Positions 1 through 64,000 of a DNA stretch of 64,000 nucleotides are shown here, in pieces (position 1 is the first letter of the stretch; each line of letters begins with the position of its first letter). This DNA comes from Solemya velum gill symbiont (GTDB lineage: Bacteria; Pseudomonadota; Gammaproteobacteria; Chromatiales; Chromatiaceae). The notes below the pieces were generated by a model. The model was given only the letters and a program-made list of their open reading frames with translations, made no database searches and was not told the origin of the DNA. The translations under genes and the position numbers were made by a program. The stretch is from contig NZ_JRAA01000001.1 in assembly GCF_000787395.1 (NCBI RefSeq), forward strand, positions 930,001-994,000, in the 5' to 3' direction.

Positions 1-196
1 CGAGATCAACGCTGACATCGATGATCGCATGCTTCTCGGCATAAAAGACATCGACATTTTTCGCTGCCATACAAGGGTCATCGCTGGTTACCTTGCCGAC
101 AGTACCATCGAAGCCTGACTTCTCAAAAGCGGCAAATTGATCCAACTCTTCCTCGGCCGGCAAGACAGCGGGCTCAACTGGTTTGTTCACATTCAT
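1..196 (-). CDS. pstB: Phosphate ABC transporter ATP-binding protein PstB (5' part, runs off the window)
   Basis: Only the first 65 codons are present; the gene continues beyond the left edge. The translation begins MNVNKPVEPAVLP and reaches the stretch AAKNVDVFYAEKHAIIDVS, which matches the first beta strands of PstB (pattern: xxxVNVFYGxKxAxxDVS) ahead of the Walker A loop, which is not in the window. It is the last gene of the pstS-pstC-pstA-pstB set, 25 nt after pstA on the same strand. PstB powers high-affinity phosphate uptake on the inner face of the cytoplasmic membrane. The acidic leader of about 35 residues before the ABC fold is longer than in E. coli. The assignment rests on this short match plus the operon context. 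Confidence 0.9.
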   Translation of the reverse strand, partial: MNVNKPVEPAVLPAEEELDQFAAFEKSGFDGTVGKVTSDDPCMAAKNVDVFYAEKHAIIDVSVDL

Positions 197-221
197 ATCC
201 TCAATATCACGATATTGGTGC

Positions 222-2030
222 TTACCAACGGCGTTCAAATTTCTTGCGCAACAAGACTGCCAAAGCATTCATGGTGATCAGGAATACAAGCAGCACGATG
301 ATTGCAGCAGATGTTCTTTCCACAAAGGCGCGTTCCGGGCTGTCAGCCCACAGGTAGATCTGTACTGGCAGCACGGTTGACGGGTCAAATGCACTGCCCG
401 GAATATCGACGATGAAGGCAACCATGCCGATCATCAGCAGCGGTGCTGTTTCACCCAGCGCCTGTGCCATGCCAATAATGGAGCCGGTCAGCATGCCCGG
501 CATAGCGAGTGGCAACACATGATGAAAAATTGTCTGCATGCGTGATGCACCCATACCCAGTGCCGCCTCGCGAATCGACGGCGGCACCGATTTGAGAGCA
601 GCGCGACTGGCGATAATGATGGTCGGCAAGGTCATCAGTGTCAGCACCACGCCACCGACAACAGGTGCTGATCGCGGCATGCCGAAAAAGTTGATGAACA
701 CGGCAAGGCCTAGCAGGCCAAATACAATCGATGGCACAGCCGCAAGGTTGTTGATGTTGACCTCGATGAGGTCACTCCACCTGTTCTTGGGCGCGAACTC
801 CTCGAGATAAATGGCTGTAGCGACGCCGATCGGGAACGACAATAACAGGGTCACCACCAGGGTATAGAAAGAGCCCATCAGCGCACCGGCAATACCAGAC
901 TGTTCAGGCTCACGTGAATCACCATGGGTAAAGAAAGGCACGTTGAACTTGCTCTCTATCATGCCTTTGCTCTTGAGGATTTCCGCCCAGGCAATCGACC
1001 TGTCAGAGAAGCGGCGATCCTGCTCTGGTGTCTGTATACTCAGGATTTCCCACTCCCCCGGCTGCAGTGGGGTTGTCTCTTTCAGGGCGACTAGAGATTC
1101 TCCATTGATGATATCAGCAGAGAGGCTGGCCACCTTGACAACACCGCCATGCATCTTGATCAAGAGGCTGGCAGATTCCGGAGTCTGTTGAAGTATGCCA
1201 TCAGGAATATCCAGTGTTGCCTGGATCGAAGCGACACGCTTCTCGAGTGCATCAATCTCGCTCTGCAGGGAAGCGATGCGTCCCTCGAGGTCTTGAATAA
1301 CCTCCGAGATTCGTTCAATTGACTTTACATGTCCGTAATTCGTTGCTTCGTCGAGGAGCTGTCTCTGGTTTTCGAGATCATCCTTGACGCTCTGCTGCCT
1401 TGACTTGACCCGGCTGATACGACGATCACCCTGTCGAATAACCTCTTCGGCACTGGCCCGGGCTATCTCTACCAGCCCGGTAAACTGGCCACGACTCTGA
1501 ATGAGAACCTTTCCATCCGTCACGGTGACAGTCGCTTCTGCATCAGGGGTGCGTTTTTCGACATCAGAGACATAGCCCTTCATGTACATGTCGACTTCGT
1601 CGTCGGCAAGCAACCACAGTGTTTTCGTCTGGCCGATCAGGGAGTGATCATTCACGACCATCGCCTGCAGGTCGTAACCAGCTCCACTGCTGACAATCCG
1701 GTAGAGTTTCCGCTTGATTTTGCGCCCCTTCACATCAGGGAACTGATCTCTCATCACTTTCTTGATCAGGCCACTATAGTTGGCACCGGCAATCACTTTC
1801 GGATCGCGGTCGCCCTTGGGATCGATCATTTCCTCGGAAAAGGTAATCGGCAATTCGATATAGGACTGGGTAAATGCCGAGTAGCCCTTCGAAATTATGT
1901 TGTAGAAGAGCAGGAATACGAACGCCAGGCCGATGAAGATAGCCGACAGCCCGATCAAGCGAAAATGACGCTCCTTGCGATAGCGCCTGGGCAGCGTTTT
2001 TTTGACGGCTTCTGTGTTGTTGATTGCCAT
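222..2030 (-). CDS. pstA: Phosphate ABC transporter permease PstA, long form with periplasmic coiled coil
   Basis: Inner-membrane permease half of the PstSCAB phosphate importer. The open frame extends further upstream, but the ATG at 2030 is preceded by GGGAGAGGCAC and follows pstC by 10 nt, so it is taken as the start (602 aa). The first membrane segment is at about residues 25-46. A large soluble region follows, containing a clear heptad-type coiled coil at roughly 195-280 rich in E, R, Q and L. The transporter fold occupies about residue 375 to the end, with the permease loop around EAALGMGASRMQT. E. coli PstA is about 296 aa, so some 300 extra residues are inserted. An extended N-terminal part (DUF3333-type) is known in other proteobacterial PstA proteins; that this is the same domain is from memory. 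Confidence 0.92.
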   Translation of the reverse strand: MAINNTEAVKKTLPRRYRKERHFRLIGLSAIFIGLAFVFLLFYNIISKGYSAFTQSYIELPITFSEEMIDPKGDRDPKVIAGANYSGLIKKVMRDQFPDVKGRKIKRKLYRIVSSGAGYDLQAMVVNDHSLIGQTKTLWLLADDEVDMYMKGYVSDVEKRTPDAEATVTVTDGKVLIQSRGQFTGLVEIARASAEEVIRQGDRRISRVKSRQQSVKDDLENQRQLLDEATNYGHVKSIERISEVIQDLEGRIASLQSEIDALEKRVASIQATLDIPDGILQQTPESASLLIKMHGGVVKVASLSADIINGESLVALKETTPLQPGEWEILSIQTPEQDRRFSDRSIAWAEILKSKGMIESKFNVPFFTHGDSREPEQSGIAGALMGSFYTLVVTLLLSFPIGVATAIYLEEFAPKNRWSDLIEVNINNLAAVPSIVFGLLGLAVFINFFGMPRSAPVVGGVVLTLMTLPTIIIASRAALKSVPPSIREAALGMGASRMQTIFHHVLPLAMPGMLTGSIIGMAQALGETAPLLMIGMVAFIVDIPGSAFDPSTVLPVQIYLWADSPERAFVERTSAAIIVLLVFLITMNALAVLLRKKFERRW

Positions 2031-2040
2031 GTGCCTCTCC

Positions 2041-3399
2041 CTAATCGTACTGCTCGCGATACTTGCGTACCACGTGCAAGGCAACGACGTTAAGCGCCAG
2101 TGTGACAAAGAAAAGCACCAGGCCAAGAGCAAATGCGACCAGTGTCTTGGGGCTGTCGAATTCATTATCGCCAACCAGTGCAGTTACGATCTGCACCGTC
2201 ACCGTGGTCACTGTATCCAGCGGATTGGCTGTCAGTTTGGCCGCAAGACCTGCGGCCATCACCACGATCATGGTCTCGCCGATGGCGCGAGATGCGGCCA
2301 GCAGTACAGAGCCGACAATACCCGGCAGGGCTGCCGGCAAAATCACCTTGGTGATTGTCTCTGAACGCGTCGCGCCGAGACCATACGAGGCATCTCGCAT
2401 TGCCTGGGGCACCGAGTTGATGACATCGTCGGAAAGCGACGAGATAAAGGGGATAATCATGATGCCCATTACCACGCCCGCAGCCAGTGCACTTTCTGTT
2501 GAAACCGTGAGGCCAACCGATGTACCAAGCTCGGCAATAAAGGGGGCAACTGTCAGGGCAGCGAAGAAGCCGTATACGACTGTCGGGATACCGGCAAGGA
2601 TTTCAAGTACCGGCTTCGCATATGCTCTTAGATTCGGGCTTGCGTACTCGGCAAGGTAGACTGCCGCAAGCAGGCCGATTGGCACTGCGATCACCATGGC
2701 GATCAGTGAAATCAGCAGGGTGCCGGCAAACAGTGGCACTGCACCAAATGACAGAGTGCCCGGGTTGTAGTGAGTTCCAAACAGAAAATCCGTAACCGGA
2801 ATCATCTGGAAGAAACGAATCGATTCAAACAGTACCGACAGGACGATGCCGACGGTAGTAAAGATCGCCAGGGTAGAACAGAGAATCAGTAACCCCTTGA
2901 TAATTGATTCAACAAGATTGCGCGCACGAAGCTGTGGTGTGATCACCCTCATGGCGTATACACCACCAAGAGCCGCGAGTATCAGTATCAGTACAGCCTT
3001 GGCTGCCATCGCCGTTGCCTGCAGGCTGGAATAGTGGGCGGCAGCTGCCTGGATGGCTTCCGAGTCAGCTGACACAACATCACCGGCAGCCAGGTTCTTG
3101 ATATCGTTTATTACAAGGCTGAGGGGCGCTTCTTCGAGCTTCTGCAACTCCTGTGGAAGTCCCGAAACAACCAGATCCATAATGAAGGTGTCCTGGAAAC
3201 CATTCCATAAAACCAGTACCAGAAAAGCCGGTAAACCTGCCCATAGCGCAGCGTAGAAACCATAGTAGCTGGGAAGAGAGTGCAGATGCCTGATTCCTGA
3301 CCAACCATCTACTGATGCCAGTGCGCGCTTTTTGCCCAGTACATACAGGCCTGACATGATCAGGAGCAGTATGAGTAACAGTAGCGGTGTTCCAATCAA
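2041..3399 (-). CDS. pstC: Phosphate ABC transporter permease PstC
   Basis: Second permease subunit of the phosphate importer (452 aa). The start is a TTG at 3399, preceded by GGAGACGGTC, a good Shine-Dalgarno at 6 nt; no ATG fits better. Membrane segments are predicted at the N terminus (residues 2-20 and about 48-68), around 130-150, and then across the C-terminal permease domain (about 180-445). The permease signature loop is DASYGLGATRSETI. Like the neighbouring PstA it is longer than the E. coli protein (319 aa), because of an extra N-terminal membrane/periplasmic section of about 130 residues. It lies 10 nt before pstA and downstream of pstS, separated from pstS by a hairpin that may lower its expression relative to the binding protein. 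Confidence 0.92.
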   Translation of the reverse strand: MIGTPLLLLILLLIMSGLYVLGKKRALASVDGWSGIRHLHSLPSYYGFYAALWAGLPAFLVLVLWNGFQDTFIMDLVVSGLPQELQKLEEAPLSLVINDIKNLAAGDVVSADSEAIQAAAAHYSSLQATAMAAKAVLILILAALGGVYAMRVITPQLRARNLVESIIKGLLILCSTLAIFTTVGIVLSVLFESIRFFQMIPVTDFLFGTHYNPGTLSFGAVPLFAGTLLISLIAMVIAVPIGLLAAVYLAEYASPNLRAYAKPVLEILAGIPTVVYGFFAALTVAPFIAELGTSVGLTVSTESALAAGVVMGIMIIPFISSLSDDVINSVPQAMRDASYGLGATRSETITKVILPAALPGIVGSVLLAASRAIGETMIVVMAAGLAAKLTANPLDTVTTVTVQIVTALVGDNEFDSPKTLVAFALGLVLFFVTLALNVVALHVVRKYREQYD

Positions 3400-3502
3400 G
3401 ACCGTCTCCAGACTTATTGTTGAGTTAATGAATGGACTTCTGGAAATACATTATATGATTGCATTTCCAGAAGAACCCGTACAAGGCCCTTAAGGCGAGA
3501 AA

Positions 3503-3527
3503 AGGCGGTGCCGACCCGGCACCACCT
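3503..3527 (-). terminator. Hairpin between pstS and pstC (terminator or attenuator)
   Basis: On the minus strand an 11-bp stem (AGG-C/A mismatch-GGTGCCG with loop ACC when read on the plus strand) is followed by CTTTTCTC, i.e. a short U tract. It lies 40 nt after the pstS stop and 104 nt before the pstC start. A partial terminator here would give more of the periplasmic binding protein than of the membrane subunits, a common arrangement in ABC importer operons. The U tract is short, so complete termination is unlikely. Confidence 0.6.
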
Positions 3528-3566
3528 CCTCATTATCATGTGCAAACAATGCACATGGCAACCTGC

Positions 3567-4694
3567 TTACTTGAGCATGAGGTTATTCAGCTCTTTTGCA
3601 TCAGCAGCGTACTTTGCACGTTCTTCAGCAGGCATCGGGATCATGCCCTTGTCAGCCAGGTAGCCTTCATCGCCCCAGGCCTTGTCAGCAGTGAATTCTG
3701 CCAGGAACTCTGCCATGCCGGGAATCTTGCCTACGTGCGCCTTTTTGACATAGAAGAAAAGTGCACGTGAAACAGGATATGAACCGTCAGAGATCATTTC
3801 GAACTCAGGTGCAACGCCATCAACAGTCGCGCCCTTGACCTTGTCGCTGTTCTGCTCGAGGAAGCTGTAACCGAACACACCAAGTGCGCCCTTGTCATTT
3901 TCCAACTTCTGGACGATCAGGTTATCATTCTCACCCGCTTCGATGTATGCGCCATCTTCACGAATGTGGTGTGCAACCTTCTTGAAGATGTCCTTACCCT
4001 TGACCTTGCCTTTCTTCTTCATGACTGCATCAAAGATCGCCATGTCGATACCGAGGTCAGCCATCATTTTCTTAACGGTTTCAACATCCTTTTCGCCACG
4101 CAGGGCTGCAAGTGCTTCTACTTTTTTTGCACCACCGCCGAGAGCAAGCTCTTCGAACGCGTCACGGGTACCTGATGAAGGTGGTGGACCGATGACCTTG
4201 ATCGGTGCACTTGGCAGACTGCTGTTAACGTCTTTCCAGGTCTTGTTGGGGTTGGCAACCAGCTTGCCGTCCGCACCTGGAACCATGGCAGCCAGCGCCA
4301 TGTAGATGTCTTTACGGGTCAGTGCGAAATCAGCTGCGCCCTTGGCGTTAGCCATAACGATACCGTCGTAACCGATCTTGACTTCGGTGACATCGGCCAC
4401 GCCGTTTGCAGCACACTTCTCAACTTCGCTGCTCTTGATGCGACGTGATGCATTGGTGATATCAGGTGTATCAACGCCAACGCCTGCACAGAACAGCTTG
4501 AGGCCGCCGCCGGAACCGGTGGATTCGATTTTCGGGGTTTTGAAACCACTGGTCTTGCCGAAAGTCTCAGCAACAACTGTTGCGAAAGGATAGACGGTAG
4601 AAGAGCCAACGATCTCAATATAGTCACGAGATGCCGCTTGTGCCGCAGTGCTTGCGAACGCCAGAGCTGCAATCAGTGCAATCTGCTTTTTCAT
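3567..4694 (-). CDS. pstS: Phosphate-binding periplasmic protein PstS
   Basis: High-affinity phosphate receptor of the PstSCAB importer (375 aa). A classical signal peptide ends at AAQA|ASRDY (about residue 20). The phosphate-binding segments are visible: IVGSSTVYPF near the mature N terminus, ESTGSGGGLKLFC, and PPPSSGTRDAFEEL in the second lobe. It carries the SphX-type features seen in many marine bacteria (DITNASRRIK). An ATG start at 4694 has GGAGAATTTA before it. It sits directly downstream of phoR with a 90-nt gap, and its promoter region overlaps the last codons of phoR. Strong induction by phosphate starvation through PhoB is expected from the context. Confidence 0.95.
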   Translation of the reverse strand: MKKQIALIAALAFASTAAQAASRDYIEIVGSSTVYPFATVVAETFGKTSGFKTPKIESTGSGGGLKLFCAGVGVDTPDITNASRRIKSSEVEKCAANGVADVTEVKIGYDGIVMANAKGAADFALTRKDIYMALAAMVPGADGKLVANPNKTWKDVNSSLPSAPIKVIGPPPSSGTRDAFEELALGGGAKKVEALAALRGEKDVETVKKMMADLGIDMAIFDAVMKKKGKVKGKDIFKKVAHHIREDGAYIEAGENDNLIVQKLENDKGALGVFGYSFLEQNSDKVKGATVDGVAPEFEMISDGSYPVSRALFFYVKKAHVGKIPGMAEFLAEFTADKAWGDEGYLADKGMIPMPAEERAKYAADAKELNNLMLK

Positions 4695-4746
4695 TAAATT
4701 CTCCAGAAATGAGGGTCATAAATTGACGTTCGCAAGTATGAAAGCA

Positions 4747-4793
4747 TTTTGTTACAAATCTGTTGGAGAAATATGAACTTTTTGTTACAAAAT
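4747..4793 (-). promoter_or_regulatory. Candidate pstS control region with repeated TTTTGTTACAAA element
   Basis: Two copies of a near-palindrome (TTTTGTTACAAA at 4747-4758, with a closely similar copy TTTTGTTACAAAA at 4780-4792) lie 33 nt apart, upstream of pstS. Read on the minus strand they resemble degenerate Pho-box half sites (TTGTAAC-AAAA-...TTCAT). The right copy overlaps the end of phoR. The match to the CTGTCAT consensus is weak, so binding by PhoB is only a suggestion; another dimeric regulator is possible. Confidence 0.35.
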
Positions 4794-6131
4794 CCGCCCT
4801 GCCGGACTGCTTACTTCTGCAGCCTCAAGACTCCCGGATTTGGCCACACGGGATGGTGGAAAGCGGCACACAAAGGTCGACCCGGAGCCGTAATGGCTTT
4901 CAATCTCCAATCTGCCATCGTGGCGATTGAGAACATGTTTGACGATAGCAAGCCCAAGACCGGTACCACCACTCTTACGCGAGCGCCCCTCATCAACCCG
5001 GTAGAAACGCTCGGTGAGACGTGGAATATGTTGCTGCTCGATGCCGATTCCCGTATCCAGAACGCTGAATACGGCAGAGTCGCCCTCCATGAACCACCTG
5101 ATTTCAATCACACCACGTGGCGGTGTGTAGGCGATTGCATTGAAAACCAGGTTTGAAAAGAGGCTGCGCAACTCGCTCGCGTGCCCCTTCAACAGCAGTT
5201 TTTCATCAGCCTGATGTGAAATTCTGTGGGCACGTTCGCCACTCAGCAGGCGCGCTTCAGTCTGCAGCGCCTCGAGCAGACCGGGAACATCGACAATCTC
5301 TTCAATTCCCGTTGCCTCACCCTGTTCAACCCGTGACAGAAGCAGCAGGTCTTCGACAATCTGCTGCAGGCGTGCAGACTGCCTGTCCAGCTGTTCGATC
5401 ACAGGCTGCCATTCGTCCATCGATTCGCCTGCATCACGCATGCTTTCGAGATAACCGCGAATCACTGTCAACGGAGTACGCATCTCGTGCGAGACATTGG
5501 CGACAAAGTCCTGGCGTACGGTTTCAAGCTGCTCAAGGCGGGAGATATCGCGCAGCTGCAACAGCAGCTTGTTTTCATCAAAAGGAGCAACCCGCAGCTC
5601 TAGTAACACACCATTATCGACCGGCGATGTCAGCTTGATTGGCGTGCGGTAATTGTTGTTTTTCAGATAGGAATCGAATCTTGATGAAGCGAATATACTG
5701 GAGACCTTCACACGACTGACATCATGCCGACTGATACCGAGCAAGCGGGTTGCCGCCTGGTTGATCCACTCGATGGTTCCACTCTCATCAACCACAAGGG
5801 TGGCGTCAGGCAGGGCGTTGGTTGATGCCTGGAAGCTCTCGAGCATCTGTAGCAGCTGCTTTTCTCTCCGGCGTTCACTCTGGCGCAGTTCGACGGCACC
5901 ATCGATTGCCGCTTTCCACACGCCAAGAGAAATGGGCATTGAATAATTCTCACTGTCCCGCATCCAGGCGTGGTAGCGCAGCATCTGTAGCAGGTGCCAG
6001 CCTATATATATAGCGCCGGCAAGCAGAAATGCTCCGCTCGGGTAACCGCTGACGATACCCAGTATGACGGCAACGACAACGAATGCTGCGAGCAGCAGTA
6101 TCTCATGCCACCATGAGCGGCCGATACTCAC
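4785..6131 (-). CDS. phoR: Phosphate regulon sensor histidine kinase PhoR
   Basis: Membrane sensor kinase that controls PhoB according to Pst transport activity (448 aa). Two hydrophobic segments at about residues 10-50 have almost no periplasmic loop between them, as in E. coli PhoR. A PAS domain follows (about 100-200, e.g. [16 protein letters not shown]). The dimerisation/phosphoacceptor helix has the H box [15 protein letters not shown] near residue 215, and the ATPase domain shows the G boxes [13 protein letters not shown] and [13 protein letters not shown]. The start overlaps the phoB stop by 4 nt (ATGA), so the two are translationally coupled. pstS follows in the same direction. Confidence 0.95.
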
Positions 6132-6823
6132 GACTTGGCCTTGCTCCCGGAGAAGCGGTAGCCTGCTCCGCGGACCGTCTGGATCATCTCATCTGCGCCA
6201 TAGGGTTCAAGCGCCTTGCGCAAACGGCGAATGTGGACATCGACAGTTCGCTCCTCGACATAGACGTTGGTGCCCCACACGTTGTCGAGCAGCTTGCCCC
6301 TGCTATAAACCTTTTCCGGGTGTGTCATGAAGTAGTGCAACAATCTGAATTCGGTCGGGCCCAGGTCGATTGGATCATCCTCACAATGCACCCGGTGTGA
6401 TGCAGGATCGAGCTGCAGAGTACCGTTTTTAACGATGTCATCGGTTACATGCGGCAATGTTCGACGTAACAAGGCCTTGATGCGTGCCGTCAGCTCGCGT
6501 GGTGAAAAGGGCTTGGTGATGTAATCATCTGCACCGCTTTCGAGGCCGCGTACCTTGTCATCCTCTTCTCCGCGCGCTGTCAACATAATGATCGGGATCA
6601 TCCGGGTTACAGGACTCTCCTTGAGTTCACGAGTCAACTCAACACCACTAACCCCCGGCAGCATCCAGTCCATCAGGATCAGGGCAGGCTCACCGGTTGT
6701 GAGAATTTCTCGAGCCTCTTCGGCTGTCTCTGCCTCAAGGCATTCATAACCAGACTGTTTCAGTGTGAAGCAGGTCATTTCACGCACAGACGGCTCATCT
6801 TCAACGATTAATATTCTGGTCAT
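6128..6823 (-). CDS. phoB: Phosphate regulon response regulator PhoB
   Basis: DNA-binding response regulator of the Pho regulon (231 aa, the usual length). The receiver domain (residues 1-120) has acidic-pocket residues in VEDEPS, the phosphoacceptor Asp in [10 protein letters not shown] (about residue 53) and the conserved Lys in [12 protein letters not shown]. The C-terminal OmpR-type winged helix shows [21 protein letters not shown] and [12 protein letters not shown]. It is the first gene of the phoB-phoR-pstSCAB run and carries its own Pho box upstream, consistent with autoregulation. Confidence 0.96.
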
Positions 6824-6870
6824 GTTGGCACTATTCCAATTCGGTTAATCGCGAATTAAACCATCTGATC

Positions 6871-6888
6871 ATGACAGTTTGATGACAG
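6871..6888 (-). promoter_or_regulatory. Pho box upstream of phoB
   Basis: On the minus strand the sequence reads CTGTCAT-CAAA-CTGTCAT: two identical 7-nt half sites with a 4-nt spacer, essentially the textbook PhoB box (CTGTCATAAAACTGTCAT). It ends 47 nt before the phoB start codon. This is strong evidence that the phoB-led operon is under PhoB control. A third partial site (CTGACAACTGTCAT on the minus strand) overlaps its upstream side. Confidence 0.9.
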
Positions 6889-6895
6889 TTGTCAG

Positions 6896-7471
6896 CTAAC
6901 CCTCGTTTTTTCTTACCTTGAGAATCAGGCTTTCAACGCCGTGATCCCGCAAGCGCATGTGCAGTCCGTATGCCTGTTCACGCGGATAGGGACCACTGCG
7001 TACACGGTAATAGGTTTTGTCGTTGATCGCTACTTTCTCGATGCGTGCCGAGATACCTATCAGGGCCAGGCTCGCCTCCATTTTTGCCGCGTCAGGCCTG
7101 TTGCGATAGGAGGCCAACTGCAGTTGATAGAGACCGCTTTTTTGGGTTGATTTTTCTGCTGTCGGCTTCAGTGCCTCGGGCGGAACAGCAACTTCCATCT
7201 CCGGCAATACCGTGTAAAAGCTGTAGCTCGGACCTTTCGGCTGCTGCGGTACGGGCCTTGGCGGTTGAACTGGCAGGGTTGGCTTCTGAGCCACGACCCC
7301 TGCGGTGGTGAGCCACTGTGGTTGTACCTTGGCAATGATAAACACAACGGCTGCTGACAGCACAATGCCACTGATAAACCAGGCCCAGCACGGCAGTGAA
7401 TGATCACTTTTCCTGCGTGCGGGCGCTCTCTTCTTGCGTGCTGGCGGGCGTTTTTTATAGTCGTGTGGCAT
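6896..7471 (-). CDS. SPOR-domain membrane protein (FtsN-like)
   Basis: A 191-aa bitopic inner-membrane protein. It has a basic cytoplasmic head (KKRPPARKKRAPARRK), one membrane segment at about residues 29-47, a proline-rich periplasmic linker (about 60-110), and a C-terminal SPOR domain (about 112-188; GLYQLQLASYRNRPDAAKME, then YYRVRSGPY). SPOR domains bind denuded septal peptidoglycan, and this layout is that of FtsN-type division proteins. The gene sits 10 nt after argS; an argS-SPOR pair is also found in Pseudomonas and relatives. It may be FtsN itself or a paralogue; sequence alone does not decide. Confidence 0.85.
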   Translation of the reverse strand: MPHDYKKRPPARKKRAPARRKSDHSLPCWAWFISGIVLSAAVVFIIAKVQPQWLTTAGVVAQKPTLPVQPPRPVPQQPKGPSYSFYTVLPEMEVAVPPEALKPTAEKSTQKSGLYQLQLASYRNRPDAAKMEASLALIGISARIEKVAINDKTYYRVRSGPYPREQAYGLHMRLRDHGVESLILKVRKNEG

Positions 7472-7481
7472 AAGTGTCCGC

Positions 7482-9242
7482 TTACATGCTCTGAGGCGCA
7501 GAAACGCCCAGCAATTTTAAACCGTTCTCAAGCACCTGGCGCGTTGCCTGGATCAGCTTGATACGCGCATCGCGCAAATTTTCATCGTCGATCAGGAACT
7601 GGTGTGCGTTGTAATAGGTGTGCAGACCGTTTGCCAGCTCGCGCAGGTAGTGGCACAGCTGGTGTGGCTCATGGTGGAGGGCCGCAGCCTCGAGAACTTC
7701 CGGATAACGTGCCAGCTGTGTCAGCAACTCCTCTTCATGCTGCTCAGTCAACAGGTCGAGGTGCTCGTCACCTTCTGATGTTGTGACATCAATACCCTTT
7801 TCGCCTGCCTGGCGCAGTACCGAGCAGATGCGCGCATGTGCGTACTGCACATAGTAGACCGGATTATCAGATGACTGTGACTTGGCAAGATCAAGATCAA
7901 AGTCGAGATGCTGCTCCGACTTGCGCATAACGTAGAAAAAACGTGCCGCATCCGCCCCGACTTCCTTACGCAACTGGCGCAGGGTGACAAACTCACCCGA
8001 ACGCGTCGACATCTGGACCTTCTCACCGCCGCGGTAGAGAATAGCGAACTGCACCAATAGCACTTCGAGGTTTGATGGTTCGGCACCGAGTGCCTGCATT
8101 GCTGCCCTGACACGCGGAACATAACCGTGATGATCAGCACCCCAGACATCAAACACCTGCTCGAAGCCACGCTCGAATTTTTCCATATGGTAGGCGATGT
8201 CAGATGCAAAATAGGTCGTTTGGCCATTGTCGCGCACAACCACACGGTCTTTTTCATCTCCGAAATCGGTGGAACGAAACCACTGTGCCCCGCCCTTCTC
8301 ATACAGATATCCAGCATTCTGCAAGGCTTCGAGGGCGCGCACGACCGCTTTCGAATCGACCAGTGAGCGCTCTGAATACCAGTTCTGGAAAGTCACGCCG
8401 AAGAGCTCGAGGTCCTCACGGATATCATCAAGAATCGTATTCAGGCCCAGATCAAACACGTGGCGATAACCGGTTTCGCCGAGCAGCTGCTTGGCGCGTG
8501 CGATCAGCGCATCGATATGTAGCTCCTTGTCACCGCCATCCGGCTCATCAGCCGGAATGTCGGCAAAGACAACATCAGCTGCGTGACGATAGGTATCTGC
8601 AAACTCGCGGTGCAGGGTTGCTGCGATATCCCACACGTAGTCACCCTTGTATCCATTGGAAGGAAACACAATCGTCTCGCCAGCAAGATCAAGGTAGCGT
8701 AACCACACCGAGGTGGCGAGGATATCCATCTGGCGTCCGGCGTCATTAACATAGTATTCACGATGCACGTCGAATCCGGCTGCCTGCAGAAGATCGGCAA
8801 CGGTTGCACCATAGGCTGCTCCACGACCATGCCCGACATGCAAGGGGCCGGTCGGATTGGCCGAAACAAACTCTACCTGCACACGCTTGCCGGCACCGAC
8901 TGTTGAGCGACCGTACTGGTGCCCCTGCTCCAGAATCACTGGTACATGCTGGTAAGCCGCCGAACTTGAGACAAAAAAGTTGATAAAACCGGGGCCTGCG
9001 ATCTCGACACGATCGATGACATCATCCTGCGGCAGGGCTGCAACCAGCTTTTCAGCCAGTGCGCGCGGGTTCATCTTTGCCTGCTTGCACAGAACCATGG
9101 CCGCATTGGTGGCAAAGTCGCCGTGGCTAGAGTCACGCGTACGCTCAATATTTGGCTCGATGCTGACAGAGGCGTCAAAAATGCCCTCTGATACCAGGGT
9201 GTCGACGGCGGTGGAGATGATTTTCTGAATCGCGGCTTTCAT
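7482..9242 (-). CDS. argS: Arginyl-tRNA synthetase
   Basis: Class I aminoacyl-tRNA synthetase that charges tRNA-Arg in the cytoplasm (586 aa from the ATG at 9242). The frame is open 24 codons further upstream, but homologues begin at the equivalent of MKAAIQKII, and the extra residues look non-coding. Visible: the N-terminal Add1 domain, the HIGH-type motif in [14 protein letters not shown], the region [17 protein letters not shown], the loop [15 protein letters not shown], which replaces KMSKS as is normal in many ArgRS, and a DALR anticodon-binding domain at the C terminus ending [13 protein letters not shown]. No good Shine-Dalgarno is seen at this start. Divergent from moaB. Confidence 0.95.
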
Positions 9243-9394
9243 GAAGTGGGCACGTAAAAGGCTGTTAAGCACAAGTTCTTGGGAATTGGTTGTGAAGGAT
9301 AACGGAAAGATCATCCTGTATAAACCTGAAAAAGCGTGAATTCACGACTTGCTTGGGTACAATGAGGCAAACAGACACATCAGGAAATCGATTC

Positions 9395-9916
9395 ATGTCC
9401 AGCGAGCGCGACTTCATACCACTCAACATCTGCATCCTCACCGTTTCCGACACGCGTACCGAGGCGGATGACAAATCTGGTAATACACTGAGAAAACTGG
9501 CCGAAGAGGCCGGTCACAATGTCTATGAAAAGGCCATCACTCCGGATGATATCTACCAGATCCGTGCCGTGGTTTCACAATGGATAGCGAACGACGAGGT
9601 CAACGTCGTCATCACCACCGGTGGTACCGGTGTCACAGGCCGGGACAGCACGCCCGAGGCAGTCACACCCTTGCTCGACAAAATCATCGATGGCTTTGGT
9701 GAAATGTTCCGCCTACTTTCATATGATCTGATTGGCCCCTCAACCATGCAGTCTCGTGCCATTGCCGGAGTTTCCAATGCCACCTACACCTTCTGCCTGC
9801 CCGGCTCGACCGGTGCCTGCAAGGATGGCTGGAACAAGCTTATCTCGCACCAGTTAGACTACCGCACACGCCCATGCAACATGGTGGAGCTGATGCCGCG
9901 CCTGCTGGAAAAGTGA
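9395..9916 (+). CDS. moaB: Molybdenum cofactor biosynthesis protein MoaB
   Basis: MoaB/MogA-family molybdopterin adenylyltransferase-like protein (173 aa). An upstream in-frame ATG exists at 9362, but the ATG at 9395 with AGGAAA before it fits family length better. The MPT-binding core is intact: ICILTVSDTRTEADDKSGN at the N terminus, VVITTGGTGVTGRDSTPEAV in the middle, and FCLPGSTGACKDGWNKLI near the end. It acts late in molybdenum cofactor synthesis in the cytoplasm. It stands alone here; a molybdate importer (modABC) is encoded far away at 58-61 kb. Whether it is a true adenylyltransferase (MogA role) or the less-defined MoaB paralogue cannot be told from sequence. Confidence 0.92.
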   Translation: MSSERDFIPLNICILTVSDTRTEADDKSGNTLRKLAEEAGHNVYEKAITPDDIYQIRAVVSQWIANDEVNVVITTGGTGVTGRDSTPEAVTPLLDKIIDGFGEMFRLLSYDLIGPSTMQSRAIAGVSNATYTFCLPGSTGACKDGWNKLISHQLDYRTRPCNMVELMPRLLEK

Positions 9917-9945
9917 CTGCCTGGAACACCCAATACCGCGTCATA

Positions 9946-9960
9946 CCGGCCCTGGGCCGG
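9946..9960. repeat. REP-like GC palindrome
   Basis: CCGGCCC-T-GGGCCGG is a perfect 15-bp palindrome inside TCATACCGGC...GCATCCAGTC. This arrangement (GTCATnCCGGC...GCCGGnATCCAG) is typical of short dispersed extragenic repeats in gammaproteobacteria. Only one copy is present in the window. It lies 30 nt after the moaB stop, and without a U tract it is not a convincing intrinsic terminator. Confidence 0.5.
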
Positions 9961-10071
9961 CATCCAGTCAACCTGGGGCTGAACTAACTACGTTTTTCTC
10001 CCCTTGGCTTCTGGCGTAACAAGTACAATACCCGTCTCCCCATCCCTTCACGCTATGCCTTTTGTGTCCAC

Positions 10072-10137
10072 CCCACGGACGCGAAAGGAACTCGCGATCG
10101 CTGATCGCTCAAACACCCTTTCGCTCTCCTCCGTGGG
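10072..10137. repeat. Nested three-stem inverted repeat
   Basis: Three consecutive perfect stems share one axis. The outer stem is CCCACGGA (10072-10079) with TCCGTGGG (10130-10137), the middle stem GCGAAAGG (10081-10088) with CCTTTCGC (10117-10124), and the inner stem GCGATC (10094-10099) with GATCGC (10103-10108). Internal loops are asymmetric (1/5 and 5/8 nt). The arrangement would fold as a long interrupted hairpin on either strand. Function unknown; no U tract follows. Confidence 0.7.
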
Positions 10138-10276
10138 ATAAACACGGCTCCGCTGGCGCGTGAACGAAACAGGCAAAGGTCAGGAGATAATGACTGTTGG
10201 TGCCGGGCGATAATCACAGTAAAAAACGTGGTCTGTCTCCGATATCCCCACGCTATCCCCAATATTCAGAAGTCAC

Positions 10277-10651
10277 TCAGGCCAAAAAAAGCGGAACGCC
10301 GTAAATCAGCGCACCAATGATGAACCAGACAAGAAATGCCCACGAGATCCAGTGCTTCAGCCTGAAGAAAACCACTTGTTGAGTTGCGCGTAACAACCAG
10401 AATATCGAAATTAGGCCCAGTATCGATCGCCCCAGCCCTGTGTGTAACAGTTCGTCTGCATGAAAAATTGAAAGGTATGCAAATATGACGAAAACAAAGG
10501 TCAGGCTCAGATTGAGAACCTGCATGATTGCCTGGTTCAGGCTGGATAACCGTGGCAGCTCCTCAGGCCACTTGAAGATGCGCCAGAACAGCAAATGAAA
10601 AACAACCAGCGCGATACAGTAGACACCACCAACATTAACCAAGACTTCCAT
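10277..10651 (-). CDS. Uncharacterised four-helix membrane protein
   Basis: A 124-aa protein made almost entirely of membrane helices (about residues 5-25, 45-66, 77-97 and 102-122). A cytoplasmic-looking loop RIFKWPEELPRLSSLNQA follows helix 1. A good Shine-Dalgarno (GAGGAATCGGTA-ATG) supports the start. It begins 32 nt after the priA stop on the same strand, so it may be co-transcribed with priA. I do not recognise the family; no catalytic or metal-binding motif stands out. Real gene judged from the ribosome-binding site, length and hydrophobic periodicity. Confidence 0.75.
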   Translation of the reverse strand: MEVLVNVGGVYCIALVVFHLLFWRIFKWPEELPRLSSLNQAIMQVLNLSLTFVFVIFAYLSIFHADELLHTGLGRSILGLISIFWLLRATQQVVFFRLKHWISWAFLVWFIIGALIYGVPLFLA

Positions 10652-10683
10652 TACCGATTCCTCGTTGTTGCATGTGGCAGGTT

Positions 10684-12876
10684 TTACAACTGCTCCTGCG
10701 GATCGATATCAATACTCCAACGTACCGAACGTGCTGTTTTGAGTTTCCTCAGCCGCTGAGACCAGCTATCAATATGCGCATGCAAAGTCGCACGCTCTGT
10801 AGCCTGCAATAGCAGGTGGCCGCGAAAATGGCCAGCCTTACGCTCCATCGGCGCTGGAACAGGCCCCCAGATTTCGACATTATTCAGCAACTCCCTCGCC
10901 GTATCAGCAGCATACTCGAGAAAATTGTCGGTTTTTTCTGCCGAACTACTCTCAGCGCGCAGAAGCAGTTGGTAGCTGTAGGGAGGAAACTGCACCTCAT
11001 GGCGCTCCTTGAGTTCAGCTTTCGCAAAACTGTCGTAATCCCCACGCAACAACTCTTGCAACAGGGGGTGGTCTGGATTGCGCGTCTGGATGATCACGTG
11101 CCCCGATTTTTCACCTCGCCCTGCCCTGCCAGCCACCTGCAGCATCAGCTGTGCCGTCTTTTCCGGTGAACGAAAATCTGGTGACAACAGACCCGCATCG
11201 AGATTGAGAATGCCAACCAGGGTGACATTGGGGAAGTCATGCCCCTTCGCTACCATCTGGGTACCGACGAGGATGCCCGACTCCCCCTTGTGCATTTTCT
11301 CCAGGTGCGCTTCAAGACTGCCCTTGCGACGGGTGGTATCACGGTCAAGGCGCACCACAGGCGTTTCCGCAAACAGCTCACCGAGAGTCTCTTCCAAGCG
11401 TTCCGTTCCCTGCCCCAGGTAGACAATCTCCTCACTTTCACAGGCCGGGCAAACCTTCGGCTGTGGCTTTTGATATCCACAGTGGTGACACCAGAGCCTG
11501 TGCGCTGATGCATGGAAAGTCATGCGTGCATCACAATGTTCGCACTCGGCAATCCAGCCGCACTGGTTACAGGTCAGCTGCGGCGCATAACCACGTCGGT
11601 TGAGAAACAGTATCACCTGCTCTCCTGCCTGCAGGCGCTTGCGTATCGCCTTGATCAGCGTTGCTGACAGACCACCGTGCAGATGCTCACTTCGAATATC
11701 GACCGCTTGCAGGGTCGGTGGCACTGCCCCACCCGCGCGTTGGGTCAGTCGCAAATGCTGATAACGTCCCTGCAATGCGTTGTATATGGTTTCAAGTGAG
11801 GGTGTTGCCGAGCCCAGCACAACCGGAATCTCCAACTGCTTTGCACGCATCACGGCAACATCACGTGCAGCATAGCGAAAGCCCTCTTGCTGCTTGTAAG
11901 AGAGATCATGCTCCTCGTCGATAATGATCAGTCCGAGTTCAGGCAGCGGTACAAAAACGGCTGATCGCGTACCAACCAGCAGGCGTGCATCCCCGCTGCG
12001 CGCTGCATTCCATGCACGTTCGCGCTCGCTGTCACCCATACCGGAGTGCATGCTGACGACCACTGATTCGATACCGGCCTGAAAACGCCTCAACAGCTGT
12101 GGGGTCAAACCGATCTCCGGCACCAATACCAGCACCTGTTTGCCCTGCCCGATGACGGCTTGTGCCGCCTGAATATAGACCTCGGTTTTGCCGGAACCCG
12201 TCACTCCCTGTAGCAGGATGGGAGCAAATTTCCCGTCAGCCTCAACCATCGCAGTGACGGCATCGTGCTGCTCATCGTTGAGCTTGAGTGCCTGTTTCGA
12301 TTGCCTGTTTTCATTGCTTGCTGAATCAAAATGGGCACTCTCTTCAATCCACCCTTTTTGTGCAAGCCGTTTCAGTACGCCACCGATATCAGCACCAAGT
12401 TCACGCAGTTGCGCCTCTGCTACGGCACTTCCCGCCTCTTTCAGTTTCTGAATCACAATTATCTGGCGTAAAGCCCGCGCATTAAGTTCGTTGACGTCCG
12501 GACACTCCGGAGTCAAGGCCCAGTAACGCTGTCGGTGCGCTCTTACCGAACGCTCCTGGCGCAGGTTGACCGGCAAAGCTGTCGCTACCACATCGCCAAT
12601 TGGATGGTGATAGTAGTTTGAACTCCACTCCAGAAGCTTGCGCAGTGGTACATCAAGTAGTGCGGTGTCATCGATGACCTGCTCAACAGGTTTCAGTTTG
12701 TAGGGAAGATCATCCTTTTGCTCGGCAAATTCCCATACAATTCCGACTCGTTTGCCGCGTCCGAATGGCACCAGTACACGACAGCCCGGTTCGGCCGTCA
12801 TATGTGCCGGAAACAGGTAATCGAACAGCCCTGGAAGGGGGGCTTGCACTGCGACACGGACGATTCTTTTTCTCAT
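10684..12876 (-). CDS. priA: Primosomal protein N' (replication restart helicase PriA)
   Basis: Superfamily 2 DNA helicase that reloads the replisome at stalled forks (730 aa, E. coli 732). The N-terminal 3'-end binding domain covers about residues 1-110. The helicase core has Walker A GVTGSGKTEVYIQ (about 225), the DEEH box IIIDEEHDLSYKQQEGFRYA and motif III VVLGSATPS. The zinc-binding insertion has paired Cys motifs (CNQCGWIAECEHC and CHHCG...CPAC, about 440-490). Motifs V/VI appear as VGTQMVAKGHDFPNVTLV and QVAGRAGR. The start is the ATG at 12876. Two DnaA-box-like sites lie 56-76 nt upstream. Confidence 0.96.
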   Translation of the reverse strand: MRKRIVRVAVQAPLPGLFDYLFPAHMTAEPGCRVLVPFGRGKRVGIVWEFAEQKDDLPYKLKPVEQVIDDTALLDVPLRKLLEWSSNYYHHPIGDVVATALPVNLRQERSVRAHRQRYWALTPECPDVNELNARALRQIIVIQKLKEAGSAVAEAQLRELGADIGGVLKRLAQKGWIEESAHFDSASNENRQSKQALKLNDEQHDAVTAMVEADGKFAPILLQGVTGSGKTEVYIQAAQAVIGQGKQVLVLVPEIGLTPQLLRRFQAGIESVVVSMHSGMGDSERERAWNAARSGDARLLVGTRSAVFVPLPELGLIIIDEEHDLSYKQQEGFRYAARDVAVMRAKQLEIPVVLGSATPSLETIYNALQGRYQHLRLTQRAGGAVPPTLQAVDIRSEHLHGGLSATLIKAIRKRLQAGEQVILFLNRRGYAPQLTCNQCGWIAECEHCDARMTFHASAHRLWCHHCGYQKPQPKVCPACESEEIVYLGQGTERLEETLGELFAETPVVRLDRDTTRRKGSLEAHLEKMHKGESGILVGTQMVAKGHDFPNVTLVGILNLDAGLLSPDFRSPEKTAQLMLQVAGRAGRGEKSGHVIIQTRNPDHPLLQELLRGDYDSFAKAELKERHEVQFPPYSYQLLLRAESSSAEKTDNFLEYAADTARELLNNVEIWGPVPAPMERKAGHFRGHLLLQATERATLHAHIDSWSQRLRKLKTARSVRWSIDIDPQEQL

Positions 12877-12931
12877 TACGACAATCTTACACGCATGCCT
12901 CTTTTCGGACTGCTGTCAATTACACACAGCC

Positions 12932-12952
12932 TGTGGATAACTCTGTGGATTG
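12932..12952. promoter_or_regulatory. Pair of DnaA-box-like sites upstream of priA
   Basis: TGTGGATAA (12932-12940) is an exact reverse complement of the DnaA box TTATCCACA. A second copy, TGTGGATTG (12944-12952), has two mismatches and the same orientation. They lie in the 286-bp AT-rich gap between priA and the TSUP gene, which otherwise shows no gene. DnaA control of priA is possible but unproven; with only one perfect box this is not convincing as a replication origin. Confidence 0.45.
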
Positions 12953-13162
12953 ATAACCTGAGTTGACTGATTTTACTCATTTTTTTGCCAATCAAATATT
13001 TTGCACAATAAAGATGCGCCAGTACATATATTTAATAAAATCAATATTTTACAGAATTTCAATGGATTCTAATAAATGATTTGCTGATTTTGCATCGCAC
13101 AAGTCAGCATCCATTGCCATGGTGTGAAGAACTCACATTCCTACAGGCAATTCACGCGTCCG

Positions 13163-13912
13163 TCAACCGAAAATCAACTTGATGCCAAGCACGATTGTGA
13201 CGGCCTCAAAACCCCGTTTAATCCAGCGATTTCCCTTGGTAATCGAGAGATGCGCTCCTGAATAGCCGCCGAGCAGCGAACCGACGATCAAGACAGGTAA
13301 CCATTCCCATTTTATGTCGCCCAACAGGCCCAGCGTCAGCGCACCCGCGCCATTCCAGAAAAGCCCGACAAGAATCAGCGTATAGGCAACGGCGCGCTGG
13401 TAATCCAGCCCGAACCAGCGGATCAGCCAGATGGTGACAAAAAGCCCGGTTCCAGAGGTCAAAGAGCCGTTAAGTATACCGATAAAAAATAGCCCCGTAC
13501 CACCCAGGAGATAGCCTGACCGATTACGGTGTACCGGCAAGTGCTCCTGACCAAGCTGTTTACGCCAGATCGAATAGAGCCCTAGCCCGAGCGTCAGAAT
13601 ACCGAGGGCAATTTCAGCATGACGATCCTTAACGGAGAGGATCAGGCTCGCTCCCAACACAACCCCCGGGAGACCTGTTGCAAGAATAAAGAGCATGAAA
13701 TCACGTTCCAGCGAACTTGACCTCAGGTGCCTGAGCGTTGCCCCTATGCCGAGTGCAACAGAAGCGACCTTGTGTGTTGCCAGTGCGACCCCGAAAGGCA
13801 GTCCGAGGAAAAGCAATGCTGGCAATTGCACCAGGCCGGCACCACCACCGGAGAAGGCAGAAAAGAGATTAGCCACATAGGAGATCAGGAACAGCGCGAG
13901 GTTTTCAATCAC
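13163..13912 (-). CDS. TSUP family permease (TauE/SafE-type sulfite/organosulfonate exporter)
   Basis: A 249-aa membrane protein with about eight helices in two related halves, the TauE/SafE (TSUP) layout. The first half carries AFSGGGAGLVQLPALL and the second NGSLTSGTGLFVTIWL, the paired glycine-rich helices typical of the family. TSUP proteins move sulfite, sulfonates, sulfoacetate or related anions across the inner membrane; the substrate cannot be read from sequence. It is divergent from the DUF4124 gene with a 150-bp gap, so no operon partner helps. Sulfur-anion transport would fit a sulfur-metabolising host, but that is inference. Confidence 0.85.
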   Translation of the reverse strand: MIENLALFLISYVANLFSAFSGGGAGLVQLPALLFLGLPFGVALATHKVASVALGIGATLRHLRSSSLERDFMLFILATGLPGVVLGASLILSVKDRHAEIALGILTLGLGLYSIWRKQLGQEHLPVHRNRSGYLLGGTGLFFIGILNGSLTSGTGLFVTIWLIRWFGLDYQRAVAYTLILVGLFWNGAGALTLGLLGDIKWEWLPVLIVGSLLGGYSGAHLSITKGNRWIKRGFEAVTIVLGIKLIFG

Positions 13913-14068
13913 TCTTGACGGCCCCGCAAATCAGGTTCACGGGCGTGAGCTTGCTGATATAATCGACCGAAGTATTGGAAAATAATCTTGGTTTTTGACT
14001 ATTCACAAACCACATTGTTGGGATACCCTTTACCTTATGTCTATTGAACTTCACGCAGGATGCTCCTG

Positions 14069-15046
14069 GTGATCACGTTTCGTTTTGCCATTCTAACGTT
14101 AATTACAGTGCTTTCGCTTGCTATAGCGAGCCAGCTGCATGCAGGCCTGTACCGTTGGGTTGACGCGAACGGTAAAGTCCACTATTCGGATTCGATGCCC
14201 CCGGAAGTCGCCCTCAAGGGCACAGATGTACTCAATAAACAGGGCATTCGTGTCAGGACAATCACACCGCCTAAGTCAAAAAACGAAGTACAGGCAATAG
14301 TCGATGATGAACACGCACGCAAAATCGAGGAGCAACGGCATAAGCGCCAGGTTGCAGCGGACAAATCCCTGCTTGCGGCCTATCGCCATGAGCGAGATAT
14401 ACTGGAAGCAAGGGATGAAAATATCGCCATCGTCAGCGCCGCCGAGCTGGTTATTAATGGCAACATCCACCGCACCAGGCTTCACCTGCTGCACATGTCT
14501 TCCCTGACCGACAAGCAGGTTTCTGATCTGAAAAAACTGCTCCACAGGAACTATGCATCACTCTTCCGCTATGACAATGAACGCGAGGGGATTGAGGAAA
14601 AATACAATGACCTGCTGCTGCGTTACCGACACATTCAAAGTTTTGGTCCCGGCGCAACGGCTCTGATGGAGAATTCGCTTGACTCGGATGTGCCCTTCCT
14701 GACTTGCCACAATGTCCATCTCAAGTGCCCCGATAGTGAAACCTGCACACGCTGGTGGAAACATACAAAGCAATACATCACCGAGAACTCGGATATGCCG
14801 CTGCTGCTCGAATCGGAGACGCTGCTGTCAACCCAAATGCCTATTCAGAGCGAAGACATCAGTCTGAGTGCAGAGTTCGAGCCAAGGGGAGCGAATGGAT
14901 CCGGTGAGATTCTGCTGGATCTCGATTGCGGTGATATCAATCCGTCCGGCGAGAGACGGCAGACCAGCTATGAAGGGGAGTGTATTAGCCAGCGCTCAAA
15001 AGGTATCAGCAAACAATTCAGGCCTTTTGTCACCGGGGCGTATTGA
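14069..15046 (+). CDS. DUF4124-domain secreted protein
   Basis: An exported protein of about 325 aa. I prefer the GTG at 14069 (AGGA at 8 nt) over the ATG at 14060, whose purine tract is too close; either gives a signal peptide ending ASQLHA|GLYRWVD. The DUF4124 motif follows at once (GLYRWVDANGKVHYSDSMPP), then a charged helical region (about 85-200) and a C-terminal part with four Cys (FLTCHNVHLKCPDSETC and a later LDCGD) that probably form disulfides. DUF4124 proteins are envelope proteins of unknown function. A perfect TATAAT lies at 13958-13963 upstream, but with a weak -35. Convergent with slmA. Confidence 0.8.
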   Translation: MITFRFAILTLITVLSLAIASQLHAGLYRWVDANGKVHYSDSMPPEVALKGTDVLNKQGIRVRTITPPKSKNEVQAIVDDEHARKIEEQRHKRQVAADKSLLAAYRHERDILEARDENIAIVSAAELVINGNIHRTRLHLLHMSSLTDKQVSDLKKLLHRNYASLFRYDNEREGIEEKYNDLLLRYRHIQSFGPGATALMENSLDSDVPFLTCHNVHLKCPDSETCTRWWKHTKQYITENSDMPLLLESETLLSTQMPIQSEDISLSAEFEPRGANGSGEILLDLDCGDINPSGERRQTSYEGECISQRSKGISKQFRPFVTGAY

Positions 15047-15073
15047 TACCAAAGAATCTCTGTTAAAGGTTCT

Positions 15074-15652
15074 CTAAAAAACTGCCTTGACGACAAGCGC
15101 CCACGACTGCTCCAGCCCATCCATCGGTGAGGTAGTGAAAATAGAGCGGCGATAGTGGTGCAGACGACCCTCACTCCAGTCAACAATAAAACGGGCAGCA
15201 ACCTCAGGATCAACGCTGGCCTCACGTTCATTACGCATAGCAGCCTCGCGCAACACCTGGCGTAACTGGGTTTCAAGGCGATTGAAAAATTGCTCGACGC
15301 GCTTGTGCAGACGCTCGTTTTCTCCTGTTAAAGCATCGCCCAGCAGCAAGCGGGTGATTCCGGGATTACGATCTGCAAACGCGAGCAGCAGGTAACAGAT
15401 GCCATAGCAGCGTGCCACCGTCTCCTGGCTATCAGCTAGAACCTTGTTGATACGTGAAAAGACACTCTCTTCGGCAAACTCGATTAGCGCTTCGAAGATT
15501 TTTGCCTTACTGGCGAAATGGCGATAGAGCGCTGCTTCAGACACCCCGGCCGAGGCAGCCAGTGATGCCGTCGTAATCCGGTTGCCTGATTGTGCCGCCA
15601 GTTCATGGGCGAGACTTTCAAGGATCGCCTGCTTGCGCGAGGGCCGTGGCAT
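15074..15652 (-). CDS. slmA: Nucleoid occlusion factor SlmA
   Basis: TetR-family protein (192 aa) that binds SBS sites on the chromosome and blocks FtsZ ring assembly over the nucleoid. The N-terminal helix-turn-helix is clear (ITTASLAASAGVSEAALYRHFASKAKIFEALI, about residues 25-56), and the C-terminal part matches SlmA (SRINKVLADSQETVARCYGI; DPEVAARFIVDWSEGRLHHY). It starts 1 nt after argB ends. The coaBC-dut-argB-slmA order resembles Pseudomonas and relatives, which supports SlmA over a generic TetR regulator. Confidence 0.92.
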   Translation of the reverse strand: MPRPSRKQAILESLAHELAAQSGNRITTASLAASAGVSEAALYRHFASKAKIFEALIEFAEESVFSRINKVLADSQETVARCYGICYLLLAFADRNPGITRLLLGDALTGENERLHKRVEQFFNRLETQLRQVLREAAMRNEREASVDPEVAARFIVDWSEGRLHHYRRSIFTTSPMDGLEQSWALVVKAVF

Positions 15653-15653
15653 C

Positions 15654-16562
<909 letters not shown>

Positions 16563-17018
16563 TCAGTGACGCCCGGAATGACCAAAGCCGCCTTCGCCGC
16601 GGTGACTCTCGTCAAACTCGTCAACAATTGTGAATTGCGCCTGTACCACTGGCAGTACCACCAGTTGCGCAAGCCGCTCACCAATCTCTATACGGAACTC
16701 CTCACTGCCACGGTTCCAGCAGGAGACAAACAGCTCACCCTGGTAGTCGGAATCAATCAGGCCAACCAGGTTGCCAAGAACGATACCGTGCTTGTGACCA
16801 AGCCCGGAGCGCGGCAGTATCACTGCAGCAAGCTTGGGATCACCAATATGAATGGCGATTCCGGTCGGAATCAGCTTGGTTTCACCGGGTGCCAACAGCA
16901 TGGGTTCTTCCAGCATCGCGCGCAGGTCCATACCGGCCGAGCCGGGTGTGGCATAAGCGGGCAGGGGGAATTCATGTCCGAGACGCTGGTCCAGTATCTT
17001 CAGTTCGAGTTCATGCAT
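16563..17018 (-). CDS. dut: Deoxyuridine 5'-triphosphate nucleotidohydrolase
   Basis: Trimeric dUTPase that hydrolyses dUTP to dUMP, keeping uracil out of DNA and feeding thymidylate synthesis (151 aa, typical length). All five family motifs are present: [41 protein letters not shown] and the flexible C-terminal [12 protein letters not shown] that closes over the active site. Encoded 14 nt after coaBC and 12 nt before argB. In Pseudomonas algC lies between dut and argB; here it is absent. Confidence 0.97.
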
Positions 17019-17032
17019 AAATCTTGCTCTTT

Positions 17033-18241
17033 TTAATCATCGCCCTCAGGCTTCTTGAATTGGTCACAAATCAGTTCGACCAGCCTGTGGGCCAGCCGCT
17101 GTTTATCCATCATCGGCAGTTCGATACTGCCATTCTTCCACAAGACAGTCAGGGCATTGTCTGCCGCATCAAAACCGCCTGTTTCGCCGCCAACATGGTT
17201 GGCCGCGATCATGTCCAGGTTCTTGCGTGTGCGCTTCTCTTCGGCATGCCCGACAACATCGTGCGTCTCGGCAGCAAAGCCGACACAGAAGGGGGGCTCG
17301 GGAAGGGCGGCAACGTCGGCGAGAATATCAGGATTACGAACCAGCTCCAGCGTCATACTCTGTGCTGATTTCTTGATTTTACCGTCAGCGACATCTGCCG
17401 GACGGTAATCGGCCACTGCGGCGCTCGCCACGAACAGCGCCTGGCCGGCAATTGAGTCCATCACAGCAGCGTGCATTTCTGCTGCCGACTCGACATCGAT
17501 GCGCCGCACACCTTTCGGCGCCTCCAGCTTGACCGGCCCTGCAACCAGGGTCACCTCGGCGCCTTGCTCGACCAGTGCCCGGGCCACTGCAAAACCCATC
17601 TTGCCCGAGCTGCGATTGCCGATAAAACGTACCGGGTCGATCGCCTCATAGGTCGGGCCTGCCGTGACCATGGCACTAATACCATCAAGGCGGCCTCCCG
17701 GGAAACTGGCATCTATTTTTTCTGCAATCTCTGCAGGCTCGATCATCCTGCCCATGCCGACGTCACCACACGCCTGCTCTCCGGCTGCAGGACCCCATAT
17801 AAGGTATTCACGCTCGTCCAACCGTTCAAGGTTCGCCTGCGTGGCAGTATCTGCCCACATCTGCTGATTCATCGCCGGGGCAATCGCTACCGCTGCCGGT
17901 GTTGCCAGCACCAGTGTTGTCAGCAGATCTTCTGCCTTTCCATGCGCAAGACGTGCCATCAGGTCTGCCGTTGCAGGAGCAATCACCACGAGATCTGCCC
18001 AGCGTGCCAGCTCGATGTGGCCCATGGCCGCCTCGTGCTCTTCGTCAAAAAGCCCGCTCCTGACCGTGTGTCCTGTTAGTGCCTGGAATGTCATGGGGCC
18101 GACGAATTCGGTTGCTGCCGTTGTCATGACGACCCGCACCTCGGCTCCGGCCTTGACCAGCAGGCGCGCGAGTTCAGCGGATTTGTAGGCTGCTATTCCG
18201 CCGCTGACACCCAGTAATATATGACGCCCCAGTAAAGACAA
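17033..18241 (-). CDS. coaBC: Bifunctional phosphopantothenoylcysteine decarboxylase / phosphopantothenate-cysteine ligase
   Basis: Two consecutive steps of coenzyme A synthesis in one 402-aa protein. The start is taken as TTG at 18241 (CAGGA at 9 nt, protein beginning (M)[19 protein letters not shown]); the frame is open 24 codons further but that extension is unlike the family. The N-terminal CoaC flavoprotein half shows [14 protein letters not shown], the catalytic His region [20 protein letters not shown], and PAMNQQMW (with the N of PXMNXXMW). The C-terminal CoaB half shows [25 protein letters not shown] and [10 protein letters not shown], then the loop KIKK. First gene of the coaBC-dut-argB-slmA run. 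Confidence 0.95.
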
Positions 18242-18421
18242 GGCAACTGTTCCTGTAAGAGCTCTTCTACGCAGATAGATTATCAGATAGAAATCTGCTG
18301 CGGTAGTAAGCACTCACAATAAACTTCCATCAGCCAGCGACCGGCAATAAAAAGGCTAACAACTAATGACAAACGAGCAATAACCCTTTAAAGATTACTC
18401 TTTTAACCTTAGAATGCCCTG

Positions 18422-19807
18422 ATGGACAATCCCTTGATACTTGATCCCGAACTGATCAAGCGCTACGACCTCAGCGGCCCGCGCTATACCTCCTACCCAA
18501 CTGCGCTGCAATTTGATGACAGCTTTACAGTTGATGATTATCGCACAGCTGCGGAGGACTCCAATCACACTGACCGTGGGCTGTCGCTCTATTTCCACAT
18601 TCCTTTTTGCGACACGGTCTGCTTCTTCTGCGCCTGTAACAAGATTGCAACCAAGGACCGAAGCAAGGCACAGCCATACCTGGACCGTGTCTACAAGGAA
18701 CTGGAAATGCAATCCAGGCTGTTCGATTCATCACGCCAGGTCAGGCAACTTCACTGGGGAGGCGGCACACCGACCTTCATCAGCAACGAGCAGATGCACG
18801 AGTTAATGCTCAAGACCAGTGAGGCTTTCCAGTTGGTCGATGATGACTCGGGCGAATACTCGATCGAAATCGATCCGCGTGAAGCAGACCGTGAAAAAGT
18901 GATGCAGCTGCGTGAAATCGGTTTCAACCGTATCAGTCTCGGCGTACAGGATTTTGATCACAAGGTGCAGGTTGCGGTCAACCGAATACAGCCCGAAGAA
19001 CAGACCATCGAGGTGCTGACAGCAGCCCGCGATGCCGGTTTCAAGTCTGTCAGTGTCGACCTGATATACGGATTACCACTTCAAACTGCAGATAGTTTTG
19101 ATCGCACGCTTGATCGCATGATCGAAATCTCTCCCGACCGCCTGTCGGTATTCAACTACGCACACCTGCCAGAGCGCTTCAAGCCGCAGCGCCGCATCAA
19201 TGAAGACGAGCTGCCACCGCCTGAAGAGAAACTGGAGATCCTGCGCCGTACTGGCAGCAAACTGGCCGAGGCCGGTTATGTTTACATCGGTATGGATCAC
19301 TTCGCCAAGCCAGAAGATGAACTCGTGGCACACCAGAAGGCAGGCACCCTGTATCGTAACTTCCAGGGCTACTCGACTCACGCAGACTGCGACCTGATCG
19401 GTATCGGTGTTACCTCCATTGGCATGATCGGCAACGTCTACGCACAGAACATGCGTGGTCTGGATGACTATAATGCACGTATTGATGCCGGTGAGCTGGC
19501 TGTTTCACATGGTCTCACACTGACACTTGACGACATGATTCGCCGTGACGTCATTACCCGCCTTATCTGCAATTTTCAGCTTGATATCGCCTCTTTTGAG
19601 CGAAAATGGCGTATTAATTTTTTGGACCACTTCGCCACAGAACTGGAACGCCTGCAGAAAATGATCGAGGATGATCTACTCACAGTAGGTGACCACAAAA
19701 TCACCGTCCATCAACGCGGAAGACTGCTTATTCGAAACATTTGCATGCAGTTCGATGCTTATCTCGACAGAGATGGCGCAAGCAACCGTTACTCCAAGGT
19801 ACTCTAA
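18422..19807 (+). CDS. hemN: Oxygen-independent coproporphyrinogen III oxidase HemN
   Basis: Radical SAM enzyme that converts coproporphyrinogen III to protoporphyrinogen IX without oxygen in heme synthesis (461 aa, E. coli 457). The cluster motif is [10 protein letters not shown] (CxxxCxxC plus the extra Cys of true HemN, about residues 62-71), and the SAM-binding GGGTPTF follows. The HemN N terminus ([14 protein letters not shown]) and the C-terminal domain (HAVS-like ...[13 protein letters not shown]) show genuine HemN rather than the HemW type. An aerobic counterpart, hemF, lies 2.4 kb downstream. No clear FNR site was found in the 110 nt before the gene, and no strong Shine-Dalgarno. Confidence 0.96.
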
Positions 19808-19832
19808 ACAACAGCAGGGATTCAGCAAACCC

Positions 19833-19857
19833 GCCTGCAGGTTACTGCAGGCTTTTT
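19833..19857 (+). terminator. Rho-independent terminator after hemN
   Basis: Perfect 8-bp stem GCCTGCAG-GTTA-CTGCAGGC followed immediately by TTTTT, 25 nt after the hemN stop. It separates hemN from radC, so radC probably has its own promoter or relies on read-through. Confidence 0.9.
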
Positions 19858-19905
19858 CAGGCAAACTTTGCCAGACTCTATGTTCACCACGAACGGAGTC
19901 ATGGA

Positions 19906-20580
19906 ATGGCTATCAGCGATTGGCCGAGCGCGGAAAGGCCAAGGGAAAAACTGCTTCAGCGCGGCGCGACTGCGCTATCGGACGCCGAACTGCTGGCGAT
20001 TTTTCTGCGCACCGGCGTTAAGGGTAAAAGCGCTGTTGACCTGGCACGGGAACTGCTCAGCAACTTTGACGGTCTGCGCAACCTGCTGGCCGCCGACAGG
20101 CAGCGTTTCTGCGAGGCCGCCGGCCTCGGCGATGCAAAGTTTGCCCAATTGCAGGCGGTCGTCGAGATGACACGTCGCTACCAGGGTGAAAAAATCAAGC
20201 GTGGCGCTGAACTCACCTCACCCGGCAAGGCATTCAGCTACCTGCAGGCAGAGATCGGCAGTGCTACACGCGAACTCTTTGGCGTTCTGTTTCTCGATAC
20301 ACGACACCGGGTCATTTGTTTCGAAACCCTCTTCAGCGGCACCATCGATGGCGCAAGCGTTCATCCTCGCGAGGTAGTCAAGCGCGTCCTGCAGCACAAC
20401 GCCGCAGCCGTGATTCTTGCGCACAACCATCCATCCGGCGTTGCCGAGCCGAGTCGCGCTGACATCAACATCACGGAAAAGATAAAATCAGCGCTGGCAT
20501 TGGTCGAAGTCCGCCTGCTGGATCACATTATTGTCACTGCCGATGGCGCTGAATCAATGGCCGACCGGGGGCTCATCTGA
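19906..20580 (+). CDS. radC: RadC-family DNA repair / MPN-domain protein
   Basis: A 224-aa RadC (YicR-type) protein. The frame is open for 55 codons upstream, overlapping hemN, but the ATG at 19906 with GGAG at 7 nt and the family-typical [20 protein letters not shown] start is preferred. The N-terminal helix-hairpin-helix part covers about 15-95. The C-terminal MPN domain has the metal motif [14 protein letters not shown] (H-x-H...S...D) preceded by the conserved Glu region. The biological role is unsettled despite the name. Its last 27 nt overlap the convergent hydrolase gene. Confidence 0.93.
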
Positions 20581-21519
20581 TTTCAGGAACTCGATAATCC
20601 GCTTCTCAAGCCAGCGCTGCGGCAAACCACCTGTGATGAATCCGACATGACCGCCGTGTTGAGTCAATTCAAGCGTGACATGCTCGGACAGTTCTTCTGG
20701 TTCAGGCGCTGCATATGGATACATAAAGGGATCGTCACTGGAGTGAATGATCAGCGTGCGCTTGCGAATGCCGCCGAGATACTGCCTGCAACTGCTGCGA
20801 CGATAATAGTCATCAACACCGTCAAAACCGTGTAATGGCGCCGTGACCTGGTCATCAAACTGGAAAAAATCCTTTAAGTCAGCAACGTCGATATCGAGTG
20901 GAGAAGGGCGCTTGTCGAACTTGCGCTGGTAGGCAGCGCGCATTTTACGCAACAGGTAGGACTGATAGATGCGCGAACCGCCCTGCTGCAAACGTTTTGC
21001 CGCAAGCTCCAGACGAAAAGGAATTGAGACTGCAACCGCAGATCGGGGTGTTGCATCACTACCCGCCTCACCAAGCCACTTGAGCATCGCATTGGCCCCC
21101 AGTGAATAACCAACCATTGCCTGCAAAGACTTGCCGGTGACCTCAACAACATGTGCCGCTACAGCGGAAATGTCAGCCGTATCACCCGAATGATAGGCCC
21201 GGTCGAATCGGTTTGGCTCACCACTACAGCCGCGAAAATGCATGAAAACAGCGCTATATCCGCTCATCTGCAGTGAATTCATCATCGCGGCAGCATAATG
21301 TGAATCAATCGACCCCTCCAGGCCATGGACAACCATGACCAGCGGCCCATCACCTTCGCCCCAGACAAGGTCAACAAAATCACCGTCTGGCAGATCAAAG
21401 CGCTCTTTACGCCCTTCAAATCGCTGTCGCGCGAAGAACACCGGCCAGAATGTCTGCAAGTGAGGACTTTTCAGCCACCATGTCGGCCTGAATTGACTCT
21501 TGATCAGTAATCCACCCAT
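20554..21519 (-). CDS. YheT-type alpha/beta hydrolase
   Basis: Hydrolase of the YheT/ABHD family (321 aa). It begins with the family start SPHLQTFWP (about residue 18). The oxyanion region is [16 protein letters not shown], the nucleophile elbow [10 protein letters not shown] (Ser about 144), and the charge relay Asp in [12 protein letters not shown] and His in HGGHVGFI. Substrates are probably short-chain esters or lipid esters, unknown for this protein. It is encoded on the strand opposite radC, with a 27-nt 3' overlap, and is divergent from tsaC. Confidence 0.85.
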
Positions 21520-21648
21520 TATCTGTACATCTTGCCTTAATAAGAATTAATCGTTATCTTCGCTCCCTTCTCCCGAAAAAGAAATCGATTATGAGTAAAC
21601 CATTCGTTGTGGTCCGATCACGGCCGACATGGAACTGCAGGAGCAACT

Positions 21649-23135
<1,487 letters not shown>

Positions 23136-23202
23136 AGTCAAACGCTGGAACAGCCTGAGGTTAGCTGATTCAGCTATACTTAATACAAATAAAGAACAAC
23201 AG

Positions 23203-23220
23203 GCCCGTATATAAACGGGC
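23203..23220 (+). other. Leader hairpin before the DUF350 gene
   Basis: GCCCGT-ATATAA-ACGGGC forms a 6-bp perfect stem 17 nt before the start of the DUF350 gene, ending 7 nt before its ribosome-binding site GGAGG. No U tract follows, so it is not a normal terminator. It may mark the end of hemF mRNA or affect translation of the next gene. Confidence 0.4.
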
Positions 23221-23237
23221 GAATCCCGGAGGATTTT

Positions 23238-23465
23238 ATGACCGACCTCGACCCGCTATTACTTAACATCATCTATGTCGCTACCGGTGGTGTCATGGTG
23301 CTGTTTTTCATGTGGATGGGCTGCAAGCTTTTCAGCCACATTGTCAACTTCAGCATCCCCGACAAACTTGCCGAGGGCAACATCGCCGTCGGCATCATGA
23401 TTGCCGGTATGTTCGTCGGTATTGGAACAGCTCTTGGCCTTGTCATAGGAATGGGTTTGAACTGA
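23238..23465 (+). CDS. DUF350-type small membrane protein
   Basis: A 75-aa protein with two membrane helices (about 8-32 and 47-72). The second carries the DUF350 signature of small residues (AEGNIAVGIMIAGMFVGIGTAL). The ribosome-binding site GGAGGATTTT is strong. DUF350 proteins usually consist of one or two such two-helix units; their function is unknown, though they often neighbour envelope-stress or peptidoglycan genes. Here the stop is followed after 1 nt by a lytic transglycosylase, so the two are surely co-transcribed. Family call by motif memory; moderate certainty. Confidence 0.75.
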   Translation: MTDLDPLLLNIIYVATGGVMVLFFMWMGCKLFSHIVNFSIPDKLAEGNIAVGIMIAGMFVGIGTALGLVIGMGLN

Positions 23466-23466
23466 C

Positions 23467-24138
23467 ATGGACAGGCCTGGCCTGCTGTTTTTTGTTGCAC
23501 TGCTGCTGCCGGTCATTGCACTGGCTGCAGTCAAGGACCCGCCGGTGGATGACGAACACTGGAGCAACAAGTACGACGATCATTTCCGCAAATATTCCAA
23601 GCACTATTTTGGCCCGGCATTTGACTGGCGCTGGTTCAAGGCACAGGGAATAGCCGAATCCAACCTGAAACCGAAGGCAAAGAGCCGCGTGGGCGCAAAA
23701 GGCGTCATGCAGATTATGCCTGCCACTTTCCGCGAAATTCAGAAGAAGAATCCGCACTACAAGGATATCACCACGCCGCGCTGGAATATCGCTGCAGGAA
23801 TCTATTACGACCGTCAGATGTACAAGCTTTGGAAAAAAGAGAACGAAAACATATCGCCCAAGGAGCGCCTCGCATTTGCCCTCGGTAGCTACAATGCCGG
23901 TTTTGGCGGAGTCCGCAAGGCATACAGGAAAGCCTCAACCAGTGATAAAAAAGCCCAAAGCTGGCAGGAGGTCTCTCCCTATGCACCGAAAGAGACCCGC
24001 AACTATGTCAAGCGCATCCACGGGTTGATGCAGACAGCATCGGTACCAAAACCCGAGCCAACATCAGCACCAGAAAATGAAGAACAAAAACAGCAACAAC
24101 CCAAGTCCTTTCTCTATCACTTCTTTCGCCAGCGATAA
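23467..24138 (+). CDS. Periplasmic lytic transglycosylase (SLT domain)
   Basis: Cleaves the glycan strands of peptidoglycan to 1,6-anhydro ends (223 aa). An N-terminal signal sequence ends around LPVIALA|AVKD. The SLT catalytic domain spans about 45-175: FKAQGIAESNLKPKAKS holds the catalytic Glu, VGAKGVMQIMPATF follows, and the aromatic motif AFALGSYNAGFGGV is the usual AYNxG block. A low-complexity tail (PEPTSAPENEEQKQQQP) precedes the C terminus. It resembles the catalytic half of MltF without the solute-binding domain. It overlaps the next gene by 62 nt. Confidence 0.87.
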   Translation: MDRPGLLFFVALLLPVIALAAVKDPPVDDEHWSNKYDDHFRKYSKHYFGPAFDWRWFKAQGIAESNLKPKAKSRVGAKGVMQIMPATFREIQKKNPHYKDITTPRWNIAAGIYYDRQMYKLWKKENENISPKERLAFALGSYNAGFGGVRKAYRKASTSDKKAQSWQEVSPYAPKETRNYVKRIHGLMQTASVPKPEPTSAPENEEQKQQQPKSFLYHFFRQR

Positions 24139-24604
24139 CGACATTCGAGCTGCCGAAGCGCTGGCAAAGAAGATCTGGCGTAACCATTACAAGGTAATTC
24201 TCAGCCACGAACAGATTGAATTCATGCTGCGCCGATTTCAGTCTATGGCGGCGATGAAAGAGCAAATTGATGCCGGATACCACTACTACCTGGTCTCCGA
24301 CAGGCAAAAGGCACTTGGCTACTTTTCATTCCAGTTACGCGGGCAGGAACTGTTTCTGAGCAAGATCTATATCGACGCCGACTATCGCGGCAAGGGCGCT
24401 GGTTTCTACGCTTTCGATTTCATCGAGAAACAGGCCCTCAAGCTTGGCGCAACAGCCATCACGCTGACCGTCAACCGGCACAACAGCAGTGCACTGGCCA
24501 CTTATCAACGCTGGGGAATGGTCATCACTGGCGAACTGGTGACCGACATTGGCAACGGCTTTGTGATGGATGACTATTGCCTTGAGAAACAGCTTGGCAA
24601 CTGA
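24077..24604 (+). CDS. GNAT family N-acetyltransferase
   Basis: A 175-aa acetyltransferase of the GNAT fold. The acetyl-CoA loop is IYIDADYRGKGAGFYAFDFI (about 97-116; Q/RxxGxG/A), and the later strand and helix ITLTVNRHNSSALATYQRWGM form the typical motif B region. The first 20 codons overlap the 3' end of the transglycosylase gene in another frame, which fits translational coupling. A later start would shorten the N-terminal strand, so the overlap start is kept. Substrate unknown: amino group of a small molecule, peptide or protein. Confidence 0.83.
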   Translation: MKNKNSNNPSPFSITSFASDNDIRAAEALAKKIWRNHYKVILSHEQIEFMLRRFQSMAAMKEQIDAGYHYYLVSDRQKALGYFSFQLRGQELFLSKIYIDADYRGKGAGFYAFDFIEKQALKLGATAITLTVNRHNSSALATYQRWGMVITGELVTDIGNGFVMDDYCLEKQLGN

Positions 24605-24628
24605 ATAGCTCGCATATAAGCTTCGTGG

Positions 24629-24826
24629 ATGAAATATATCAAGCTTCTGACAATTCCATTTCTCGCCATATGTCTTGGTGGCTGTATCGTCGGTGAAACT
24701 GCGGCCTTCGTGGTCAAGGCGCCGTTTGAAGTGGCCGATGCCGTCATACCGGGTTCTGCAGGTGATGCTGTTGAATCAACCGGCGAAGCTGCCGCCTGGG
24801 TGACTGACGCGGTGATTCCTTTCTGA
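24629..24826 (+). CDS. Small lipoprotein (DUF6726-like)
   Basis: A 65-aa predicted lipoprotein: signal peptide MKYIKLLTIPFLAICLGG, then the lipobox Cys (LGGC, about residue 19). The mature part of about 47 residues is small and amphipathic, with alternating hydrophobic stretches (FVVKAPFEVADAVIP, AAWVTDAVIPF). I recall similar small lipoproteins in gammaproteobacteria under a DUF number near 6726; that is memory, not a search. It is the last gene of the plus-strand run starting at the DUF350 gene and is convergent with the ferredoxin reductase gene. Confidence 0.7.
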   Translation: MKYIKLLTIPFLAICLGGCIVGETAAFVVKAPFEVADAVIPGSAGDAVESTGEAAAWVTDAVIPF

Positions 24827-24868
24827 CAGCCGTCAATAAACAGCAAGGCACTTTCGCCTGACAACAAA

Positions 24869-25732
24869 CTACTGGAACGTCAATTCTGCCCAGCGTCCCT
24901 CACGGGCCAACTGCTTCCTTAACGCCTGCCAGGCGGCTTCCGAACCCGCCACTTTACTCATCACCTTGTCCAGTACGGCGACCTGCTTTTTTAATCCGGC
25001 AAGATAGACGTAAGTATTTGGCTCCTGCATCAGCGCCCAGGTCTCAGCGCTGTTTTCAGCCAGGCTGTTCCCCAGTGCGACGGAAGCATCCATACGGGGA
25101 CGCGGGTTGATGGCACTGTATGCCTTGAAAGTCGCCTCATCGTAGTAGTTTGTCAGGTCACTGTTCTGGTCGTTCATGTATAGCGTGTCCAGACCACTTT
25201 TGGCGCCGTAGAAAAGTCGAACCTTTCCCTGCCAGTCCCCGTGCTGGTCGTAGATCGATTTAACCAGGGTACGGAACGGCGCAATCCCCGTGCCTGTGCC
25301 GATCATCAGCAGGTTGCTGCCCTTGTCGGCCGGCACTCTGAATGCCGCCTTGTAGGGTCCGGTAATAGTAATCTGCTCACCGGGTATCGCATCACACAGG
25401 TAATTGGAAGAGATACCAGGGTAACTCTCGCCCGACACCTCGTCAATGTAGAAACAGCGTCTCACGAGAATTTCTATCTCCACGTTTTCAGCATCTTCCG
25501 TGTGCATGCCTGCAATCGTGTAGTAACGATGGTGAAATTCATTCCCGAACGGGTGTGGGCCTGGCACCAGAACACCGATATTCTGTCCCGCCATGCAGCG
25601 AAATGCCGGCTCATCGATGGACAGGTGCAGTTCACGGATCTCATCGGTGTTGTCAGAAGTAATACGCTTGCTAGATTTAACCGTGGCCTGGCAGCTATTG
25701 CCAAGAGCCTCTTCCAAGTTTATATCTGTCAT
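24869..25732 (-). CDS. Ferredoxin:NADP+ reductase-type flavoprotein
   Basis: A 287-aa FAD/NAD(P)-binding reductase of the plant-type FNR fold. FAD is bound by HHRYYTIAGMH (RxYT/S-x-x motif, about 67-77). The pyridine nucleotide site shows GTGTGIAPFRTLV (about 142-154), FYGAKSG and YLAGLKKQ. The C terminus ends WAELTFQ, without the terminal Tyr of chloroplast FNR. No 2Fe-2S motif is present, so it needs a separate ferredoxin or flavodoxin. It is the last gene of the rnf-PFOR cluster (55 nt after the small Cys-rich gene), suggesting exchange of electrons between cluster ferredoxin and NADP(H). Alternative: an NADH-using reductase such as BenC or a methane-monooxygenase-type component. Confidence 0.82.
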   Translation of the reverse strand: MTDINLEEALGNSCQATVKSSKRITSDNTDEIRELHLSIDEPAFRCMAGQNIGVLVPGPHPFGNEFHHRYYTIAGMHTEDAENVEIEILVRRCFYIDEVSGESYPGISSNYLCDAIPGEQITITGPYKAAFRVPADKGSNLLMIGTGTGIAPFRTLVKSIYDQHGDWQGKVRLFYGAKSGLDTLYMNDQNSDLTNYYDEATFKAYSAINPRPRMDASVALGNSLAENSAETWALMQEPNTYVYLAGLKKQVAVLDKVMSKVAGSEAAWQALRKQLAREGRWAELTFQ

Positions 25733-25786
25733 ATCGAATCCCGTATAAAGTAGATCATTCAGTCAGTACGCCGCAAATTCACGTCG

Positions 25787-25975
25787 CTATTTCTGTTTCT
25801 TGCATGAACCGCCACTGCCGCATTGACAGGAAGATCCGCACCCTGAGCCCTCTTCCCGCGGCGGCCCGAATTCCGGGTGACGCATGGCATATTGTCGTGT
25901 AATCCACTGTACGACAACCCATACCAGGAAGAGCAGGGGCAGAGCCAACATCGCAACAAGATAATCTCGCATCAT
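25787..25975 (-). CDS. Small Cys-rich single-span membrane protein next to rnfA
   Basis: A 62-aa protein: one membrane helix (DYLVAMLALPLLFLVWVVVQW, truncated here to its core about residues 5-25), a basic/polar connector (TRQYAMRHPEFGPPREE), and a Cys/Gly tail GCGSSCQCGSGGSCKKQ with four Cys. The ATG overlaps the rnfA stop (TGATG), with GGGAG 4 nt upstream; a second ATG follows directly. The layout (one helix plus cytoplasmic Cys tail, tied to an NqrD/NqrE-type gene) is like NqrM, the factor that matures the Fe site of Na+-NQR. By analogy it could deliver iron to the RnfA/RnfE cluster. That role is inference; no sequence identity to NqrM is claimed. Confidence 0.8.
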   Translation of the reverse strand: MMRDYLVAMLALPLLFLVWVVVQWITRQYAMRHPEFGPPREEGSGCGSSCQCGSGGSCKKQK

Positions 25976-26556
25976 CAAGCTCCCAGTCCTGCAAAACCCA
26001 TAAATGCCAGTGACAACACGCCACCGAGAATCAGGCTCAGCGCAGCACCCTGTGTCACACTTGGCAGCTTCGCCAACTCCAGTCTCTCGCGCAGACCGGC
26101 CATCAGTACGATAGCAAGGATAAAGCCGGCACCGGCACCAAGCGCATAGACGACCGACTGGATAAAATTGTACTCCTTGAAGGTCTGGAATAGTGCCAGC
26201 CCAAGAATTGCGCAATTGGTCGTGATCAGTGGCAAAAAGATGCCCAGCGCGCGAAACAGCGCAGGTGAAAGCTTCTTCATCGCCATCTCCACCAGCTGTA
26301 CAGCCGATGCAATTACTGCAATATAACTGATCAGGCGCAGGTACTCGATATCGAACGTCACCAGTACCTGGTTGATCGCATATGCACATACCGAGCTCAC
26401 CAGCATGACGAATGTGGTTGCCAGGCCCATTGGCACGGCTGTCTCCAGCTTCCCCGAAACCCCGAGGAAAGGGCACAGCCCAAGGAACAGTGCTAACACG
26501 AAGTTATTCGCCAGGAATGCGTTAAAAAATATAAATGAAATGCTGTTAACTTCCAT
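25975..26556 (-). CDS. rnfA: Rnf electron transport complex subunit A
   Basis: Integral membrane subunit of the Rnf ferredoxin:NAD+ oxidoreductase (193 aa). The start at 26556 has AGGAGG at 6 nt; the longer open frame overlaps rnfE and is ignored. Six helices, with the conserved Cys-bearing segments FLGLCPFLGVS (about 25-35) and ITTNCAILG (about 107-115). In the homologous NqrD/NqrE and Rnf structures these Cys hold a membrane Fe-S centre shared with subunit E. It overlaps rnfE by 11 nt and the small Cys-rich gene by 1 nt on the other side. Confidence 0.95.
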   Translation of the reverse strand: MEVNSISFIFFNAFLANNFVLALFLGLCPFLGVSGKLETAVPMGLATTFVMLVSSVCAYAINQVLVTFDIEYLRLISYIAVIASAVQLVEMAMKKLSPALFRALGIFLPLITTNCAILGLALFQTFKEYNFIQSVVYALGAGAGFILAIVLMAGLRERLELAKLPSVTQGAALSLILGGVLSLAFMGFAGLGA

Positions 26557-27199
26557 GCACTGCCTCCTCGTCACCGGACAGTTCCTGTTTGCGCACCTTG
26601 AGCCATTCAAAAAAGAGCAACCAGCCGCCAAGTACTATGAAGCCTCCCGGTGGCAGCACCATAACAATCCATGGCTGGAAACCATCGCCAAACAGGGGCA
26701 AGCCAAACAGTGAACCGTTGCCTAAAATTTCCCGCACGACACCGAGACACAAGAGCGCAAGTGTAAAACCGAGCCCCATGCCGAGACCATTGACGACCGA
26801 CTTCATGGGCGTATTGCGGGAAGCAAACGACTCGGCCCGCCCGAGGATCATGCAATTGGCAACGATCAGCTGGATAAACGCGCCGAGCGCATTGTAAAGA
26901 TCGAGACTGATGGCCTGGATGACATAATCGACTATGGTGACAAAGGTGGCGATGATGACGATGTAGGTCGCGATCCGGACCTCTTTCGGGATCAGCTTGC
27001 GAAACAGGGAGACGAGCACACTCGAGGCCAGCAGGACAAAAGTGGTTGCCACTCCCATCGCCAGTGCATTCACGGCAGAATTGGTCACCGCGAGAACCGG
27101 ACACATACCCAGCAACATGACAAACACCGGATTATCGCGCCAGATCCCTTCGAGAAAGGTCTCTGCGGTGATGCGATCATCCTGTTTGAGCAGGCTCAT
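26546..27199 (-). CDS. rnfE: Rnf electron transport complex subunit E
   Basis: Partner of RnfA in the membrane (217 aa). Six helices; the paired Cys motifs are LLGMCPVLAVTNSA (about 30-43) and LIVANCMILGRAES (about 112-125), which complete the shared intramembrane Fe-S site. A conserved PPGGFIVLG segment is near the end. The start overlaps the rnfG stop by 4 nt. The C-terminal 20 residues are polar and cytoplasmic (FEWLKVRKQELSGDEE). Order G-E-A matches the rnfCDGEA(B) operons of clostridia and some proteobacteria rather than the E. coli rsxABCDGE order. Confidence 0.95.
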   Translation of the reverse strand: MSLLKQDDRITAETFLEGIWRDNPVFVMLLGMCPVLAVTNSAVNALAMGVATTFVLLASSVLVSLFRKLIPKEVRIATYIVIIATFVTIVDYVIQAISLDLYNALGAFIQLIVANCMILGRAESFASRNTPMKSVVNGLGMGLGFTLALLCLGVVREILGNGSLFGLPLFGDGFQPWIVMVLPPGGFIVLGGWLLFFEWLKVRKQELSGDEEAVHGS

Positions 27200-27879
27200 G
27201 GCTGCGCTCCTTCCAACTCTTCGAGGTATGGCTGAATTTGCGGAAGCAGTTGCTGCGCACTGGCATTGATGGCCTTGGCAACCGCGTTAGATGAAATCGT
27301 CGCACCGGTTATAGCATCAACCTCCCACGGGTTCGTCTTGGAACCCTTCTTGACGAGGACGACCGCGTTCGCCAGTGCTGTAGCATCGGAATTGAGCCTG
27401 ACATCCAGCGCATCGAAGTTGGCGACAAAGTTCTTGTCGGTAATGATCTTGTCACCCAGCCCGGGCGTCTCCGCCAGCTTGATCACCTTGATACCGGTGA
27501 CGCATTCGCAGGCCGGCTTGTAGCCATAGATCAACTGAATGATATCGGCATAGCCTTGTGCTGCGCCCTCGGCCGCCAGGCCAATAAAGCTGTTCTCGCC
27601 ATCATAACCGGCATAGACCCTTGTGCCTTCGATCCCGGGCGCAACAGGAACCAGTGCATCCTCGGTCAACAGCATCGGCGTGAAGCTCTCGGCACCCGGA
27701 ATCACCTGCAACACCGCCTGTTCGATAGCAAGGCGCTTGTTTTCGGCAATCACCGGCTTGGTCGCCTGGTAGACAAATACAACCAGGAAGCCTGACAGAG
27801 CCGTCACCAACCCGAGGGTCAATATCATTGCCGTGCTGGTTGTTTTGTGAGCCCTGTCGACTTGCGGATTATCGCTCAT
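27196..27879 (-). CDS. rnfG: Rnf electron transport complex subunit G
   Basis: Membrane-anchored flavoprotein subunit with covalently bound FMN on the periplasmic side (227 aa). One N-terminal helix (about 18-38), then the periplasmic FMN domain. The flavinylation motif is DAITGATISSNAV (S/TGAT, about 190-202), where the last Thr takes FMN in known RnfG/NqrC proteins. The substrate of an ApbE-type flavin transferase is implied, but no apbE is in the window. Two Cys (ACECVTG) are not family hallmarks. Overlaps rnfD and rnfE by 4 nt each. Confidence 0.95.
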   Translation of the reverse strand: MSDNPQVDRAHKTTSTAMILTLGLVTALSGFLVVFVYQATKPVIAENKRLAIEQAVLQVIPGAESFTPMLLTEDALVPVAPGIEGTRVYAGYDGENSFIGLAAEGAAQGYADIIQLIYGYKPACECVTGIKVIKLAETPGLGDKIITDKNFVANFDALDVRLNSDATALANAVVLVKKGSKTNPWEVDAITGATISSNAVAKAINASAQQLLPQIQPYLEELEGAQP

Positions 27880-28925
27880 GGCGATTGCTCCTTGCGTCGC
27901 GCCCCGAAAACCCGCGGCTGGGTCATCGCATCGATAAGGGGCGTGGCCGCATTGCCCAGCAGGATGGCATACATGATTCCTTCAGAGAGGCTGCCGAATA
28001 CACGGATTACAACTGTCAGAAAACCGATCAGCAGACCGTAGATCATGACGCCCCTCGCCGTGACTGGGGAGCCGACCATGTCAGAAGCCATGAACATCGC
28101 GCCCAGCATCAGGCCGCCTGAAAGCAGCATGAAGAGTGGATCGGGATACTTGTCGGCATCCACCAGGTAGAGCGCCCCGGATGTGACTGTCACGCCGATA
28201 AAAATCCATACCGGGATACGCCAGTTCATCATGTTGCGAAACGCAAGATAGAGACCGCAGACGAAAATCAGCAGGGCAGAGGTCTCACCGGCAGAGCCCG
28301 CGGTCATACCGGTCAACAGCTCCATCGCCGCTGTCTGCGTATCCTGAAACTTCTGCAGCCCGAGTGGCGTTGCACCGGTAAAGCCGTCGACTGCCACGCT
28401 GCTTGCCCATGCGGAGATATCCGGCGGCATCATGAAGGGCATCGTCAGCGTTGTCGGGATAAACTGGGTAAATCGCCCGTCAAAAAAGGCCGGTGTCCAG
28501 GTCGTGATAGCGACAGGGAAGGCTGCCTGTACAAAAGCACGCCCCACCAGGGCTGGATTGAAAACATTGAAACCGATACCACCAAAAACCATCTTGCCCA
28601 TGGCCATGCCGACAAAGCCGGCAACTACACCCATCCATAACGGAAAACCGGGAGGCAGCGTCAGTGCCATCAAGATGCCGGTAATCACTGCAGACCAGTC
28701 ACCCAGCGAACTTGTCCTGTTACTCATCCAGTTGAAGAAGCGCTCTGTGGCCAGGCAGGTCAACGTCACCACCAGCGTCAGTGCCAGCACACTGATGCCG
28801 AACTGGTAAATTGCAAAAGCCAGGATCGGCAACAGGGCAAACACGACGTTCCGCATGATGACCGGAACCTCCTGCGGCCTTTTCACGTGCGGTGCCGTAT
28901 GCAATACGATAGGCTTGCGCGACAT
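27876..28925 (-). CDS. rnfD: Rnf electron transport complex subunit D
   Basis: Integral membrane flavoprotein of Rnf (349 aa), homologous to NqrB. Multiple helices; the covalent FMN motif is DGFTGATPLG (about 187-196), in a loop between helices. Conserved GFNVFNPALVGRAF (about 118-131) and SDMVGSPVTARG (about 285-296) mark the family. The ATG overlaps the rnfC stop as TGATG. With RnfG it carries electrons across the membrane, coupled to ion movement. Length and motifs are normal. Confidence 0.96.
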   Translation of the reverse strand: MSRKPIVLHTAPHVKRPQEVPVIMRNVVFALLPILAFAIYQFGISVLALTLVVTLTCLATERFFNWMSNRTSSLGDWSAVITGILMALTLPPGFPLWMGVVAGFVGMAMGKMVFGGIGFNVFNPALVGRAFVQAAFPVAITTWTPAFFDGRFTQFIPTTLTMPFMMPPDISAWASSVAVDGFTGATPLGLQKFQDTQTAAMELLTGMTAGSAGETSALLIFVCGLYLAFRNMMNWRIPVWIFIGVTVTSGALYLVDADKYPDPLFMLLSGGLMLGAMFMASDMVGSPVTARGVMIYGLLIGFLTVVIRVFGSLSEGIMYAILLGNAATPLIDAMTQPRVFGARRKEQSP

Positions 28926-30286
28926 CAGGCTGTTGCCTTCCTGTTTTCATTGTTAATGCTCTTTGCGATACGGAAGTACTGCACCAGCGGAATATTCGAA
29001 GGACAGACAAAACTGCAGCAACCGCATTCAAAACAGCTGTTGAGATTGAACTTCTCCTGCATCGCCGTGTATTCACGCTTCTCGGCGAGCCACACCATCT
29101 GGGCGGGATTGAGGCGCATCGGGCAGGCATCCACGCAACGGCCGCACTTGATACAGGGAAACCGGGTGCCACGCTCACCTTGCTCTTCAATGAATCTGCG
29201 CTCCCGGAATACCAGCACACCCGAGGTGCCCTTGGTGACAGGAACCTCCAGTGAGGCGATTGACATACCCATCATGGGGCCACCCATGATGACCTCTTCA
29301 TATTCGGCTTCCACCCCCACCTGCTCGAGGATAAAACTGACCGGAGTACCAATCGGCACAAGATAGTTACCCGCCTTCTCCATGCCGGATCCGCTCACAG
29401 TGATCACCCTTTCGGTCAAGCCCTCACCGCTGGGCAGAAGCCTGCCAAGCTGTGCCAAAGTACCAACATTGTTGACCACCACACCAACATCAATAGGCAG
29501 CCCACCAACCGGAACCTCGAGTCCAAGCAGTGATTTGAGCAGCATCTTTTCAGCGCCTTGTGGATACTTGGTTTCCACCAATTCGACACTGATCGGATCG
29601 TTATCCGTCAGCTTTTCACGCAGTAGCCGGGCCGCATCGGCCTTGTTATCCTCGATACCGATGATCGCCCGCTTCGCTCCCGTGATGCGCAGGGCATAGC
29701 GAACGCCCTGGAGCAGATTCTCTGGTTGCTCAAGCATGACACGATGGTCGCAAGTCAGGTAAGGCTCACATTCACAGCCGTTGACTACCAGCACCTCGGC
29801 CTGCTTCTCCTCGGGCACCTGCAGTTTCACATGCGAAGGGAAGGCAGCACCTCCAAGCCCGGCAAGGCCGCTGTTCTGCACTCGCTTGATGAGCTCGTCC
29901 CTGTCCAGTTGCATCGGATCCACGGGATAGCTCTCCAGCACCTGTTGCGAGGCCGCCTCGTAGACCTTGATGACGATCGACAATACCTTTGGACCTGCCG
30001 CACTGTGCATCAGGTCAATCGCCTCGACGATACCGGTAGCAGGAGCATGCACGGGCACTGAGAAAAAACCGTCAGCTTCTGCAATCAGCTGTCCGCGAAC
30101 AACCTCCTGTCCGGCCTTGACCACTGGCACAGCGGGCGCACCGATATGCTGGGACACGGGCACGATCAGTCGCGGAGCAAAAGCCATCCGCCTGATCTCC
30201 TTATCGCACGTTATTCCCTTGTGATAGTCAGGGTGTACACCGTGCTCGAAATGGCCCTTGCGAAACCTGTTAAACAACGGGAACAT
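28925..30286 (-). CDS. rnfC: Rnf electron transport complex subunit C
   Basis: Peripheral NADH-handling subunit (453 aa from the ATG at 30286; a GTG at 30301 gives 5 more residues). Visible: the N-terminal RnfC head (GVHPDYHKGITCDKEIRR), a biotin-lipoyl-like segment about 45-80, the NADH/FMN region GLGGAAFPSHVKLQ (about 145-158) and VVVNNVGTLAQLG, and two 4Fe-4S sites near the C terminus, CIKCGRCVDACPMRL and CFECGCCSFVCPSNI (about 378-430). It starts only 15 nt after the stop of the +1-frame ferredoxin domain of PFOR, evidence that translation normally runs through that domain. Confidence 0.95.
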   Translation of the reverse strand: MFPLFNRFRKGHFEHGVHPDYHKGITCDKEIRRMAFAPRLIVPVSQHIGAPAVPVVKAGQEVVRGQLIAEADGFFSVPVHAPATGIVEAIDLMHSAAGPKVLSIVIKVYEAASQQVLESYPVDPMQLDRDELIKRVQNSGLAGLGGAAFPSHVKLQVPEEKQAEVLVVNGCECEPYLTCDHRVMLEQPENLLQGVRYALRITGAKRAIIGIEDNKADAARLLREKLTDNDPISVELVETKYPQGAEKMLLKSLLGLEVPVGGLPIDVGVVVNNVGTLAQLGRLLPSGEGLTERVITVSGSGMEKAGNYLVPIGTPVSFILEQVGVEAEYEEVIMGGPMMGMSIASLEVPVTKGTSGVLVFRERRFIEEQGERGTRFPCIKCGRCVDACPMRLNPAQMVWLAEKREYTAMQEKFNLNSCFECGCCSFVCPSNIPLVQYFRIAKSINNENRKATA

Positions 30287-30301
30287 AAAAGTCAGTTCCA
30301 C

Positions 30302-30625
30302 CTACTGGTACTTCGCGGCCCGTTGCACCAGCTTCTCCAGGCCCGGTTCATCCGGGTTGAAAGGTGTTCCAGGGTGCAGGCAACCGGCCGTGCATTTCTC
30401 CGCGGCCCTGACAATATCCTTGAATGCGCCACCGGTCGGATTGATCACGACGGCCTGCTTGTTGTCATCATAGGCGAAGATATTCGGATTGATCTCTATG
30501 CACTCATCACAGGTTGTGCACTCGGGCGTTTCTACCCAGACGGGTTCAAAGTCCGTCGCACCATTGCCGCCACCTGCTGCTGTGGCAGCCGTGCCAGTGT
30601 CTCCTGTTGCACCATCCAGCAGGCC
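30302..30625 (-). pseudogene. Ferredoxin domain in +1 frame, displaced C-terminal part of PFOR
   Basis: Continuing from the PFOR gene in the +1 frame gives about 107 codons: a Gly/Ala/Thr linker (GLLDGATGDTGTAATAAGGG), then a small 4Fe-4S ferredoxin with CTTCDECIEINPNIFAYDD and EKCTAGCLHPGTPF, ending in TAG at 30302. No ATG, GTG or TTG precedes the first Cys in this frame (a TGA blocks it upstream), so it cannot be a separate gene with an ordinary start. Removing one base (T30626 on the plus strand) joins MAAG directly to GLLDG in a natural way. Sequencing error, a true mutation or recoding are all possible. Confidence 0.8.
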
Positions 30626-33600
30626 TGCCGGCCGCCATACCCATGAGCGTGGCAGTCAGCTGCTGTGCCACCTCGGCCTTGGCCGTGAGTTTGACCTCAT
30701 CCATGTTGACGACCTGGTCGACACCAGCCAATGACTTGAGCTGGCGCCAGAAGCTGCGACGCTCCTCTGTTGACTTGACCATCTCCTGCGATACCAGCAC
30801 CCGCATCAGGCGGTTCTTGCCATCCACGCCCCAGATATAGGGAAACATACCATCACGCTCATCCTCGTCCAGGTCGATGAACTCATGCAGTTGAATCATG
30901 CTGTCGTTCCAGGTTTCCGGTGGCGCCTGGCGGAAGTTTTTGCGGAAACGCCCCTCTGTCATGGCGAAATCGGCAAAGGTCATGGGCACATCCATATCCT
31001 TCTCTTCACCCTCTTCGTCAATGTAATTCAGCGTATAGGTGGGCCAATCCTCGTCAAGCGACGGGTTACCCTCGATATCTGAACAATCCATCAGGGTTTC
31101 GCCAGCATCCGGATCGTAGCGAAACAGCGGGTAGGCGCGTGATTCGACCGCCATTTTGCTCTGCGCCTCGGAGGCATCGTCGCCCACGCCGTGTTCCGGT
31201 TGGCACACGGCATAGAGATTGAACAAGGCTGGGCGACGACTGTTGAGGCCGTCAACGAAACCTTCGATCATGTGTGTCATGTTGGATATCGCGCCCTGCA
31301 GTACATATGAGGTACGGTGCGCCATACCGATCAGGCTGATCTCCTTGCGAATCTCCTCTTTACCTTTCCAGGCCTTGCCGTACGGTGCCATATCAGACAC
31401 CTGGCCGATGAAACCTGAAGTACATGCCTGGCCGCCGGTATTGGAGTAGACCTGGGTATCAAGCACCAGCATCTTGACCGGCATACCTGACATCAGGGCA
31501 CGCGACAGGTTCTGGAAACCGATGTCATACATGGCGCCATCACCGCCGACAGCAACAACCGGCGGGCACAGGTGCCACTCGTCATCACTGAACTGCTTCC
31601 AGTTGAAGTAAGTGAAGAAGTTGTTGTGCTCGGCAGGGTCATACTTGTCAGCAAGGATGAGCTCGGCCTTGCGAATCGCCTTGAAGCCCCCGGCCATTTT
31701 TGCCATGTGGCCTTCGAAGATACCCATCGCCATGGATGGTGCATCCTGGAACAGGTGGTTGGCCCACGGGAATGGATAAGGGTTATAGGGGAAAGTTGAA
31801 CCCCACACCGAGGTACAGCCGGTTGCGTTGATGATGCCCATCTCTGCACGACCCTGTTTTGTCTGACCCTCGGTATATTTCCACTTGAGATCACGCAATG
31901 CATCGAGCAGGGCAGTGATCTCCTTGAGCCACTCCTGGTTCAACGGGCGAGTGTCGCTATCTTCTTCCAGCGTGTGCGACAGCGTGCCAAGAGTAAGATC
32001 CTGCTCTTGGTTGCTATCAATGGCATTGCGGAAAGCCTCGGTGTTATCCAGATCGATATTGTCGGCAAGCGTCATGCACACCCTTGTTTCCAGCTGGTTA
32101 ATCAGCCCGTCAATCTTTTCCAGATGGTTCTGGATGCGTGGCTGCAACAGTGCGGTAACAGTTGCGGTGAACAGGTGCACACTGGTTTTTTCACCACAGC
32201 CAAGACAGGCGCCGTCACCCGACAACATTGCATTGTAGTTGCGCTTGTCCAGCAGCAGGGTTTCCAGCGCTCCAATCTTTTCATCGAGATCATCGATACG
32301 GATAAAGTCCGGATTGGTGCTGGGCAGATCGAGCCAGTAATTCCACTCCCTGCGCATGCGCTCAATGCTCTCCTCCGTCTGGGTTACCGCAATCAACGCC
32401 TCATCGTCACAAACATCGATACACTCCATACAGCCCTTGCAGGTGTAGGGATTGATGGTAACGGAGAAGAGTCCGCCACTACCTTTCTGACGCTTCTCAC
32501 GTGTCGAGTAGTAGGGCTTGGTAATTGAGAAGCGGAAGTCACCAATGGTCTCCATCAGGCGGGTAAATTCACGCTCCAGGCTCTCTCGCTCTTTGCCTTG
32601 CAGCTCAGACTCGGCCAGTGTTTCAAGAACTGCATGATCGATCAGCTTACTGACATCCGCCTCTTCGCCGTTCTGCTCGATCAGGTCTCTCAGTTTTTTC
32701 TCAACGCTTCGCACCTCGCGACGCAGGAAGCGTGTCGGATTGCCACCGCGCTCGATTCGCATGATGGTTGAGTTGAATATCTCGGAGATAGAGTTGACCA
32801 GGCCGGGTATCGCGCTATCCGGGCAGACACTGTAGCAATCACCACACGCGGTACATTTTTCCGCAATGAACTCCGGGTACTCGAAGCGAATCTGTGTCAT
32901 GTCGCGGTAAAAACCTGTTGCCACCGGCGTCAGGCCGGTCGCCATGTAGGGGTCGGCGAGGTTGTCGTTGCCCTTTCCTGAAATGTAGAAGCTGCCGGTC
33001 TGCTCCCAGAAGCGGTGAATATCGGAAAGACGGCCATCCCCCTCAGGCAACTGCTTGAGCATGACGGGCAAGTTGCTCGCTTGCCTGCGTACCTCGTCCG
33101 GGGTGACACCAACAGTTTTTTCAGTAATCTCGACAATCTCGTCAAAGCCGCGGCGCACGACCTTGAGGTTGTCCTGGACCACGCGCGCACCCTTGCTACC
33201 AAACTTGTCCTGCAACTGATTTTCGATCGCATCGAGGAGGGTCTCCTCGGTCATGTTGTTGCGCTCCATCAGTGGGGAAGCAGCAAAGAACGCACCCTGG
33301 AAGGCGTTGCCTTGCATACGGAACTGCAATTCAGGATTGGTGGCCTCTTCCCTCGCTATCCTGAAACCGTCAACGTAATAAATGCGGATGCCGTGTTCAA
33401 CGATGTACTGCTGTGCCTGGCGTGGAATCTGTGCCCACACCTCCTCGGGTGTATCCAGGTTGCTCTGGATAATGAATACGCCGCCATTGTCGAGTCCATG
33501 CAGCGGGTTGGAGTGCTGGAATACATTCGGATCAGGGGATAACACCACGTCAACGTAATGGTACTCGCAATTCAGACGGATCGGTTCGGGGGCCGCAGAG

Positions 33601-35216
33601 AGATAGTATGTCGTCGGCTGGCCTTTCTTCTCCGAGCCATACTTTGGATTCGCCTTGATATCAAAACCGAGGAGCTCGTAGAGTGTCATGACAAGGTTCT
33701 TGCCGGTCGTTATGGCTCCCCATCCGCCAACCGAGTGCATGCGCACGGTAATCGAGCCTTCGGGCATCAGGTTGGGATTCTCGCTGCCGTCAATGGCAAG
33801 ATCCTTGATCTGCGGATAACTCGACACCAGGTCGGTGAGGTGAATCTCCTGTTTCGGTGTTGCGGCCTCGCGGTAAAATTCGATACCGAGATAGAAGAAA
33901 CGCTTGTTCTTGCCATCCGGCAGCATGTTCTCGATCGCACCGATGAGCGCGGAAGGTTGCAGGTCGCGGCTGCCAAGACCATAACTGCCTGAATAGAGAG
34001 CCGGAGCATCACTTGCCTTGCTGTAACTCACATAATCGGGGAATGGAAGCTCTCCGTCTGCCGTGCCGTTTTCCAGGCTCTTGGCAATCACCGAACGCAC
34101 CTCGCGCATGACAGGCAAATCTTCAGCCAGCGGCTGATCGGTACGCTCCAGTACCACGCAGCCCTTTTTGCCCTTCAGCACCTTGCTGACGAGATCACCG
34201 GGGAACGGACGGTACATGGTGAGATTGATCACACCAACCTTGAGCTTGCGTGTCTCACGCAGATAGTCAACAACAGCCTCGGCCTGCACGATCATGCTGC
34301 CCTGGCCGAAAATGACATACTCGGCGTCATCACAGCGATACTCGGCAATACGCCCGTAACTGCGGCCGGTGAGTTCAGTGTACTCAGCCATCACCTCTTC
34401 GCTAATGTCACGGATGTGGTCGAAAAAATAGGGGCGCTGTGCTGCGGTTGCCTGCATGTAGGCATCCTGGTTCTGCACCGTGCCCGCTACCATCGGATTA
34501 TCGACTGTCCAGACTTCCGGAACACGGCGGCGCTTCGGACCGTAGATCATCTCCTGTGCAGGAGTCGGGCAATCAATCATGTCGGCCGGATAGCCGAGAA
34601 ACTCTTCGATAAGTTCACGCTCTGGTACCTGCAATGGCTCGATCAGGTGAGTCGTCAAAAATCCATCCTGGGCGACAGCGGCAGGTGTTAACGACAGTTC
34701 GGCGATCTTGCGTGCAATCAGGTTAAGATCGGCTGCTTCCTGTGCATCTTTGGAAAAGACCTGGAAGAAACCGGTATCGTCGATACAGTGGTAATCATCA
34801 TGTCCGCAGTGCACATTCAGGCTCGCCTTGGTAATTGCACGGCAGCCGATGTTGAGAATGTAGGGCAGGCGCTTGCCGACAGCGGCGTAAAGCGACTCGT
34901 GCATGAAAGCAACACCCTGCGCGGAAGAGAAGTTTGTTGCACGCAATCCCGACATCGACATGCCTGCTGTCAACGCGGCGGCGGCATGTTCAGATTCAGG
35001 TTCGACAAAAATCAACGGCTGCCCGGCAGTATTGACATGTCCTTTGGCAACCTCTTCAGCCCAGTATTCGCCCATCTGTGTCGATGGCGTAATCGGGTAG
35101 GCGCCCGCTGCATCAGAGGCTTCGCGCTCGCACATGATGACAGCAGCGTTGCCGTCCATCGCCATGCGCGTACCCGGGTACTTGACAGCTGGTTTTGATT
35201 TCTTGTTTCCGAACAT
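30546..35216 (-). CDS. Pyruvate:ferredoxin (flavodoxin) oxidoreductase, very long form
   Basis: Single-chain PFOR, which interconverts pyruvate + CoA and acetyl-CoA + CO2 with ferredoxin (1556 aa, against about 1170-1200 for NifJ). Domain order as NifJ: alpha (AYPITPSTQMGEYW, about 38-52), domain II (about 240-420), gamma (HSVGGWGAITTGKNL, about 500), two-cluster ferredoxin domain (CTACGDCYSVC near 789, CKGCMECIDVC near 925) and the TPP domain (GDGACLGCGEK near 1005, GDGAMYDIGFQNL near 1230, NTGGQACTSG). Helical insertions separate the two Fe-S motifs and split the start of the TPP domain. The last 24 codons (AGWCNRRHWHGC...) are the wrong frame: a ferredoxin domain continues in +1. Start ATG with GAGAGG; 27 nt after rnfB. 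Confidence 0.93.
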   Translation of the reverse strand: MFGNKKSKPAVKYPGTRMAMDGNAAVIMCEREASDAAGAYPITPSTQMGEYWAEEVAKGHVNTAGQPLIFVEPESEHAAAALTAGMSMSGLRATNFSSAQGVAFMHESLYAAVGKRLPYILNIGCRAITKASLNVHCGHDDYHCIDDTGFFQVFSKDAQEAADLNLIARKIAELSLTPAAVAQDGFLTTHLIEPLQVPERELIEEFLGYPADMIDCPTPAQEMIYGPKRRRVPEVWTVDNPMVAGTVQNQDAYMQATAAQRPYFFDHIRDISEEVMAEYTELTGRSYGRIAEYRCDDAEYVIFGQGSMIVQAEAVVDYLRETRKLKVGVINLTMYRPFPGDLVSKVLKGKKGCVVLERTDQPLAEDLPVMREVRSVIAKSLENGTADGELPFPDYVSYSKASDAPALYSGSYGLGSRDLQPSALIGAIENMLPDGKNKRFFYLGIEFYREAATPKQEIHLTDLVSSYPQIKDLAIDGSENPNLMPEGSITVRMHSVGGWGAITTGKNLVMTLYELLGFDIKANPKYGSEKKGQPTTYYLSAAPEPIRLNCEYHYVDVVLSPDPNVFQHSNPLHGLDNGGVFIIQSNLDTPEEVWAQIPRQAQQYIVEHGIRIYYVDGFRIAREEATNPELQFRMQGNAFQGAFFAASPLMERNNMTEETLLDAIENQLQDKFGSKGARVVQDNLKVVRRGFDEIVEITEKTVGVTPDEVRRQASNLPVMLKQLPEGDGRLSDIHRFWEQTGSFYISGKGNDNLADPYMATGLTPVATGFYRDMTQIRFEYPEFIAEKCTACGDCYSVCPDSAIPGLVNSISEIFNSTIMRIERGGNPTRFLRREVRSVEKKLRDLIEQNGEEADVSKLIDHAVLETLAESELQGKERESLEREFTRLMETIGDFRFSITKPYYSTREKRQKGSGGLFSVTINPYTCKGCMECIDVCDDEALIAVTQTEESIERMRREWNYWLDLPSTNPDFIRIDDLDEKIGALETLLLDKRNYNAMLSGDGACLGCGEKTSVHLFTATVTALLQPRIQNHLEKIDGLINQLETRVCMTLADNIDLDNTEAFRNAIDSNQEQDLTLGTLSHTLEEDSDTRPLNQEWLKEITALLDALRDLKWKYTEGQTKQGRAEMGIINATGCTSVWGSTFPYNPYPFPWANHLFQDAPSMAMGIFEGHMAKMAGGFKAIRKAELILADKYDPAEHNNFFTYFNWKQFSDDEWHLCPPVVAVGGDGAMYDIGFQNLSRALMSGMPVKMLVLDTQVYSNTGGQACTSGFIGQVSDMAPYGKAWKGKEEIRKEISLIGMAHRTSYVLQGAISNMTHMIEGFVDGLNSRRPALFNLYAVCQPEHGVGDDASEAQSKMAVESRAYPLFRYDPDAGETLMDCSDIEGNPSLDEDWPTYTLNYIDEEGEEKDMDVPMTFADFAMTEGRFRKNFRQAPPETWNDSMIQLHEFIDLDEDERDGMFPYIWGVDGKNRLMRVLVSQEMVKSTEERRSFWRQLKSLAGVDQVVNMDEVKLTAKAEVAQQLTATLMGMAAGRPAGWCNRRHWHGCHSSRWRQWCDGL

Positions 35217-35243
35217 TGTTGATGCCTCTCGGATTAGTAATGA

Positions 35244-35687
35244 TTATGCACGGCGCAGCGGCAAGGCTTGCTTGCGAATAATGCTTTTTGCCTTTGCCCC
35301 TTTCTCGATTTCGTCTTTCTGGTTAATCCAGACAATGGCTCCCGTCGGACAGCGTTCAATGCCGACCCTGGAAGCAAGAGCATTCTTTCTGTAGTCGATA
35401 ACTGCAAGGTTATCTTTGATCGTAATCAGCCCTTCAGGTGAGTCAGTGGCACAGCGTTCGCATGCAGTACAGGCGACTTCACATTCAATCTCGGCGTCGT
35501 CATCTGAATCGAGATTTTTGCAGGCTACCCACAACCGGTGGCTCACCGGGTGCAGTTCAAAAAGCTGTCTCGGGCAGATCTCGACGCAGTCGCCACAGGC
35601 CGTGCACTTCTCGCTGTCCACAATCGGCAATTGCCTTGCTGTTATCGTGCGAGTTGACAGTGCATTGCCCTGGCTGGACATCACCAA
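35244..35687 (-). CDS. rnfB: RnfB-like protein, C-terminal ferredoxin part (frameshifted)
   Basis: The open frame covers the ferredoxin half of an RnfB-type protein. Real coding probably begins near 35630, where it takes over from the N-terminal fragment; the first 20 or so codons of the frame overlap that fragment and look non-coding. Visible: LPIVDSEKCTACGDCVEICP (first 4Fe-4S site), CEVACTACERCATDSP (second, with one Cys-Pro step altered to DSP), and RCPTGAIVW near the end. A basic tail ends KQALPLRRA. Sites of this kind pass electrons from soluble ferredoxin to the Rnf core. Adjacent to PFOR (27 nt), the likely ferredoxin reducer. Confidence 0.75.
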   Translation of the reverse strand: MVMSSQGNALSTRTITARQLPIVDSEKCTACGDCVEICPRQLFELHPVSHRLWVACKNLDSDDDAEIECEVACTACERCATDSPEGLITIKDNLAVIDYRKNALASRVGIERCPTGAIVWINQKDEIEKGAKAKSIIRKQALPLRRA

Positions 35688-35901
35688 CGATCAGTTTTTC
35701 TGCGAAAATACGGCAGCCGGCCTCGCCACAGGCGCCGCAGTTGGTATGCGGAAGGGCGGATTCAACCTCATCGATGCGAGGATCCTGGAAGACGAACAGG
35801 AAGCGGTTCGCAATAACCAGCAAAGCGGCAAGAACAACGCCAAGGGCAAGCATATACCCAAGGGCAATGGCCATGTCCGAATTGAAGATCGTCGAAATCA
35901 C
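35557..35901 (-). CDS. rnfB: RnfB-like protein, N-terminal membrane and first Fe-S part (frameshifted)
   Basis: A GTG at 35901 with AGGAG at 5 nt starts a frame with one membrane helix (ALGYMLALGVVLAALLVIA, about 12-31) and the RnfB cluster motif TNCGACGEAGC...QC (Cx2Cx4Cx16C, about 54-80). From about codon 85 onward (DCGQREVHGLW...) the reading is wrong and ends at 35557, while the ferredoxin domain continues in the +1 frame. One extra base around 35625-35645 explains both. RnfB is the entry point for ferredoxin electrons. Its place before PFOR, not next to rnfA or rnfC, is unusual. Confidence 0.78.
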   Translation of the reverse strand: MISTIFNSDMAIALGYMLALGVVLAALLVIANRFLFVFQDPRIDEVESALPHTNCGACGEAGCRIFAEKLIVGDVQPGQCTVNSHDNSKAIADCGQREVHGLWRLRRDLPETAF

Positions 35902-35967
35902 CGCCACTCCTGTATTTCGCACCGCACAAATCGACTAACAAATTACTGTGCCTAGTGCAATGCAACA

Positions 35968-35981
35968 ATGACATACATCAA
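35968..35981 (-). promoter_or_regulatory. Possible FNR/CRP-like site upstream of rnfB
   Basis: On the minus strand TTGAT-GTAT-GTCAT matches one half of the FNR consensus (TTGATnnnnATCAA) exactly and the other in 3 of 5 positions. Its centre is about 73 nt before the chosen rnfB start. Anaerobic control of the rnf-PFOR cluster would make sense, but a single degenerate site is weak evidence. Confidence 0.3.
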
Positions 35982-36143
35982 TAGAATTTCATTATACACT
36001 CTACCCGAAATGGATAGGCTGGCCTTCCCAAATGACATAATTCAGTGAGGCCGCGGGGAGTGACGAGCGGTAAGAGACGTGCAGAAGGGCGGGAGAAGTT
36101 CCCGCACAGCCAAAAGGAGCGATGGATGAGATACCTGATTCAG

Positions 36144-36506
36144 TCAGGTCAGTGCATCACGGAGATTCGTATCGATCCACTCGGTAATCCAGTGCATCGG
36201 TTTCGCGCTTGAGAAACGCGCAACTTCCTCACCTTGCCAGAATGCGATCACGGTCGGAAAACCACGCACCAGGTATTTGCCCGCGAGACGCATGTTCTCG
36301 CCCTCGTCCACCTCCAGCTTGGCCAGCTCTACTGCACCATCATGCTCCTCAATCGCTCGATAGAGATGTGGCGCAAGCGCATGACAAGGCCCGCACCAGT
36401 CAGCCCAGAAATCAACCAGAACGGGTTTTGTTGCAGAGGCATCGAGAACACGTGCCTGGAAGTCATGTTCGTCGACGTCGAATATCGCCTTACTTTCAGT
36501 TTTCAT
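36144..36506 (-). CDS. Thioredoxin-fold protein (co-chaperone-like thioredoxin)
   Basis: A 120-aa cytoplasmic thioredoxin with the active site FWADWCGPCHALAPHL (CGPC, about residues 38-41) and the cis-Pro loop GFPTVIAFW. The start at 36506 (MKTESKAIFDV) is preferred; the open frame upstream runs through a tandem repeat and is not coding. The N-terminal strand FDVDEHDFQARVLDAS and the acidic surface resemble the first domain of YbbN-type proteins rather than TrxA, but the TPR-like tail of YbbN is missing. Divergent from hemB; downstream of it on the same strand lies the rnf-PFOR cluster 220 nt away. Confidence 0.85.
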   Translation of the reverse strand: MKTESKAIFDVDEHDFQARVLDASATKPVLVDFWADWCGPCHALAPHLYRAIEEHDGAVELAKLEVDEGENMRLAGKYLVRGFPTVIAFWQGEEVARFSSAKPMHWITEWIDTNLRDALT

Positions 36507-36540
36507 CGATTTGGGTAAAAAATAGAAAGGCGTAGGGTAC

Positions 36541-36565
36541 AAGGTGCAAGGTGCAAGGTGCAAGG
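36541..36565. repeat. Heptamer tandem repeat AAGGTGC
   Basis: Three perfect copies of AAGGTGC (36541-36561) followed by a partial AAGG, with a related GGTAC just before. It lies in the 133-nt gap between the divergent thioredoxin and hemB genes. Such in-register heptamers can change copy number by slippage. Its place suggests a neutral spacer or a phase-variable spacing element for one promoter. Confidence 0.75.
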
Positions 36566-36612
36566 GCATGACTGACAAGTGCATCCAACAACAGTTACAA
36601 TGCTAAGGTTGA

Positions 36613-37659
<1,047 letters not shown>

Positions 37660-37665
37660 AAGAGT

Positions 37666-38478
37666 ATGTTCTGTAAATATGCCGTGATTGGCAACCCTAT
37701 TGAACACAGCAAGTCGCCAGAAATTCATGCCGCCTTTGCCGAGCAAACCGGTGAAGAGGTGCTCTATACCCGCATCCTCGGCGACATGGAAGATTTTAAC
37801 GGCGACGTACATGATTTTCTGAATGACGGCGGCTGCGGTCTCAATGTCACGGTACCTTTCAAGGAACGCGCCTTTCAGATGGTTGACGACCTCAGCGAAC
37901 GTGCTGAACTTGCCGGATCGGTGAATACACTAATTGTGGCTACAGGCAATGAACTGCGTGGCGATAACACGGATGGTGTCGGCCTGATCACAGACCTGGC
38001 GAAAAATCACGGTTTTGAATTCACCGGCAAACGTATCCTCGTCGTTGGGGCGGGTGGAGCCACTCGCGGCATCATCGCGCCACTGCTCTACAAGAATCCC
38101 GTTTCAGTCACCATCGTCAATCGTACTGTCTCCCGTGCCGAGGAGCTTGCTCTCCGTTTTGTCAATTATGGCCCCGTCGCCGCGTGCGGTTTCGATCAAC
38201 TTGGCGGTAAATTTGATCTCATCATCAATGCCACCTCGGCCGGTATCCATGGAGAGGTGCCGCCTCTTCCGGACGGGTTGCTGGCAGAAGATGGATGGAC
38301 ATACGACATGATGTACAGCAACGAGCCAACCGCATTCGTCAAATGGGGCAAGGCACAAGGCGCAGCAATCTCTCTTGACGGTCTCGGTATGCTGGTAGAA
38401 CAGGCGGCGGAATCCTTCTGGTTATGGCGCGGTGTACGCCCTGACACTGCACCAGTGATTGCCATGCTGCGCGAATGA
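37666..38478 (+). CDS. aroE: Shikimate dehydrogenase (NADP+)
   Basis: Reduces 3-dehydroshikimate to shikimate with NADPH in aromatic amino acid synthesis (270 aa, usual length). Substrate domain: GNPIEHSKSPEIHAAFAEQ (about 9-27) with the SxS motif; LNVTVPFKERAF holds the catalytic Lys; GDNTDGVGL the Asp. NADP domain: GAGGATRGIIAPL (about 127-139) and the NRT phosphate-binding NRTVSRAEELA. The C terminus LDGLGMLVEQAAESF is typical. Starts 6 nt after hemB; overlaps rlmH by 4 nt. Confidence 0.97.
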   Translation: MFCKYAVIGNPIEHSKSPEIHAAFAEQTGEEVLYTRILGDMEDFNGDVHDFLNDGGCGLNVTVPFKERAFQMVDDLSERAELAGSVNTLIVATGNELRGDNTDGVGLITDLAKNHGFEFTGKRILVVGAGGATRGIIAPLLYKNPVSVTIVNRTVSRAEELALRFVNYGPVAACGFDQLGGKFDLIINATSAGIHGEVPPLPDGLLAEDGWTYDMMYSNEPTAFVKWGKAQGAAISLDGLGMLVEQAAESFWLWRGVRPDTAPVIAMLRE

Positions 38479-38945
38479 ATATCCACCTGATTGCTGTTGG
38501 TACACGTATGCCTGCATGGGTGACACAAGGCTACGAAGAATACAGCAAGCGCATGCCACGTGAATGCAGTCTCAAGCTTGTTGAAATCGCCCCCGGGCAT
38601 CGTGGTAAAAATGCGAGTATCGAAAAAGCGATTGAAGATGAAGGCAAGCGCATGCTTGCAGCCATTCCCAAAGGCGCAAACGTGATTGCCCTGGATGAAA
38701 AAGGCAAGTCCTGGTCAACCATGCAGCTCTCCAAACAACTTGATGGCTGGCTGCAGCAGGGGAGTGATACTGCCCTGCTGGTTGGCGGGCCTGATGGCCT
38801 CTCGGCATCCTGCCGCGCAAGTGCACGTACCAGCTGGTCTCTCTCCGCCCTGACGTTGCCGCATCCACTTGTGCGGGTATTACTCGCCGAACAACTCTAC
38901 AGGGCCTTGTCGGTTCTGAACGGTCATCCCTATCATCGTGAGTGA
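38475..38945 (+). CDS. rlmH: 23S rRNA (pseudouridine1915-N3)-methyltransferase RlmH
   Basis: SPOUT-class methyltransferase that modifies pseudouridine 1915 of 23S rRNA on assembled ribosomes (156 aa; E. coli 155). The knot region has LLVGGPDGLSASCRASA (about 102-118; homologues usually have GG.dG), then WSLSALTLPHPLVRVLLAEQLYRA. The C terminus HPYHRE matches the family end, which is essential for cofactor binding. Start overlaps aroE (ATGA), end overlaps maf by 8 nt. Confidence 0.95.
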   Translation: MNIHLIAVGTRMPAWVTQGYEEYSKRMPRECSLKLVEIAPGHRGKNASIEKAIEDEGKRMLAAIPKGANVIALDEKGKSWSTMQLSKQLDGWLQQGSDTALLVGGPDGLSASCRASARTSWSLSALTLPHPLVRVLLAEQLYRALSVLNGHPYHRE

Positions 38946-39528
38946 GTCACTCCTGTCCGCCCAACACGTCGTACTTGCATCGGCATCACCTCGTCGCCTT
39001 GAACTGCTCCGGCAAATTGGCATCACTGCCGATGTGCATCCCGCCCATATTGACGAAACACCATTTGATAAAGAGGCGACTGCTGACTACGTGATACGCA
39101 TGGCGAGAGAGAAAGCGGCAGCTGTCGCTTCCAGCTACACAGCGGATGACAGGATTATTTCGGCAGATACCAGCGTCATCCTCGACAACAGGATTTTGGG
39201 CAAACCACGTGACGCCGAAGATTTTATCTCCATGTTCATACAGCTTTCAGGACGCATGCATGAAGTCCTCTCTGCCGTCTCACTGGTGACCGACGGCCGG
39301 CATGACGAAATGCTAAGCAGTAGTCGTGTCTGGTTTCGTGATATTTCAGAAGCAGAGATCCTGGCTTACTGGGAGACCGGTGAACCAGCCGACAAGGCTG
39401 GCGGATACGGCATACAAGGTAAGGGAGCGCTGTTTATTGAGAAGATTGAAGGGAGTTATTCTGGCATTATGGGGTTACCCCTGTATGAAACCGGGCAGCT
39501 GTTACAGCGAACCGGATATAAACTATAA
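38938..39528 (+). CDS. maf: Maf family nucleotide pyrophosphatase (dTTP/UTP type)
   Basis: House-cleaning pyrophosphatase that hydrolyses non-canonical or excess nucleoside triphosphates (196 aa). Maf hallmarks: VLASASPRRLELLRQIG (about 12-28), the MAREKAAAV block with Arg/Lys contacts, IISADTSVILDNRILGKPRD (catalytic Asp and the KP motif), and GEPADKAGGYGIQGKGALFIEKIEGSYSGIMGLP, whose AGGYGIQG pattern is the YhdE (dTTP/UTP) subgroup type. The start is GTG at 38938 inside rlmH. rng follows after 22 nt, the conserved maf-rng pair. Confidence 0.95.
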   Translation: MSESLLSAQHVVLASASPRRLELLRQIGITADVHPAHIDETPFDKEATADYVIRMAREKAAAVASSYTADDRIISADTSVILDNRILGKPRDAEDFISMFIQLSGRMHEVLSAVSLVTDGRHDEMLSSSRVWFRDISEAEILAYWETGEPADKAGGYGIQGKGALFIEKIEGSYSGIMGLPLYETGQLLQRTGYKL

Positions 39529-39550
39529 CTAAAAGGAAAGGGTAAAACCG

Positions 39551-41011
39551 ATGAGCGAAGAGATCCTGGTCAATGTCACTCCCCCGGAGACACGTGTTGC
39601 GGTGGTTGAAAATGGCGTGGTCCAGGAGATCATCATCGAGCGCACCAAGAAACGCGGCATTGTCGGAAATATCTACAAGGGCAAGGTGTGCCGGGTCCTG
39701 CCTGGCATGCAGGCGACCTTTGTCGATATCGGACTTGCGCGGGCAGCTTTCCTGCACGCTTCGGATATTTCCGGTACATCGGTCAACGATGACAGAACAC
39801 CCAATATTACCGAGCTGGTACGAGATGGCGAACCCGTCCTGGTTCAGGTCGTCAAGGATCCCCTTGGTACCAAGGGTGCACGCCTGACTACCAACCTTTC
39901 CATCCCCTCGCGTTTCCTGGTGTTTCTGCCAAACGCCGCCGGTACCGTCGGTATTTCGCAGAAGATCGAGGATGGCGAGGTACGTAAACACCTGCGATAC
40001 CTGATCGAAAAATTTGCTGCTCAACACAAGATTCAGGGTGGCTTTATCGCCCGCACCGCTACCGAGAGTGCGGATGATATGGCACTGGGCGCCGATATGC
40101 TGTTTCTTTCGCGCCTGTGGGAATCAATCGAGGAGCGCATGAAACAAGCGCAGCCCAGTGAGTTGATTCACGAGGATTTGCCGCTGTCACGGCGCTCTCT
40201 GCGAGACATGGTCGATACCGATGTGGAGAAGGTCCGCATCGATTCAAAAGCGACTTTCGAGCGCGCGGTCGACTTCTCCGAGAAGTTCATCCCAGAGATC
40301 ACAGACCGTATCGAATACTACCCTGGTGAACGCCCGATTTTTGATCTCTACGGTATAGAAGACGAGATTCAGAAAGCACTTGAACGCAAGGTTGATCTCA
40401 AATCAGGAGGGCACCTGATCATTGATCAGACCGAGGCGATGACCACGATCGATGTCAACACCGGTGCATTCGTCGGACACCGTACCCTCGAGGAGACTAT
40501 TTTCAAGACCAATCTCGAGGCAGCGCAGGCGATCAGTCGTCAATTGCGACTACGCAATCTCGGCGGCATCATCATTATCGATTTCATTGACATGACGGTT
40601 GATGAGCACAAGCGCCAGGTGCTGCGTGCGCTTGAAAAGTCGCTTGCACGGGATCACACCAAAACCCAGATCACCGAAGTATCGGCTCTCGGTCTGGTAG
40701 AAATGACACGAAAACGTACCAGGGAATCCCTCGAACACGTCCTTTGTGAGTCCTGCCCGGTATGCAATGGGCGTCGGACACTAAAGACCCCAGAAACGAC
40801 AAGTTACGAGGTTTTCAGGGAAATTCTCAGAGAGTCGCGACAGTTTGACGTCGAATCACTGTTGGTTCTGGCATCGCAGGAAGTGATTGACTTGCTACTC
40901 GACGATGAGTCCGCCAGCCTTGCAGAACTTGAACAATTCATCGGAAAGACCATCCGCCTGCAGGCTGAACAACTTTACACTCAGGAACAATTTGACGTTG
41001 TGCTGCTCTAA
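39551..41011 (+). CDS. rng: Ribonuclease G
   Basis: Endoribonuclease for 5' maturation of 16S rRNA and mRNA decay (486 aa; E. coli 489). An N-terminal S1 domain (about 38-125: GIVGNIYKGKVCRVLPGMQATFVDIGL) precedes the 5'-sensor and the DNase I-like catalytic core, with MTTIDVNTGAFVG (first Mg2+ Asp) and IIIIDFIDM (second Asp). The zinc link CESCPVCNGRR (about 395-405) joins protomers. It lacks the long C-terminal scaffold of RNase E. Conserved neighbours are maf and yhdP. Confidence 0.96.
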   Translation: MSEEILVNVTPPETRVAVVENGVVQEIIIERTKKRGIVGNIYKGKVCRVLPGMQATFVDIGLARAAFLHASDISGTSVNDDRTPNITELVRDGEPVLVQVVKDPLGTKGARLTTNLSIPSRFLVFLPNAAGTVGISQKIEDGEVRKHLRYLIEKFAAQHKIQGGFIARTATESADDMALGADMLFLSRLWESIEERMKQAQPSELIHEDLPLSRRSLRDMVDTDVEKVRIDSKATFERAVDFSEKFIPEITDRIEYYPGERPIFDLYGIEDEIQKALERKVDLKSGGHLIIDQTEAMTTIDVNTGAFVGHRTLEETIFKTNLEAAQAISRQLRLRNLGGIIIIDFIDMTVDEHKRQVLRALEKSLARDHTKTQITEVSALGLVEMTRKRTRESLEHVLCESCPVCNGRRTLKTPETTSYEVFREILRESRQFDVESLLVLASQEVIDLLLDDESASLAELEQFIGKTIRLQAEQLYTQEQFDVVLL

Positions 41012-41120
41012 GAGGTATCTGAACAATAATCAAGCCCCGGGAAACAGTATGACAACGGGGCAAACACAAGGGACTGACCAGAGTCACTCTCCACTATTTA
41101 TGGCCTGCGATATCAGCTGA

Positions 41121-44100
41121 ATGCGTTATCTCGTTAACCCTTTTGTCTTCCTGCTGGTGCTTTTTGCACTACTGATCAGTGCAGCACGCATTCTTGTGCC
41201 TCTATATATTGAGAATAACCAGGAAGCCATTCTGGAATCGCTTAGTGAACAGAGTGGCTATCGTATATCTGCTGACAGAATTAGCTGCAACTGGGCAAGC
41301 ACCGGCCCTATAGTCAGGCTGCATCAGTTTACCGTTCTGGACAAAAGTGGTAGTGCCATAGTCCTTCAGGCAGATTCTATACAGTTCCATCTCAGCATCA
41401 TCGATCTTCTCGAGCACCAGAACATTGTTCCCAAGTCGGCCATCATTGATGGCATGTCTCTCTCACTGGTGCGTGATTCCAGCGGAGACTTCAGCGTCTA
41501 TGGCGTGGAGAGGCCCGTCGATGATACGCCACCCGATTATGCAGAAATCAGTCGACTCCTGTTTCAGCCGGAGTCCCTGGCGCTAAGTAACGCACGCATT
41601 GTCTTTATCGACCTGTTTAAATCCAACCGTATTACCCGTTTTGAACCAGCGTCTCTCGTCCTGATTAACAACGGAAACAAACACCAGTTACGGGCGACGC
41701 TCGGTTTCGACAAAAAGGACCGTGGCGAAATGACGCTGTCGACAGAATTCAAAACACCCGACAAATCACTGCAGGAGTGGGAAGGCAGCATCCATCTCAT
41801 CACATCTCAGCTTGATCTAGCATGGCTGGTTGGCGACAAGATTCCTGGCCACTATGGCATCGAGAACGGCAGCAGCAGCTTTGAATTATGGAGTGACTGG
41901 AAAGCAGGACAAATGACAAGGTTGCAGGGACGCTTTACCGCCAACAAGGTTGCATTCATTTCACCAGATGTTGGCGCACCCAGGCTCAGCGTTGACTGGG
42001 CGAGTGGTAATTTCTGCTGGCATCATGAAGAGCATGGTTGGCGTATTGATCTCGCCAATATGAAAGTCTCGAGTAATGGATCGGAATGGCCGACACGCTC
42101 ACTCGGTTTTGCTCTGCGCAAGGAACAGGAGAACGCGCCCTATACCTTGTTTCTGGGTGCCGATGCCTTCAATATTGAAAACCTGATTACAGCCCTGAAA
42201 TTTCGTACCATCGATTCCAGGACTCTCGACCATCTGTTTGCAACCTTTCCGAAAGGACACGCATCCGACATCCTGCTGGGCATTCGAATGGAACACCCGC
42301 TGGAGTGGCAATTCAGTGCAAAGCTCGAGAACCTCGGCCTTCTCGCCGTCAACAAAATTCCCGGTTTTAGCAATATCAGCGGCCAAATTGATGCCGGTCA
42401 TAATGGCGGGCGCCTGACGCTTGATACGAACAAGGCGAGTGTTGAGTTCAAAGGCCTTTTCCGCAAGCCAATAGCTATCGGCAGTCTCAAGGGAGAAATC
42501 CAGTGGTTTCCACGCGATGGTGGCATGCTGATTGCCTCGAACCGGATCATGATCAACAATGATGACCTGGATACAGAACATGCTTTTCGCCTGACAACTC
42601 GCGAAGAGAAAACCCCGCTGCTTGATTACCTGGGCAAGGTCTCGCATGCTGAAATTCCCTCGGCGCCAGCTTACTACCCTGTGGGCATCATGAAACCCAA
42701 CCTTGTCTCCTGGCTGGAGAAAAGCTTGCAGGGCGGTGAACTGAGCAATGGCAAGGCACGTATCAAGGGACCGCTGGATCATTTTCCCGCCAAACTGGCC
42801 GAAGAGGATATTTTCGACTTCCGGTTTGACGTGGATGGCATGAGGCTTGATTACCGCGAGGAGTGGCCTTCCATAGAAGAGCTGCAGGCGAACGTCCATT
42901 TCCATCGCAACAGCATGACAATCAATGCATCAGCAGGGAAAATTTACAATAGCCAGGTCGCCGAGACGACGGCCAGGATAGAGAGCCTGAAACCTCTCAC
43001 ACCACTGCAGGTTACCGGACGTATTGAGGGCGCCATTCAGGATCCTCTCAGGCTACTGCGAGAAAGCCCCTTGAGTCACCGTTTCGGCAAATTTGCCAAC
43101 ACAATTAAGGCCGAAGGCGAATCTCTGCTAGCAATCGATCTCTCAATTCCACTGAAGAAATCGCACCCGAAAACTCAATTCGAGGGCAGTCTCGCACTCG
43201 ACGGAAATCAGCTGCAATTCAACCACTCTGACATTCCAATTGAAAGGATTAGTGGCGTACTGCATATGACACAAGATGGCCTTCTCGCTGAAAAAATCAA
43301 GGCAACTGCGCTTGGGGCTGAGCTCCTGGCTGATATATCTCCGGCGAAAAATGGTGGCATTGAAATTCGTTCAAACACGCTGATCAACGTTGAACGCCTC
43401 AAGCAGCATTTACCTGTACTCAAGGCAGTGCCTATCAGTGGAGAATCGGAATGGGATGTGAAGGTGCTGATTCCTCCGCTTGAGTCGAAAGGACAAGTCA
43501 GGCTGAATGCAGCCAGCAAGCTTGTTGGCACAGAAGTCGTACTGCCCTTGCATCTGTACAAAACGCCAAAGCAAAAAAGAAGTACTTCGGTCTCCCTGCC
43601 GCTTACCCAGGATAAACCTCCAGTGGATATCCAATATGGTGAAAACGAGATCAACATCGTTTCAGGCGGACGTGGAGGAACAATCTTTTCACCAAAGATT
43701 GGCGGTGCTTTTACATTTCCAATCAACAAAAAGTCTCCGTTTATTGCTGAGTTTGCTTATCTCAAGCTAAGATTTGAAGCCAACAACGGAGGCAAATCAG
43801 TTATTAAAAAAAGCTCCCTTGATCCACGTAATGCTCCTCTGCTGTTGATCTCAAGTGAATCACTTGAGATTAACGATGTTCCATATGGATCACTGCAACT
43901 GGCGACAAAACGTATTAAAAACGGTATGCAACTCTCTGCCCTCGAGATAGCCAATGAGAACCTCCATATCAATAGTAGTGGCACCTGGACAAAGAACGGC
44001 ACAAAACAGGAGTCGCGCATCGAGGCCAGTATCACTGCGGATGACCTCGGCAAAGCACTGAAGGGACTCGGAATTACGGAGCAGATTGAACAGTCTCCTG

Positions 44101-44726
44101 GTACCTTTACTGTCAATCTGAACTGGCCGGGCACACCGGATGACTTCGCATTTGAGAGCCTTGAAGGAAAAATCAAAGTGAAATCAGGCAAAGGCCGTCT
44201 GAGTGACGCAAAACCCGGTTTCGGACGCTTTATCGGTCTCGTTAATCTGCGCGCCCTGCAGCGTCGCCTCTCTCTCGATTTCAGTGACTTCACCAAGGAA
44301 GGTTTCGGCTTCGACAAAATTTCCGGCAAGGCGGTACTCGCCAGCGGGATTGCCACTACCGAGAACCTGAAAATCTCGGCACCGGCCGGAGATATCCTTA
44401 TCAAGGGGAAAACCAACCTGAAAACACGTGAACTGGACCAGGTCATCACCGTCAAGCCCAAGCTGCACGGCACACTGCCCCTGGCCGGAACGCTTGCCGG
44501 TGGGCCGGTTGTCGGTGCTGCGCTACTACTCGCCGGCGCAATTGCCGGAGATAAAATTGACCGTATTGCAGAAACAAAATATATCGTAACAGGGTCATGG
44601 GACGACCCTCTCATTGAGCGCATGGGCAAGCAACAAGAAAGCAATCAACAAGAAGCGGAGCTAAATGAGAAAAAAGAGGAGAAAAAGGAGAAAACAGATT
44701 CTCATGGCCTCCCGGTCTTTGACTGA
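41121..44726 (+). CDS. yhdP: YhdP family (AsmA-like) envelope protein
   Basis: Very large bitopic protein (1201 aa) with one N-terminal membrane anchor (about 5-27) and a long periplasmic beta-rich body of the AsmA/TamB/YhdP superfamily. These proteins form hydrophobic grooves proposed to carry phospholipids to the outer membrane. The C-terminal domain is the most conserved part: GLVNLRALQRRLSLDFSD, then GKAVLASGIATTENL and LPLAGTLAGGPVVGAALLL, ending near TGSWDDPLIERMG with a Lys/Glu-rich tail. The maf-rng-yhdP-nit-tldD order is standard in gammaproteobacteria, which supports the call. Confidence 0.93.
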   Translation: MRYLVNPFVFLLVLFALLISAARILVPLYIENNQEAILESLSEQSGYRISADRISCNWASTGPIVRLHQFTVLDKSGSAIVLQADSIQFHLSIIDLLEHQNIVPKSAIIDGMSLSLVRDSSGDFSVYGVERPVDDTPPDYAEISRLLFQPESLALSNARIVFIDLFKSNRITRFEPASLVLINNGNKHQLRATLGFDKKDRGEMTLSTEFKTPDKSLQEWEGSIHLITSQLDLAWLVGDKIPGHYGIENGSSSFELWSDWKAGQMTRLQGRFTANKVAFISPDVGAPRLSVDWASGNFCWHHEEHGWRIDLANMKVSSNGSEWPTRSLGFALRKEQENAPYTLFLGADAFNIENLITALKFRTIDSRTLDHLFATFPKGHASDILLGIRMEHPLEWQFSAKLENLGLLAVNKIPGFSNISGQIDAGHNGGRLTLDTNKASVEFKGLFRKPIAIGSLKGEIQWFPRDGGMLIASNRIMINNDDLDTEHAFRLTTREEKTPLLDYLGKVSHAEIPSAPAYYPVGIMKPNLVSWLEKSLQGGELSNGKARIKGPLDHFPAKLAEEDIFDFRFDVDGMRLDYREEWPSIEELQANVHFHRNSMTINASAGKIYNSQVAETTARIESLKPLTPLQVTGRIEGAIQDPLRLLRESPLSHRFGKFANTIKAEGESLLAIDLSIPLKKSHPKTQFEGSLALDGNQLQFNHSDIPIERISGVLHMTQDGLLAEKIKATALGAELLADISPAKNGGIEIRSNTLINVERLKQHLPVLKAVPISGESEWDVKVLIPPLESKGQVRLNAASKLVGTEVVLPLHLYKTPKQKRSTSVSLPLTQDKPPVDIQYGENEINIVSGGRGGTIFSPKIGGAFTFPINKKSPFIAEFAYLKLRFEANNGGKSVIKKSSLDPRNAPLLLISSESLEINDVPYGSLQLATKRIKNGMQLSALEIANENLHINSSGTWTKNGTKQESRIEASITADDLGKALKGLGITEQIEQSPGTFTVNLNWPGTPDDFAFESLEGKIKVKSGKGRLSDAKPGFGRFIGLVNLRALQRRLSLDFSDFTKEGFGFDKISGKAVLASGIATTENLKISAPAGDILIKGKTNLKTRELDQVITVKPKLHGTLPLAGTLAGGPVVGAALLLAGAIAGDKIDRIAETKYIVTGSWDDPLIERMGKQQESNQQEAELNEKKEEKKEKTDSHGLPVFD

Positions 44727-44813
44727 TTATTGCGCTCCAAAGCCGCAACCCCGCGTGTTATCTTCCTCCTTTGTGGTATGCTTCGTAGTCCGGATTATCT
44801 GAAACAGGCACCA

Positions 44814-45647
44814 ATGACAGAGAACGTCAATGTCTCCGCCATCCAGATGGCAAGCGGAACCAATATCGATGCCAACCTGCTTGAGGCAAAGCGCCTTATC
44901 AAGCAAGCGGCCGATGATGGCAGCAAGCTCGTTGTTCTTCCGGAAAACTTCTCCTTTATGGGCCAAAGATGCGTTGAAATGGTCTCCGTTGCAGAGCATT
45001 TTGGCGACGGAAAAGTACAATCATTTCTAAGTCGACAGGCAAAAGACAACGACATCTGGATCGTCGGCGGTACAGTACCGCTGGTCTCATCTGACGAGAC
45101 TCGCGTCCGCTCCTCCTGCCTGATCTTTAATAACGAAGGCGAACTCGCCGGCCGCTATGACAAGATGCATCTCTTCGATGTCCAACTGATCGATGCCAAC
45201 GAGCAATATTCTGAATCCCTTGCGATCGAGCCTGGTGATTCCAGCCTGGTAATCGATACCCCGTGCGGCCCACTCGGCGTTGCCATCTGCTACGATCTGC
45301 GTTTTCCCGAAATGTTTCGTGATCTCATCGATAAGGGTGCACGCATCATCGCTGTTCCCGCCGCCTTCACTGAAGCCACAGGAAAAGCACACTGGGACAT
45401 TCTGGTCAGGGCAAGGGCGATCGAGAACCTCTCTTTCGTGGTTGCCAGTGCACAAGGTGGTTTTCATGTCAGTGGGCGTGAAACCCATGGCCACAGCATG
45501 CTGGTAGACCCCTGGGGAAATGTTCTTGCCGAACTTGGTAAAGGTACAGATGTCGCTTCAGCCACAGTTGATCTTGATTTTCTTGAATCAACTCGCCACA
45601 ATTTTCCAGGCCTCAATCACAGACGCCTTACCTGCAAAACGAGCTGA
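44814..45647 (+). CDS. Carbon-nitrogen hydrolase (nitrilase family; deaminated glutathione amidase type)
   Basis: Nitrilase-superfamily amidase (277 aa from the ATG at 44814 with AGG at 6 nt; an upstream in-frame ATG at 44730 is ignored). The Glu-Lys-Cys triad is present: Glu in [11 protein letters not shown] (about 45), Lys in [12 protein letters not shown] (about 111) and Cys in [14 protein letters not shown] (about 149). The sequence fits the Nit1/YbeM branch, which repairs deaminated glutathione; the substrate is inferred from family and from the conserved place between yhdP and tldD. Confidence 0.9.
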
Positions 45648-45652
45648 ACAGT

Positions 45653-47086
45653 ATGACGACCTCCTATGAACTTGCCAGCCGGCAACTGCTGGCACCTGTT
45701 TCCATTGGTGAACAGGAAATTGACCGCCTGCTTGGAGAGCTCTGTGCTCACCAACTCGATTATGCAGATATCTATTTTCAGGCCAGCCGCCTGGAAGCAT
45801 GGACACTGGAAGACGGAATCGTCAAGGAAGGCAGTTACAATATTGAGCAAGGCGCTGGCATCCGCGCAAACAGTGGCGAGAAATCCGGTTTTGCCTATAC
45901 TGATGATCTCGACTTTGCCAGCCTCCTATCCGCCGCAAAAACATCCCGTGCCATTGCTGCCAGCGGCAACTCTGTTACTGTGCCGGTTTCTCTGAGAAAC
46001 CAGCCTGCGCTCTACCAGCCAGTAAATCCGCTCGACACCATTTCACGTGAAAACAAGATAGAGCTGCTGCAAGAAGTTGAACAACATGCGCGTGCACAGG
46101 ATCCGCGAATCCAGCAGGTTATTGTCAGTCTTGTAGCGGCCCATGACAGCGTCGTTGTTGCAGCAACTGATGGAACACTGGCTGGTGACGTACGCCCGCT
46201 GGTACGCATGAACGTACAAGTGATTGCCGAACAGAAAGGCCGCCGTGAACAGGGCAGTGCCGGCGCGGGTGGACGCACAACACTGGAGTTCTTCCTTAAC
46301 GGTCGAGGCCTGGAACTCGCCGAGGAAGCAAGCAGGCAAGCATTGGTCAATCTTGAGGCTGTCGATGCCCCGGCCGGTATGATGCCTGTTGTACTGGGGT
46401 CAGGCTGGCCTGGCGTTCTGCTGCATGAAGCTGTTGGCCATGGACTTGAAGGCGATTTCAACCGCAAGGGTACTTCTGCATTTTCCGGCCGCATTGGCGA
46501 ACAGGTTGCTTCACCGCTCTGTACGGTTGTAGATGACGGCACGCTTGAACAGCGCAGGGGATCGCTCAACATGGACGATGAAGGCACACAAACCAGGCAG
46601 ACGGTATTGATCGAGAAGGGCATTCTCAAAGGTTACATGCAGGACAAGCTCAATGCGCGCCTCTCCGGATGCCAGTCCACGGGTAATGGCCGACGTGAAT
46701 CCTATGCACATCTGCCAATGCCGCGTATGACCAACACATACATGCTGGCCGGCGAACAGGAACCGGATGAAATTATTGCCAGCGTTGACAAGGGGCTCTA
46801 TGCAGTCAACTTTGGTGGTGGCCAGGTCGATATCACCTCGGGCAAGTTCGTCTTCTCTGCCAGCGAGGCCTACCTTATCGAGAATGGAAAAATTACGACC
46901 CCGGTCAAGGGTGCAACCCTGATCGGCAATGGTCCTGATGTACTCACCAAGGTCAGTATGGTCGGCAATGACCTGGCCCTTGATGCAGGCGTCGGCGTGT
47001 GTGGTAAAGATGGACAGAGTGTCCCGGTCGGTGTCGGCCAGCCAACCCTCAAAATCGATGAACTGACTGTTGGAGGTACCGCATGA
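45653..47086 (+). CDS. tldD: Metalloprotease TldD
   Basis: Catalytic subunit of the TldD/TldE peptidase (477 aa). The zinc motif [16 protein letters not shown] (HExxxH, about residue 260) is intact, followed by [21 protein letters not shown]. With PmbA/TldE it forms a barrel-shaped dimer that degrades unfolded short peptides; in E. coli it also processes microcin B17 and CcdA. It begins 5 nt after the nitrilase gene and overlaps pmbA by 4 nt (ATGA), giving the usual tldD-pmbA pair without the gap found in some species. Confidence 0.96.
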
Positions 47087-48420
47087 GTTTTGATGCGAGT
47101 GCAAAACAGGCACAGTTGCAAAGCCTGGTCGATACGGTTCTCAATCATGCACGCAAGAAGGGTGCTTCAGCAGCTGAAGTTGCAGCCAACAGCTCTCACG
47201 GCATCGCTGCCACGGTGCGCCTTGGCGAAGTCGAGACGATTGAAAACACCGCGGATAACGGGCTTGGCATCACCGTATACTACGGTCAGTGCAAAGGCTC
47301 AGCCAGCACTTCAGATCTCTCTGAAGGTGCCATAGATGAAGCATTGACCGCAGCGTGCGATATTGCAAAGTATGCTGCCGAAGATCCTTGCGCCGGCTTG
47401 CCCGATGAGAACCGCCTTGCAAAAGAGTGGCCAGACCTGGATCTTTATCACCCCTGGCAGATTCCCGTAGAAGAGACGATATCTATTGCAACAGCCTGTG
47501 AGACAGCTGCGCGCTCTTACGATGAACGCATTACTAATTCAGACGGCGCTACCGTCAACCAGGATGAAGGCGTTGGAGTATATGGCAATTCACTCGGATT
47601 CATTGGTGGTTATCCGAGCAGTCGCCAAACGATCAGCTGCAGTGTACTCGCCAGTGAAAATGACGACATGCAACGCGACTACTGGTACAGCACGGCTCGT
47701 GATGCAAGTGAATTGGAGTCTGTCGAATCGATCGGCCGTCGCGCTGCAGAACGTACCATCTCACGTCTCGGTGCACGCAAGTTGTCCACGCGTTCTGCAC
47801 CGATACTATTCAAACCAGAGGTCGCAGCCGGCCTGCTGCGCAACTTTATTGGCGCCATTTCAGGTGGCAGTCTCTACCGTAAATCGAGTTTTCTGCTCGA
47901 CTCGCTTGGCCAACAGGTGTTTCCGGAATGGATAAATATTCACGAAGATCCTCTCAAACCCGGGGGGTTGGCAAGCGCACCTTTCGATTCTGAAGGCGTA
48001 GCGACATCGGCCAGAGATATTGTCGCCGACGGTATCATTCAGGGTTATGTTCTAAGCAGCTATTCAGCTCGTCGCCTTGGCATGGAAACCACGGGTAACG
48101 CTGGCGGTGTGAGAAACCTGACAATTACTCCAAACACTGAAACCTTCGAAGAGATGGTGGCTGCACTGGATACTGGTCTTATTGTGACCGAAATGATGGG
48201 GCAGGGCCTCAACATGGTGACCGGTGATTATTCACGCGGTGCAGCCGGATTCTGGGTCGAGAATGGTGAAATTCTCTATCCCGTGGAAGAGATCACCATC
48301 GCCGGCAACATGAAGCAGATGCTCATGGACCTTCTTGCTGTCGGTAATGATGCAGACTATCCGGGCAGTATCCAGACCGGTTCATGGCTGATCAGGGAGA
48401 TGATGATCGCCGGCGAGTAA
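47083..48420 (+). CDS. pmbA: Metalloprotease accessory subunit PmbA (TldE)
   Basis: Partner of TldD in the heterodimeric peptidase (445 aa). It shares the fold but lacks HExxxH, as expected for TldE. Family landmarks: [21 protein letters not shown]-type N-terminal strand (about 43-63), [20 protein letters not shown], a conserved [15 protein letters not shown], and the C-terminal [18 protein letters not shown]. It is translationally coupled to tldD and ends the run before a regulatory gene. Confidence 0.95.
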
Positions 48421-48445
48421 CTGTATAAATTGCCCATCTGTTTTG

Positions 48446-48460
48446 TTATAACAGGGATAA
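48446..48460 (+). promoter_or_regulatory. LysR-type operator candidate (TTAT-N7-ATAA)
   Basis: TTAT-AACAGGG-ATAA is a perfect T-N11-A LysR box 46 nt before the LysR-type gene. An overlapping inverted repeat TATAACA...TGTTATA (48448-48473) and a repeated TTTTGTTATA add symmetry. Autoregulation by the following gene is likely for this regulator class. Confidence 0.55.
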
Positions 48461-48506
48461 GTTTTTTGTTATACTGATATGTAACTTCTTCAGTGGGCTT
48501 ATTCAA

Positions 48507-49400
48507 ATGCATGTCACACTCAGACAACTCCATGTCTTTCAGGCCGTCGCACGTCACCTGAGTTTCACACGCGCTGCTGAAGAACTGCACCTCTCTCAAC
48601 CAGCAGTCTCCATGCAAGTACGCCAACTCGAAGAGAGTGTCGGTTTACCGCTGTTTGAAAAAACCGGGCGTCAGATATCCCTTACCGAGGCCGGGCACGA
48701 ACTCAATCACTACAGTCAGAACATCTGCCGCGAACTCGATGAAGCAGCCGAGGTGATGGAATCAATGAAGGGCGTCAACAGCGGGCATCTGAAAATTGCC
48801 GTCGCGAGTACGATCAACTACTTTGCTCCGCGCCTGCTTGCAGCATTCAGTAAAATCTATCCCGGTATCGAGCTATCACTACTGGTCACAAATCGTGAAA
48901 GCCTGGTGCAATTACTCAAGGAAAATGAAGAGGACCTGGTCCTGATGGGCCTGCCTCCGGAAGAGATGGAGCTCGAATGGGAGCCCTTCATGGAAAACCC
49001 GCTGGTCGTTATCGCAGCGCCTGATCACCCGCTGGCAGGAAAAAAGAATATCTCCATGCAGGAACTTGCCGAGGAGACCTTTGTGATTCGTGAAACCGGT
49101 TCCGGTACACGCATCGCTATCGAGCGCCTCTTCGATTCTGCTGGACTGAAGCTTAAAAGCGGCATGCAGATGACACGCAACGAGGCAATCAAGCAAGCTG
49201 TCCGCGCCGGCATGGGTGTCTCAATTGTCTCAGCCCATACGATTGAACTGGAACTGGAAACAGGCCGTCTCGCCATTCTTGATGTCGATGGTTTCCCGTT
49301 GATTCGACATTGGCACCTTGTTCACCGCAAAGGCAAACGCCTGTCACCGGCTGCAAGAGCATTCCGTGATTTCGTCATGGAGAATGCAACTTCTATCTAG
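48507..49400 (+). CDS. LysR family regulator, CbbR-like
   Basis: A 297-aa LysR-type transcriptional regulator. The N-terminal winged helix-turn-helix reads HVTLRQLHVFQAVARHLSFTR and AAEELHLSQPAVSMQVRQLE (residues 2-42), very close to CbbR, the activator of Calvin-cycle genes. The effector domain (about 90-295) shows IAVASTINYFAPRLLAAF and the ligand segment ETGSGTRIAIERLF. No cbb genes are in the window, so the target is unknown; similar regulators such as CynR/CysB types cannot be excluded. A LysR operator candidate lies upstream. Confidence 0.85.
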   Translation: MHVTLRQLHVFQAVARHLSFTRAAEELHLSQPAVSMQVRQLEESVGLPLFEKTGRQISLTEAGHELNHYSQNICRELDEAAEVMESMKGVNSGHLKIAVASTINYFAPRLLAAFSKIYPGIELSLLVTNRESLVQLLKENEEDLVLMGLPPEEMELEWEPFMENPLVVIAAPDHPLAGKKNISMQELAEETFVIRETGSGTRIAIERLFDSAGLKLKSGMQMTRNEAIKQAVRAGMGVSIVSAHTIELELETGRLAILDVDGFPLIRHWHLVHRKGKRLSPAARAFRDFVMENATSI

Positions 49401-49419
49401 TCGTTATAACGCAAAGCAT

Positions 49420-49446
49420 TGGCCGCGCAGTGAGTGCGCGGCCAAC
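49420..49446. terminator. Strong hairpin between convergent LysR and OmpA-like genes
   Basis: TTGGCCGCGCA-GTGAG-TGCGCGGCCAA is a perfect 11-bp GC-rich stem between the 3' ends of two convergent genes. There is no U tract on either side, so it may work as a bidirectional RNA-end stabiliser or a weak terminator. Confidence 0.6.
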
Positions 49447-49468
49447 AAGTGAAGAGCTTGATCCGGAC

Positions 49469-50155
49469 TCAGTAAGGACTCCGGCTGGCATGGCTCTCTC
49501 TTCCGGCAACCACGGCATTAATGAACAGCTCAACTCTGCGGTTAAGCTTACGCCCCTGGTGGGTGGAATTTGAAGCACGCGGTTGCGACTCTCCACGACC
49601 CTCGGCATATAGCCTGTTCCTTGAAACACCACGACCGGACAGGTAACCACTAACGCTTGATGCACGTCGCTCGGAGAGCCCCTGGTTATGACTGTCGCTA
49701 CCGGTACTGTCGGTATGGCCGACAACATAAACAACGGTTTTATTGTAACGGCCCATTACCGAGGCTACACGGTTGAGTGCCGGTTTCATGGTACTTTTCA
49801 GGCTCGCACTATCAAGACTGAAGGAAGCCTCGCTACTTAGGCTTATCTTAATAGTATCCATATCGAGGCGTTCGATGGTTGCATAATCAGCCGCCAGTTC
49901 ACTCTCGAGTGCACGTCGTAGTTCACGCGCTTGTTCATCCATGTAATGGCCAACTGCACCACCAGCAAGTGCACCGATTACTGCGCCGGCAAAACGGTTT
50001 CTTCCACCTCCGCCACCAACATTATTGCCAATAATCGCACCAGTCACCGCACCGATGCCTGCGCCAATTTTTGCACGCTTGTTCGGGTCATTTTCCATAC
50101 AGCCAGTTACCATCATACTGCTCGCAATGGCAACCGCTATGATTCGTTTTTTCAT
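49469..50155 (-). CDS. OmpA-family outer-membrane lipoprotein (YiaD-like)
   Basis: A 228-aa lipoprotein with signal peptide and lipobox MMVTGC (Cys at about 19). A glycine-zipper region follows (IGAGIGAVTGAIIGNNVGGG and AGAVIGALAGGAVGHY, about 30-70), then an OmpA C-terminal peptidoglycan-binding domain (about 105-215): VVYVVGHTDSTGSDSHNQGL with the family Asp, LSERRASSVSGYL and the Arg in GKGE-like AEGRGESQPRASN. It probably links the outer membrane to the wall. Own promoter in the AT-rich stretch 50156-50340; an IS30 element sits just upstream of that. Confidence 0.9.
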   Translation of the reverse strand: MKKRIIAVAIASSMMVTGCMENDPNKRAKIGAGIGAVTGAIIGNNVGGGGGRNRFAGAVIGALAGGAVGHYMDEQARELRRALESELAADYATIERLDMDTIKISLSSEASFSLDSASLKSTMKPALNRVASVMGRYNKTVVYVVGHTDSTGSDSHNQGLSERRASSVSGYLSGRGVSRNRLYAEGRGESQPRASNSTHQGRKLNRRVELFINAVVAGRESHASRSPY

Positions 50156-50340
50156 CTCTACTCCTCCGCAATGAACTTGAAATACATCTCTATATTTAAC
50201 ATTATAAGTTTAGACAATAGAACAGAGTATTCATTGCATTTATTTCAAGAAAGTTTTGTTGCACTCCTCCTGTGCACCCAGGGCAACAACTGCAATCTAT
50301 CGAAAAATATGCGATGCTTCCTGACAAGAAAAATACGTGA

Positions 50341-50359
50341 ATTCAATTTCCAAGTGCAA
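50341..50359 (+). repeat. IS30 left inverted repeat
   Basis: Outer left end of the element. It shares ATTCAA and AGTGCAA, and 15 of 19 positions overall, with the complement of the right end. Confidence 0.8.
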
Positions 50360-50435
50360 CTCAACAGAGTTGGTTAGAGGGCAAGCTGCGGTAGCATAGG
50401 TAGCTTCTCTCACCGACCAAAGTTAGAGGAGCACC

Positions 50436-51398
50436 ATGTACACGCAGCTTACCCAGGAAGAACGATACCAGATTCAGGCACTGATGAAAGCAGGTCACAA
50501 TCAAACAGAGATAGCCAAGATACTTGGGCGCCACAAATCCACTGTCAGCCGCGAACTGAGGCGTAACCGTGGCTTGCGCGGCTATCGCCCCAAACAGGCC
50601 CATCGGCTGTCTGTAGAGCGCCGTCAGAGCAAGAGCCAGCCCCGTATTGCCACTACCCACTGGGAGCGAGTCGAGCATCTGTTGCGCGAGGACTGGAGTC
50701 CGGAACAAATCAGCCTGTGGCTGTGCAATGAGGCTGACATTCAAATCTCTCATGAGTGGATTTACCAGTACGTTCTCCAGAACAAATCCATGGGCGGTAA
50801 CCTATACCGCCACCTGCGTTGCCAGAAGCAGCGTCGAAAGCGCTATGGCAGCTATAGCCGCCGAGGGCAACTGATTAACCGAGTCAGCATCGATGAACGT
50901 CCTGCCGTGGTTGATGAGCGTTCACGCTTCGGTGATTGGGAACTTGATACCATTATCGGAAAAGGCCACAAACAGGCCATCGTTTCAATCACCGAGCGTA
51001 AATCCCGATTGACGCTCATCCATAAGGTGGAGAGAAAAACCGCCAGCAACGTCACCAGCGCTATCCTCAAACTGCTCAAACCCATCGCCGGCCGCGTTCA
51101 CACGCTGACCTCAGATAATGGTAAGGAATTCGCCGGTCACGAGACCATCGCTAAAGGCCTCAGTGCCAGGTTCTTCTTTGCCCATCCCTATGCCTCCTGG
51201 GAACGTGGCTTGAATGAGAACACCAATGGACTCATTCGCCAATACTTCCCAAAGCATCGGGACTTTACAACCATCACTCAGGCGGAAATCAACCAGGTGA
51301 TGAATAAACTGAACAATCGTCCCCGAAAATGTCTTGGCATTAAAACGCCCAATCAAGTATTTTTCGGGATTAACCCATCCGTTGCACTAGTGAGTTGA
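50436..51398 (+). CDS. IS30 family transposase
   Basis: A 320-aa transposase. The N-terminal helix-turn-helix reads YTQLTQEERYQIQALMKAGH and IAKILGRHKSTVSRELRRN (about 2-45). The C-terminal DDE integrase-like core has Asp in FGDWELDTIIGKG (about 167), Asp in TLTSDNGKEFAGH (about 226) and Glu in SWERGLNENTNGLIRQYFPK (about 265), matching the IS30 pattern. Start ATG at 50436 with AGAGGAGC before it. The stop falls inside the right inverted repeat. Function: copies or moves the element by cut-and-paste through a circular intermediate, as known for IS30. Confidence 0.95.
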   Translation: MYTQLTQEERYQIQALMKAGHNQTEIAKILGRHKSTVSRELRRNRGLRGYRPKQAHRLSVERRQSKSQPRIATTHWERVEHLLREDWSPEQISLWLCNEADIQISHEWIYQYVLQNKSMGGNLYRHLRCQKQRRKRYGSYSRRGQLINRVSIDERPAVVDERSRFGDWELDTIIGKGHKQAIVSITERKSRLTLIHKVERKTASNVTSAILKLLKPIAGRVHTLTSDNGKEFAGHETIAKGLSARFFFAHPYASWERGLNENTNGLIRQYFPKHRDFTTITQAEINQVMNKLNNRPRKCLGIKTPNQVFFGINPSVALVS

Positions 51399-51400
51399 AT
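51382..51400 (-). repeat. IS30 right inverted repeat
   Basis: Outer right end of the element; contains the transposase stop codon and begins 46 nt before the psiE start. Confidence 0.8.
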
Positions 51401-51445
51401 CCGCGATATATAAACACCCGGGAATCGAGAGGCTGGTAAATATTC

Positions 51446-51874
51446 ATGAATAAAGATACTGAAAAAGTACAAAGGTTCGGAAACATTCTTGTCGATGGAT
51501 TCCATTACCTTGCCCTGTTTATTATCGGCGCAACGATCGTGTGGTCTGCTGCTTACGAGTACCTGGAGATGATGAGCAAAGGGTACGCAGCATTAAAAGA
51601 TATTCTTCTGCTTTTTATCTATCTTGAACTGGGCGCAATGATCGGAATTTATTTCAAAACACACAGACTGCCGGTACAGTTCCTGATATTTATTGCCATT
51701 ACAGCACTTTCGAGGCACCTGGTGATTGACGTGCAACACGTATCGGACAGCTTTCATCTCTATCTGCTGCTCAGCATCTCGGTTTCGATACTACTGCTCA
51801 GTGGTGCACTCTTTGTCCTGTCAATGACCTCAAAGAAATATGGCCGTCCGGAAGATGATCCCGCTAATGATTAG
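51446..51874 (+). CDS. PsiE family membrane protein
   Basis: A 142-aa protein with four predicted membrane helices (about 19-38, 52-68, 76-93 and 101-125). The family-conserved blocks are LLLFIYLELGAMIGIYFKTHRLPVQF and ITALSRHLVID. In E. coli psiE is induced by phosphate starvation under PhoB and CRP; the function is unknown. Here the start lies only 46 nt after an IS30 element, whose insertion probably removed or replaced the native promoter, and no Pho box is seen in that short stretch. The Shine-Dalgarno (GAGAGG) is rather far (about 13 nt). Confidence 0.85.
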   Translation: MNKDTEKVQRFGNILVDGFHYLALFIIGATIVWSAAYEYLEMMSKGYAALKDILLLFIYLELGAMIGIYFKTHRLPVQFLIFIAITALSRHLVIDVQHVSDSFHLYLLLSISVSILLLSGALFVLSMTSKKYGRPEDDPAND

Positions 51875-51927
51875 GGAGCCTGATAACAGGTATTTCCAAG
51901 TGTGAAAATTGTGAAGGATTCGGTGAA

Positions 51928-52484
51928 GTGAATCATTCCGACTCGAGAACTGAATTACACATGAAGAATGGCTGCGCTTACTATATTCAGTTATGCGTAG
52001 AGCCTGAAACCAATCACACACCAGAATATCTAAGAGAGCAGCTGGAAAGTGGTATGGCAGGCTTATCCAGCCAATCACGTTGGCAACGCTTCGCAGCACC
52101 AGTCAATAAGCTGTCTGAAAAGCAACTCGACTACTTGTCAAACATCGATGGAAAAAATCACGTCGCCTGGTGTGCATCCTTACTACAAGAGGGAAAAGAG
52201 AAGGGCATCGCCATTGCTCGTTATGTCATATTACATGATGAAGTCGGTGTTGCCGAATTTGCAATAACCGTTCTGGATGATTATCAAGGACAGGGCATCG
52301 GCTATGAATTAATCAAAAATTAATCGGGTCCGCTAAAGCAAATGATGTAAACATGCTCATTGGACACATAGCACCAGGCAATAAACGCATGCTCAACTTA
52401 TGCAAGCGCTTCGATGCTTCTATACAAACAGAAAAGAGCTCATCTGTCATCGCATTAATATCTGTAAAAAACGACTACAGCTAA
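51928..52484 (+). pseudogene. GNAT N-acetyltransferase, frameshifted at an A-run
   Basis: The first frame (GTG start 51928, AAGGA upstream) reads 131 aa with a GNAT core: LSEKQLDYLSNIDGKNHVAW (about 70-89), AIARYVILHDEVGVAEFAI and the acetyl-CoA loop DDYQGQGIGYELI, then stops at 52321. The -1 frame continues at once for 54 codons (LIGSAKANDVNMLIGHIA, NKRMLNLCKRFDAS...), which is exactly the missing last part of the fold, ending TAA at 52484. The break is at AAAAA (52315-52319): one A more would restore the frame. Sequencing error in the homopolymer or a real inactivating deletion are both likely. Confidence 0.8.
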
Positions 52485-52499
52485 TCAAGCCCATCAACC

Positions 52500-53024
52500 A
52501 TGAGAAAGTATCTTTTAAATAATCCTGGTAAAAGTTTACGCGTCTCTCCATTTAACGCTCCATATAAAGCATGGGCCCTCGTACCTTTCTTCATCCTTTT
52601 ATCAGCAGCTGTTGGTTTTACCTCGGGGCTATTGAAGTATGAGCTGATTGATTCAAAGATGACTGCAATCCTGCCTTTTACACTGTTTGTTTTTCCTGCT
52701 CTACTCGAAGAGCTGTTTTTCAGAGGTGTACTGATCCCACGTAATGTCGTCGATTCCGGCCGTAAAAAAACATTTAAGGCGATCGGACTCAGCACCCTGG
52801 CATTTGTATTGTGGCATCCTGCGAATGCACTGTTATTGAATGGTTCTGCAATACCGCTTTTTCTCGATTCCTGGTTTCTTGTTATTGTTGCGGCACTGGG
52901 AATTACATGCGGCTACAGCTATGCCGTATCAAGATCAATTTGGGTTCCGGTTATTATCCACTGGGCAACAGTTACTGTATGGGTTATTTTTCTTGGTGGC
53001 AGAAATCTTGTTTTAGGACAGTAG
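52500..53024 (+). CDS. CPBP family intramembrane metalloprotease (CAAX/Abi)
   Basis: A 174-aa membrane protein of the CPBP (Abi, Rce1-like) family. Catalytic motifs: LLEELFFRG (EExxxR, about residues 69-77), FVLWHPAN (FxxxH, about 101-108) and IIHWATV (HxxxN-like with T, about 149-155). Four or more helices surround these. In bacteria such proteases serve in bacteriocin self-immunity, signalling or unknown processing; the role here is unknown. It follows the frameshifted GNAT gene by 15 nt and is convergent with uvrD. Confidence 0.86.
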   Translation: MRKYLLNNPGKSLRVSPFNAPYKAWALVPFFILLSAAVGFTSGLLKYELIDSKMTAILPFTLFVFPALLEELFFRGVLIPRNVVDSGRKKTFKAIGLSTLAFVLWHPANALLLNGSAIPLFLDSWFLVIVAALGITCGYSYAVSRSIWVPVIIHWATVTVWVIFLGGRNLVLGQ

Positions 53025-53068
53025 TTACCTTGCCGGGCTATTGTGCTTATTGCCCGTATTACAATATC

Positions 53069-55240
53069 TCAAACTGCATCAAGATTCGCATAGGCGATCA
53101 CCAGCCACTTACAGCCGGCTGATTCAAAATTGACCTGAATTCGTGCAGAGGCTCCACCGCCTTCCATATTGAGCACAACGCCATCGCCAAACTTCGCATG
53201 CCTGACATGCTGACCAAGACGAAATGGATACTCTTCCATAGCTGCGGATGCGGATGAACGCGGAGCGGAAGGCGTATAGGGACGCCTGACCTGTGGGCGT
53301 GCACGAATCTCGCTGATGAGTTCTGCAGGAATTTCTCGCAGGAAGCGTGACGGCAAGGGATAGGTTTCACTACCATGCAACCGTCGACTCTCGGCATGTG
53401 TCAGTGTCAGCGTACGCATTGCTCTTGTCATACCGACATAGCAAAGGCGTCGCTCCTCTTCGAGCCTGTCCGGATCCTCACTCGACATGCTGTGTGGAAA
53501 CAGTCCCTCTTCCATGCCACTTATATAGACCATTGGAAACTCCAGTCCCTTGGCTGAGTGCATGGTCATCATCTGTACACAATCTTCATATGCCTGTGCC
53601 TGGTTATCACCAGCTTCAAGGGCAGCATGTGCAAGAAAGGCTTCCAGGTCTGTGAGGCTCTCTTCGACTGTGTCGTATTCAAACTGACGTGCTGCATTCA
53701 CCAGTTCCTCGAGGTTCTCAATACGATCCTGGCCTTTGCCATCACAGCTCTTTTTGAAGTGATCACTTAAACCGGAACGGCTGACAACCTCACTGACTAG
53801 ATCTTGCAGTTCCAGTTCTGATGTACTCGCAGTAGCCTCTTCGATCAAGTCGACATAACCCTGCAGCGCGCCTTTTGCACGCGCTGTCATGCCGCCACCT
53901 TGCAGTAGCTCAATGCTTGCCTGCCACATGGAGATTCCAAAATCACGGCTATGTGCCCTGATTGCATCAAGCGTCTTGGCACCAATGCCGCGTGGTGGCT
54001 GGTTAACACTGCGTTCGTAAGAAGCATCATCATGGTGATTGCCAATCATGCGCACATAAGATAGCGCATCCTTGACCTCGGCACGTTCGAAAAATCGCAT
54101 GCCACCATATACACGATACGGTATTCCGGCCTGGATCAGGTTTTCTTCAAACAGTCGAGACTGTGCCGTAGTGCGGTAGAGTATCGCTATCTCACTGCGC
54201 TGCAAGTTACCTTCACGCAGGGCATCCTGAATCCTGTCGATGACAAAGCGTGCTTCATCAACTTCATTAAACGCGGCATAGAGCTGAATCTGCTCGCCCT
54301 CACCAAGATCGGTCCACAGGTTTTTTCCAAGACGTGACGGGTTGTTGGAGATAACCGCATTTGCCGCCTGAAGAATGGTGCCGGTCGAACGGTAATTCTG
54401 TTCCAGGCGAATCAATTTGGGGTTTTCGACATCGTTCTCAAAGTTACGGATATTCTCTACTCGTGCACCACGCCAGCCATAGATCGACTGGTCATCATCA
54501 CCAACCACGAAAAGATAATTGTCGCCACCTGCCAGAAGTCGCAGCCAGGCGTATTGCACGCTGTTGGTATCCTGAAACTCATCAACCAGTATGTGTGCGA
54601 AACGTTTGCGATAATGCTCAAGTATGTCGGGGCGCTTTAACCACAACTCATGTGAACGCAATAACAGTTCGGCAAAATCAACCATTCCACCGCGCTTGCA
54701 TGCATCCTCGTACTCTTTATAGATGCGTACCATCTGCATGGTGTAATGATCATTCTGGTCATCAATGTGCTGCGGACGCCTGCCTTCATCTTTCTGACTG
54801 TTGATAAACCACTGTGCCTGGCGCGGTGGCCATTTCGATTCATCAAGGTCGAGCGCCTTGACGACTCGCTTGACGAGTCGAAACTGGTCATCCGAATCGA
54901 GTATCTGAAATCCCTGTGCAAGTTCAGCTTCCTGCCAGTGCGCGCGCAGTAGTCTGTGGGCGAGGCCATGAAAAGTGCCAACCCACATGGTGCCAGTAGG
55001 CTCATCGATGATCTGCTCAATTCTCCCGCGCATTTCTCGAGCTGCCTTGTTGGTAAAGGTGACAGCCAGAATATTCCAGTTAGGTACCTGTTCCACCTTC
55101 ATCAGCCAGGCGATCCTGTGCACAAGCACGCGGGTTTTTCCGGAACCGGCGCCAGCAAGAATCAGAAGATTGCCAGCCGGTGCGGTTACCGCTTCTCGTT
55201 GTGCATCATTGAGGTTTTCAAGAATGTAGCTGACATCCAT
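53069..55240 (-). CDS. uvrD: DNA helicase II UvrD
   Basis: Superfamily 1A 3'-5' helicase for mismatch and nucleotide-excision repair (723 aa; E. coli 720). Start and first residues (MDVSYILENLNDAQREAV) match E. coli closely. Motif I LAGAGSGKTRVLVHR (about 29-43), Ia TFTNKAAREM, II VDEFQDTN, III VGDDDQSIYGWRGA, IV LEQNYRS, V TMHSAKGLEFPMVYI and VI YVGMTRAMRTLTLTHA are all visible. The C-terminal tail ends with the Tudor-like UvrD/PcrA segment VRHAKFGDGVVLNMEG used for protein contacts. Monocistronic or first gene after an 85-nt gap from rarD. Confidence 0.97.
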   Translation of the reverse strand: MDVSYILENLNDAQREAVTAPAGNLLILAGAGSGKTRVLVHRIAWLMKVEQVPNWNILAVTFTNKAAREMRGRIEQIIDEPTGTMWVGTFHGLAHRLLRAHWQEAELAQGFQILDSDDQFRLVKRVVKALDLDESKWPPRQAQWFINSQKDEGRRPQHIDDQNDHYTMQMVRIYKEYEDACKRGGMVDFAELLLRSHELWLKRPDILEHYRKRFAHILVDEFQDTNSVQYAWLRLLAGGDNYLFVVGDDDQSIYGWRGARVENIRNFENDVENPKLIRLEQNYRSTGTILQAANAVISNNPSRLGKNLWTDLGEGEQIQLYAAFNEVDEARFVIDRIQDALREGNLQRSEIAILYRTTAQSRLFEENLIQAGIPYRVYGGMRFFERAEVKDALSYVRMIGNHHDDASYERSVNQPPRGIGAKTLDAIRAHSRDFGISMWQASIELLQGGGMTARAKGALQGYVDLIEEATASTSELELQDLVSEVVSRSGLSDHFKKSCDGKGQDRIENLEELVNAARQFEYDTVEESLTDLEAFLAHAALEAGDNQAQAYEDCVQMMTMHSAKGLEFPMVYISGMEEGLFPHSMSSEDPDRLEEERRLCYVGMTRAMRTLTLTHAESRRLHGSETYPLPSRFLREIPAELISEIRARPQVRRPYTPSAPRSSASAAMEEYPFRLGQHVRHAKFGDGVVLNMEGGGASARIQVNFESAGCKWLVIAYANLDAV

Positions 55241-55325
55241 GTGATTAATCTTTGGCCTTGTAGAATTGTATTATTATCCAGTGTGACACCGGGTTGACGC
55301 AAACGCTCATATTGATTCCACCAAA

Positions 55326-56261
55326 TCAGACGACTTCAGCAACGACAATCTGTCGCTCATGGCGATATAGGTCAAAAGCATAGATTGCCAATGCGATCCA
55401 GATTGCTGTAAATGCAACCTGGTAGGCTTGGGTGAAAATTTCCCCAAACAGATATACCGCGATCAGGAATTGTACTGTCGGACCGATATAAGTAATGATG
55501 CCGAGCGTCGACAACCTGATCTTGCGTGCACCTGCTGCAAACAGCATAAGCGGTATCGTCGTCATGATACCAACAAACACCAACCAGAAACGCGCACTCG
55601 GTTCACCCGTGATGAAACTCTCATCTCCGTAGGAAAACAAAAACAGGATATAACCGACGGCAACAGGAAACAGTAACAATGTTTCAATTGCCAAACCTGT
55701 TACCGGGCCAATTTTTGTCTGCTTCCTGATCAGACCGTAGAGTCCGAATGTCAATGCCAGCGCCAATGCAACCCATGGCACGATACCGTGTGAAAATATC
55801 AGTACCAATACACCGGTAAGCGCTATCGCTACGGCTGTCCACTGTACTAGACGCAGGCGTTCACCAAGAAATTTGACGCCAAGTAAAACATTGAAAAGCG
55901 GATTGATAAAATAACCGAGGCTCGCCTCGATTACCTTTTCATTTGCAACCGCCCAGATAAAGACCAGCCAGTTGACAGAGACAAACAATGCCGACAATAG
56001 CAGCATATAAAGTGTCTTTCTGTTCTCAATGAAGATCTCCTTGAGTGTGCCGAGCCTACCCCGTACTGCCAACAGCAACATAACAAACACAAGTGCCCAT
56101 ATAATCCGATGTGCAAGAACTTCTAGTGCCGCGATGTTTTCTACCTGTTTGAACATCAGCGGAAAGACACCCCAGATCAGAAATGCCATCGCCGCCTGCA
56201 TGCCTCCAAGCAAATGGACCGGTACTCCATCCATATGCTTGTTCTGTAGCGGCTTAGTCAC
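55326..56261 (-). CDS. rarD: RarD/EamA family transporter
   Basis: A 311-aa membrane protein with about ten helices in two EamA repeats. RarD-type landmarks are GVFPLMFKQVENI, VLAHRIIWALVF (about 46-57), GYFINPLFNVLLGVKFLGERL and the second-repeat YIGPTVQFLIAVYLFGE. RarD proteins are proposed chloramphenicol-sensitive or drug/metabolite permeases; the substrate here is unknown. Start is GTG at 56261, with an AGG about 8 nt before it, 10 nt after the TPR gene stop. An in-frame ATG at 56234 is an alternative. It is the last gene of the run before uvrD. Confidence 0.85.
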   Translation of the reverse strand: MTKPLQNKHMDGVPVHLLGGMQAAMAFLIWGVFPLMFKQVENIAALEVLAHRIIWALVFVMLLLAVRGRLGTLKEIFIENRKTLYMLLLSALFVSVNWLVFIWAVANEKVIEASLGYFINPLFNVLLGVKFLGERLRLVQWTAVAIALTGVLVLIFSHGIVPWVALALALTFGLYGLIRKQTKIGPVTGLAIETLLLFPVAVGYILFLFSYGDESFITGEPSARFWLVFVGIMTTIPLMLFAAGARKIRLSTLGIITYIGPTVQFLIAVYLFGEIFTQAYQVAFTAIWIALAIYAFDLYRHERQIVVAEVV

Positions 56262-56270
56262 CCGGTCAGC

Positions 56271-57065
56271 CTATTTCCATTTCAACAATTGATCTCTACC
56301 AATCTTTTTCCACTCTTCATCATCAGCCAGCTCGATAAAACGCTCGACATCTGCAATCGCCTCCTGTCTGCGTCCGAGGTGATCAAGAACCGATGCCCGG
56401 TTAAAGTATGGCGCTGCAAATGCCGGTGCCTTGTTAATACAGGTATCAAGATCCCCGAGAGCTTTCTCATGCTGTCCGAGATGAGCATAGAGGGTGCCGC
56501 GATTGAAATATCCGGCAATCAAGTCCGGTTCAAGTTCAATTGCCTTGTTCAGATCTGCCTCAGCTTCCTGCATACGTTCCAGGCTGATATAGAGCTGGGC
56601 GCGGCCAACATGATAGGAAGCACTCTCACTGTTGAGCTCGATTGCAACACTGATATCATCCAGTGATGCTTCGACGTTTCTATCCTGCCTGTGAATATCA
56701 GAGCGCAAGGCGTAGAGCTGTGCACTTCTTGGGTAATTCGTTACCGCCTCTTTCAGAACAGAAATCGCTTCAGAAAAATCTCCATTTTTACTGAGCTCAA
56801 TCGCACGTCTTGCTGCCTGGTCATGTGTCAGCTTTACCTCTTTTTCTTCGGTAATTTGCTTGTCAGATGCCGGTTCCTCAGTAACAGTTTCTTTTTCAGT
56901 TGAAACGGGATCTGCTTGCTGCACTTCCTTTTCAACACTTCTGCCAGCCTGTTCTCTCTGGTTGGCAAACTTCTCAGCATCAATCGGTAGCGGTGGTTCC
57001 TCAGGGGACTGACCGCATGCTGATACAAACAGGGTAAATAGCAATAATAGTGAATAGTTTTTCAT
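56271..57065 (-). CDS. TPR-repeat lipoprotein
   Basis: A 264-aa envelope lipoprotein: signal peptide MKNYSLLLLFTLFVSAC (lipobox VSAC, Cys at about 17) with the start at 57065 (GGAA at 6 nt); an upstream GTG at 57077 adds 4 residues. A low-complexity acidic linker (about 30-85) precedes four to five TPR units: FSEAISVLKEAVTNYPRSAQLY, VEASLDDISVAIELNSESA, MQEAEADLNKAIELEPDLIA and HEKALGDLDTCINKAPAFAA. TPRs usually bind partner proteins; the partner is unknown. It lies between lrgB (20 nt) and rarD. Confidence 0.8.
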   Translation of the reverse strand: MKNYSLLLLFTLFVSACGQSPEEPPLPIDAEKFANQREQAGRSVEKEVQQADPVSTEKETVTEEPASDKQITEEKEVKLTHDQAARRAIELSKNGDFSEAISVLKEAVTNYPRSAQLYALRSDIHRQDRNVEASLDDISVAIELNSESASYHVGRAQLYISLERMQEAEADLNKAIELEPDLIAGYFNRGTLYAHLGQHEKALGDLDTCINKAPAFAAPYFNRASVLDHLGRRQEAIADVERFIELADDEEWKKIGRDQLLKWK

Positions 57066-57096
57066 TCGATTTTCCACAAGATAAACAGATTAGGGC

Positions 57097-57822
57097 TCAG
57101 AGATAGCCCATTAATGTCAACAGCCAGGGCAATAGCATGGAAGTAAAGAGTGCCGATAGTGCCATCGCAAGACCGGAGAAAGCGCCCATTTCCGAACTGA
57201 CCTGGAACGCACGCGCCGTGCCGATACCGTGAGAGGTGACACCCATGGCCACACCCTTGACGCTGTCATCATTACAACCGATGAGATCGAATAGCCGGGT
57301 GCCTATGATAGCGCCGATAACGCCTGTGGTCACTACCAGTATAGCTGTCAGGGAAGGTAGTCCTCCAATTGCCTCTGCAATACCCATTGCCACTGGCGCA
57401 GTCACCGACTTGGGTGCTAGCGACAATGCTGTTTCAATTGAAGCGCCCAGGAACTCGGCAATATAAACAGCGCTGATGCCGCCAGATATAATTCCAGCAA
57501 CAATCGCGCTCATCAACGGAAAGAAAACCGTCCTGAGCTTACGCATCTGACGATAGAGTGGAACGGCAAGAGCAACTGTCGCCGGGCCAAGAAGAAAATG
57601 GATAAACTGGGCACCATCGAAATAGGTAGCGTAATCCATACCGGTTACAGACAACATAATAACCAACATTATGACGGCAATAACCACAGGATTAAGTATT
57701 GGTTTGGAACCGAATTTCTCATGGATTTTTACAGCCGCCAGGTAGGCAACCAGTGTTGCGGTTAAACCAAACAGCGGAGTTGCAGACAGGTAAACCCAAA
57801 GCTGAACAATCTCGCCTTTCAT
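57097..57822 (-). CDS. LrgB/CidB-type membrane protein
   Basis: A 241-aa membrane protein with about seven helices. Family motifs are visible: LLGPATVALAVPLYRQMRKL (about 80-99), LAPKSVTAPVAMGIAEAIGG (about 143-162), and GVAMGVTSHGIGTARAFQ near residue 201. LrgB acts with LrgA in the Cid/Lrg system, linked to control of murein hydrolase activity or programmed lysis, and in some organisms to pyruvate or glycolate transport. The start overlaps lrgA by 4 nt. With PFOR in the same genome, a pyruvate or small-acid transport function is worth considering, but this is inference. Confidence 0.85.
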   Translation of the reverse strand: MKGEIVQLWVYLSATPLFGLTATLVAYLAAVKIHEKFGSKPILNPVVIAVIMLVIMLSVTGMDYATYFDGAQFIHFLLGPATVALAVPLYRQMRKLRTVFFPLMSAIVAGIISGGISAVYIAEFLGASIETALSLAPKSVTAPVAMGIAEAIGGLPSLTAILVVTTGVIGAIIGTRLFDLIGCNDDSVKGVAMGVTSHGIGTARAFQVSSEMGAFSGLAMALSALFTSMLLPWLLTLMGYL

Positions 57823-58163
57823 CCTCTATTACTCCGCATCAGGAACTTCATCGTCAGCGCAGTAACAACCATGCCGAGTATACTGCTGATCACAAGAGCG
57901 ATTGATATTGCAGGCCAGTTTTCTCCAAGCAGCTCAAAGTGGGTGATCACTCCGACACCTGCCGGGACAAACAGAAGAGAAAGATTTTTCAGCAATCCCT
58001 CAACCGTCACTTCCATTGTCTCTGCTAACGCATCCCTGGCAAGCAATGTGAGAAACAGCAACAACATTCCGATCACCGGACCTGGTACGGGTAACTCCAT
58101 GTAGCGAGCCAACAGCTCTCCGCAAAGCTGGTAGAAAAGCAGTAGTGTAATAGTCGCTAACAA
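57819..58163 (-). CDS. LrgA/CidA-type holin-like membrane protein
   Basis: A 114-aa protein with four hydrophobic segments (about 3-20, 28-44, 56-78, 85-108). LrgA/CidA landmarks: LPVPGPVIGMLLLFLTLL (about 25-42) and LLKNLSLLFVPAGVGVITHF (about 57-76). The start is a TTG at 58163 with the very strong Shine-Dalgarno GGGAGGT at 6 nt; no ATG competes. It pairs with lrgB (4-nt overlap) and follows modC by 17 nt, so it may share the molybdate operon's transcript. Confidence 0.87.
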   Translation of the reverse strand: MLATITLLLFYQLCGELLARYMELPVPGPVIGMLLLFLTLLARDALAETMEVTVEGLLKNLSLLFVPAGVGVITHFELLGENWPAISIALVISSILGMVVTALTMKFLMRSNRG

Positions 58164-58180
58164 GTTACTACCTCCCGGCG

Positions 58181-59248
58181 TTACAACAGTGCGATTCCTT
58201 TTACCTGTGCAAATATCTGTTTTCCACGATGAAGTTCAAGCATCTCAGCAGACCGTTTCGTTATGCGTGACAGCATAGTCTGATCATCATCAAGTTTGAG
58301 TCTCACCATCATCTGGCTGTTATCCAACTCTTCCCTCCCAAGTACTGTTACCGGAAGAATATTGAGAATGCTTGTATCCCTGTGTTCACTCAATGCAAGA
58401 CTGACATCACGGGCATAGATTTGTACTCGTAACCTTGTTCCTGTTCCAGTATATCCCGACAAGCCGACACGACTACCTGCAACATTGATCCAGGTAATCT
58501 GGTCCTTTTCATCATACTCAATAACATCTCCCTCGATAATTGCAGTAGCTGTGTCCTTGTGTGATAGTGGGAGGTTGAGTCGCGTCATAAACAGGTGTGC
58601 ATCACCTGTTGCCGTTACCTTACCATCATCCATCAGTACGATTCTGTCGGCCAGGCGTGCCGCTTCGTTATGATCGTGTGAAATATAGAGTAATGGAATT
58701 GATAATTCGGTATGCAGCTGTTCCAGGTAAGGGAATATTTCCTGCTTTGCCTTATTATCCAGAGCTGCAAGCGGTTCATCCATCAAGAGAAGACTGGGGC
58801 TGGTAAGTAGTGCACGCGCAATTGCAACCCGCTGGCGTTCACCACCGGATAACTGACCTGGTGCACGATTAAGCAATGGCTCCACACCAAGCAGAGAAAC
58901 AGCGTCATCAAAGTCGATCCTTTTATCCTGTTTGCTAACTCGCTTGTAGCCATACTCGATATTCTTTCTTACAGAGAGGTGTGGAAAAAGACTCGCTTCC
59001 TGGAACACATAACCAATCGGCCTGTGGTGTGGTGGCGTGAAATGCGTTCCATCCTGCCAGACATCTCCATTGAAACGAATTTCACATTGATCTGTTTTCA
59101 ATAAACCGGCAATTGCCCTGAGCACAGTTGTCTTTCCTGATCCTGAAGGACCGTAGAGGAGAGTCACACCTGACGATTCACACTCGAAGTCAACATCGAG
59201 CGAAAACGTGTCCAGGTCAGTTTGCAGTTTTACACTGAGTTCGCTCAT
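58181..59248 (-). CDS. modC: Molybdate ABC transporter ATP-binding protein ModC
   Basis: ATPase of the molybdate importer (355 aa from the ATG at 59248, which overlaps the modB stop as ATGA; the open frame upstream lies over modB and is ignored). Walker [19 protein letters not shown] (about 31-48), signature [16 protein letters not shown] (about 131), Walker [13 protein letters not shown] and the H loop [11 protein letters not shown]-terminal MOBE/TOBE domain (about 280-353; [26 protein letters not shown]) binds molybdate in ModC proteins and supports molybdate over sulfate specificity. Molybdenum supply would serve MoCo enzymes; moaB is encoded at 9.4 kb. Confidence 0.95.
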
Positions 59249-59913
59249 GTGTCCCTGTCCTGGAATCGCCTGTCGATCATATACATCAAAACCAGCGTGA
59301 TAAACGCAAAAGCGAGTAATCCTGCCGCCATCATGTGAGCCTGGCCCCATTCAAGCGCTTCAACATGATCATATATAGCAACTGAGAGCACCCTGGTTTC
59401 ACCCGGTATATTTCCACCAATCATCAGCACCACGCCGAATTCGCCCACAGTGTGAGCAAAGCCCAATACACTACCGGTTAAAAATCCGCGTCTTGCTAAT
59501 GGCACCGCAACGCTGAAAAAACTCTCCAACGGGCTTGCTCCAAGTGTTGCAGCCACTTCCATTGGCCTTTTTCCGATTGACTCGAATGCGTTTCTTATTG
59601 GCTGTACAACAAAGGGCATTGAATAGATCACCGAGCCAACAACCAGTCCTGCAAATGTAAAGGGCAAGGTCCCGAGACCAAGCGTGGTCGTCAGGTTTCC
59701 TAGCGGACCTTCAGGACCCAGCAGCATCAGAAGATAAAAACCCAGCACCGTTGGTGGCAGAACAAGTGGCAGGGCAACAATGCTACCAACAACCTCTTTC
59801 CACCATGCATTTGAACGCGCAAGCCACCAGGCAAGTGGCGTTCCTATGATAAGCAGTGTCAGTGTTGTCACCGAAGCGAGTTTGACTGTCAACCAAACAG
59901 TTTGCCACTCCAT
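59245..59913 (-). CDS. modB: Molybdate ABC transporter permease ModB
   Basis: A 222-aa inner-membrane permease with about five to six helices. The permease loop is [25 protein letters not shown] (about 118-142) and a conserved [24 protein letters not shown] follows (about 150-173), both typical of ModB. Starts 2 nt after modA and overlaps modC by 4 nt, as in most modABC operons. Confidence 0.95.
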
Positions 59914-59915
59914 GC

Positions 59916-60689
59916 TTATTCCCTCTCTCCTTGTTTTGCGACGCGATAACCTGAAGAGACAATTTTTTCCATTGCCTCCTCGCTACTCAAATAAGCAAAG
60001 AGTTCTGTTGCAGCAGCATTTGACGCTCCTCGCTTGAGGAGCAGGGCGTCCTGTTTAATTGGTGAATAGAGATTCTGCGGAACCTGCCAGCAGTTGACAC
60101 CTGGTGTCGATATCACCTGGGCTTTTGCGATAAATGCATAGGTTGCATTTCCCGTCATCATGAACTGATAGGTTTGAGCAATATTCTCTCCTGTGATCAT
60201 GCGACCCCTGAGTGCATCATTGAGACCAAGATTATGCACCACCTCTTTTGCTGCCGTACCGTAAGGGGCAGTTTGCGGATTTGCTATGGCCAGGTATTGA
60301 TAACTTTCGTCTTTTAAAGCTTCCGGCGATACCTTCTTTGAAATATCAGAACTACAGAGGTATAGCTCTCCAATCGCGTAAGTGAGTAATTGCTTACCTA
60401 GATTTTTTTTCTTCAGGATCGCGGGTCTTTCTTGATCCGCTGCAAGAAACATATCATAAGGCGCCCCATAGATGATCTGCGTATAGAGCTTTCCTGTTGA
60501 ACCAGAACTAAACCTGATGGTGTGCCCCGAGGTTTCTTCGAACTCTGTCACGAGCCGCTTCATCACTGGTACAAAATTCGACGCGACAGCAACCGTCGCA
60601 GTTTCTGCGCAGAGGAGTGACGGAATCATCAGTGCCACAAACAGTGATCCTTTAGCAGGAAAACTCATCTGCATAGCAGTTACCAACAT
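59916..60689 (-). CDS. modA: Molybdate-binding periplasmic protein ModA
   Basis: Periplasmic receptor for molybdate/tungstate (257 aa as an ORF). A signal peptide ends near [12 protein letters not shown]. The ligand-binding parts are [20 protein letters not shown] (mature N terminus), [27 protein letters not shown] (residues contacting the oxyanion) and the ATGNATYAF-like [16 protein letters not shown]. Start codon uncertain: ATG at 60689, 60674 or 60668; none has a clear Shine-Dalgarno, and the 45-aa ORF before it ends inside this start region, so coupling to it is likely. Confidence 0.93.
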
Positions 60690-60817
60690 CCAGGTAATTT
60701 ATCTGTGTAGATGTTTGCCATCTCTCCTTTCTGGTACATTGCAAATGTATAGCCCATCACTATGCCAGCAACCAATAGCAGCAGGGCAACAAACAGATTA
60801 CGCTTTTTTATATTCAT
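60680..60817 (-). CDS. 45-aa single-span membrane ORF between MFS and modA
   Basis: A short ORF whose ATG (60817) overlaps the MFS stop (60814-60816, ATGA) and whose stop overlaps the modA ATG at 60689. It starts MNIKKRNLF, has one hydrophobic helix (about 9-27), and ends with a soluble tail containing [18 protein letters not shown]. Lys-rich N terminus and helix suggest a type II membrane micro-protein. Both end overlaps argue for real translation in the MFS-mod transcript. I do not recognise a family. Alternative: a coupling leader for modA with no function as a peptide. Confidence 0.55.
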   Translation of the reverse strand: MNIKKRNLFVALLLLVAGIVMGYTFAMYQKGEMANIYTDKLPGCW

Positions 60818-62016
60818 GTCGATCTGGTTACAAGTTGGCCGACGGGACGCTCCCTTATCGGAAAATTGAGTAGAGCTGCCATGATACTAAGTGCAATGGC
60901 TATCATCCAAACAGAGTCATAATTCCCTAGACGGTCATAGAAATAGCCGCCCATCCAGCCGCCAAGGAATGCCCCAACCTGGTGCAATAGGAAAACAATA
61001 CCACTTAACATCGACAGGTTTGCCGTACCAAAGAGCGTCGCAACAATACCATTTGTCAGGGGTACGGTACTAAGCCACAGGAAGCCCATCAGTGAACTGA
61101 AAATATAGACCGTTGTTTGTGTAATAGGAAAGAGGATGAATATGAGTGTGACTAGCGATCTAAGAGAGTAAATACTCACTAACAAGTAGGGCTTACTCAT
61201 TTTTCCACCCAGGTATCCGAAGCAATAAGTACCAAATATATTAAAAAGGCCGATCAGTGCCAGCGCAGTTGCACCAGTGGCTGGCCCCAGCCCTTCATCA
61301 ACGAGGAAGGCTGGCAGGTGTGTTCCGATAAACACAACCTGGAAACCGCAAACGAAAAACCCCAATGATAATAACCAGAAATCCCGTTCATTCCATGCTT
61401 CGCTCAAAATATCCTTGAGTGGTAATCTTTTCGCTATCGAACACTCTTTTTCCATCAGCGGTATCGCCAGTGGAATAATGACTGCTGTCACCAGCGCGAG
61501 TAGAAGCAGTGACTGCTGCCAACCGATGAAACTGATGAAGTGATTAGCAGCGGGCAAAAATGCGAACTGGCCGAGTGAACCAACTGCCATCGCAATACCC
61601 ATGGCGGCACTGCGTTTCTGCTCAGATACTGATCTGCCGATCACACCAAAAATGACCGATGCTGTTGTGCCGCTTAGTGCAATGCCTATCAATACACCTG
61701 CAGCAAATACCAGTGAAATTTCGGATGAAGAGTAACTCATCAGGATGTGACCAGCTGCGTAGAGCAGGCCACAAACAAGTACGACCGGACCAGCACCGTA
61801 ACGATCAGCAATCCTGCCCGTAAAAGGCTGGGTTATTCCCCAAACGATATTCTGAACTGCGATTGCAAAGGAGAAGATTTCACGTCCCCAGCCATTGCTG
61901 ATAGACATGGGTTGTAGGAACAGGCCGTATGTATGGCGAACGCCATAACCGGCTAATAGAACAAGGGAGCCGCAAACCAGTACGAGTAAGGGGGTACGCC
62001 AGTTATCTCTTATCAC
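60814..62016 (-). CDS. Major facilitator superfamily transporter
   Basis: A 400-aa MFS permease with twelve predicted helices. I prefer the GTG at 62016 (AGG at 7 nt; protein starts VIRDNWRTPLLVLVCG) over a TTG at 62031. The family-typical loop between helices 2 and 3 reads QPFTGRIADRYGAGPVVLVCG (split over about residues 62-82), and the second half has FGYLGGKMSKPYLL. The start of the protein and the motif YGVRHTYGLFLQPMS resemble the oxalate/formate and monocarboxylate-type carriers, but the substrate is not decidable. It is followed by the 45-aa ORF and modABC, so an anion role is conceivable. Two palindromes lie upstream. Confidence 0.85.
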   Translation of the reverse strand: MIRDNWRTPLLVLVCGSLVLLAGYGVRHTYGLFLQPMSISNGWGREIFSFAIAVQNIVWGITQPFTGRIADRYGAGPVVLVCGLLYAAGHILMSYSSSEISLVFAAGVLIGIALSGTTASVIFGVIGRSVSEQKRSAAMGIAMAVGSLGQFAFLPAANHFISFIGWQQSLLLLALVTAVIIPLAIPLMEKECSIAKRLPLKDILSEAWNERDFWLLSLGFFVCGFQVVFIGTHLPAFLVDEGLGPATGATALALIGLFNIFGTYCFGYLGGKMSKPYLLVSIYSLRSLVTLIFILFPITQTTVYIFSSLMGFLWLSTVPLTNGIVATLFGTANLSMLSGIVFLLHQVGAFLGGWMGGYFYDRLGNYDSVWMIAIALSIMAALLNFPIRERPVGQLVTRST

Positions 62017-62059
62017 CGTATGACCTGTCAATCGGAGCTGTAACCAGAAAACAGGTATA

Positions 62060-62072
62060 CACTATGATAGTG
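62060..62072. promoter_or_regulatory. Palindrome CACTAT-G-ATAGTG upstream of the MFS gene
   Basis: A perfect 13-bp palindrome 44 nt before the MFS start. It shares the core CACTA/TAGTG with the second palindrome at 62086-62101, so the two may be operator sites for one dimeric regulator. They do not match the ModE consensus well. Confidence 0.45.
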
Positions 62073-62085
62073 TTGTCCGATTAGT

Positions 62086-62101
62086 TAGTGACTACTCACT
62101 A
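62086..62101. promoter_or_regulatory. Palindrome TAGTGA-CTAC-TCACTA upstream of the MFS gene
   Basis: A perfect inverted repeat with 6-nt arms and a 4-nt spacer, between gyrB's stop and the MFS start. Spacing from the first palindrome (centre to centre about 27 nt) is two to three helical turns. Regulator unknown. Confidence 0.45.
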
Positions 62102-62137
62102 TACGATAAACCTATGTATAGCATTGGATTATCTCTA

Positions 62138-64000
<1,863 letters not shown>

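Follow-up and report, generated by a model that had tools for sequence, protein, structure and literature searches.

Inside an rnf operon of the Solemya velum gill symbiont lies a gene for a very large pyruvate:ferredoxin oxidoreductase (PFOR), and the locus raises the question of whether it encodes an intact, dedicated energy module and from where such a module came. In a 64-kb stretch of the genome (the window), we find what is probably a copy, gained by horizontal transfer and since damaged, of the widespread rnfB-giant PFOR-rnfCDGEA cassette, in which a ferredoxin tethered to PFOR would serve as the link to Rnf. The initial annotation took the arrangement to be unreported, but an rnfBCDGEA operon with PFOR genes inserted between its rnfB2 and rnfC2 was described in 2014 for the Solemya velum symbiont, with the same idea of pyruvate as electron donor for rnf2 (PMC4287430). 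Since the arrangement is already in print, the window adds one damaged member. Compared by description, rnf2 resembles the window in gene order and in the proposed PFOR-Rnf link, while the sections of that account considered here carry no mention of a fused ferredoxin, the FNR, the Cys-rich gene or damage. Nor was a fused ferredoxin in giant PFORs found in a literature search that covered few subscription papers.

Gene organization

Nine genes on the minus strand follow the order rnfB, giant PFOR, rnfC, rnfD, rnfG, rnfE, rnfA, a gene for a small Cys-rich membrane protein and a gene for an FNR-type reductase, and the order, strand and families initially assigned were confirmed from the reading frames and with Pfam and NCBIfam profiles. 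RnfC (28925-30301; TIGR01945, 505.5 bits, cut-off 245.95), RnfD (27876-28925; TIGR01946, 288.9 bits, cut-off 207.05), RnfG (27196-27879; TIGR01947, 102.7 bits, cut-off 102), RnfE (26546-27199; TIGR01948, 234.6 bits, cut-off 213.4) and RnfA (25975-26556; TIGR01943, 239.9 bits, cut-off 229.3) all score above the NCBIfam cut-offs for membership in the Rnf complex. The window has these five subunits in common with the Azotobacter and Clostridium Rnf complexes, as far as these are covered in the sections of PMC12174285 considered, and differs from them in the interrupted rnfB and in the location of PFOR inside the operon. The PFOR-like 2-oxoacid:ferredoxin oxidoreductase (30546-35216, minus strand, 1556 aa) exceeds the Pfam cut-offs for POR_N (156.8 bits), PFOR_II (50.7 bits) and POR (101 bits).

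Most junctions had been described as overlapping or touching, which holds for five of the eight: the overlaps measure 1 nt for rnfC/rnfD, 4 nt for both rnfD/rnfG and rnfG/rnfE and 11 nt for rnfE/rnfA, and rnfA is followed by the Cys-rich gene after 2 nt. It does not hold for the gaps of 27 nt between rnfB and PFOR, 244 nt between PFOR and rnfC (frames as now read) and 54 nt between the Cys-rich gene and FNR. A promoter scan (5 promoter-like sites against 7.2 expected) and a terminator scan (14 terminator-like sites against 10.6 expected) were uninformative, and Rfam and tRNA scans of the 64-kb window returned no matches.

Conservation of the cassette

Homologous loci were counted among the best 80 of at least 493 confirmed loci, so that all counts apply to the top-scoring members of the family. 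Downstream genes were counted in the 55 loci with more than 6.3 kb of downstream sequence, leaving out 25 of the 80 for a short flank, and upstream genes in the 65 loci with more than 1.3 kb upstream, leaving out 15. The search for rnfB-PFOR-rnfC adjacency suggested by the initial annotation found, within this best-scoring set, rnfC, rnfD, rnfE and rnfA in 55/55 loci and rnfG in 54/55, in the same order and on the same strand, with the C half of rnfB upstream in 65/65 and the N half in 64/65; a single locus (L063) had no match to the rnfB N half or to rnfG. The same annotation had named a consistent lack of linkage between PFOR and rnf in related genomes as evidence against a partnership, and no such pattern was found. 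Chance clustering or mis-annotation is ruled out by the NCBIfam scores together with the linkage across loci. At the score limits applied, the Cys-rich gene (45/55) and FNR (22/55) turned up less regularly, again among the best 80 of at least 493 loci. A paralog with 29% identity to the giant PFOR is also located between rnfB and rnfC in two loci (L104 and L105).

The homologous enzymes carry a C-terminal ferredoxin-I-like domain, which was in the PFOR frame in all 78 loci with a match (among the best 80 of at least 493), and in the same set the stop-to-stop frames span 1601-1749 aa. A structure model of the homologous domain (pLDDT 92.2) has as its top PDB match 1fxr, the ferredoxin I of D. 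africanus, with an rmsd of 0.8; the model of PFOR residues 766-1530 reached a mean pLDDT of 69.5. Twelve Cys residues, the Gly of the GDG motif and an Asn are conserved in 75/75 sequences among the best-scoring of the at least 493 loci, and correspond to three [4Fe-4S] clusters and the TPP site, where the assignment of the Cys residues to the clusters is presumed from the D. africanus PFOR. The NifJ-type core and the ferredoxin I fold are common to the D. africanus proteins (1b0p, 1fxr) and the giant PFOR family, in which the enzyme is longer and the ferredoxin is fused, unlike the separate, transient partner of D. africanus described in the sections of PMC10052474 considered.

Interruptions in rnfB and PFOR

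The initial proposal of an intact, dedicated module is not supported for this genome. The rnfB gene (35247-35922, minus strand) is broken into an N half in frame 35922-35557, matching PF04060, and a C half with the 4Fe-4S part in frame 35687-35247 (open to 35244). With 47.4 and 22.8 bits, neither reaches the TIGR01944 cut-off of 68.7 bits, and the six Rnf subunits listed in the initial annotation are therefore not all present as intact genes. Alignment with the Ca. Thiothrix singaporensis locus (L020) places a 233-nt gap in the window and a 1-nt gap in L020, a net difference of 232-233 nt, and the missing middle corresponds to about 75-77 aa with six Cys. Similarly, the PFOR core is in frame to about residue 1530, after which the final ~27 residues are out of frame. 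The last domain is displaced because 11 nt are missing from the linker in the alignment with L020; it persists as a relic [4Fe-4S] ferredoxin-I-like domain in another frame (30305-30550, minus strand) that matches L020 with 82% identity over 82 aa and retains the Cys pattern.

The closest sequences are those of the Thiothrix genus (L020; L114 and L115, covering PFOR ends and rnfB; L116, covering PFOR), with 83-85% PFOR identity. L020 has the complete order including the Cys-rich gene and FNR, as in the window. Its frames and those of the other Thiothrix loci are open where seen, with rnfB of 306 and 308 aa in L114 and L115, in contrast to the interrupted frames of the window. More broadly, the two rnfB halves share one frame in 70/72 loci among the best 80 of at least 493. 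Programmed frameshifting is not favoured, because the breaks are multi-base gaps relative to Thiothrix and the homologs are mostly one open frame, for rnfB as for the PFOR-ferredoxin fusion.

The main rival to our explanation is that the interruptions stem from errors of sequencing or assembly or from a mixture of strains, the module being intact in the living organism. The remaining module genes are open and apparently constrained, with dN/dS values of 0.04-0.23 relative to L020 in the seven in-frame segments that gave a value, at dS near saturation, whereas the two rnfB segments yielded no dS. The relic ferredoxin is well preserved; such constraint and relic identity would be expected equally from decay, from damage of very recent date or from an error in the sequence. 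Against error, the gaps of 233 and 11 nt are unlike the usual one-base indels, the assembly comprises 10 contigs with a completeness of 99.74, and 20/20 flanking proteins match a Pfam family above the cut-off, although these were selected among the longer open frames and so give no estimate of how frequent errors are. We therefore regard error as rather unlikely. The interruptions would abolish or impair the working of the unit here, so that in this organism the module probably has partial function at most; it seems both more ordinary and less intact than at first sight.

Origin of the module

The module is absent from the sister species (genome G001), which presents a clean empty site: the two matches that flank the segment 24827-36170 of the window are 55 nt apart in G001. 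The window PFOR is 85% identical to Thiothrix sequences, as compared to up to 74% for the host's own relatives, whereas the window HemB shares 80-81% identity with five Sedimenticola-type genomes and 72% with the single Thiothrix genome compared. In a quick tree, four Thiothrix-genus sequences formed the sister group of the PFOR (SH-aLRT 100), and a topology constraining it with six Sedimenticola-type sequences, a group picked after an earlier tree had been seen, was rejected (p-AU 2.9e-68). That earlier tree had left out L084, from the organism's own genome, as well as L087 and L089, which were presumed to duplicate L011 and L013. A giant PFOR is present in 8/16 Thiothrix-genus genomes, in open frames of 1644-1680 aa. 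From the absence of the module in the sister species and the sister relationship to Thiothrix, we infer a horizontal transfer, seemingly from another bacterial lineage, with the donor side putative. If the interruptions are real, the empty site in the sister and the interrupted copy would together document cleanly how an energy module was acquired and then decayed.

Proposed function of intact copies

Where the cassette is intact, the NifJ-like core of PFOR bears its own ferredoxin-I-like [4Fe-4S] domain on an Ala/Gly-rich linker. This tethered ferredoxin would most likely carry electrons from the PFOR core to RnfB or back. The membrane part of Rnf would couple electron transfer between ferredoxin and NAD to ion movement, so that the whole set may act as a single pyruvate:NAD unit coupled to ions, which could in principle run either way. 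Direct delivery from the ferredoxin to RnfB, pyruvate as substrate, ion coupling and the direction of the reaction are all deduced rather than observed. The retention within rnf operons of a PFOR with a built-in ferredoxin leads to a testable prediction of a channelled PFOR-Rnf complex.

It is quite possible, at somewhat less than an even chance, that the unit works mainly in reverse, with Rnf reducing ferredoxin at the expense of NADH and an ion gradient to feed the reductive carboxylation of acetyl-CoA. Many carriers are, by name, sulfur oxidisers or purple sulfur bacteria, and PFOR was argued to be a carboxylase in Kentron in the part of PMC6593406 considered, while the oxidative direction was proposed in the corresponding part of PMC4287430. 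Pyruvate dehydrogenase E1 exceeded the cut-off in 31/38 relatives, so that an oxidative route is present without PFOR, which would agree with a reverse role, yet as a clue to direction this was uninformative. Two-part matches to isocitrate lyase, a rough clue, showed no clear split between relatives with an orthologous giant PFOR (5/12) and same-family relatives without it (2/10), numbers too few to tell. More tentatively, the giant PFOR and Rnf may form a single membrane-bound pyruvate:NAD+ ion pump, with the ferredoxin swinging between the PFOR core and RnfB and never leaving the enzyme, as a solution common to sulfur oxidisers and purple sulfur bacteria; the second subtype, at 29% identity, would work in this way too, next to a KorAB-type 2-oxoacid oxidoreductase.

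The giant enzyme scored 425.5 bits against the equivalog TIGR02176, below the cut-off of 911.35, so that pyruvate as the substrate is not proven. It is just 27-30% identical to the 1,200-aa NifJ-type proteins of the same genomes, and the host genome also contains a 1,200-aa NifJ-type protein and a separate OFOR alpha-like gene, all of which would fit a 2-oxoacid:ferredoxin oxidoreductase-Rnf unit acting on a substrate other than pyruvate. We consider this unlikely, since the best relatives of known structure (6cin, 7plm and 1b0p) are PFORs and the Thr of the YPITPS motif and the Arg aligned with the substrate-site Arg of PFOR are kept in 75/75 sequences among the best-scoring of the at least 493 loci, residues which we take to have substrate-site roles in PFOR and which are also common to other OFORs. 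Finally, gene order by itself being indirect, PFOR and Rnf could be merely co-regulated neighbours with separate soluble ferredoxins, but this is improbable given the position of PFOR between rnfB and rnfC at every locus counted among the best 80, the fused ferredoxin and the paralog at the same position in L104 and L105; the conserved linkage and the fusion in homologous PFORs instead lend support to the PFOR-ferredoxin-Rnf partnership of the initial annotation.

The accessory genes

The Cys-rich protein (25787-25972, minus strand; 61 aa, one hydrophobic stretch) matched no Pfam family above the cut-off. NqrM was considered because some members of its 29-member alignment end in a CxCxxPC-like pattern, and was rejected: PF04400 matched 2/29 members, with E-values no better than 0.0028, and did not appear among the matches listed for the window protein, and a profile comparison aligned 18 columns with a probability of 40%. 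A search with the Cys-rich motif recovered 51/59 loci with rnfA, including one evident wrong-frame match (L016).

The FNR-type NAD(P)H/ferredoxin reductase (24869-25732, minus strand), which is PetH/BoxA-like, scored 40.8 bits for PF00175 (cut-off 22) and 19.9 bits for PF00970 (cut-off 21.1), and matched ferredoxin reductases in the PDB with E-values down to 7e-35. In plant-type ferredoxin:NADP+ reductases, the 2'-phosphate is bound by a Ser-Arg ... Arg-x-Tyr pattern. In the FNR alignment the Arg-x-Tyr stretch is unrecognisable, and at the place of Ser-Arg the Arg is replaced in 24/24 sequences, with an Arg one position further in 21/24.

Module layout and prior description

The module extends along the minus strand from about position 35922 to 24869 in the order rnfB, a giant PFOR-like enzyme, rnfC, rnfD, rnfG, rnfE, rnfA, a gene for a Cys-rich membrane-type protein of 61 residues and an FNR-type gene. 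In a profile search of the window, the products of rnfC, D, G, E and A passed the NCBIfam cut-offs. The initial annotation, which had presented an intact module, is real but incomplete: gene order and families stand, but rnfB and the PFOR gene are interrupted. Nor is the arrangement unreported, since the available part of a 2014 paper on the Solemya velum symbiont (PMC4287430) places PFOR genes between the rnfB2 and rnfC2 genes of an rnfBCDGEA operon and infers a PFOR–Rnf link, the same arrangement and inference as here. Elsewhere, the portions available report that Endoriftia has several PFOR isoforms and an Rnf clustered with rTCA genes (PMC11636981), and name Rnf and OFOR genes in Thiomargarita with no mention in those portions of PFOR-in-rnf linkage (PMC4914600, PMC4853749). 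The module is of note for the family architecture and, if the interruptions are real, as a snapshot of gain and decay.

Spread of the cassette

A scan of named genomes yielded at least 493 confirmed relatives. The 80 best were retained, and linkage was counted for matches on one strand within 13 kb. Among these best 80, all 55 loci with more than 6.3 kb downstream contained rnfC, rnfD, rnfE and rnfA, while rnfG was found in 54, the Cys-rich gene in 45 and FNR in 22, in a constant order. Where more than 1.3 kb was available upstream, the C half of rnfB was present in 65/65 and the N half in 64/65 loci. Carriers in this set include, by title, Sedimenticola, Thiodiazotropha, Chromatiaceae, Ectothiorhodospira, Rhodocyclaceae, Gallionellaceae and Shewanella. 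Linked rnf genes also occurred in MAGs labelled, as given, Acidobacteriota, Hydrogenedentota, Kiritimatiellota, Verrucomicrobiota and Spirochaetota (L059, L063, L080, L081, L082); no rnf match was found on the short contig of a MAG labelled Bacteroidota (L079). One relative, a genome 69% complete, apparently has two giant PFOR copies (G006:C198 and G006:C364; 70% and 69% identical to the window).

A fused ferredoxin domain

The last domain of the enzyme matched Pfam Fer4_13 in 24/24 homologs at E up to 1, the first exceeding the cut-off (34.9 vs 24.5 bits), and the best solved relative of the domain profile was D. africanus ferredoxin I. When the homologous domain of locus L004 was modelled with AlphaFold (mean pLDDT 92.2), the first structural match was again this protein, 1fxr (rmsd 0.8, TM 0.85 on target). 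Thus, in intact members of the giant-PFOR family, ferredoxin and PFOR form one chain, joined by a linker with a median length of 37 residues (range 20-67; 28% Ala, 17% Gly; 69 sequences, boundaries as delimited here). In D. africanus, by contrast, ferredoxin I and PFOR form a low-affinity, transient complex, according to the part of the source available (PMC10052474). We found no description of the fusion in the literature searched, which does not prove its absence.

Interruption of rnfB and PFOR

The N half (35922-35557) and C half (35687-35247) of rnfB lie in different frames. Against L020, from Ca. Thiothrix singaporensis, the nearest relative with a name, the gene has a gap of 233 nt that removes about 75-77 residues, including six cysteines, and shifts the frame. 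In two further Thiothrix-genus loci (L114, L115), rnfB is an open frame, 306 and 308 aa long, that includes the missing region; a script found no rnfB frame in a third (L116). In the PFOR gene (frame 30546-35216), a gap of 11 nt in the variable linker relative to L020 moves the last domain into another frame (about 30305-30550), where it is still 82% identical to L020 across 82 aa. Among the best 80 of at least 493 relatives, this domain was in the PFOR frame in 78/78 loci where it was found, and in the other two (L053, L078) the sequence stops 59-67 nt past the PFOR match.

These interruptions could be sequence errors, or damage that happened very recently: the relic ferredoxin has changed little, and the in-frame genes look constrained, with dN/dS values against L020 from 0.04 (PFOR) to 0.23 (rnfG) at dS near saturation. 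We nevertheless consider error rather unlikely and the damage probably real, because each gap spans several bases, the gaps fall in two separate genes and 20/20 flanking proteins match Pfam above cut-off, although these were picked from longer frames and give no measure of error rate. The window copy looks imported and broken.

Among 72 loci from the best 80 of at least 493, the rnfB halves fell outside one frame in two (L013, L026); the C half of L013, which comes from Ca. Sedimenticola endophacoides, is itself split in two.

Origin of the module

The sister genome G001, which the tool groups in the same genus and whose HemB is 99% identical, is without the module. On its contig 46, positions 1-313 correspond to window 24514-24826 and positions 369-4218 to 36171-40000, so that the lipoprotein and thioredoxin genes that flank the module in the window lie next to each other. 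In a quick PFOR tree, four Thiothrix-genus sequences formed the sister group of the window sequence (SH-aLRT 100). Forcing it together with six Sedimenticola-type sequences, a group named after an earlier tree had been seen, cost 296 log-likelihood units (p-AU 2.9e-68). For HemB, the window protein shares 80-81% identity with five genomes of the Sedimenticola type but 72% with the single Thiothrix genome compared; two others in the set give 76% and 78%. From this difference in kinship and the empty site in G001, we infer transfer into the window lineage from a Thiothrix-like donor. Giant PFOR occurs in 8/16 Thiothrix-genus genomes, with 83-85% identity and open frames of 1644-1680 aa. The module may instead have been lost in G001, or transfer may have been in the opposite direction.

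In one Thiothrix-genus genome that lacks the full-length enzyme, a stretch of 52 residues (G050:C1:3994522-3994680) matches the PFOR start at 90% identity and contains a single TGA; it may be what is left of a copy since lost.

Proposed working of the intact unit

In 75/75 giant-PFOR sequences from the best 80 of at least 493, 12 cysteines, the TPP motif residues, the Thr of YPITPS and one Arg that aligns with that of the PFOR substrate site are kept. We take the cysteines to be the places of ligands of three [4Fe-4S] clusters, with residue roles from D. africanus PFOR. The conserved cluster, TPP and substrate-site residues suggest that pyruvate is probably converted; the enzyme fails the PFOR equivalog model (425.5 vs 911.35), and action on other 2-oxoacids is possible. 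Coupling of electron transfer to NAD and ions by Rnf is established. In the intact unit, the tethered ferredoxin would give electrons to RnfB or take them from it, and Rnf would couple this exchange to NAD and ions. The available parts of the sources suggest an oxidative direction for PFOR–Rnf (PMC4287430) and argue for reductive use of PFOR in Kentron (PMC6593406). In the FNR-type protein, whose cofactor may be NADH or NADPH, the Arg beside the phosphate-site Ser is replaced at the aligned place in 24/24 sequences, with an Arg one place on in 21/24. The likeness of the Cys-rich protein to NqrM is confined to its layout.

Related genes and neighboring features

Elsewhere in the host are a NifJ-type protein (C3:398591), a separate OFOR alpha-like gene (C1:297984) and a second RnfC-type gene (G000:C3:739133, 41% identity), from which a second Rnf is probable. 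NqrM above cut-off (49.8 bits, G000:C1:454958-455080) makes Na+-NQR likely besides the two RnfC-type genes.

A second Rnf–OFOR supercluster (L104, G007:C10:85000-104900) encodes KorA-like (633 aa), KorB-like (317 aa) and 840-aa proteins, rnfB, a 1564-aa giant OFOR (29% identical) and rnfCDGEA. The 840-aa protein has Fe-S, TPP and ferredoxin pieces of giant PFOR and matched no NCBIfam family. L105 (G012:C90:25000-44500) resembles L104 by tblastn, with about 2.8 kb between OFOR and rnfC.

The hemF gene is close to the module in both the window (22212-23132) and L020 (1829-2740), 72% identical and on opposite sides. A CACCTTG-type heptamer repeat lies between thioredoxin and hemB (about 36523-36570), with matching DNA at G000:C3:648628 and in G001.
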